A DNA stretch of 33,021 nucleotides from Cohaesibacter sp. Lineage in GTDB: Bacteria; Pseudomonadota; Alphaproteobacteria; Rhizobiales; Cohaesibacteraceae. The DNA is taken from assembly GCA_025210795.1 (NCBI GenBank), contig JAOAQZ010000017.1, forward strand, positions 1 through 33,021. The letters are read 5' to 3'. Within the stretch, counting starts at the first letter, position 1, and each line of letters starts with the position of its first letter. Both the position numbers and the translations under genes were made by a program. Of the stretch, positions 1 to 33,021 are shown one piece after another. Below the pieces are notes generated by a model. That model was not told where the DNA came from. It searched no databases and saw only the letters and a program-made list of their open reading frames with translations.

Positions 1-519
1 GCTTAAAAGTGAAAAATCAAACGGCTTGGAAATATAGCCGTTATGCACCCAGACTTTTTGTCCGTCAGCCAAGGCAACATGGCTCCACTCGCCCTGCCGG
101 TCCAACTCAACCAAATGATCATTCGCCTCAAGACGGGTGATGATGTCATACTCGCCGCCGGGGCCAGAGCGGGCATTAAGCCGGATATTCTGCACTCGAT
201 AAACCGGATTGCCTGCATTGTGAAGCTGCCCCTTCGCCTGCCCATCCTCAGGTCCGGTGCTCTGCATAGTGCTTGCAACATGCAGGCGCTTGCCGTCAGA
301 AAAGCTGTTGTGAGGCTGTTTGCTGCCAGTGTGCGGCTGAGCAAATGTGAGCCTGCTGGCCCTAACCATGCTGGAAGAGGCGAGGCATCCGCTCTTGGCG
401 ATATTCAGCGCCGCGCCACCTTGCTGGCCCTGCTCGCAAGAGGGGAGAGGTGAAGCGATTGCCGGAAAAGTGAGCGAAAGAAAAAGCCCAGAAACAAGCC
501 GCGCCTTTGTTGCAAGCAT
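1..519 (-). CDS. Secreted SH3-domain protein, C-terminus beyond window
   Basis: This is a reading frame open from an ATG at 519 to the window edge, so only the first 173 residues are visible. The N-terminus (MLATKARLVSGLFLSLTF, then AIAS) is a clear signal peptide, so the protein should be exported. Residues about 105-165 form a bacterial SH3 domain, shown by LNARSGPGGEYD, a run of alternating hydrophobics, and VWVHNGYI. Such domains usually bind cell-wall peptides. The linker from about 25 to 100 is low-complexity. A second ATG lies two codons upstream at 525. I chose 519 because the GGGGA ribosome site then sits six bases upstream. The SH3 motif closely resembles the one at the start of the caspase-like protein at 9030. 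What follows the SH3 domain is unknown, so an enzymatic C-terminus is possible. Confidence 0.75.
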   Translation of the reverse strand, partial: MLATKARLVSGLFLSLTFPAIASPLPSCEQGQQGGAALNIAKSGCLASSSMVRASRLTFAQPHTGSKQPHNSFSDGKRLHVASTMQSTGPEDGQAKGQLHNAGNPVYRVQNIRLNARSGPGGEYDIITRLEANDHLVELDRQGEWSHVALADGQKVWVHNGYISKPFDFSLLS

Positions 520-998
520 GATCATTCCCCGATCGTCTTTTGGTTTCGCCCCTATGGCCCACAGCAAAGCAATCCTCTTTGCAAAAGCTGCCGCTCTCTT
601 GCCCGGATCGGCCAGAGCGATGGATTTTGAAACCAACTCATTGGTCTATGTCATTTGAAAGCTTAGTCGTTTCAGCCCCGCCCTGTCATCAGGAAAGACA
701 TCGGGCAGATGTACTAGAGCTGCCAATAGGGCAAAACAGCCAGGCATTGATCCATCACACGGAAAAAGCGCCGAGCTTTCTTTTTATACCAGTGTTCTGC
801 CCTTTAGTGCCCCGTCCCTCAGTACCCTGTCAATCAGTGTCCATTGACCGCGGACAGAGCCATCAATCTTACCAGAGCGCCTTAATTGCCACCGGGCAAT
901 GGGCCTTCACCCATTGATAAACCTGACCGGGGGGCGCAGTGCCCAAATCTTCAAGCGCGGCGATCACCAATCACATTATTCATTTCTTGATGCCTCTG
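520..998. other. Gene-free stretch with a possible broken ORF relic
   Basis: I see no intact gene over these 479 bases between the SH3 gene start and the hsdS stop. The left part should hold the promoter of the SH3 gene, but no convincing -35/-10 pair is visible. On the minus strand, 967-869 reads as a 32-residue peptide (ALEDLGTAPPGQVYQWVKAH, then ending in KALW and a stop). A second frame, from about 872 to 784, continues with GSVRGQWTLIDRVLRDGAL. Together they look like a small gene broken by a frameshift, with protein-like composition on both sides. I do not recognise the family. Confidence 0.35.
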
Positions 999-2477
999 TC
1001 ATGCCTTTTTCTTTCGGCTGCGCTTTGGCTTGGGCGCGGCAGCGCGGGCGGCTTTGATGCGATCAAGAAGGACGGAGGCAGGTTCGTCGTCAGGATCTTG
1101 CGGCACCAACTCACCACGAAAAGCCTTGGCCAAAATAGCATCGTCCAAGCGGTCGGTCAGCTCAAGCGCCCGCTTAGCCTCAGCCGCCAGCCTGTCAATC
1201 TTGGCAAAAGCAGATTCGATACGGCGAACGATTTCGGTTTGTTCGGGAAGAGGGGCGACTGGAAAAGCTAGTTGCCGAAAACGATCAAGGCTTACTTTCT
1301 GATGAGCAACGCCTTTTGTCACTGAGAGTATCTGTTCTTGGAACACGACAGTTCTTGCTGCGAAATAGAGGTAGGCGGACGAGGATAGAGCAGAATGTGG
1401 ACGGAGTTTAATGCAGTCCGCGGTTATTATTGCTGGGGTAGCATTGTTCGGGAAAATTGCGGTGTCGCCGGGAGGGTCACCCATTTTTGTGATCAGCAGG
1501 TCACCAGAGTCTACGACATGCTGATGTAGTTCAGATGCCTTGTCCTGATCGACAAATACTGCTCCCTGTAGCGAAAAAGATTCAGTTCGAATGTCTCTAA
1601 CAAAAACGAGTCTGACGCCATTGGTACGATAGTCTGCCTTTACTAGGTTGCTTCCAAAGGGTCCTATGCCAATAGAATAGTCACTATCTGATGCGAGTTC
1701 GTCTGGAGAGATCCAGGCCCAATCCTGCGGTAGTCGTTCAATGGGGTATTCACGAACAGGTTTGCGGCGTGAGAGTTTCCGTGAATTTTTCCGATCATCT
1801 CTCACTCTATCAAGTGCAAGGCCGATGTTGGTGTGTGGGGTTCCCGCCCGCCAATCCTTCGTCAGTTCCCCCGAAAAGGCCTTTGACAGGACAGCCTGTT
1901 TGTAGCGTTTAACGAGGTTTTCGATCTGGGCGAGGTGGGTGCGGGCGCGGGCGGATTTCGCGCTCAAGGCCTCCACCTTCGCCACAATCCGCTTCTGTTC
2001 GGCGAGGGGGGGAACAGATACCGGTTGTCTCCCGATTGTTTTAAGTGTCAGTCGTCGTATGGCAGAACCGGTCATATCTCCTGTCATTTTTGTAAATAGA
2101 CTGGGTGAGTTCAGCTGACACTTTAGAAACAGATTGTCCAGAAACCCTTCAACTGGCCGTATCAAGGCAACGCTGGAGAGCATGGAGAATTGCTCTTCCA
2201 GCGGATTAACTATCGCCAATCCCGTTGTCGCGCCGTCTTTAATATAGAGAATGTCTCCAGTTTGAACTGGACACCGATTGTAAATCTGTCGGTGAGTCGC
2301 TTCGTCGACATATGTAATTTTTGACAGATCTAAACCATGTCTTTTTATGTTCTTAGCGGTAATATACTTGAACTCGCCTTCGGGACCATTCTCTGGCGAA
2401 TGGTGGGTCCCATCTGTGATAACTGAGCATGCCTCTCTCATCTCTGCTTCGACCCATCCCTTCGGCAATTCGCTCAT
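999..2477 (-). CDS. hsdS: Type I restriction-modification specificity subunit HsdS
   Basis: HsdS is the DNA-recognition subunit of the type I complex, in which one S subunit guides two M and two R subunits to a bipartite target. The 492-residue length is normal. The usual two-fold layout is visible. Target-recognition domain 1 (about 1-155) is followed by the conserved helix starting PLAEQKRIVAKVEALSAK. Target-recognition domain 2 (about 240-395) is followed by the second conserved helix starting PLPEQTEIVRRIESAFAK. The tail is very basic (PKPKRSRKKKA). The ATG at 2477 overlaps the hsdM stop in an ATGA, which indicates translational coupling. The two recognition domains are visibly less GC-rich than the conserved helices, as expected for parts exchanged between strains. 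The target sequence cannot be read from the protein. Confidence 0.95.
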   Translation of the reverse strand: MSELPKGWVEAEMREACSVITDGTHHSPENGPEGEFKYITAKNIKRHGLDLSKITYVDEATHRQIYNRCPVQTGDILYIKDGATTGLAIVNPLEEQFSMLSSVALIRPVEGFLDNLFLKCQLNSPSLFTKMTGDMTGSAIRRLTLKTIGRQPVSVPPLAEQKRIVAKVEALSAKSARARTHLAQIENLVKRYKQAVLSKAFSGELTKDWRAGTPHTNIGLALDRVRDDRKNSRKLSRRKPVREYPIERLPQDWAWISPDELASDSDYSIGIGPFGSNLVKADYRTNGVRLVFVRDIRTESFSLQGAVFVDQDKASELHQHVVDSGDLLITKMGDPPGDTAIFPNNATPAIITADCIKLRPHSALSSSAYLYFAARTVVFQEQILSVTKGVAHQKVSLDRFRQLAFPVAPLPEQTEIVRRIESAFAKIDRLAAEAKRALELTDRLDDAILAKAFRGELVPQDPDDEPASVLLDRIKAARAAAPKPKRSRKKKA

Positions 2478-4009
2478 TCCGCCACCTCTTCCGCATTGCC
2501 ATCGCTCAGCTCTGCACCCAGTGCCTCGATCTCATTCATGGCGGCTTGCAGGTGGCCCAGAATGGCGGCGGCGATGTCTTCAGGCTCGGAGAGGCCGTCC
2601 TCTAGCTCCTCTTCTTCCTCGCGCAGCCAGGAAATGTCGAGATTGTCGCCACGGGCTTCGATTTCCTCGCGGGTGAAGCAGCGCCAGCGGCCTTCCTCGC
2701 CTTCATCCTTGCCCCGCTCATGGCCAAGAGAATTGCCGCCATAGGCTTTGAGGAAGTCACTAAAATGGTTTGCCGTCAGTTGGTTGGTCTTGCCAAATTT
2801 CGGCATCTGGGCGCGCAGATCATAGACCCAGACCTCGTCGGTATTACCGCTCTCAGATTTGCCGCGCGTAAAAAAGATGACATTGGTCTTGACCCCTTGC
2901 GCATAAAAAATGCCGGTAGGCAGGCGCAAGATGGTGTGCAGATCGCACCAATCCATTAGCATCTGGCGAAGGGCCTTGCCCCGCCCATCTTCAAACAACA
3001 CATTGTCCGGCACAACAATTGCCGCCCGCCCGCCGGGCTTGAGTGACCTTATGCAATGCTCCACAAAGGGAAGCTGGTAGGAAGAGACTGAGGCGGTGAT
3101 GGTCAGATCATCCCGCGTTGGTGTCCCGCCCGCCGGACCAAAGGGAGGATTGGTCAAAATCAAATCAGCCTTACCCAGCCCCATGCCCTTGTCAGACAAG
3201 CTATCGCCCATGCGAACATGCTCTGTCGCCATGCCATGCAAATAAAGGTTCATCTGCAACAGCCGATAGGTGTCGGCGACATTCTCCATGCCGTGAAAAG
3301 CGTTGGTTTTCTGCCAATCCGCTTTCTCGCCAAGGTCAAAATAATCGTCCGTCTTCTTGCGCATATAGCGATCAGCGGCAATGAGAAAGCCGCCCGTGCC
3401 CGAAGCCGGATCCTGAATAACCTCACCGGGCGTCGGCTGCATCAGCTTAACGAGGATATCAATCAGCACCCGCGGCGTGAAATATTGCCCCGCGCCGCGC
3501 TTGGTTTCTTCTGCGTTTTTCTGCAACAGGCCTTCATAAAGATCACCAAACTGGTCCCGATCTTCCGAGAACCAGTCCAGATCATCAATCGCCTTGACCA
3601 GCGTAGTGAGGTTTTGCGGCTCGCGAATGAAGGTGGCAGCGTTGGAGAAAATCGCCTGCACCATATCGGGGATCAACCGGGCATCGGCATAGCGGTCTTT
3701 CTCGTCTTTGTCTGCGCTTTTGGACGGCTTTGGCAGCAATTCGTCCCCTTCGCCAAGACGGGAATTGGTGCTGCCCAAAGCAACCAGCAAATTCCGGTAG
3801 AGTTCCAATTGCGGCAAACCATCACTCTGCGACAGGTCCGCCCAGCGATAGCCACTTGGAATACAGCCCGCCTCGCGATTGCGTTCCGCCATCATTTTGA
3901 GAAACAAAAGATAGGTGAGCTCAGTCACATATTGCTGATAGGTGATGCCATCCTTACGAAGGACAGCGCAGAGACGCCAAAGCTTGGCGACGATATTGTT
4001 AGCATTCAT
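2474..4009 (-). CDS. hsdM: Type I restriction-modification DNA methyltransferase HsdM
   Basis: HsdM transfers a methyl group from S-adenosylmethionine to the N6 of adenine in the host's copy of the recognition site. The protein has 511 residues, a normal length. An HsdM N-terminal helical domain is followed by the catalytic domain. The AdoMet-binding motif DPASGTGGF lies at about 200 and the catalytic NPPFG at about 285. The C-terminal part is acidic (LREEEEELEDGL), which is common in the family. All key motifs are present, so the enzyme should be active. It lies 102 bases downstream of hsdR and overlaps hsdS by four bases, giving the operon order R-M-S. The start is the ATG at 4007-4009; no strong ribosome site is visible before it. 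Confidence 0.96.
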   Translation of the reverse strand: MNANNIVAKLWRLCAVLRKDGITYQQYVTELTYLLFLKMMAERNREAGCIPSGYRWADLSQSDGLPQLELYRNLLVALGSTNSRLGEGDELLPKPSKSADKDEKDRYADARLIPDMVQAIFSNAATFIREPQNLTTLVKAIDDLDWFSEDRDQFGDLYEGLLQKNAEETKRGAGQYFTPRVLIDILVKLMQPTPGEVIQDPASGTGGFLIAADRYMRKKTDDYFDLGEKADWQKTNAFHGMENVADTYRLLQMNLYLHGMATEHVRMGDSLSDKGMGLGKADLILTNPPFGPAGGTPTRDDLTITASVSSYQLPFVEHCIRSLKPGGRAAIVVPDNVLFEDGRGKALRQMLMDWCDLHTILRLPTGIFYAQGVKTNVIFFTRGKSESGNTDEVWVYDLRAQMPKFGKTNQLTANHFSDFLKAYGGNSLGHERGKDEGEEGRWRCFTREEIEARGDNLDISWLREEEEELEDGLSEPEDIAAAILGHLQAAMNEIEALGAELSDGNAEEVAE

Positions 4010-4111
4010 GACAGAACCGCAATGGCTGGAGAGAAAAGGTGAGAGCAGATATAGCCGGATTCGTTGGCGGGAACAGCCAATTGATCACAGCCAATTGATG
4101 ACTATGGCTGA

Positions 4112-7100
4112 TCACGTGCCCCAAATGGCTTCGTTAAATTGATGCAAGACCTCATCAAGGCCACCGTCAAATTCCTTGGAAATGCGCACAAACCCGCCTT
4201 TGTCAGCAAAGGAGCCTTGCTCAAGAAGCGAAGGATCAGCCACCGGTTTGTCCTTTAAAGCCCTGCCAATGCGGCGCAGCCAATCGCGCTGGCGTCTGGT
4301 CCAGTCGCGGGATGTTTCTATGCTCTCAAGAGCTGCATCCACACGCTGGACATAAGGGACCAGAGGATCGCCCAAGGCGGCCTGACGGACAAAGCCAATG
4401 ATATGGGCGGCAATATCTGCGTTCCGCGCGCGGCCATATGCGGCCCGCAGCATGGAGTCAGAGAAATGCTGCTCATCAAGCAGTCTTGCCAGCTCGGCCA
4501 GCTCTTTTCGCGTCAGATCACGGGGTTTTTGCGTAACCGCAATAAGGGCCGGGATGCTATTCATATTGGCTTTCACATAGCGCTCAAACCCTTCGATATA
4601 ATCCTCCGGCTTGGTGTTTTTGCCAAAAATTTCCTCAATGCGTAACAACTCATCTTCCTGAGGAGCAATCACCACGTCATCCTCCGGCGAGCGGGGTTTG
4701 ATGGGTTTGCGTGCGAGAATTTCAGCCGCGTGGGGGTAGCTTTGGAGCCATTCCTTGAGAGCTTCCCCCGACTTTGTTGATAGATCCTGCACGGCGTCTT
4801 GAGGGCTTTTGCCGGTATGATGTTCAAAGCTTTCGCGTGTGGCCTCATCAATCCGCCCCGCCAGCATGCGCATTTTGACAATAACCTGACCGGCAACCCA
4901 GTCCCTGTCTTCATCGTCCGGTGCGTTAAAAAGGTCTGTCACCAATTGCTCCAAAGGCATATCGGGCTTGACCACCACAGGACGCATATCTGACATGTCC
5001 TGCAATTCGGAATATAGGTCCACGGCATCATAGATGCGGAAAGTCTTTTTGTTGATTTCGGGGCACAGGCGCGTTGCCCGCCCGATCATCTGGTCATAAA
5101 GAATGCGGCTCTTCACACGACGCAGGAAAACCAGATTGCAAATAGACGGCACGTCAACGCCAGTGGTGAGGAGATCAACAGTGACCACATATTTAGGCAA
5201 GGGGTCATTTTTGAACTTCAGGATCAGATCCTGCGGCTTGTCTGATTTGCCGGTAATCTTTTGCACCATCCCTTGCGGAACAGCCGCGCTGCCATGTTCT
5301 TCCTGCAACTCTTTAAGAAGAAGCCGAACCACATCATCTGCATGATCGTCACGGGCCGCAAAAATCAGGGTTTTACCGGGTGATGTGGGAGAAATTTCCC
5401 GGGCGATTGCCTGACAAACTGCGCGGTTGAAATTCTCTGAATAAACCTTCTTGTTAAACTGCGCGAGGTCGTAATCCAACTCGACATCATCGGGCAATTC
5501 GAACAGGTCAAGCTGACCGGTTTTGCGATCAAGAATTTCAACTTCCTCGCCACCATCAAAATGAATGCCAGCCTCGGCCAGTGCTGTTGTGATGCGTTTG
5601 GGAGGCAAATGGTCGATCAACCATCCCTCGATCACCGCCTGACGATATCCGTAATGATAGACCGGATGCCCAAAAATCTCGCGGGTATGCAGGGCAGGGG
5701 TCGCCGTCAGGGCAATTTTGGTAGAGTCGAAATAATCGAGAACTTGGCGGTAAGCAGACTGATAATCATCCAGATCACGGAAGGTGATATCACTTTCCCT
5801 CAGATCCGCATCAAGCGTATAGCCGCGATGGGCTTCGTCGACAATGATGCAATCATAGGTGCCAGGTGTCGGGCGGGCGCCAATATCCTCTTCCCCCTCA
5901 ATACGGGCAATCATGGATTGAACCGTGGCGACCTGAACCCGTTGCTCCTTCTCTGGCAGCTTTTGGCCAAGTTTTGCCACACCATAAATCTGGGCAAAAT
6001 TCAGCATTCCCTCAAGCTCTGTCGTCTCAAGGGCGTCTTCGGTCTGTTCTCCCAAGGCACGACGGTCCACCAAAAACAGGATGCGGCGAAAACGGGAATG
6101 TTTCAAAAGGCGATACATCAAGGCAATGGCGGTTCTGGTCTTGCCTGTGCCAGTTGCCATAGAGACGAGTATCTCCCGTTGCCCTTTTTCAATGGCCCCT
6201 TCAATGGCGCGCACTGCATCAATCTGGAAAGGACGCAATGTTCCCTGTCCAAATGCCTCTTGGGAAAGGCCTTCGGATGCAGCAGCTGCATCCGTCGTCA
6301 GCTTGTCTAACAGATCCTGTGGAGCGAACCATTGCGACAGAGCATCGGCGAGATTGATGTCTGAGCGCGCATCCCAGTGCCAGATGCCAGACTTGCTTTT
6401 CCATTGGCGAACATATGGACGGCCATTGGTGGCAAAAACGAAGGGGACGCGATAGACCTCGCCGCCGCTATGCTTCCAGGGGGATCCTGAAGCCAAATTC
6501 TCTGCATTGAGGCAAATATCCCGCGCATAACGTTTGGCTTGGATCAGAGCACCGGAAACGTCCACGGCCTGTTTCTTGGCTTCGATGACACCAACGCAGA
6601 TTTCACCAACAAAAAGGGCATAATCGACGGGGCCGCGGTCGGTGGGCCATTCGGCAATGGCAAGATTTCGCCCCTTTTCCGGGCGAATACCAGCAGAATG
6701 GGTCAGGCGGCTTGTATCTGCTTCCCATCCCATTTCTAAGAGCTGAAAATCAATAAGGCGCCTGGTCGCTTTCTCATCAAGATCCAGCTTGGCGGCGGCC
6801 TGTCTTGCCGCTTGTTGCCGCTCTCGGTGGAGTTGATCGGGCTCGTTTGCAGCCTTTGCTTGAAGCGCCAAAAGAAGGTCCGCTTGCTTGGCCGCATTTT
6901 CCTCAAGCTCCAATGCAGTCTGTTCCCAAATCGCACTTTCTTCGCTGGCCTGCCTGGCTATTTCTTCCAGCGCGGCGCGAGCCTTTTTCAGCTCGTCAGT
7001 TTCAGCTTGAGCAGCTGTCAGTTCTGCCTCGCGCGCCTTTACCTGATCCCGAAGAGCCTGCATTTCGGCTTTCAATTCGTCATCGGCAGTCTTGGGGTTT

Positions 7101-7513
7101 TTGGGCGGGACAAAGGGCACCGGCCTGAAGTTTGGATCTTTGCCAAATGTCCAGACATACCAAACGCCCAGCGCCCGGCAATATTTCAGAGCATCCAGTG
7201 CATCCTTGCCATCTCCCGTAAATTGATGGGCAGCCGTGTTGCCAAGCTTGCGAACTGCATGAAACACGCTGGAGACTTCTTGCGGCAATATCTGCTGGGC
7301 AGAAAGCTTGCCGATCAAGTCAAATGTCGACAACTTGAGGGAGGGGTCATATCGTCCGGATAAAGCTGCGACTTCCTTGACCATCAATTCCATGAATTGC
7401 CGGCTTTTAATCAAGGATGTATTCGCGTCTTGAGAGAAAAAGCTCTCGGCAAGAAGACCCAATTTATGCAGCTGCGGACTAAGTGGTTTAAGGTGATCAA
7501 AATTCGTGGACAT
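4112..7513 (-). CDS. hsdR: Type I restriction endonuclease subunit HsdR
   Basis: HsdR is the motor and nuclease subunit, which translocates DNA with ATP and cleaves it away from the unmethylated site. Numbered from the ATG at 7513, it has 1133 residues. Order of domains: an N-terminal DUF4145-like helical domain (about 1-130), a charged coiled coil (about 145-240), and a PD-(D/E)xK nuclease core with VIEAKKQ near 310. A superfamily 2 helicase follows, with Walker A (MATGTGKT) near 450, DEAH near 556, and motif VI (QMIGRATRL). A HsdR C-terminal helical region completes it. An in-frame TTG at 7534 would add seven residues, but the ATG gives the more usual start. It is the first gene of the hsdRMS operon. 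Nothing is visibly broken, so I expect an active system. Confidence 0.94.
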   Translation of the reverse strand: MSTNFDHLKPLSPQLHKLGLLAESFFSQDANTSLIKSRQFMELMVKEVAALSGRYDPSLKLSTFDLIGKLSAQQILPQEVSSVFHAVRKLGNTAAHQFTGDGKDALDALKYCRALGVWYVWTFGKDPNFRPVPFVPPKNPKTADDELKAEMQALRDQVKAREAELTAAQAETDELKKARAALEEIARQASEESAIWEQTALELEENAAKQADLLLALQAKAANEPDQLHRERQQAARQAAAKLDLDEKATRRLIDFQLLEMGWEADTSRLTHSAGIRPEKGRNLAIAEWPTDRGPVDYALFVGEICVGVIEAKKQAVDVSGALIQAKRYARDICLNAENLASGSPWKHSGGEVYRVPFVFATNGRPYVRQWKSKSGIWHWDARSDINLADALSQWFAPQDLLDKLTTDAAAASEGLSQEAFGQGTLRPFQIDAVRAIEGAIEKGQREILVSMATGTGKTRTAIALMYRLLKHSRFRRILFLVDRRALGEQTEDALETTELEGMLNFAQIYGVAKLGQKLPEKEQRVQVATVQSMIARIEGEEDIGARPTPGTYDCIIVDEAHRGYTLDADLRESDITFRDLDDYQSAYRQVLDYFDSTKIALTATPALHTREIFGHPVYHYGYRQAVIEGWLIDHLPPKRITTALAEAGIHFDGGEEVEILDRKTGQLDLFELPDDVELDYDLAQFNKKVYSENFNRAVCQAIAREISPTSPGKTLIFAARDDHADDVVRLLLKELQEEHGSAAVPQGMVQKITGKSDKPQDLILKFKNDPLPKYVVTVDLLTTGVDVPSICNLVFLRRVKSRILYDQMIGRATRLCPEINKKTFRIYDAVDLYSELQDMSDMRPVVVKPDMPLEQLVTDLFNAPDDEDRDWVAGQVIVKMRMLAGRIDEATRESFEHHTGKSPQDAVQDLSTKSGEALKEWLQSYPHAAEILARKPIKPRSPEDDVVIAPQEDELLRIEEIFGKNTKPEDYIEGFERYVKANMNSIPALIAVTQKPRDLTRKELAELARLLDEQHFSDSMLRAAYGRARNADIAAHIIGFVRQAALGDPLVPYVQRVDAALESIETSRDWTRRQRDWLRRIGRALKDKPVADPSLLEQGSFADKGGFVRISKEFDGGLDEVLHQFNEAIWGT

Positions 7514-7663
7514 GGCAATGTGACCAAAATGCAAATCAATAACTTAGTCTCAACACCCGGTGCCAGAATTGTCAATAGAGCTCCCGCTTGAAGATGGATC
7601 TGCAAATCTTTATCGTTCGGCCAGATCAAGGAAGTCCAAAACGGGAGAGCTGCGCAAAGAGCT

Positions 7664-8821
7664 TTAAATGATTGGTGGGCAAAGCGAGATCAGTCGTTTA
7701 ACCAGATTGGTTCTATTTGAGACCGACATCTTTGAGTAAATTGACTTACATTGGTTTTTGGTTGTGTCAAAGGTTACATTCCGTATATCGGCTATCTCGC
7801 CGATATTATGGCCTTTGAGCAGAAGATCTGCCACTTCAACCTCAGTTTTTGTGAGGTTGAATACCTTTGCGGCGGGACTGGAAGCAATTTGGGGCGGGTT
7901 ATCTGGATCGACTATCATGATCATTGCTCCAGAAAAGCTTCTCTCAAACTCGTTTTCGCCATCTCTTAAAGGGCTTATGGTAAGAAGGTAGGGATCTTTT
8001 CCTGAGGTTCTGCCAACAAGAATGTCAATAGTCCGAGTCGTGTGTTCGCCTGCTGCAGTTGCAGAGCACTGCCTGATATTCTCTCTAATATTATTCAGAA
8101 TATCTTCATCTGGAATAAATAATTCACCGTGATGGTCAAGATATAGTCCATCTTTATTATCAAAGAGGCTTTGGCATTGTTGATTGGAAATAAGAATTTC
8201 CCCACTGGGGGACGCAAGGCAAATACCAATTTTTACTTTGTCGAGAACCGACAATACAGCGTTATATTTTTTCCTAAGCTGCGAGTAAAAACGATTTAAT
8301 TCGATAGCCTTGCCCAGATGAGGGACCAGGATTCTTGAATTCTCCATGCCGCCTTTGTCTGGTTGAATGATATCTTTATCATATTGAAGAGTTAAAGTCG
8401 CATTCCAGCCTCGCTCTGCTGTGAGGTTGAAACCCGCCCGACGACCAACTCCGAGACTTGCACGCAGAAAATCCAGATCTTCTCGCCCCTTCTCAAGGTC
8501 AAGATCTGGCCAAACATCTAAATCATCAATCCTGTCAAAAACAGGAGAACTAAATAGTTTCATTATTCCCTGTTTATCAAACTCTTGAAATCTCTCCAGA
8601 TAAACAAATACTTCTTCCATCTTGTTATGGTAATAGCTATTGACATGATTGACTTCATAGTCAAATTGCGAGCTATTTGCAGCATAGATAATAGCCCCCG
8701 AAGAATTGAGAGATTGTGCAATCTGATCAAGAGCTTCCGTCCATTTGTGATCGGAAGTCGCAATGTCATAAATCGATGGCAAGCATGAATAAGGGGACAA
8801 GATGAGCTCTCCGAACCTCAT
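7664..8821 (-). CDS. LuxR-family transcriptional regulator with PAS-like sensor region
   Basis: This 385-residue protein ends in a LuxR-type helix-turn-helix (about 318-380: LTKTEVEVADLLLKGHNIGEI, then SIYSKMSVSNRTNLVKRL). The middle (about 195-300) looks like a PAS domain (IGICLASPSGEILISN). The first 190 residues resemble the GAF/PAS-like sensor halves of large alphaproteobacterial LuxR proteins. I see no response-regulator receiver domain, so control is more likely by ligand or protein contact than by phosphorylation. The gene is divergent from the caspase-like gene at 9030, with a 208-bp gap, which makes that operon its most likely target (inference). The start is the ATG at 8821; no good ribosome site is visible. 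The coding sequence is AT-rich compared with the hsd genes. Confidence 0.85.
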   Translation of the reverse strand: MRFGELILSPYSCLPSIYDIATSDHKWTEALDQIAQSLNSSGAIIYAANSSQFDYEVNHVNSYYHNKMEEVFVYLERFQEFDKQGIMKLFSSPVFDRIDDLDVWPDLDLEKGREDLDFLRASLGVGRRAGFNLTAERGWNATLTLQYDKDIIQPDKGGMENSRILVPHLGKAIELNRFYSQLRKKYNAVLSVLDKVKIGICLASPSGEILISNQQCQSLFDNKDGLYLDHHGELFIPDEDILNNIRENIRQCSATAAGEHTTRTIDILVGRTSGKDPYLLTISPLRDGENEFERSFSGAMIMIVDPDNPPQIASSPAAKVFNLTKTEVEVADLLLKGHNIGEIADIRNVTFDTTKNQCKSIYSKMSVSNRTNLVKRLISLCPPII

Positions 8822-9029
8822 TGAGACATTTTGTTTATTTTAGTCAGAAACTTAGAGAAATTCCAATTCTATAAAAATGCTTGCTCTGGAAAATATCTGC
8901 CAAATATTGAATGCCAAGTTGAATGAAATCTGATGCATTAGCCAGAACGGGTTATGTGGCACTCGCATAGGATGTGTTAAACTCTTTTCCTAGACATCGA
9001 TAATACTATTCAAGAGAAGAGCAATCGCC
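8822..9029. promoter_or_regulatory. Divergent intergenic region, LuxR regulator / caspase-like gene
   Basis: These 208 bases separate two divergent starts and must hold both promoters. The region is AT-rich. A purine-rich stretch (AAGAG) lies about ten bases before the ATG at 9030 and could act as a weak ribosome site. I could not identify a convincing -35/-10 pair or a dyad operator by eye. The assignment rests on gene arrangement, not on recognised elements. Confidence 0.45.
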
Positions 9030-12000
9030 ATGAGCATTTTTCTCCAGATTAAGTCCTCTCTCAGTGTGATTGCCATATCGCTTCTCTTCAATCTTGTTAG
9101 TCCGATTGTCGGAGCCGCTTCCAGCTTTATTGTCGAGTATGGCACAAATTTGAACGCACGTTCGGGCCCGGGCACCAACTTTGGCAAGGTCAAGCGACTG
9201 GAAGAAGGCACAAAGCTTGAGGAATTGGAGCGCAAAGGCTCTTGGAGCAAGGTCCGCACACAGGAAGGCGATGTCGTCTGGGTGCATAACGGGTATATTA
9301 CAGCAGATTTGCTTAGTTCAACAAAAGTCAAGCCAAATACCGCCCACAAACATTCCCTCAAGTTTTCAGTCGCAAAAATCCATTCAAAATTAACAACATC
9401 ATATAGCTTGAGCCGTGATGAAAAATTGCTGGCAACAGCGCATGGCCTTCGGGACGCAGCTGTTACGGATCTAAAAAGTCAAGCGATCGTTTGGGCGCTC
9501 GAAACCGGTCCATTTATGACAAGCATAGATATTCACCCCACTGCCCCTCTTATAATAATAGGAACGAGCCGTGGATATATTGATGTTTGGAACATTGAAA
9601 CAAATAAAAAGATCACTCAACTAAAGATGGGCGAAGCAGAGGTCGTTAAAGTTTTTTTTGATGAAGATGGCGGCAGATTTGCAGTCATTGATGAGTTTTC
9701 GAAAGTTAGTATTTGGAATTCGCAGTCATTTAAGCGGCTTGATAGCTATAGTCTTGCAACCAATAAAAAGAAAAATAGTCTATTTGATATTTGTGATGAC
9801 CATGAAAGCGTCTTGTATATTGATCACGCAAAAAAACTGAAAATAAAAAATATATTTAGTAAAGAAGACGTAATCTCTTTTGAATTGCCTGATAGTAAGA
9901 AAGCGGATTTGTACAGCTCGATTGCTTGTGGCCCGAAGATGGAAAAGGCAGCGCTGATCGCAAATGATATTGGAGAAATATCAGAGGTTATTTTCAAAGA
10001 TAAAAAGCTTGAAATTTTGAATGAGCGGTTATTTAGGAATATTCATGGTTCGCTAAAGTCATATGACCATGATTACATATATTATATTCGAGTGGAAGAT
10101 GAATCTGATTTATGTGTTTTGAGTTCTGGGGGTGTTTACTGCAAGAATAATGATTTCTTCTTCACAGCTGTAAGATATAATAGTTATTTAGGAGATAATA
10201 AGCCTGCAATGGGCTATTCAAATCGTACGAGTGTTTTTTTCTATGAGGGCTATGAAGGGTTAAAATTTAAAGAAAACCCAAATAAAAACCAAAATGGAAG
10301 TGTTGTGAACACTCAGCCAAAGCGGGAGAGTAAATCATCAACTTCATATGTTACTAAGATTAAATCGCAGTTCCAGCTGGAAGAGAATAATATATATTTC
10401 ATCAGGCCAGTTGCTCCAATTAGTAAGATGCGCATTCTGGATATTGATAAGGGAAAGTATTTTGCGCCGCCGGGCATTGAGAAGCTTTCAAAAGAAATCT
10501 GGTATGATGACCGTGTCTCTGATGTAAGGCGCATATATGATGACAATGGTCCGTCTTTTGTTTTCAAGACGAAATATGGGAGCAGCTCCGAGAGTATTAT
10601 TAGCTTATCCGGTTTCAATTCCCAATCTGAAGAAGTCTCCTTTGTGGGTCGAGCGAATCTTGGAACCAAGAGCTACAATGGCTTTTCTACGAACATGTTA
10701 GGAACCCTGGCTGCAAGCTGGTCGGTAAAAGAAAATAAAGTTGCATTTTGGGACTTGTTAAAGAATGAAAAAATATCTGAATTTATAATAAGTAAGGAGG
10801 GTAAGGGAAAAAATATAATAATTAGTGATGTAAAATTTTCTCGTGATAATAAATACGCTAATATATATTTTGGTTACTCTGATCTGGTATATAAAATTGA
10901 TTTTATAAATAAAAATAAAATTAAAATAAATATAAAAGAGAAATATAGTTATAATAAAATAGATATACCTGGAGTTTTTGAGGTTTTATTGACTGGAAAT
11001 TCATTCGTATTATCTAGCGGTTTGTATAGAGAATATGATATATTTGAACCAAAAACATCTGAGGTGTCGGATTTTTTATTCGCCGAGTCTGATATTGTTG
11101 GCTCCGGCTTGAGCGATCTTTATTTCTATGATGATGGAGTGGCATTCGCATCTTTCGACACATTGACTGGAAATGTATTTCTCAATCGCCGAACAAATGA
11201 CGAGGACGATTTACTTGGTAAAACTGTCAGATTAGACAGGCAGGGTGCCCCTGTGCGGACCGCTCAATTTAGTGGTGATGGCAAGCTCTTTTTGACAGAT
11301 GATGGCGAGGCCGCACGCCTATGGCGAGTGGATGATGGGAAAGAGCTGGTCAAGATTATTCATTTTACCGACGGTTCCTGGCTACACCTTACGCCTGAAG
11401 GTTTTTTTGACTATTCAGGGCAGCTGGGATTTCAGCTTGTCAAAGGCATTGAGGCGCTTCCTATCTCGCAATTTTATGATGCCCTTTACCGTCCCGATCT
11501 TGTTTTGGAAGCCCTGCGCGGTGATCCTGAGGGTAAAGTCAAAAAAGCTGGCGATATGCTGGATCTCGACCAGATCTGGGCATCAGGCCTTCCTCCCATT
11601 GTAAAAACGCTAGCCTCTGCCCAGGGCATTTCAGTTGACCTTGATAAGATTGACGTTGAAGCGGATTTAACACTGCAATCTGGTGGAGTAGGGCGGGTTG
11701 AAATCAAGGTCAATGGAGCCACCCAGATAGTAAAAACCCTGCCAAAAACGGATGGAGGCAACATCAAGCTTGTTCAGCCCGTTTTTCTTACGCCGGGTAA
11801 AAACCAGATCGAAATAATCGCCTACAATAGTTCTGATCTTATCGCGTCTTCGCCCAAATCAATGGAAGTGGTCTCAACAGCACAGCCTCAGAATAAGCCC
11901 AATCTGCATATTCTGGCCATTGGGGTTGATAAATATCAGGATGAGGCGATCGCTCAGCTCAATTATGCCGTTAATGATGCAACAACGATTGGGCAGGCGC

Positions 12001-12659
12001 TGTCCAAGGCTGGTCGTGATCAGTTTGAGAATATCATTTTAACTGAAGTGACCAATGAACAGGCGAGCAAACACTCTTTAGATGCAATATTCACGCAGGT
12101 TGGGGCCAAAGCCCGGCCTGAAGATGTATTTATTCTATTCCTGTCGGGGCACGGTAAGACTGAGGATGGCCGGTATTACTTTCTTCCATCAGACTTCAAA
12201 TATGAAGGGCCGCAATCCTTTAAGGAAAAAGGCATCGGTCAATCGCAATGGCAACAATGGCTAGCGCGTATCCCAGCGCAAAGATCAGTTCTGCTCTACG
12301 ATACGTGTGAAAGCGGCTCTTTGGCTCGTGATAGTTTGAATGAGGGTCTGGAAGTGACCGCTGCGATCAATCGACTGACAAGAGCAACAGGGCGCACAAT
12401 TATGACAGCCTCAACAGATACTGAACCAGCCTTGGAAGGTTACGGGGGGCATGGTGTATTCTCTTATCTGATTTTGGAAGCTATCGGGGTTGCTGACAAA
12501 GACAGGGATGGACAGCTTGAGGTAACCGAACTGGCAGATCATATCGAGAAAGAATTGCCAGAAGTCAGCTTTAAAGCCTTTAATCACCGACAAGTGCCCG
12601 TGACCGCAATATCTGGTGATTCATTCTCAATTGGTAAGCCAACGATTGTAATTCAGTAA
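9030..12659 (+). CDS. Secreted SH3/beta-propeller/caspase-like (C14) protease
   Basis: A 1209-residue protein with a signal peptide (about 1-30, ending VGAA). An SH3 domain follows at about 33-93 (LNARSGPGTNFG and VWVHNGYI), then a long region of WD40/quinoprotein-like beta-strand repeats (about 100-830) and a linker with Ig-like strands. A caspase-fold domain (about 958-1205) ends the protein. The catalytic dyad is visible as His1041 in SGHG and Cys1093 in DTCESGS. A perfect EF-hand loop occurs at 1156-1167 (DKDRDGQLEVTE), suggesting calcium dependence. Signal peptide plus SH3 point to a periplasmic, wall-associated protease with cleavage after basic residues, as in metacaspase-like families (inference). 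The middle of the gene (about 9640-11110) is strongly AT-rich, unlike both ends. It is the first gene of a pair with the OmpA-domain gene. No substrate is evident. Confidence 0.88.
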   Translation: MSIFLQIKSSLSVIAISLLFNLVSPIVGAASSFIVEYGTNLNARSGPGTNFGKVKRLEEGTKLEELERKGSWSKVRTQEGDVVWVHNGYITADLLSSTKVKPNTAHKHSLKFSVAKIHSKLTTSYSLSRDEKLLATAHGLRDAAVTDLKSQAIVWALETGPFMTSIDIHPTAPLIIIGTSRGYIDVWNIETNKKITQLKMGEAEVVKVFFDEDGGRFAVIDEFSKVSIWNSQSFKRLDSYSLATNKKKNSLFDICDDHESVLYIDHAKKLKIKNIFSKEDVISFELPDSKKADLYSSIACGPKMEKAALIANDIGEISEVIFKDKKLEILNERLFRNIHGSLKSYDHDYIYYIRVEDESDLCVLSSGGVYCKNNDFFFTAVRYNSYLGDNKPAMGYSNRTSVFFYEGYEGLKFKENPNKNQNGSVVNTQPKRESKSSTSYVTKIKSQFQLEENNIYFIRPVAPISKMRILDIDKGKYFAPPGIEKLSKEIWYDDRVSDVRRIYDDNGPSFVFKTKYGSSSESIISLSGFNSQSEEVSFVGRANLGTKSYNGFSTNMLGTLAASWSVKENKVAFWDLLKNEKISEFIISKEGKGKNIIISDVKFSRDNKYANIYFGYSDLVYKIDFINKNKIKINIKEKYSYNKIDIPGVFEVLLTGNSFVLSSGLYREYDIFEPKTSEVSDFLFAESDIVGSGLSDLYFYDDGVAFASFDTLTGNVFLNRRTNDEDDLLGKTVRLDRQGAPVRTAQFSGDGKLFLTDDGEAARLWRVDDGKELVKIIHFTDGSWLHLTPEGFFDYSGQLGFQLVKGIEALPISQFYDALYRPDLVLEALRGDPEGKVKKAGDMLDLDQIWASGLPPIVKTLASAQGISVDLDKIDVEADLTLQSGGVGRVEIKVNGATQIVKTLPKTDGGNIKLVQPVFLTPGKNQIEIIAYNSSDLIASSPKSMEVVSTAQPQNKPNLHILAIGVDKYQDEAIAQLNYAVNDATTIGQALSKAGRDQFENIILTEVTNEQASKHSLDAIFTQVGAKARPEDVFILFLSGHGKTEDGRYYFLPSDFKYEGPQSFKEKGIGQSQWQQWLARIPAQRSVLLYDTCESGSLARDSLNEGLEVTAAINRLTRATGRTIMTASTDTEPALEGYGGHGVFSYLILEAIGVADKDRDGQLEVTELADHIEKELPEVSFKAFNHRQVPVTAISGDSFSIGKPTIVIQ

Positions 12660-12661
12660 TG

Positions 12662-12667
12662 AGGAGG
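12662..12667 (+). promoter_or_regulatory. Ribosome binding site that fixes the OmpA-domain start
   Basis: A perfect AGGAGG lies six bases before the ATG at 12674. It immediately follows the stop codon of the caspase-like gene. It favours 12674 over the overlapping ATG at 12659. Confidence 0.75.
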
Positions 12668-12673
12668 AGCTTG

Positions 12674-13249
12674 ATGAAGAAGATATTATATCTAACAGTC
12701 ATTTCTCTAGTGGCTTCCGGTTTGAGCTTCATAGGCGATACGGTTTATGCCCAGAACTCAGGCACGCCAACCGCCGAGCAGATTGTTGAGGCATTGCTTA
12801 AACGCCCTGAAAAGGCCGACAAAATTACCGGGCAGCGCAGTTTGTTCAAAAAAGGAAAGAAAGGGGTTGGAGCGCCGATTGAATCAAAAACACTCCCATC
12901 CATAAGCTTGAAAGTCAGTTTTGAATTTGATTCAGATAGGTTGGATGGGAATGCGCAGCAGGTGTTGAGCGCGTTGGGGAAAGCGCTGGAAAATGAGAGC
13001 TTAAAGGATCAGGCCATTGAAATTGTTGGGCATACGGATGCAAAAGGCAGCTTTGAATATAATGATCAATTGTCCCTAAGACGAGCTGAGTCTGTTGTTC
13101 GTTATGTTGTCAAAAATTTCAATCTCAACCGCTCGCTTATTTCTGCAAAGGGAATGGGAGAGCGTATGTTGGTGAACAAATCGGACGGCTTTTCGGATGT
13201 TAACCGGCGCGTTGAAATTAGGAATATAACTTCGATCAACCCTCATTGA
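12674..13249 (+). CDS. OmpA-domain periplasmic/outer-membrane protein
   Basis: A 191-residue protein with a classical signal peptide (MKKILYLTVISLVASGL, cleaved after VYAQ or nearby). A basic linker follows, then an OmpA C-terminal peptidoglycan-binding domain from about 77 to the end. The binding signature is visible as GHTDAKG (Asp122) and NRRVEIRN (Arg178/179). No beta-barrel or lipobox is present, so it probably anchors something to the wall from the periplasm. It starts 15 bases after the caspase-like stop and should be co-transcribed and co-regulated. The likely role is a wall-bound partner of that protease (inference). An in-frame ATG at 12659 would add five residues, but the AGGAGG site supports 12674. 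Confidence 0.88.
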   Translation: MKKILYLTVISLVASGLSFIGDTVYAQNSGTPTAEQIVEALLKRPEKADKITGQRSLFKKGKKGVGAPIESKTLPSISLKVSFEFDSDRLDGNAQQVLSALGKALENESLKDQAIEIVGHTDAKGSFEYNDQLSLRRAESVVRYVVKNFNLNRSLISAKGMGERMLVNKSDGFSDVNRRVEIRNITSINPH

Positions 13250-13912
13250 TTGCTTGTTGGATATATCAAACACTTCGTTGTTCAAGCGCGTACTTTTCAC
13301 CGTCAACCAAGAAGCTCTCGTAACGCTCTTTGCTTTAGCAAGAAGCCGCTAGGGGATTCATCGCGCGAAGCAACCCGAGACGGTAGTCAGTTAAAGAATA
13401 TAGAGAGAAAAAGTGAGTGGCTGATTTTTTTCTTGCTGCGTCCGGTGCTCTTGCTGTTTTGCTACAGAAGTGAGGTCAGTTGTGATCTTTAGAGAAAGTT
13501 TCATTTTATCAATGGTATAGGAAAATTCTGCTGTGTTTTCTTTGAAGCGGCAATACTTCTAGGTCTGCGAAATAGGTAATTTTACCGCTACATTCATGGA
13601 AGTTTATCTGGTTACGCTTGCCGTTTCGCGGGATTGGATTGCGCTTTACCGGGATTGAATTGTGTTTGCGCGGTACGGACGCGCTCTTCACGAGATGACA
13701 GAGCTTGTTGGAGGGTAGCGAACGCATGCTTTGTTTTATCATGGCAGCAGGCTGAGCCAAGCCGAGAAACAGAGAACCGTTTGTGATTGAATAGTGATCG
13801 CCCAAACAGAATGAGTTTGTATTTGCGCCATAGTGCCATGTGAGGGAAGGAGCAAGAAATTACGCTTCCCTCACATGGTCTTGGTCTCAGATATCTAGCG
13901 GGTCAGAATGTC
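13250..13912. other. Gene-free, apparently decayed stretch
   Basis: No convincing gene is visible. It holds a short imperfect tandem repeat of 21 bases (units 13624-13644 and 13645-13665, a third one degenerate) and a perfect hairpin at 13836-13878. A 75-codon minus-strand frame (13839-13612) crosses both, but it lacks a ribosome site and any recognisable motif. No T-rich terminator follows the OmpA-domain gene. Confidence 0.5.
13836..13878. repeat. Perfect 14-bp inverted repeat (hairpin)
   Basis: CCATGTGAGGGAAG at 13836-13849 is repeated as its exact reverse complement at 13865-13878, with a 15-base loop. There is no following T run, so it is not a standard terminator. It lies just outside the left IS3 relic and could be the remains of a transposon end or an extragenic palindrome. 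Confidence 0.8.
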
Positions 13913-14330
13913 TGGTTTCGTCTCGGCATTATAGTCATCCTTACCCACCTAAGTGGGTCAATTTTGCACGCCGATTCACAAGCAAACCGCTTCTTGCCGT
14001 TCGGCTTATTGCTCGAACCAATGGCGCTAACAAGCCTCACCCATAAAGTCTTTCGACCACTTATAATAGATGCCTTGGGATATGCTTTCTTTGCGGCAAA
14101 GCTCAGCAATGCTGTCTTTACCACGCAAGTCATCAAGAACGATCCAGAACTTCTCCTCTGCAGAATATTGCTTGCGGGTCGCACATTTGATGTCTTTGAC
14201 TATCTTCTCGGACGAGCTGCGCCCTTTGACTGATGTCCGTCTCATACCCTCTCCTTTGGGGTTACGAGGAGACAAAATCTATCTCTTAGCAAATCAATCA
14301 ATTTGGACCCATAGGCGTTGATGGGGAACA
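13913..14330 (-). mobile_element. IS3-family insertion sequence relic (left copy)
   Basis: The right boundary is a terminal inverted repeat, which read on the minus strand from 14330 begins TGTTCCCCATCAACGCCTAT. The first 100 or so bases match the relic at 31417 in inverted orientation, and the similarity stops sharply at the TG terminus in both. Inside are the 5' part of orfA (14245-14027) and, further on, a short piece resembling the C-terminus of orfB (KDDYNAE at about 13947-13918). Most of the element, including the catalytic core, has been deleted, so it cannot move by itself. The left limit is approximate. Confidence 0.8.
14027..14245 (-). pseudogene. IS3-family transposase OrfA, truncated
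   Basis: The 72-residue frame starts at an ATG preceded by GGAGAGGG. It carries the typical OrfA helix-turn-helix (RKQYSAEEKFWIVLDDL, then SIAELCRKESISQGIYYKWS). It stops shortly after KDFM, where intact relatives continue with a leucine-zipper region. The 3' half is lost by deletion. An in-frame TTG at 14275 could extend it, but this lies in the element's leader. Confidence 0.82.
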
Positions 14331-14578
14331 AATTTGGGAACCCAGCTTGTCAATAGGACCTAATGTCCCGCACATTGTTGCAATAATGACATGGATTAAG
14401 CAATTTTTGCGAGTGCTGAAAGAGATGAGTTGATCCAAGCTTGCGAAAGACTTGAGGGCACGATAAATATTTGAAAGTCCAAATCTTAATAAAGGATTTA
14501 AGAGAAACGACCACAGGTTTCATTTTTATTTTGACATGCCTAGATAGTCGTTTGCGCGAATTTGATTTGAGTAGTGTA
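14331..14578. promoter_or_regulatory. Upstream region of the T1SS operon
   Basis: These 248 bases lie between the IS relic and the TolC-like start and should carry the operon promoter. A TTGACA hexamer at 14531-14536 could be a -35 box, but no good -10 box sits 16-18 bases downstream. The lower part is AT-rich. Nothing else is recognised. Confidence 0.35.
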
Positions 14579-15979
14579 ATGTTTAGACGTCAGTTTTTTG
14601 TAAAATTCCTTCAAATATTTTCAGTTTCTCTCATACTTTCTCCATCTCCGTCGTTTGCCGAGCGGGGGATGTCCTTGCGTCAGGCTGTCGATAATGCCAT
14701 TCAGTCCAATCCACGTATTTTGGGACGAAGCAGTGAAAAGAAAATCGAGCAAGCCCGTTTGCGTCAGGCTACGGGTCGCTATCTTCCCACAGTTGATGTA
14801 AGCGCGGATATTGGTAAGCAGAATATCGATCAACCTAAGGGTCTTAGTTCTAGCCGAAATGACAAGTGGCGAACTCAAAGACAGGGATCTGTTGAATTGG
14901 GATGGGTCTTGTTTGAAGGGTTTGATCGGGCAAATCAAGTTTATGGACAGATCGCGCGTATCAATGCTGCTGGCCTGCGCGTGATTGAAGAATCCGAACG
15001 CGTTGCACTCGAAACGACAGAAGCTTATCTTGATGTGTTGCGCCATCGTCATATTCTTCAAATCGTTCGAAACAACGTTCAGACACATCGCCGTTATCTA
15101 GATAAAATTGAAAATTCTTTTTCAGGCGGAAATGCTTTGCGCGGAGACGTCGTACAGGCAAAAGAGCGTTTGGCTGCAGCTCAAGCTCTGATTGGCGAGG
15201 TAGAGCAGGCGCTTGGTATTGTGAATGCCAAATTCGTTAATCTGGTAGGGCAAAAACCTGCCAAACTCAAAGCAGTTTCTATTCCCCTTAATCTGCCTCA
15301 AAATGTAAGACAGGCTTTAAGGCTAGCGAGAAGTGAACATCCATCTCTCCGTGCTCTTGACAAGGATATTGATGCGATTAGCCATGATCGTGACCGTCTA
15401 AAAAGTGGATATTTGCCAACTGTGAAAATGGTGGGGCGGGGCTCGTATGGCGAAAATGTTAATGCAACTCCAGGAAAACGCGAAGAAGCTTATGTCGGGC
15501 TGCGTCTTTCCATGAATATTTTCAATGGCGGGATTACAAAAGCTAGGGAAGATGAGCAGATTGAACGCCTTGCAGGGCGTAAGATTTATAAAGATCAGTT
15601 GATAAGAGAAATTGACCAATCTGTGCGCACTGCTTGGGTGACGATGGCCACTAATGACAAGCGACAGATTGCCTTACGGAATCAAGTACGCGAAGCCCAG
15701 ACGTTGGTCTCTTCCTATGAGAAGGAATATGATGCGGGTCAGAGGAGCTACCTTGATCTCTTAACTGCTGACGGCAATCTTACGAACTTGAGAATGGAGC
15801 TGGCGAGTACGAAAACTCTCTCTCTCTTCTCCCGATACCAATTGTTGGCTTCGCTAGGTGGTTTGCTGGATAGTTTTCAGATTGTTGCCCCAGTGGGGAG
15901 TGAGCAAATCACAAAACCGGGATCAGCGCTTGGTTATTCTCTCTCCAATGGCTTTGTAATCAAATCATTATCCAATTAA
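14579..15979 (+). CDS. TolC-family outer-membrane channel of the T1SS
   Basis: This is the outer-membrane exit duct that docks onto the HlyD/ABC inner-membrane pair. From the ATG at 14579 it has 466 residues, a normal TolC length. The signal peptide is clear (MFRRQFFVKFLQIFSVSLIL, cleaved near SFAE). Two outer-membrane efflux repeats follow: SLRQAVDNAIQSNPRI with a long helical hairpin, then a second half beginning near LPQNVRQALRLARSEHPSL. The motif YLDLLTADGNLTNLRMEL is typical of T1SS TolC proteins. A TTG 36 codons upstream would add a non-signal-like leader, so I prefer the ATG. It is the first gene of the operon, 39 bases ahead of the ABC gene. Confidence 0.9.
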   Translation: MFRRQFFVKFLQIFSVSLILSPSPSFAERGMSLRQAVDNAIQSNPRILGRSSEKKIEQARLRQATGRYLPTVDVSADIGKQNIDQPKGLSSSRNDKWRTQRQGSVELGWVLFEGFDRANQVYGQIARINAAGLRVIEESERVALETTEAYLDVLRHRHILQIVRNNVQTHRRYLDKIENSFSGGNALRGDVVQAKERLAAAQALIGEVEQALGIVNAKFVNLVGQKPAKLKAVSIPLNLPQNVRQALRLARSEHPSLRALDKDIDAISHDRDRLKSGYLPTVKMVGRGSYGENVNATPGKREEAYVGLRLSMNIFNGGITKAREDEQIERLAGRKIYKDQLIREIDQSVRTAWVTMATNDKRQIALRNQVREAQTLVSSYEKEYDAGQRSYLDLLTADGNLTNLRMELASTKTLSLFSRYQLLASLGGLLDSFQIVAPVGSEQITKPGSALGYSLSNGFVIKSLSN

Positions 15980-16018
15980 AGCCAATTGGTTCGATGTCAT
16001 GAGGATGTGAAACCAACC

Positions 16019-18223
16019 ATGACGAAAATAAAAAATGACATTGAACAAGATATGTCACTTGGAGACAAGTCCTCGCCAGATCGGACTCCGAACAATCTGG
16101 CTGACTGTCTGGCCTATATTGCGCGCTTCCATGGATTATCAGCCACGGCGCAGGAACTGGATGACAAATTGGCTCTGTCTTCCTGCGGTGTTCCGCCCAT
16201 TTTACTAAAGCAGGCAGCACAAAAACTGAGGCTCAAATCTCAGGTGGAAGCCATCAGTCTGGATTCGATCCCTGCCTTGACATTGCCGGCAATATTATCG
16301 CTGGAAGATGGATCCTATATCATTTTGCTTGAGGCTGTGTCCGGGGAGCGCTATCGCATAGCGGAGCCAGCAAAGGGGCATATGTCTCGCACGATTAGTC
16401 GAGCCAATTTGCTCAAGATCTATAATGGTTATTGTGTGTTCGTTACACCCGACCATGGTCTGCATTTGGAGATGACACGTGAGGTCACGAGGACGGATGA
16501 ACGCACTGGCGGTTGGTTCTGGGGAGCAGTGAAAGCCTTTTGGCCCAGTTATATGCAGGTCGCGGTTGCAGCTATTCTGGTCAATATTCTGGCTCTAGCC
16601 AGTCCTCTTTTTGTGATGAATGTTTATGATCGGGTCATTCCCAATCTGGCCATAACAACCCTTTGGTCCCTTACCTTTGGGGTTGGCATTGCGATTATAT
16701 TTGATCTTGTTCTGAGAATATTACGGTCTTGGATTGTCGATCGAACGGGCCGGCGGATTGATATGGCCATTGCAGGACAATTGTTTGATAAATTGGTATC
16801 TCTTCGCCTGCAGGCGCGCCCAACCTCATCTGGTATTCTGGCCAATCAGATACGGGAATTTGACAGTATTCGCGATGTTCTTACATCAAATGCGGTTGTG
16901 GCTGTGCTTGATAGTGCATTTATTGGTATTTTTCTTTTTGTGATGTGGTTGCTGGTTGGTCCGCTCACGCTGGTTGTTGGCCTTGCTGTACCAGCAGTCC
17001 TGATTTTTACTCTGATCTGCCAAATTCCTTTGAATCGTGCCACTCGTCAGGCGCAGTCAGACTCGGCACGGCGTCATGGCCTCCTGGTTAGCACTGCAAG
17101 TAGCCTTGAGGATGTGAAGTCGGTTGGTGCATCCTCATGGTTAAGGCGCCAATGGGATCGTTCGGTGGCGGCGTCCAGTAAATCCTCCAGTGCCATCCGT
17201 TTCTGGAATCATTTGTCGGTTACGGGGATGACCACAACACAGCAAATTGTTTCTGTCATTGTCATAACATGGGGTGTTTTTCTTGTGCTCGATGGTCAAG
17301 TCACGGTTGGTGCCTTGATTGCGACCAATATTTTGTCGGGACGGGTTCTTGCGCCCTTGAGTAATGTGGCCCAGACTTTATCAAGAATTGCCCAAGCCAG
17401 ATCTGCTCTCTCCAGTTTGAATAATTTTATGGCCCAGCCTGAGGATAATATAACACCGCAGCAGGGCTTGGTGGCAACAGGGGAGGGGCATGTCATTGAA
17501 GCAGATGATCTGAGCTTAACCTATCCAACTGCTGAAGTTCCCTCTCTCAATTCTATAAAATTGGCTATTCGGCCTGGCGAGCGGATTGCCGTGATCGGCC
17601 AGATCGGGTCGGGAAAGACGACGCTTGGTCGTTGTCTTTCAGGCTTGATTGATCTGACAGAGGGCCGTGTGCTAATTGATAATATGAATATCAGTCAATT
17701 TGGTGCTGCGAGCATTCGTAATACCATCACCTATTGTGGACAAGATCCTGATCTTTTTGAGGGGACACTTCGTGACAATATTATTGCCGGGGTGCCCTTT
17801 GCCAGTGATGATATGATTGCTGAAAGTGTGCGTATCAGCGGTGTTGAGCGCTTTGCCTCTGAGCATCCATCTGGATTGGCAATGCCGATACAGGAAAGGG
17901 GGCGCAACCTGTCTGGTGGACAACGTCAGGCTATTGCGCTCGCCAGAATTCTGATCCGCAAACCAAGCATTCTTTTTCTGGATGAACCGACTGCCTCAAT
18001 GGATGCCAGCAGCGAGCGCCGCCTTTTGGCTGCACTTCAGACTTCACTTGAAGAGAATCAAACTTTACTTGTTGCTACCCACAAAGAGGCAATCCTTGCT
18101 TTGGTCAATCGGGTGATCGTGCTTGATAAGGGTAAGATTGTGATGGACGGACCAAAAGAACGTGTTCTCGCTGATCTTCAAGCCATGCGGAATGCCAGAG
18201 GAAAGGCGGCCATGGATGCCTGA
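16019..18223 (+). CDS. Type I secretion ABC transporter with degenerate C39-like domain (LapB type)
   Basis: This inner-membrane permease-ATPase powers export of the adhesin. Numbered from the ATG at 16019 it has 734 residues. The first 140 or so form a C39-like domain. The catalytic Cys is not at its expected place and the His is replaced (GSYIILL where peptidases have HFVVL), so it should bind substrate rather than cut it, as in the HlyB/LapB class. A six-helix membrane domain follows (about 160-450), then the ATPase. Its motifs are Walker A (GQIGSGKTT, 527-535), signature LSGGQRQ near 631, Walker B (LFLDEPTAS) near 653 and the H-loop His near 686. An in-frame TTG at 15986 and an ATG at 16052 are alternative starts. 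Its 3' end overlaps the HlyD start by eight bases. Confidence 0.92.
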   Translation: MTKIKNDIEQDMSLGDKSSPDRTPNNLADCLAYIARFHGLSATAQELDDKLALSSCGVPPILLKQAAQKLRLKSQVEAISLDSIPALTLPAILSLEDGSYIILLEAVSGERYRIAEPAKGHMSRTISRANLLKIYNGYCVFVTPDHGLHLEMTREVTRTDERTGGWFWGAVKAFWPSYMQVAVAAILVNILALASPLFVMNVYDRVIPNLAITTLWSLTFGVGIAIIFDLVLRILRSWIVDRTGRRIDMAIAGQLFDKLVSLRLQARPTSSGILANQIREFDSIRDVLTSNAVVAVLDSAFIGIFLFVMWLLVGPLTLVVGLAVPAVLIFTLICQIPLNRATRQAQSDSARRHGLLVSTASSLEDVKSVGASSWLRRQWDRSVAASSKSSSAIRFWNHLSVTGMTTTQQIVSVIVITWGVFLVLDGQVTVGALIATNILSGRVLAPLSNVAQTLSRIAQARSALSSLNNFMAQPEDNITPQQGLVATGEGHVIEADDLSLTYPTAEVPSLNSIKLAIRPGERIAVIGQIGSGKTTLGRCLSGLIDLTEGRVLIDNMNISQFGAASIRNTITYCGQDPDLFEGTLRDNIIAGVPFASDDMIAESVRISGVERFASEHPSGLAMPIQERGRNLSGGQRQAIALARILIRKPSILFLDEPTASMDASSERRLLAALQTSLEENQTLLVATHKEAILALVNRVIVLDKGKIVMDGPKERVLADLQAMRNARGKAAMDA

Positions 18224-19526
18224 TCTCGATGAACTCTATGCCAATGATATTCGTCAGGCAGTTGAAAAATCGGGGAATAGCCGCCCATGGTTATTGTTGC
18301 TGACGGTGGTTGCGATGTTTGCAGCGCTGACTTACTGGGCATCGAAGGCGCAGCTCGAGGAAGTGGCACGCGGGGATGGCCAGTTTGTTGCTGCCGAAGA
18401 GAACCAACAAATTCAATCGCTCTATCCTGGAATTGTCGCAGCCTTGCATGTTCGAGAGGGGGAACAGGTCAGCGCCGGGCAGGATTTGATCAGTATTGAT
18501 GATACCAATGCAGCATCAGAATTGGCTGAGGTGAAGCAAAGAATTGCGGCCTTAAGAGCTCGGGCTTTGCGCCTTACGGCTGAAGTTGAGGGCAAGACAA
18601 GATTCGATCCACAAGACCGCAACTTGCCAGCAGATTTGCAAGTTGCAGAGCAGGCGCTTTTTATGGCTCGCAGAGATGCGTTGCAAAAAGAAGAAGCCAT
18701 TGCCAAACAACAACTTTCTCAGCGCCAGTTTGAACTTGAAGAAGCGCGTTCAAAGGTATTTGAATTGGAGCAAGTTATTGAGCTAACCCGCCGCGAGTTG
18801 GATATGGCGAACAAGCTTCGTAAATCAGGTGCCATGCCGGAATTGCAGCTTATTCGCCTGCAGCGCCAAGCACAGGGTGAGTTGCGTGAGCGAGCTATGT
18901 TTGAGGCGGGGATACCGAGGATTGAGGCTGCAATTGCTGAGGGCAAGGCAAAGCTGGTAGCAATTTTGGCGAACTATGTGGCTCGAGCCCGTGAGGAATT
19001 GACCAAGACGACCGGCGAGGTCAGGATTCTTGAACAAAGCCTGACGCGTTTGCAGGCACGAGTAAACCATGCGACACTTAAAGCCCCGAAAGGGGGGGTC
19101 GTCAACGCACTGAAAATTTCCACAATTGGCGCTGTGGTACAGCAAGGGGATGTTCTTGCTGAAATTGTGCCAGTAGATGACCAGCTTGTAATTGAAGCTC
19201 GTATCCGTCCTCAAGATGTTGCATTTATCCGGCCTGGCCTGAAGGCACGGGTTAAGGTTACAGCGTATGATTATACAATTTATGGTGACTTACCCGGTGT
19301 TGTGAATAGGATCAGTGCTGACACCATTGAGGACAGAGACGGTCAGATTTATTACCAAGTTATTATTGCAATTCTTAAAAATGAAATTGAAAATAAAGGA
19401 AAGTATTTACCAGTAAAAACGGGCATGGTTGCATCAGTTGATATTTTAACCGGAAGTAAAACTATTTTGGATTATTTGTTGAAGCCAATAAAAAAGGCAA
19501 AATGGGAATCTTTCAGAGAAAGATGA
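18216..19526 (+). CDS. HlyD-family membrane-fusion (adaptor) protein of the T1SS
   Basis: The 436-residue periplasmic adaptor links the ABC transporter to the TolC channel. A short cytoplasmic N-terminus precedes one membrane helix (about 24-42: PWLLLLTVVAMFAALTYW). Next come a lipoyl half-motif, a long helical hairpin (about 100-280, rich in Glu, Gln, Arg and Lys) and the second lipoyl half. The family's C-terminal signature is visible: IVPVDDQLVIEARI, then DVAFIRPGLKARVKV and the YTIYGDL stretch. I chose the ATG at 18216 because AGAGGAAAGG sits eight or nine bases before it. This start overlaps the end of the ABC gene, so the two are probably translationally coupled. Confidence 0.92.
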   Translation: MPDLDELYANDIRQAVEKSGNSRPWLLLLTVVAMFAALTYWASKAQLEEVARGDGQFVAAEENQQIQSLYPGIVAALHVREGEQVSAGQDLISIDDTNAASELAEVKQRIAALRARALRLTAEVEGKTRFDPQDRNLPADLQVAEQALFMARRDALQKEEAIAKQQLSQRQFELEEARSKVFELEQVIELTRRELDMANKLRKSGAMPELQLIRLQRQAQGELRERAMFEAGIPRIEAAIAEGKAKLVAILANYVARAREELTKTTGEVRILEQSLTRLQARVNHATLKAPKGGVVNALKISTIGAVVQQGDVLAEIVPVDDQLVIEARIRPQDVAFIRPGLKARVKVTAYDYTIYGDLPGVVNRISADTIEDRDGQIYYQVIIAILKNEIENKGKYLPVKTGMVASVDILTGSKTILDYLLKPIKKAKWESFRER

Positions 19527-19564
19527 TCTGATTTAGATCCATTTTATGCCTTTGAGAGGCGTGT

Positions 19565-20425
19565 ATGGCTAATCGGTTCATTCTTTCTGGTCTGATGTTT
19601 TTTCTATTTGCTGGCATGATGCAAGCCGCTATGGCGAGTCCGTTTGGTGGCCTTCTGCGGTATAAACTACCAAAACCATCTGTTTCTGCTCCACTTCCTC
19701 CGGCTTTAACTCAAGATTTGCCTCTACATTATCGTCAGTCTTTTCGACCGAACGATGTTGTTGCGCGGTTTATGGCGCGCAAAAGAGTGGGGGAGCCGTT
19801 CAATATTCCCAATCAGGTTGTTGTGCGTCATCGTCATATTGAGACGATATCTACTCAATTTCGTATCGATAATAGAGCAATTCAGGCGAGCCAGTGGCAT
19901 CAGGCGAAAAAGGATATGCGCCATCTGGCCTTGACCTTGCGTATGTGTGACTTTGGTTTATGCAAGCAGTCAAGCCTAAAGGCCCTTAGCAAGATATTGG
20001 CTGGTACAAGGCAACTGTCTGATGAGCTTAAAATGAGCGCAATTCACCGGCTGGTCGGTACGACAATCCGCTATCGCTCGGAAGGTAGCCGCGATGTTTG
20101 GCAAGCTCCTTTGAAGACAATGGCAAGAGGTGAAGGGGATTGTGAGGATCATGCTCTGATGGCGGGAGCATTTCTGATGCATTCAGGCGTTCCAGCAGAT
20201 CGGCTTTTTCTTTTTCTCATGCAGAACAAACATAGCGGAAAGGGTCACGCTGTTTTGGCGGTCCTTGGCGAGAATGGGAAACGATACATTTTCGATAATC
20301 AGCAAATAATGGTTACAGATGCTCCCCATTCTGATTATGCAATTCAAGCGATTGGTGCAAAGGGTGGTTTGTTCATTCCCCAAAAGCAATTGGACAAAGA
20401 GCCTCTTCTGGAAGCATCGCTTTAA
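19565..20425 (+). CDS. lapG: LapG-like periplasmic cysteine protease (BTLCP family)
   Basis: Bacterial transglutaminase-like cysteine proteases of the LapG type cut LapA/CdrA-like adhesins near the N-terminus and release them from the cell surface. This one has 286 residues and a signal peptide (MANRFILSGLMFFLFAGMMQ, cleaved near AMAS). The catalytic triad is visible: Cys193 in GDCED, His228 in KGHAVLAV and Asp244 in FDNQ. The spacing is close to that of known LapG proteins. GAGAGG lies five bases before the ATG at 19565. It is the last gene of the T1SS operon, 38 bases after hlyD. Its stop overlaps the stop of the giant adhesin gene in a shared TTAA. This position makes the adhesin the natural substrate. 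In known systems LapD sequesters LapG under high c-di-GMP, but no lapD is in the window. Confidence 0.88.
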   Translation: MANRFILSGLMFFLFAGMMQAAMASPFGGLLRYKLPKPSVSAPLPPALTQDLPLHYRQSFRPNDVVARFMARKRVGEPFNIPNQVVVRHRHIETISTQFRIDNRAIQASQWHQAKKDMRHLALTLRMCDFGLCKQSSLKALSKILAGTRQLSDELKMSAIHRLVGTTIRYRSEGSRDVWQAPLKTMARGEGDCEDHALMAGAFLMHSGVPADRLFLFLMQNKHSGKGHAVLAVLGENGKRYIFDNQQIMVTDAPHSDYAIQAIGAKGGLFIPQKQLDKEPLLEASL

Positions 20426-23400
20426 CCTGCAATTGCCGTGACCGTGATCTGTACCAAAGCTGCCTGATCATCAAGTGAAATATCCAGCATGTCACCTGCG
20501 ACCACGCCCTCTAGCTTTGCAACTTGCTCAAAGTCATACTGATCACCCTTACCATCCCGATCAACTTTCAGATTTGTTTGCCCGTTTTCCTCGGTTGCCT
20601 GTACGAAGTCATCAATCTGGTTTCCATCAAATGCGCCTTCCAAGAGGGAGGATAGATTGAGTTGATTGGTGTCTGGGGCAAAATCTATAAGGAGATCTGG
20701 ATCCAGGTCTTTAACATCAACCATCCTATCGCTTGTTGATGCGGGGGTTCCGGTGGAGAGGTTCACGCCAACATACTGCCCTTTACTGCCATCATTGCGA
20801 GTAAACTGACCGCTGGCAAAGACTGACTGGCCGTCTATAGTCCAACTAACGTGATCTGCAGACAAGTTAATTGAGCTGATGCTATGCGTGGAGAGGGATT
20901 GCAATTCACCTTCATTACTTATTCCATCCTCGTTGGCATCTTGCCAGATAAGCAGATCATCGTAGCGGATATCATCTTCGGATATCTGCCCATCCAAGTT
21001 ACTGTCAAATATAGCTAGTGCTTCCAATGAGTCTTCATAGCCTCCCTTGTCAAACCAGGGTGAAAAGACTTCTGAACCGTTCTCTATAGAACCGGTTCTA
21101 TTCAAATCCATGACTAAAATTCCATTGGAGCCAGAGGCCCAAGAAAGTCTCTCAACCTCCCCATCATTGTTCATGTCAAAATGGGCAGTTCGGTTGTTAA
21201 GGTCGATGCCTGTAGAGGATAAGTCGAAAAGGAGCGGGTCAAGATTGCCACTCCATTTTACCGTGATATCGTCAATTGCTAGATGCTTACCGCTTCCGTT
21301 ATAATTTGGGTTCTCAGTGCCAGATACAGTGTCTATTTGAATGCGATCCACTAAATTGAAACTGTCATTCATATCAACGAAAATTCTACTGGTGCTATTG
21401 ACCACGAAGGATTGTGTAGCGACAGATGTACCATTGAGAGTGCCAGTTACAGTAACTGCTAGACCATCTTGCCAAGCTCCAGCGAACCAAGCCCCTTCAA
21501 AGTCAAATTTTTCTCCAGTTTGGCTTTCAAAATAAGAGGAAGTCCAAGAAAAGCCACTCATATATATTGAGTACTGGCTATCGCCAGCCGCGACATGGTA
21601 GCCGGAACTATTGATGCCATATGCATGTGTATTTACGATACCACCATTGCCCCAGTTCATACCTCCATATCCATTGCTGAATTGAATTTCGCCAAAGATA
21701 AAATTATTTTCTTCAAAACTCAAAATTATTTCTTCATCAGCTCCATTGATGACCACATTGTGGTTGTAATCGGTGCCGTCTGTGGTTTTTAGTGTGAAAC
21801 GGTCCTGAGCTGAGGCTCCTCCTGCCAGATTTTGAACTGCTGCCAAGCTGTTATTGATGGAATAGTTCCAGGTCCCGTTGCTGGCCAAGGTCAGTGTGCC
21901 GCCCATAGAGCCGGTATAGGTGCCGGCTGCAAAGCTACTTTCCCCTGTATCGGGATCGGATATGCTCAACCGTCCGCTTGTTGTAAGACGGCCATTTGAA
22001 ACATTCAGGTCTTCAGTTACAGAGCCTGATTGGATGATTTGAACCGTTGGAGCATCATTTTGGCCGTTAATCGTGATGGTCGCAGTTTGCGTCACTGAAC
22101 CACCATTTCCATCATTGATATCATAGGTCAGGTTGATATCGCGGCTGTCGTTCAGGCCAAGATTGTTAAAGCTCGTATGAGTGGGGTCGATGACCAGCTC
22201 GCTGCCATCCAGTGTAACCCCATCTGGCAGGCTGGAGGTCATGGATATTGAAAGTGCAGCACTATCTCCCTCATCGGCATCTGAGGCCCCTTCAAGGAGA
22301 TCGAGGCGATAGGTTTGATCGCCTTCATCGGCACTTGAGGTGAGGGGGGCTGAGACCACTGGGGCGTCATTCACATTCGTGATGGTGAAATTGGAACTGA
22401 CAATTGTGCTCGCGCTGTCGCCGTTTGATCGCTCGGTTGCAGTAATTTTTGCAGTAAGCGTGAAAGTTCCGTTCCAGTCTGAAGGGGGCGTCATGATGAG
22501 CGTTGACAGGTTGGAGATGTCAGCTTCTCCAATCAACCAGCCAGAGCCGTCTGGTGCGGCTGTTCCAAGATTAAAGCTGGAACCTGCTGGATAACCGCCA
22601 AGCAAGATGGATGATAGATATTCCGAACCATCAGTATCAACAAGAGAGGCCGTTAGATTGATTGGCAACGGTTGGTCTTCGAGAAAACTTCTTTCCGCAA
22701 TATCAAACACTCTGATTGATATGCCTCTTGCACTTCCATCACTGGGAGAGCTGTAGCTTTCCCATACAAAGGCAATGCGCCCATCGTCCAGTTCTGTGAC
22801 TTGTGGCTGTCGTTGTTCCCCACTCGTATATTGATTGACAGTAAATTCCCCCCTGGGGTCCCAAGCGATTGATCCATCATCATTGGGCCTGCCAATCCGG
22901 GCAGAGATACCCGAAGAGGAGGTATCTCCTTCGCTGTTTGCACTTTGCCAGACAAATAAAACGCGACCGTCGGACAAAGCCAAAGCCGTATGGTTAAACT
23001 GGTAGTCGGCGGATCTTTCATTAACGACAAATTCGCCCGTTGATGGCCAATTCATGCTGCCGTCGGCTTGGATCTCTCCAATCCGAGCGATGATCTCATA
23101 ATCATCCGTTGGATTATACCCGGCCCAAGTAAAGAGCACCCTGCCATCTGCAAGCTGAACAGGTTGAGCTGAGGACTGATCCCAATCTGTTACCTCGTTG
23201 ATCTTAATTTCGTCGGCAGGTTTCCACGTGATTGTTCCATTTGCATTCGGCGTTCCAATGCGAGCGGAATGCCCCCCGAAATATCCATCGCCCGGCGTTG
23301 CATTGCTACGCCATACATAAAGGATGTCTCCGTTATCCAAGTCGAGAATGCGCTGGATATCCATCCGGCTGGAGTTGTAACCATTGACTTGGGTTTCGCC

Positions 23401-26400
23401 CGATTGCTGGAAGATTACGGATAAATCATTTTGCAAGTCACCGATGCGGGTATTCAGGCTGCGCCCGGAGTCATCCTGCCACAAAAAGGCAAGAGTATCA
23501 TTATCAAGTGACGTGATTTGCGGACCTGTTGTCGAGTTTGCGGAGCTGGTGCCAACTGTAAACTGTGAGCCTATTCGTAAGATTGCACCAGTATGATCGA
23601 CCTCGATAACCCGGCCAGTAATCAGGTTTCCGTTTGTCCAGACATAAGCAAGTTTGCCAGCTTCAATCTCCAAAACTTGCGGATGCCTCAAATCGCCCAT
23701 GATCGTTTGGACAATTCCTCTTTCAGAGCTATTCCAGACAGGTTCGCCGTCCGCATTTATGGTGCCCAATCTGGTATAGATAGCCGCACTGTTGCTTGTC
23801 CATGTTGCCGCGACCATGCCATTGCTGAGTGTTGTAATATCCGGACTCATTTGGTGATCAGCGGTTCCGTGATTGGCGGTAAATTCCAGCCCTGCAACGG
23901 GATTGTGGGATAAGGCTCTAGGTGCCAAGCTGCCGGTTGGGGCATCTGCTTTTGGCTCGACGGTTACAGAGACTGTCGCTGTTGCGCTCCCTCCATTGCC
24001 GTCAGAGATTGTGTAGGTAAATTGGTCAGAGCCGACGAAATCGTGATCCGGGGTGTAGATGACCTTATCATCTGCAGAGTTATCGGCAGTGCCATTGTCA
24101 TCAATGCTAACTGTCCCGTTAGTTCCCTGAGTGACAGCTGAAATAGTCAAACTATCTCCATCCACGTCCCTGTCACCGTCGAGGACGTCAATGGTGATCG
24201 GGCTATCCTCAGCGGTGGTTACCGCCTCATCAACAGCAGTTGGTGCGTCATTGACGCCTGTCACCACCAGGCTGGCAGTGTTGGCAACGCCTATATGTTC
24301 ATCATGGACATCATAACGCACAGTGAGGGTACGGCTTTCATCTCCGGCCAGATGATTATATTGGGTAGGATCAATGCTGATCGTGCCATCATTGTTGTTT
24401 GTAAAGGTAACGGAGGCACCAAGATTGTCGGTCACGCTGATATTGCGGGCAGATAGGGTGTCGCTTGTATCTGTGTCCGTCTGCCCGGCGAGTAGATTGA
24501 TTGATAGAGGGCTGGCATCCTCTGTGACCTGACCGGCATTAATTGCGGTTACCGTTGGTGCATCATTGGTGCCGGTCACAATCAGACTTGCCGTGTTGGA
24601 AACATCCGTATGTCCATCATGCACATCATAGCGCACGGTGACGGTACGGTTTTCGCCGTTGGCCAGATGATTATATTGGGTGGGATCAATGCTGATCGTG
24701 CCGTCATTGTTGTTAGTAAAGGCAACGTGCGTACCAAGATTGTCGGTTACAGAGATGTTGCGGATGGATAGCGTGTCGTTTGTATCAGTATCTGTTTGCC
24801 CTGCGAGCAGGTTGATAGGCAATAGTGCTGCGTCTTCTGAAAGTTGCCCTGCATTGATCGCGATCACAGTCGGAGCATCGTTTCGGCCTTCGATGGTCAG
24901 TGTGACCGTCGCACTATCGGTGCCGCCATTGCCATCTGATATTGTATAGGTAAAGCTGTCTTCTAGCGTCTCACCTTCTGCCAAAGCTTGAATTGTTGAT
25001 GCATTGGCTGAATTGTAACTGATGGTGCCGTCGGCAGTCAGTGTTATAGCAGCGCCATTCGCACTGGTGGCTGAAACGGATGTGATGCTTAAAGTGTCTG
25101 AGCTGTCTGGATCTGTGTCGTTGGCAAGCAGGTCGGCGGCCTGAATGAGCGCGGTATTGTCTTCATTTGCAAATGGCGTGTTTAAACCGGTCAGTTCAAC
25201 GATTTGTGCAATTACACCATAACCATCCTGGACGCCAAAATTATCCGACGAGTCGGCAAATAGAACGAGAAGGCGGCCTGGTTCGAGCTCCACAAATTGT
25301 CCATAGCGCTGATTTCCGTCACGATCAAAGATGAGATCGTTGGACAATATCGATCCATCATTTGAAATATAGCGCAAGGCTACGTTGTCGGGACCATTTC
25401 TTCCGCCTGGTGTTGCTATAATATCTTCCGCATACTGAACGACATAGCCACCATTTGCTAACGCAGCCACATCGACGATACCCTGACCGCCAGTCAGATT
25501 GCTATTGATGACAAATTCCTGATCAGATTTGAAAGTACCGTCAGCTGATAGGACACGGCTTGGTGTATCAAGCCATGTCGACCCATAACGAACCCAAGTA
25601 ATCGAAAAGCTGCCATTTTCTAGGGCAACAATATGAGGGCTACGAACACCTGAGGATGTGTCAAATCTTTGAGGGTCGCTAATCTCTGAGAAATCACGAT
25701 TAAAGAGTTGTACGTAGCCATTTGACCCCCACCAATTGCTTAGATGGCTTCCATTTCGCCAACTTACGGCAATAACGCCATCCTCATTAATTGCGATGTC
25801 CCCATAAGAATCCACATTTGCTTCGTCAATGATAACTTTCTCCTGCACATTTAGAGAGTTATCAGCTTGGATTTTCATCTCATAGAGTTTGATGACACGG
25901 CTTCCATTATCTCCTTGTAGTTGAGCAGAGATTACAAAAGAACCATCCTTAGCCTGATCAAAATTATGGTCAGAGCGACTGTCGTTGGCATGGCCAAAAA
26001 GATGGATTGGACTTAGGGATGTACCATCAGGTGCAAAGACACCACCCTTGACAGCATTGTCGCCGGTATCTGTCCATTGAATATAGACATTTCCATTGTC
26101 GAGGACCTTGATATCTGCAGCGCTAAGATTGCCCGTAAGCTGCAGATCAAACTCTATTGAATCACCAACCGGCTTTCCATCTTTGTCGAGATATAGTCCG
26201 GTGAGTTTGGTTGCATTCTTAACTGCATAGACTGCCAGGACCCTATCCCCTTGCTTGTCGATGGCAATGCTTGAAGACTGTTCAAGACTGTCATTGGGAT
26301 TGGAAATGAGGGTAGGAGCGCTATCCAAGGTGAGGGTAGGGCTATCTGAGCCTGCGGTGTCTCCATTTAGATGGTCATCCACCGCATCTGGTGCGTCATT

Positions 26401-29400
26401 TCTTCCCTCGACTGTAAGGGTGACAGTTGCTGTATTGGTGCCACCATTGCCGTCGGTGACGGAATAGGTGAAGCTATCTTCAAGCGTCTCGCCCTTAGCT
26501 AGGAACTGAATTTTGGTGGCATTGGTCGGATCATAGCTGATTGTGCCATTGCCATTCAGCATCATCGACGCGCCATTGGTGCTGGTCGCAGAAACTGAGG
26601 TGATGCTAAGAGTGTCAGATGTATCCGGGTCGATGTCGTTAGCAATGAGGTCGGAGGCCGAAATGATTAAGACTGCATCTTCACTATGTCCATGTCTTGG
26701 CTGGCCATCAGCTCCGAAGAAACGTGCCATGATCGCGCTGCCATCACCGTCCTCATCATGATGGCTATGGGTTGACCACATAATGACGAAACCGCCGTCA
26801 TTCAATGCTGTAATGCTTGGGTGTGAATCCCGATTGTTTACCAGATCGCTGACCAGAAATTCGGAAACACCATCACCATTTCCATCTACTTCTGTGCCAT
26901 CTGGTTCATAAATTTTTGCTGCGAGATCCCAGCCATTCCCATAGGCGCCGGTGATCCAGGCAACTATAAAATTACCATTCTCAAGCACTGCGATTTCTGG
27001 AAGAAATTGCGTGTGGACTTCCTGATCATTGACTAGGAATTCGGCTCCGCCATTTCCTTGAGCGTCAAAAATTCTGGCCTTAACGGCTCCCCCGGAACCT
27101 TCATCATCATTTTCATTTTGAGTATACCAGGTGATAACAAAGCCGCCATGTTGCAAGGCGGCGACAGCCGGGTCACGTTGATAATCATCTGTTTTTAAAT
27201 TAACGGTGAACTCGCTTTCACCATTACCGTCTGGATCCAGTGGCGTTCCATTCGGGTCGAAAAGCCGAGCACTGATTGCGGTATAGGAGTAATCAGTGTT
27301 GTCACCAAGTTGCGGTTTATCACTCGTCTCCCATACTGCTATAGTATTGCCATTCGTGAGCGTGACAATTTGGTGTTTGACTTGATCACCGGCAGTGAAT
27401 TCATTGACTAAAAAGCTAGTGCCGCCCTTGTCGTCCAGATCAACCAGAGTGCCATTTTGATTGATGATTCCGGCACGAATTCCAATTCTGCTATTATCGC
27501 TGTATTGCTCCCAGTCTTCCCAGGAAACCAGGAACCTATCCGCGGATAGCGCAATAACATTTACGCTCCACTCGAAATAGCTTCGATAGTTTGTATCATA
27601 GAATTTGATAAGCGGTGAATTATCGGCATTGATGAGAGTTCCATCCCGCTCAATCATGATAGCATAAGCGCTAGAAATGCCTTTGTCGTCACCGCGCCAA
27701 GTGACTATTCCCTTGCCACTTGGTAAAAAAGCAACAGATGGTGAGTAGGTGTAACCACTTAAATTATCAAGTAGCGTAAATTCGTTGCCAGGATTGTTGT
27801 TCTTGTCAAAAATCCTCGCTTTGAGGCTGACATTGTTCAAGCCAGTGCTGTAGCGATCAATCCAAACAGAGATAAAGCCGCCGTTTGGCATGGCTTCGGT
27901 GACTGGCTGAACCTGATGATCTTGAGTTTTTTGGTTGACGATGAATTCTTTTGTGACAGGAAGAACATCATTGCCAGCTTGGGGTGTATCATTGCTCCCC
28001 GTCACCACAAGGTTTGCGGTATTGGCAACGCCTGTATTCCCATCATGGACATCATAACGTATTGTGAGGGTGCGGCTTTCGTCTCCAGCCAAATGATTAT
28101 ACTGGCCGGGTGTAATGCTGATCGTACCATCATTGTTGTTTGTGAAGGCAACAGAGGCACCAAGATTGTCGGTCACGCTGATATTGCGCGCAGATAGGGT
28201 GTCACTTGTATCAGTATCCGACTGCCCTGCGAGCAGATTAATTGTTAGAGAGTTTGCGTCTTCGGTGATCTGACCGGCATTAATTGCGGTTACCGTTGGT
28301 GCATCATTGGTTCCCCCGATGGAGAGAGTGACGGTTGCAGTATCTGTACCGCCATTGCCGTCGGAGATTGTATAAGTAAAGCTGTCTTCCAGCATCTCTC
28401 CTTCTGCCAAGGCCTGAATTTCGGGTGCATTTGTCGGGTCATAACTAATGGTAGCATCGGCGTTTAGCCTAAGAGACGCACCCTTATTGCTCGTGGCAGA
28501 AACTGCAGTGATACTTAAAGTGTCTGAGCTATCGGGATCGGTATCGTTGACCAGAAGGGATTTGCCATCAATTGTAAGGCTCTGATCCTCGTTATAGCGA
28601 CCAATGGGGTTACCCAAGGTGTCAAACATTCTTGCGTTGATCGCAAAGCCGCTCAAATCGCCTAACTGGGCATCACTGGAGATCCACGACACGACAAATC
28701 CGCCGCCGTCCAAGGCTGTGACAGAGGGGTTGGCTTGTTGGTTGTTTGCAATTTCATTGACCAGAAATTCTGGTACGATCTCGTTACCGGAACTATCAAA
28801 GATACGCCCCTTGACCCCCAAGGAGCTGGAGTCTCCTTGTTGAGGATCATAGGATTGCCAGGTGACGATAAAGCGCCCACCTTCAAGAGCCGCAATTGAA
28901 GAAAATGACTGCTCGGCATTGGTGAGTGAATTGACCAGAAATTCCGGGATCACGACCTCACCATCAGCATCTAGAATGACAGCTTTAATACCAATGCTGC
29001 TATTGTCGCCTTGCTGCGGGTCTTTCGAATTCCAGGTGACAACGATATGTCCGTTATCCAGCTCAGTTGATCGGGTTTGATACTGATCTGAATTTACATA
29101 ACTATTTACCTGAATTTCCGCGCTAGCCGGTGCTCCCGTAGCGTCAAAAATTCTTGCCTTAATGGCTGTTCCGCTGGTGTCACCTTGCTGGCCGTCATCG
29201 GATTGCCACGTGACGATAAAACCGCCATCGGATAGCCCGGTTACATAAGCGTCAGTTTGGTCGCCGTCTTTGTAATCGTTTATCGAGAACTCGGAGGTAA
29301 CGGCCTGTCCTGCGGTATTGAATATCCGCGCGCGAATGCCGTAACCATCGGAATCATCGTCGCTTGCATTGTTGGATTGCCAGACGACAACGAAATGTCC

Positions 29401-30996
29401 GTTCTCTAATGGTGTAGCCCATGGAGCGGCCTGTTGGCCTTCTACCAGGTCATTGACCAAAAACTCAGAGACAAGTTCGTTGCCATTGTCATCAAAAATC
29501 CTCGCTTTGATACCAGTAAGATCATCGTCCCCCTGACCGGGGCGGTTTGACTGCCAGACAACCGCAAACCCGCCATTGTCCAAAGCAACAGGGAAGGGAA
29601 CTTCCTGCCGACCGGATGTTAGGGAGTTAACGCGAATTTCCCCACCAACTGGATTGCCATATCGGTCAAAAATTTGAGCATTGGCACTTGGAGATGAGAT
29701 ATCCCCCTGAAGATGATCATATGAATGCCAAACGACGACAAACCCGCCATCTGCCAGATTTGTAATGTTTGGACGGAATTGGCCCTGGTCAGTTACTTCA
29801 TTGACGCGAAAATCACTGCCGTTACCCAGAAAATTATCATCTGAAGCATTTGGTGCATCATTGACACCAGTCACCACAAGGCTGGCGGTGTTGGCAACGC
29901 CTGTATGTCCATCGTGAACGTCATAACGCACGGTGAGGGTGCGGTTTTCATCTCCGGCCAGATGATTATATTGAGTGGGATCAATGCTGATCGTGCCGTC
30001 ATTGTTGTTGGTAAAGGCAACGGACGCACCCAGATTGTCGGTCACGCTGATATTGCGCGCAGATAGGATGTCACTTGTGTCTAAATCTTTCTGACCATCG
30101 AGAAGATTTATCGAAACAGGCGGGGTATTTTCTGTTACTTGCCCGGCGGCAATTGTCGTTACAATCGGGGCGTCATTTTCGCCGAACAATGTTAGCAGAA
30201 TGGATGCTGAAGCGCTGAAAATACCGTCGTAAATGGTATAGCTGAAGGTCATTTCAGTGGCTTCACCTTCAGCCAAAGCATCAAATGCACTGCTGTCAAA
30301 GATGATTTGGCTGCCAGCCCGGACAAACGAAATAGGATCTCCGGACGTCTGATGGAAATCAGTAATCGTTATCGATCCGCCATCTGGGTCACTGATGATA
30401 CCAAGAAGATTGTAGCTGAAAATCTGGTTTTCTTTACCGGATAAAGAACCATTGAGAGCGATAGGTTCAAGTGCGGAATTGGAAGCATGGTAGGAAAAAT
30501 AAGAAGGTAGATGATCGAAACCTATTCCGTCTTGTCCGCTTGTTGAGATGGTTGAGCTCTCTAAAGGGGTGGTCTCAAAGCTAAAGTCACTCTGATTTTG
30601 CCCGTTACTGTTGGGGATGTTGTTGCTTTCTTCACCTTCTGCAGGTTTTGCAAGGCCGTCGGGGACCGGGAAAAGCTGAGCAAACTCCTCAGCTGTTAGG
30701 TTACCTGCTTCAAAGCGAATGCTTTGAGCTCTGGGGAGATCGCTATTTGAGTGATAAAAGTTCTCTAGTTTTAGAATTTCTCCGCTGGAAAAACGAACAA
30801 CGAGAGTGTTGCCTTCACGCGTGAACTCTGTTTGAAACTGGCCAATTTGCGTGAAATCAACTTGCTGGCCCTCTTTCACTGAAAGTGTGATTTTACTCGA
30901 AGATACTGGCTTACTCACTATGAGGGACTGTTGTTGTGCAGGAGCTTCAGAGCGCAAGTTGGGAGTTGCTTGTGCAATGTGAATATTATTTTCCAT
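20422..30996 (-). CDS. Giant T1SS adhesin with four seven-blade repeat blocks
   Basis: A 3524-residue surface protein with no N-terminal signal peptide, as expected for type I secretion. Residues 1-125 form a Bap/LapA-type N-terminal module (KEGQQVDFTQIGQFQTEF, GEILKLENF). Then follow, N to C: cadherin-like module, A1, propeller block P1, B1, A2, P2, B2, P3, B3, A3, A4, a cadherin-like module, P4, three VCBS/cadherin-like modules, and a single-copy Gly/Trp-rich domain (about 3088-3252). A calcium-binding region follows with EF-hand-like loops (DSNLDGQISEDD, DANEDGISNEGE), then a T1SS C-terminal target domain (LNLSSLLEGAFDGNQIDDF). Classical GGxGxD RTX nonapeptides are absent. The ATG at 30996 has AAGG eight bases upstream. 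It should be exported by the TolC/ABC/HlyD trio and released by the LapG-like protease (inference). Confidence 0.9.
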   Translation of the reverse strand: MENNIHIAQATPNLRSEAPAQQQSLIVSKPVSSSKITLSVKEGQQVDFTQIGQFQTEFTREGNTLVVRFSSGEILKLENFYHSNSDLPRAQSIRFEAGNLTAEEFAQLFPVPDGLAKPAEGEESNNIPNSNGQNQSDFSFETTPLESSTISTSGQDGIGFDHLPSYFSYHASNSALEPIALNGSLSGKENQIFSYNLLGIISDPDGGSITITDFHQTSGDPISFVRAGSQIIFDSSAFDALAEGEATEMTFSYTIYDGIFSASASILLTLFGENDAPIVTTIAAGQVTENTPPVSINLLDGQKDLDTSDILSARNISVTDNLGASVAFTNNNDGTISIDPTQYNHLAGDENRTLTVRYDVHDGHTGVANTASLVVTGVNDAPNASDDNFLGNGSDFRVNEVTDQGQFRPNITNLADGGFVVVWHSYDHLQGDISSPSANAQIFDRYGNPVGGEIRVNSLTSGRQEVPFPVALDNGGFAVVWQSNRPGQGDDDLTGIKARIFDDNGNELVSEFLVNDLVEGQQAAPWATPLENGHFVVVWQSNNASDDDSDGYGIRARIFNTAGQAVTSEFSINDYKDGDQTDAYVTGLSDGGFIVTWQSDDGQQGDTSGTAIKARIFDATGAPASAEIQVNSYVNSDQYQTRSTELDNGHIVVTWNSKDPQQGDNSSIGIKAVILDADGEVVIPEFLVNSLTNAEQSFSSIAALEGGRFIVTWQSYDPQQGDSSSLGVKGRIFDSSGNEIVPEFLVNEIANNQQANPSVTALDGGGFVVSWISSDAQLGDLSGFAINARMFDTLGNPIGRYNEDQSLTIDGKSLLVNDTDPDSSDTLSITAVSATSNKGASLRLNADATISYDPTNAPEIQALAEGEMLEDSFTYTISDGNGGTDTATVTLSIGGTNDAPTVTAINAGQITEDANSLTINLLAGQSDTDTSDTLSARNISVTDNLGASVAFTNNNDGTISITPGQYNHLAGDESRTLTIRYDVHDGNTGVANTANLVVTGSNDTPQAGNDVLPVTKEFIVNQKTQDHQVQPVTEAMPNGGFISVWIDRYSTGLNNVSLKARIFDKNNNPGNEFTLLDNLSGYTYSPSVAFLPSGKGIVTWRGDDKGISSAYAIMIERDGTLINADNSPLIKFYDTNYRSYFEWSVNVIALSADRFLVSWEDWEQYSDNSRIGIRAGIINQNGTLVDLDDKGGTSFLVNEFTAGDQVKHQIVTLTNGNTIAVWETSDKPQLGDNTDYSYTAISARLFDPNGTPLDPDGNGESEFTVNLKTDDYQRDPAVAALQHGGFVITWYTQNENDDEGSGGAVKARIFDAQGNGGAEFLVNDQEVHTQFLPEIAVLENGNFIVAWITGAYGNGWDLAAKIYEPDGTEVDGNGDGVSEFLVSDLVNNRDSHPSITALNDGGFVIMWSTHSHHDEDGDGSAIMARFFGADGQPRHGHSEDAVLIISASDLIANDIDPDTSDTLSITSVSATSTNGASMMLNGNGTISYDPTNATKIQFLAKGETLEDSFTYSVTDGNGGTNTATVTLTVEGRNDAPDAVDDHLNGDTAGSDSPTLTLDSAPTLISNPNDSLEQSSSIAIDKQGDRVLAVYAVKNATKLTGLYLDKDGKPVGDSIEFDLQLTGNLSAADIKVLDNGNVYIQWTDTGDNAVKGGVFAPDGTSLSPIHLFGHANDSRSDHNFDQAKDGSFVISAQLQGDNGSRVIKLYEMKIQADNSLNVQEKVIIDEANVDSYGDIAINEDGVIAVSWRNGSHLSNWWGSNGYVQLFNRDFSEISDPQRFDTSSGVRSPHIVALENGSFSITWVRYGSTWLDTPSRVLSADGTFKSDQEFVINSNLTGGQGIVDVAALANGGYVVQYAEDIIATPGGRNGPDNVALRYISNDGSILSNDLIFDRDGNQRYGQFVELEPGRLLVLFADSSDNFGVQDGYGVIAQIVELTGLNTPFANEDNTALIQAADLLANDTDPDSSDTLSITSVSATSANGAAITLTADGTISYNSANASTIQALAEGETLEDSFTYTISDGNGGTDSATVTLTIEGRNDAPTVIAINAGQLSEDAALLPINLLAGQTDTDTNDTLSIRNISVTDNLGTHVAFTNNNDGTISIDPTQYNHLANGENRTVTVRYDVHDGHTDVSNTASLIVTGTNDAPTVTAINAGQVTEDASPLSINLLAGQTDTDTSDTLSARNISVTDNLGASVTFTNNNDGTISIDPTQYNHLAGDESRTLTVRYDVHDEHIGVANTASLVVTGVNDAPTAVDEAVTTAEDSPITIDVLDGDRDVDGDSLTISAVTQGTNGTVSIDDNGTADNSADDKVIYTPDHDFVGSDQFTYTISDGNGGSATATVSVTVEPKADAPTGSLAPRALSHNPVAGLEFTANHGTADHQMSPDITTLSNGMVAATWTSNSAAIYTRLGTINADGEPVWNSSERGIVQTIMGDLRHPQVLEIEAGKLAYVWTNGNLITGRVIEVDHTGAILRIGSQFTVGTSSANSTTGPQITSLDNDTLAFLWQDDSGRSLNTRIGDLQNDLSVIFQQSGETQVNGYNSSRMDIQRILDLDNGDILYVWRSNATPGDGYFGGHSARIGTPNANGTITWKPADEIKINEVTDWDQSSAQPVQLADGRVLFTWAGYNPTDDYEIIARIGEIQADGSMNWPSTGEFVVNERSADYQFNHTALALSDGRVLFVWQSANSEGDTSSSGISARIGRPNDDGSIAWDPRGEFTVNQYTSGEQRQPQVTELDDGRIAFVWESYSSPSDGSARGISIRVFDIAERSFLEDQPLPINLTASLVDTDGSEYLSSILLGGYPAGSSFNLGTAAPDGSGWLIGEADISNLSTLIMTPPSDWNGTFTLTAKITATERSNGDSASTIVSSNFTITNVNDAPVVSAPLTSSADEGDQTYRLDLLEGASDADEGDSAALSISMTSSLPDGVTLDGSELVIDPTHTSFNNLGLNDSRDINLTYDINDGNGGSVTQTATITINGQNDAPTVQIIQSGSVTEDLNVSNGRLTTSGRLSISDPDTGESSFAAGTYTGSMGGTLTLASNGTWNYSINNSLAAVQNLAGGASAQDRFTLKTTDGTDYNHNVVINGADEEIILSFEENNFIFGEIQFSNGYGGMNWGNGGIVNTHAYGINSSGYHVAAGDSQYSIYMSGFSWTSSYFESQTGEKFDFEGAWFAGAWQDGLAVTVTGTLNGTSVATQSFVVNSTSRIFVDMNDSFNLVDRIQIDTVSGTENPNYNGSGKHLAIDDITVKWSGNLDPLLFDLSSTGIDLNNRTAHFDMNNDGEVERLSWASGSNGILVMDLNRTGSIENGSEVFSPWFDKGGYEDSLEALAIFDSNLDGQISEDDIRYDDLLIWQDANEDGISNEGELQSLSTHSISSINLSADHVSWTIDGQSVFASGQFTRNDGSKGQYVGVNLSTGTPASTSDRMVDVKDLDPDLLIDFAPDTNQLNLSSLLEGAFDGNQIDDFVQATEENGQTNLKVDRDGKGDQYDFEQVAKLEGVVAGDMLDISLDDQAALVQITVTAIAG
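22690..23892 (-). repeat. Adhesin propeller block P4 (seven blades)
   Basis: Residues about 2369-2769 contain seven repeats of about 57 residues. The lead-in is GEFxVN and the core DGRVLFVWQS, followed by ARIG where P1 has ARIFD. The last blades carry W(D/K/N)P before the next lead-in. This is a separate sub-family from P1 and P2. Confidence 0.7.
24241..24555 (-). repeat. Adhesin 315-nt module, copy A4
   Basis: Same 315-nt module, abutting A3 without a gap. It reads INAGQVTEDASPLSINLL and YDVHDEHIGVANTA, and ends at the NDAP before the cadherin-like module. Confidence 0.9.
24556..24870 (-). repeat. Adhesin 315-nt module, copy A3
   Basis: Same 315-nt module, in direct tandem with A4. It reads INAGQLSEDAALLPINLL and YNHLANGENRTVTVRYDV. 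Confidence 0.9.
24871..25164 (-). repeat. Adhesin 294-nt module, copy B3
   Basis: Same module and length as B1 and B2, directly after propeller block P3 and abutting A3. It reads NDTDPDSSDTLSITSVSATS and DSFTYTISDGNGGTDSATV. Confidence 0.88.
25185..26335 (-). repeat. Adhesin propeller block P3 (seven diverged blades)
   Basis: Residues about 1555-1937 can be divided into seven repeats of about 55 residues. The blade core is still visible (GNVYIQW, GVIAVSW, GSFSITW, GGYVVQY), but the EFxVN lead-in is mostly lost. This is the most diverged of the four blocks. Confidence 0.62.
26389..26682 (-). repeat. Adhesin 294-nt module, copy B2
   Basis: Same module and length as B1, directly after propeller block P2. 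It reads NDIDPDTSDTLSITSVSATS and DSFTYSVTDGNGGTNTATV. Confidence 0.88.
26690..27951 (-). repeat. Adhesin propeller block P2 (seven blades)
   Basis: Residues about 1016-1435 hold seven repeats of about 60 residues with the P1 blade pattern. Blades 2 and 3 are the most diverged (GKGIVTWRGD, DRFLVSWEDW). Several blades end in Asp/Gly-rich loops such as DPDGNGE and DGNGDGV, which could bind calcium. Confidence 0.72.
27982..28296 (-). repeat. Adhesin 315-nt module, copy A2
   Basis: Same module and same 315-nt length as A1, placed between B1 and propeller block P2. It reads ISITPGQYNHLAGD where A1 has IDPTQ and ends NDTP in place of NDAP. Confidence 0.88.
28297..28590 (-). repeat. Adhesin 294-nt module, copy B1
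   Basis: A 98-residue module with NDTDPDSSDTLSITAVSATS and DSFTYTISDGNGGTDTATV, ending NDAP. It directly follows propeller block P1. Copies B2 and B3 have the same length. Confidence 0.88.
28600..29814 (-). repeat. Adhesin propeller block P1 (seven blades)
   Basis: Residues about 395-799 contain seven consecutive repeats of about 58 residues. Each begins (S/P)EF-x-VN, continues with a Q six to nine residues later, then GG-F-VVxWQS, a Gly/Asp/Ser loop, and ends ARIFDxxGN. Seven equal blades suggest one closed beta-propeller. Confidence 0.75.
29851..30165 (-). repeat. Adhesin 315-nt module, copy A1
   Basis: This 105-residue cadherin/VCBS-like module runs from just after one NDAP to the next. 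It carries NNNDGTISIDPTQYNHLAGD and RYDVHDGHTGVANTA. Copies A2, A3 and A4 are the same length and nearly identical in DNA. A1 differs by reading IAAGQVTE where the others read INAGQ. Confidence 0.9.
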
Positions 30997-31416
30997 GAAA
31001 TGGCCTTGAATATAAAATTTATCAATTATTAATAAATTCTTGAGGCAAATTCCATCATTTTTGAGTGATAATTGCGAATATAATAAATAACGTTATAGGT
31101 GTGGCAAAATTTTCTGCAGCCTTTTGAGCGGTAGGGAGTTCGAACATGTTCCTTTTGCCTGCAAAACGTGAGCAGAAGCGTTTGGCAGTGACGATCTCAG
31201 TCCCAATCACAACACTTCTTTATCGAAGGGCAGGGCGATGCGTTTCATATGCTACGCTACCTCGGCCAGTTTCTTGTCGAAATCCTGATGGCTTGGCGCA
31301 ATACCGTAGTTAACCTGAATATCGTTTCCCTTTTCTTTTGCATCTCCCCCAGCATGACTAGAGATGGTACAGCATATATGTTTTGGCACGTTTTCACTTC
31401 TCATGTGCGCAATATA
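30997..31416. other. Gene-free region upstream of the giant adhesin
   Basis: The first 110 bases or so are AT-rich and carry the likely adhesin promoter. From about 31120 to 31300 the composition turns GC-richer, as in old coding DNA, but no frame of recognisable protein is open. The stretch ends at the terminus of the right IS3 relic. Confidence 0.5.
31080..31107 (-). promoter_or_regulatory. Candidate adhesin promoter with internal palindrome
   Basis: On the minus strand TTGCCA (31107-31102) and TATTAT (31085-31080) are separated by 16 bases, close to a sigma-70 promoter, and lie about 85 bases before the adhesin ATG. The spacer contains the 10-bp palindrome ATAACGTTAT (31087-31096), a possible operator. 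Both calls are by eye. Confidence 0.4.
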
Positions 31417-31909
31417 TGTTCCCCATCAAGGCCTAAGGGTCCAAATAGGTTGATTTGCTAAGAGATAGATTTTGTCTCATCGTAACCCCATAGGTGTGGG
31501 TATGAGGCAGACTTCAGGCAAGGGGCGCAGCTCGTCCGATAAGATTATAAAAGCCATCAAGCGAGCGACCCGCAAACAATATTCTGCTGAGGAAAAGATC
31601 CGGATTGTTCTGGATGGTCTGCATGACGAGGACAGCATTACATTGCTCCTAGCAAGCCAATGCAAAACGGTTTTGTCGAAAGCTTCAATGGTAGTTTCCG
31701 GGATGAGTGCCTGAACGAGACCTTATTCTCCTCGCTGGCGCAGGCCCGGGCTGAGGTCAAAGCATGGAAGAATGATTATAATGCAGAGAGACCCCATTCT
31801 TCTTTGGGTAACCTCACTCCAAATGAATATGCCGCCAAATCAGCCTTGAAACTGATGGCGGCATGAAGCCAAATTCAACCAATGAACTCTCCCGAAAACT
31901 GGAAGAGAC
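31417..31909 (+). mobile_element. IS3-family insertion sequence relic (right copy), internally deleted
   Basis: The left terminus reads TGTTCCCCATCAAGGCC and is the inverted counterpart of the end at 14330. The orfA 5' part (from the ATG at 31502) is fused near 31635 to the C-terminal part of orfB, so about two thirds of the element is missing. The right end is placed near 31909 because the serine recombinase frame becomes recognisable immediately after. No matching right terminal repeat is obvious. Confidence 0.8.
31502..31866 (+). pseudogene. IS3-family transposase, OrfA 5' part joined to OrfB 3' part
   Basis: OrfA is recognisable from 31502 (RKQYSAEEKIRIVLDGL, then EDSI). After the deletion point near 31635 the OrfB frame reads [20 protein letters not shown], then ECLNETLF and [16 protein letters not shown], ending at 31866. 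This includes the final Glu of the DDE triad (VESFNG), but both catalytic Asp residues are gone. The two parts are in different frames, so no functional transposase is made. Confidence 0.85.
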
Positions 31910-32701
31910 TATAGCCCGCTCATCGGAAAGCTAACGGATGAGACCGGTGATCGTCTGACGCCAACCCACGCCAGCAAGAGGGGGAGGCGCTATCGTTATT
32001 ATGTCTCGGGCCGAATGATCAATGGCTGCAGTGAAAATGGAGCCGCGAGGGCGGATGGTTGGCGTTTGCCTGCGCATACACTGGAAAAGCAGCTGGCGAC
32101 AATCACCCTAAAGCATCTTGAGGATCGTCTGCCGATTGATCTGTTCAGGAACCTATCTGCCGACAGCATGGTGAGAATCAAAGCGCTGCTTAGTGCATTA
32201 TCCGCAAGCCCGATTGAACAAAGCTTATCAAAATGCCTGTCCTGTATTGAGGATGTCAAAATCACCCCCGGCGCGATGCATATAGTTCTTGATGCGCAAA
32301 GAGTTGCTGAATGGTCTGATCTGGCGCTCGAAGCTATCAATCCAGACATTCTTGCATTTGATACTCCTTTCCAGTTCCGCAAGAGGGGAGTTGAGGTCAA
32401 ACTTGTTGTTGGCACAGAGCAGGCGGCGTCCCTTGACCAGACGCTAATCAGCAATATTGCAAAAGCGCAGCATTATTACGATGCTGTGAAGCAGGGCCAG
32501 CCATTCAATGACATTGCGGCTAGAGATGGTATCTCGAAGAGGCGGATGCTCCACTTGATAAATCTTGCGTTTCTGGCCCCGGATCTTGTGAAACTGGTTC
32601 TTGAGGGCAGGCAGCCCGTTGGTCTGACAACCGAATGGCTCTTGCGTAACAGCTTGCCTGCAGATTGGGATGAGCAAAGACGCCTGATCTCGTCCCTCTA
32701 A
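31910..32701 (+). pseudogene. Large serine recombinase, C-terminal fragment
   Basis: The open frame after the IS relic reads PLIGKLTDETGDRLTPTHAS and GRRYRYYVSGRM, the hallmark recombinase/zinc-ribbon region of large serine recombinases. It continues to the family's C-terminal helix-turn-helix (AARDGISKRRMLHLINLAFL, then LTTEWLLRNSLP) and a stop at 32699-32701. The N-terminal resolvase domain with the catalytic Ser is missing, cut off by the IS. An ATG at 32015 could start a 228-residue product, but it could not recombine DNA. The cysteines expected in the ribbon are largely absent, as in some alphaproteobacterial relatives. It lies 252 bases from tRNA-Gln, so it may come from an element that integrated nearby. 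Confidence 0.8.
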
Positions 32702-32953
32702 CATTTGCTGCCAAAATAGGCATAAAATGGCTGCTAGACTTGCCCTAGCCCTTGCCCTAGTCAAAGCTCCTTAGGCGATCCTTTTATCCGCAAACTGTCA
32801 GCGCTAAACTCTCCGGCAGAGATATGGGGTGTCGCTCGGCAGAAAATGGGAGGGAAGGACAGTCTCAGCTTTAGCATAAGGACGCTAATAGGCCGAAAAC
32901 ACGGAATTATTCCGTTCAAAAAGCAGCTGAATTTTAAAAGGAAATGGGAGGGG
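32702..32953. other. Short intergenic stretch before tRNA-Gln
   Basis: No gene is visible. CTTGCCCTAG occurs twice, at 32739-32748 and 32751-32760. No copy of the tRNA 3' end that would mark an attachment site is visible here. Confidence 0.5.
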
Positions 32954-33021
32954 CTGGGGTGGTAGGATTCGAACCTACGATACACGATACCAAAAACCGA
33001 TGCCTTACCACTTGGCTACAC
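32954..33021 (-). tRNA. tRNA-Gln (anticodon TTG), 5' end cut by the window
   Basis: Read on the minus strand, the D arm (GCC...GGC), anticodon loop TTTTGGT with TTG at 34-36, T arm GTAGG-TTCGAAT-CCTAC and acceptor strand CACCCCA are all recognisable. The discriminator base is G at 32954. The next three bases are CCC, so CCA must be added after transcription. The first four bases of the acceptor stem lie beyond the window. The outermost anticodon-stem pair is a T-T mismatch. Confidence 0.9.

Follow-up and report, generated by a model that had tools for sequence, protein, structure and literature searches.

The window analysed here, i.e. a stretch of 33,021 nucleotides from Cohaesibacter sp. 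(contig JAOAQZ010000017.1), encodes a giant protein that is probably a LapA/Bap-like surface adhesin exported by a type I secretion system (T1SS), in which four predicted closed seven-bladed propellers would be spaced by Ig/cadherin-like modules. The protein contains four blocks of seven repeats (P1 to P4) of a common sequence family, it adjoins T1SS and protease genes, and it carries the Asp-Pro of a C-terminal module. Closure of the blocks into rings is predicted, by AlphaFold for P1, P2 and P3 and by homology for P4.

Organization of the giant protein

The adhesin (Table 1) has no cysteine and a net charge of about -331 over its 3,524 residues. A scan of the whole protein gave matches to the Pfam and NCBIfam modules Cadherin_5, Big_9, tandem-95 and VCBS, those to tand_rpt_95 and to TIGR01965 (VCBS) exceeding the NCBIfam cut-off. 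Cadherin_5 is found in 9 stretches across the protein, the best of which is located in Table 1. The Cadherin_5, tandem-95 and VCBS matches agree with the prediction that the blocks are separated by Ig/cadherin-like modules. The P1-P2 linker is 55% identical to the P3-P4 region (a match within the same genome), and residues 2969–3087 match the repeats of an Aeromonas RTX adhesin (6xi1). No RTX glycine-rich nonapeptide repeat (PF00353) is among the adhesin's matches at E values up to 1. At the N-terminus the BapA prefix scores below the cut-offs, with 18.2 bits for Pfam (cut-off 27) and 20.3 bits for NCBIfam over residues 57–81 (cut-off 35). The four blocks themselves are matched by no Pfam or NCBIfam model at its curated cut-off; matches under the threshold include GbpA_2, on P1, and PDIAV_lipo, on both P2 and P3.

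Table 1. Features of the adhesin locus, in window coordinates.
Feature	Position	Strand	Residues and evidence
TolC-type outer membrane channel	14471..15979	+	PF02321; TIGR01844 above cut-off
T1SS ABC transporter, LssB subfamily, C39-like domain	15986..18223	+	TIGR03375 787 bits (cut-off 693); PF03412
HlyD-type T1SS adaptor	18162..19526	+	TIGR01843 above cut-off
LapG-like C93 cysteine protease	19565..20425	+	PF06035 above cut-off; convergent with the adhesin
Giant adhesin ORF	20422..30996	-	3,524 aa, ATG start
Probable T1SS secretion signal	20425..20766	-	C-terminal 114 residues
FrpC-like self-processing module	20776..21240	-	3253–3407, Asp3253-Pro3254; 6sjw, E 9.4e-19
Ig/VCBS-like region past P4	21262..22692	-	2769–3245; TIGR01965 at 3007–3093
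P4, seven blades	22693..23889	-	2370–2768; HMM matches and hhalign; AF2, six blades only
P3-P4 linker, Ig/cadherin-like	23890..25185	-	1938–2369; best Cadherin_5 stretch 2248–2347; AF2
P3, seven divergent blades	25186..26319	-	about 1560–1937, including the likely closing strand 1560–1566
P2-P3 linker, Ig/cadherin-like	26320..26694	-	1435–1559; tandem-95-like motif by sequence
P2, seven blades	26695..27951	-	1016–1434
P1-P2 linker, Ig/cadherin-like	27952..28599	-	800–1015
P1, seven blades	28600..29817	-	394–799
BapA-prefix-like N-terminal stretch, weak	30739..30828	-	57–86

Repeat counts and register in the four blocks

Repeats were counted with two HMMs. The first, which started from the P1 repeats and was extended in rounds on the adhesin itself, finds seven repeats in P1 and seven in P2; in P4 it gives seven matches in the last round (six in the first) and in P3 five partial matches in the last round, one of them at E 0.78. 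The second, a broad family HMM grown on the adhesin and 119 relatives, also counts seven in P1 and in P2, and splits P3 into 1 + 4 and P4 into 1 + 5; thus it under-counts divergent blades. We then aligned the blocks by hhalign to a reference profile made of P1 and 43 seven-repeat blocks from retrieved loci. P2 and P4 align in register across seven blades (E 5e-48 and 8e-54 respectively), and P3 keeps the register from inside blade 1 to its end (E 3e-24). As lone sequences, P3 and P4 align over 38 to 57 of the 58 positions of each blade with a longest gap of 9, P4 again in register (E 5e-33). By the HMM counts and these alignments, all four blocks have seven repeats, in P3 and P4 via the profile.

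The original prediction of four times seven repeats is thus confirmed, by HMM counts for P1, P2 and P4 and by hhalign register for P2, P3 and P4. Its figures need small corrections: the 28 repeats span 22693–29817 on the minus strand (residues 394–2768) instead of 22690–29814, and unit length varies from about 51 to 69 residues, a wider range than 55 to 60.

Mean identity between blades of the same block is 42% in P1, 26% in P2, 16% in P3 and 28% in P4. For blades of different blocks the means are 31% for P1-P2, 29% for P1-P4 and 18% for P1-P3. P1 and P2 had been described as alike and P3 and P4 as distinct; this is correct for P3, but P4 is nearly as close to P1 as P2 is. A FastTree phylogeny of the 28 blades has low support and displays no position-by-position correspondence. 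Identity between blades of the same position equals that between blades of all positions (31 versus 31 for P1-P2, 29 versus 29 for P1-P4), so that duplication of whole blocks is not shown by the tree.

Conserved blade core and variable top-face loops

Conservation was scored on 901 blades, a set thinned at 70% identity and stopped at that number, with loop limits that we set from the P1 model. The conserved core of the blade comprises GxEFxVN, Q, P, L, DGG, W, D, A-Q/R and G. Among the loops, D-A and B-C are variable (means of 1.43 and 1.58 bits), and A-B and C-D are conserved (2.44 and 2.37 bits). In propellers, the D-A and B-C loops are on the top face, which is the interaction face (PMC8916777, in the part used here). 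The variability of these loops fits a ligand-binding top face, which is not a proof of it.

An alternative is that the propellers are mainly structural, i.e. homophilic spacers or parts that hold the fibre together, rather than ligand platforms. In adhesins of this kind, the Ig and cadherin modules mostly have a structural role, and arrays of up to 49 blades in relatives are what would be expected of filament-like parts. We nevertheless regard this alternative as rather unlikely, given that the top-face loops are more variable than the bottom-face loops and that two experimentally studied propeller adhesins, Bap1 and RbmC of Vibrio cholerae, bind the biofilm exopolysaccharide via their propeller (PMC10102183, partial text). 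From the loop variability and this precedent, we infer that the rings bind ligands: each ring would use its variable top-face loops for this, with polysaccharides or glycoconjugates as the most likely ligands, and the blocks may be separate binding platforms with different ligands, as had been proposed. Bap1 and RbmC share with the adhesin the character of biofilm adhesins with a velcro-closed propeller, which in our case is predicted. They differ by a single eight-bladed ring associated with beta-prism domains, without tandem rings, and the sections of PMC10102183 cited here describe no T1SS.

Predicted ring structure

VIA-align superposes the AF2 models of P1, P2 and P3 on closed propeller rings, with 312 to 381 residues matched. 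In the model of P1 + P2 the A, B and C strands are formed in 14/14 blades, the D strand being often short or broken. A short strand lies ahead of the first A strand (model positions 5–6 in P1 and about 627–628 in P2), as needed for velcro closure; the first strand of each block would complete blade 7, which otherwise lacks its outer strand. The P3 model, made from 8 aligned rows and built without the closing strand, has a pLDDT mostly of 57–86 per ten residues, with a dip to 35 around model residues 172–183 (blade 4) and further short stretches below 50 up to residue 380.

The P4 model is a sialidase-like closed ring of six blades, with residues ~2404–2455 under a pLDDT of 40. It matches six-bladed folds, and no seven-bladed fold is among the VIA-align matches listed for this model (model B). 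P4 might be six-bladed with one degenerate, looped-out repeat, P1, P2 and P3 being seven-bladed. This seems improbable: the lone P4 sequence aligns blade for blade to the seven-blade profile without any gap over 9, its homologues P0122, P0123, P0124 and P0125 carry seven-repeat runs across the matched region, and the input alignment of the model (A6) has no rows at the very repeat that is left unmodelled. The six-bladed model most likely results from A6 rows shifted by one blade. Closed seven-bladed rings are predicted by the models of P1, P2 and P3, and for P4 a ring of seven is predicted by homology. As to the fold, we grade the prediction as strong for P1 and P2 and good for P3, that of P4 relying on sequence.

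The likeness to the integrin alpha head that had been put forward is limited to topology. FG-GAP (PF01839) has no match on the blocks or anywhere in the genome, while 3/14 control genomes are matched, and membership in the FG-GAP/integrin family was rejected on this basis. The A-B turn of the blade is a short conserved DGG, instead of the DxDxDG of integrin-type propellers (PMC8023676, in part). The VCBS propeller (PF13517) is not listed for P1 to P4 at E values up to 10, a range in which the filters drop most matches above ~0.1. Among solved structures none is convincingly related to the blocks by sequence, the best being 5c0p (E 0.02 with profile A1).

By fold, the best match of P1 is by far the propeller of CylK from Cylindospermum (PDB 7ron and 7roo; 13% identity). 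This raises the possibility that the rings are catalytic, i.e. that the protein is a surface or secreted enzyme, which we consider very unlikely. Profiles A1 and A7 do not match CylK at E 10 in a search of PDB sequences. Moreover, CylK is an enzyme with one C-terminal seven-bladed ring and an RTX-like N-terminal domain, whose active site lies between the two (PMC8916777, as far as cited), whereas the adhesin has four predicted rings and no RTX-repeat match.

Sevenfold copy number in related proteins

We counted repeats in 133 proteins, namely the best 120 of 1,241 matches (the adhesin included) and 13 more. These relatives are not independent, and a list ranked by score leans towards proteins with many blocks. 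Exactly seven repeats are found in 558/676 runs, and a higher multiple of seven in 37 others (30 of 14, four of 21, one each of 35, 42 and 49), i.e. 595/676 in all. The 81 off-seven runs comprise 68 of one to six repeats and nine of eight, and the last four have 15, 16, 38 and 52; the split P3 and P4 of the adhesin itself belong to these 81. When the 623 runs with at least five repeats are clustered at 50% identity, 177 remain: 149 of seven, 14 of a higher multiple and 14 of neither. As an internal control, only two of the 399 Ig-type runs present in 92 of the 133 proteins have seven copies. In 18 stretches from other genomes of the same order and class, picked for strong matches, 31/39 runs are of seven. 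The sevenfold copy number, as counted from sequence, exceeds chance.

Open or extended beta-repeats (solenoids or strings of small domains), in which seven would be a coincidence of recent duplication, are suggested at most by the similarity of the P1 blades, where duplication may indeed be recent, and have next to no likelihood in view of these counts, of the freely varying Ig-type runs in the same proteins and of the superposition of three modelled blocks on closed rings. A closed ring fixes its number of copies and an Ig-like string does not, so that counting in sevens provides a test of ring closure that works from sequence only.

Three relatives, P0010, P0012 and P0074, have arrays of 42, 49 and 35 blades back to back, without long spacers, which by count would be six, seven and five consecutive rings. 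Among arrays of 14 blades or more whose length is a multiple of seven, the step at each seventh position is longer than the others (mean 61.5 versus 57.8 residues; 53 versus 540 steps; p 4e-8). The step right after the seventh position (60.2 residues) is however nearly equal, and step lengths are thus weak evidence for ring borders.

Two domain matches on blocks of relatives passed their cut-offs, GbpA_2 on L121 (51 bits for a cut-off of 26.6, in three short stretches) and, just over, CopC on L110 (23.5 for 23.3). Both were discarded as chance likeness summed over repeats. Across the class 92/385 genomes are matched, a figure that does not count genomes with blades since many of the matches are to the query's Ig-like portion.

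Secretion genes and LapG-like protease

The T1SS and protease genes, on the plus strand, end where the adhesin gene ends on the minus strand. Together with the tandem-95 and VCBS modules, they fit the secreted adhesin context of the original prediction, and the adjoining T1SS is predicted to export the adhesin. The protease contains the motifs GDCED, GH and FDN, which we take to be catalytic. Its score with NCBIfam LapG is 37 bits, far below the cut-off of 320, so that it is a relative of LapG and not a clear orthologue. LapG cleaves at a motif of the AAG/AAP type; none was seen by eye in the N-terminus of the adhesin. The LapD receptor (PF16448) has no match in the genome, nor in any of the control genomes, which makes this negative uninformative. 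Genome G000, to which the window belongs, has four matches to C93 (LapG-type) proteases (contigs C8, C16, C31 and C38), of which the window copy is the lowest (48 bits).

The adhesin shares with LapA/Bap giant T1SS adhesins its size, the tandem-95/VCBS modules, the TolC-ABC-HlyD genes and the adjoining LapG-like protease. It differs from them by the absence of an RTX nonapeptide match and by the insertion of four propeller blocks, and the LapG and BapA-prefix matches of its locus remain below the specific NCBIfam cut-offs. The usual description of giant T1SS adhesins is that of stiff Ig-like strings with few ligand domains near the tip. BapP of Pseudoalteromonas tunicata is similar to the adhesin, being a Bap-like protein with a propeller, Ig/cadherin-like modules (Big_9) and a putative T1SS nearby, but its propeller is predicted to be single, N-terminal and five-bladed, in contrast to the adhesin, whose four seven-repeat blocks are internal and which also has a self-processing module (PMC12153261, partial text). 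BapP is the nearest case that we found in open-access papers, where neither the blade family nor a T1SS adhesin with several seven-bladed rings was found. It has been stated in general terms that secreted bacterial proteins may combine several propellers with Ig-like domains (PMC8023676, in the portion seen), and highly repetitive propellers are treated in PMC9218822 (also cited from a portion).

C-terminal self-processing module

The FrpC module (PDB 6sjw) is matched by residues 3254–3407, i.e. 154 residues. Asp3253 stands just before the matched Pro; the Asp-Pro bond is therefore present. FrpC cleaves this bond in the presence of calcium, by way of an aspartic anhydride able to link to amines (PMC7846742, in part). 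Homology and the Asp-Pro are common to both; here the module, of putative activity, is at the C-terminus of a propeller adhesin. It is matched in 5/133 of the proteins defined above, the adhesin included. The last 114 residues are probably the T1SS secretion signal, judging from their position after the module; a similar C-terminus exists in P0121.

The chain would leave the cell unfolded and fold in the calcium outside, with the Ig-like modules as spacers. If active, the module would remove the last 271 residues, i.e. itself and the likely secretion signal, by cleavage at Asp3253-Pro3254 in calcium. The new end may be reactive and join the fibre to a neighbour, and release of the fibre might be the task of the LapG-like protease.

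A broader reading, which we propose tentatively as a possible one, is that of a large unnamed family of seven-bladed rings beaded along giant secreted fibres, with up to eight rings per protein, of which as many as seven are contiguous. A ring could be re-aimed, its frame being fixed and its top-face loops varying, and adhesins within a genus would gain and swap blocks. Given the calcium-triggered module, the adhesin could be multivalent, attaching at several points and then locking covalently by self-processing. If the rings do bind ligands, such fibres would be multivalent along their length and a swap of blocks would be a simple change of what the bacterium sticks to.

Distribution in the genus and neighbouring genes

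Among 18 genomes of the genus (that of the window included), G197 has a clear relative of P1 plus linker and G635 one of P3 plus linker; G084 has a weaker P1-like match. From this scattered presence the blocks look like modules gained and lost. G635 also has a homologous LapG-ABC-HlyD set (L141, 10547–19501, plus strand) next to a giant DUF5801-repeat protein, with identities to the window set of 33% for LapG, 39% for ABC and 34% for HlyD. No blade is detectable in the 2,985 residues read of this DUF5801-repeat protein, and ORFs recur on the opposite strand of the locus every 540 bases.

The window also encodes a second propeller-type protein of 1,209 residues (9030–12659, plus strand). Its domains are bacterial SH3, WD40-like and, at the C-terminus, caspase-like, and the gene of an OmpA-type protein comes next (12659–13249). 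A LuxR-type regulator (7664–8821, minus strand), whose NCBIfam matches are below cut-off, adjoins the caspase-like gene. A Type I restriction-modification set, composed of specificity, methylase and EcoEI-type restriction subunits, occupies 999–7534 on the minus strand.
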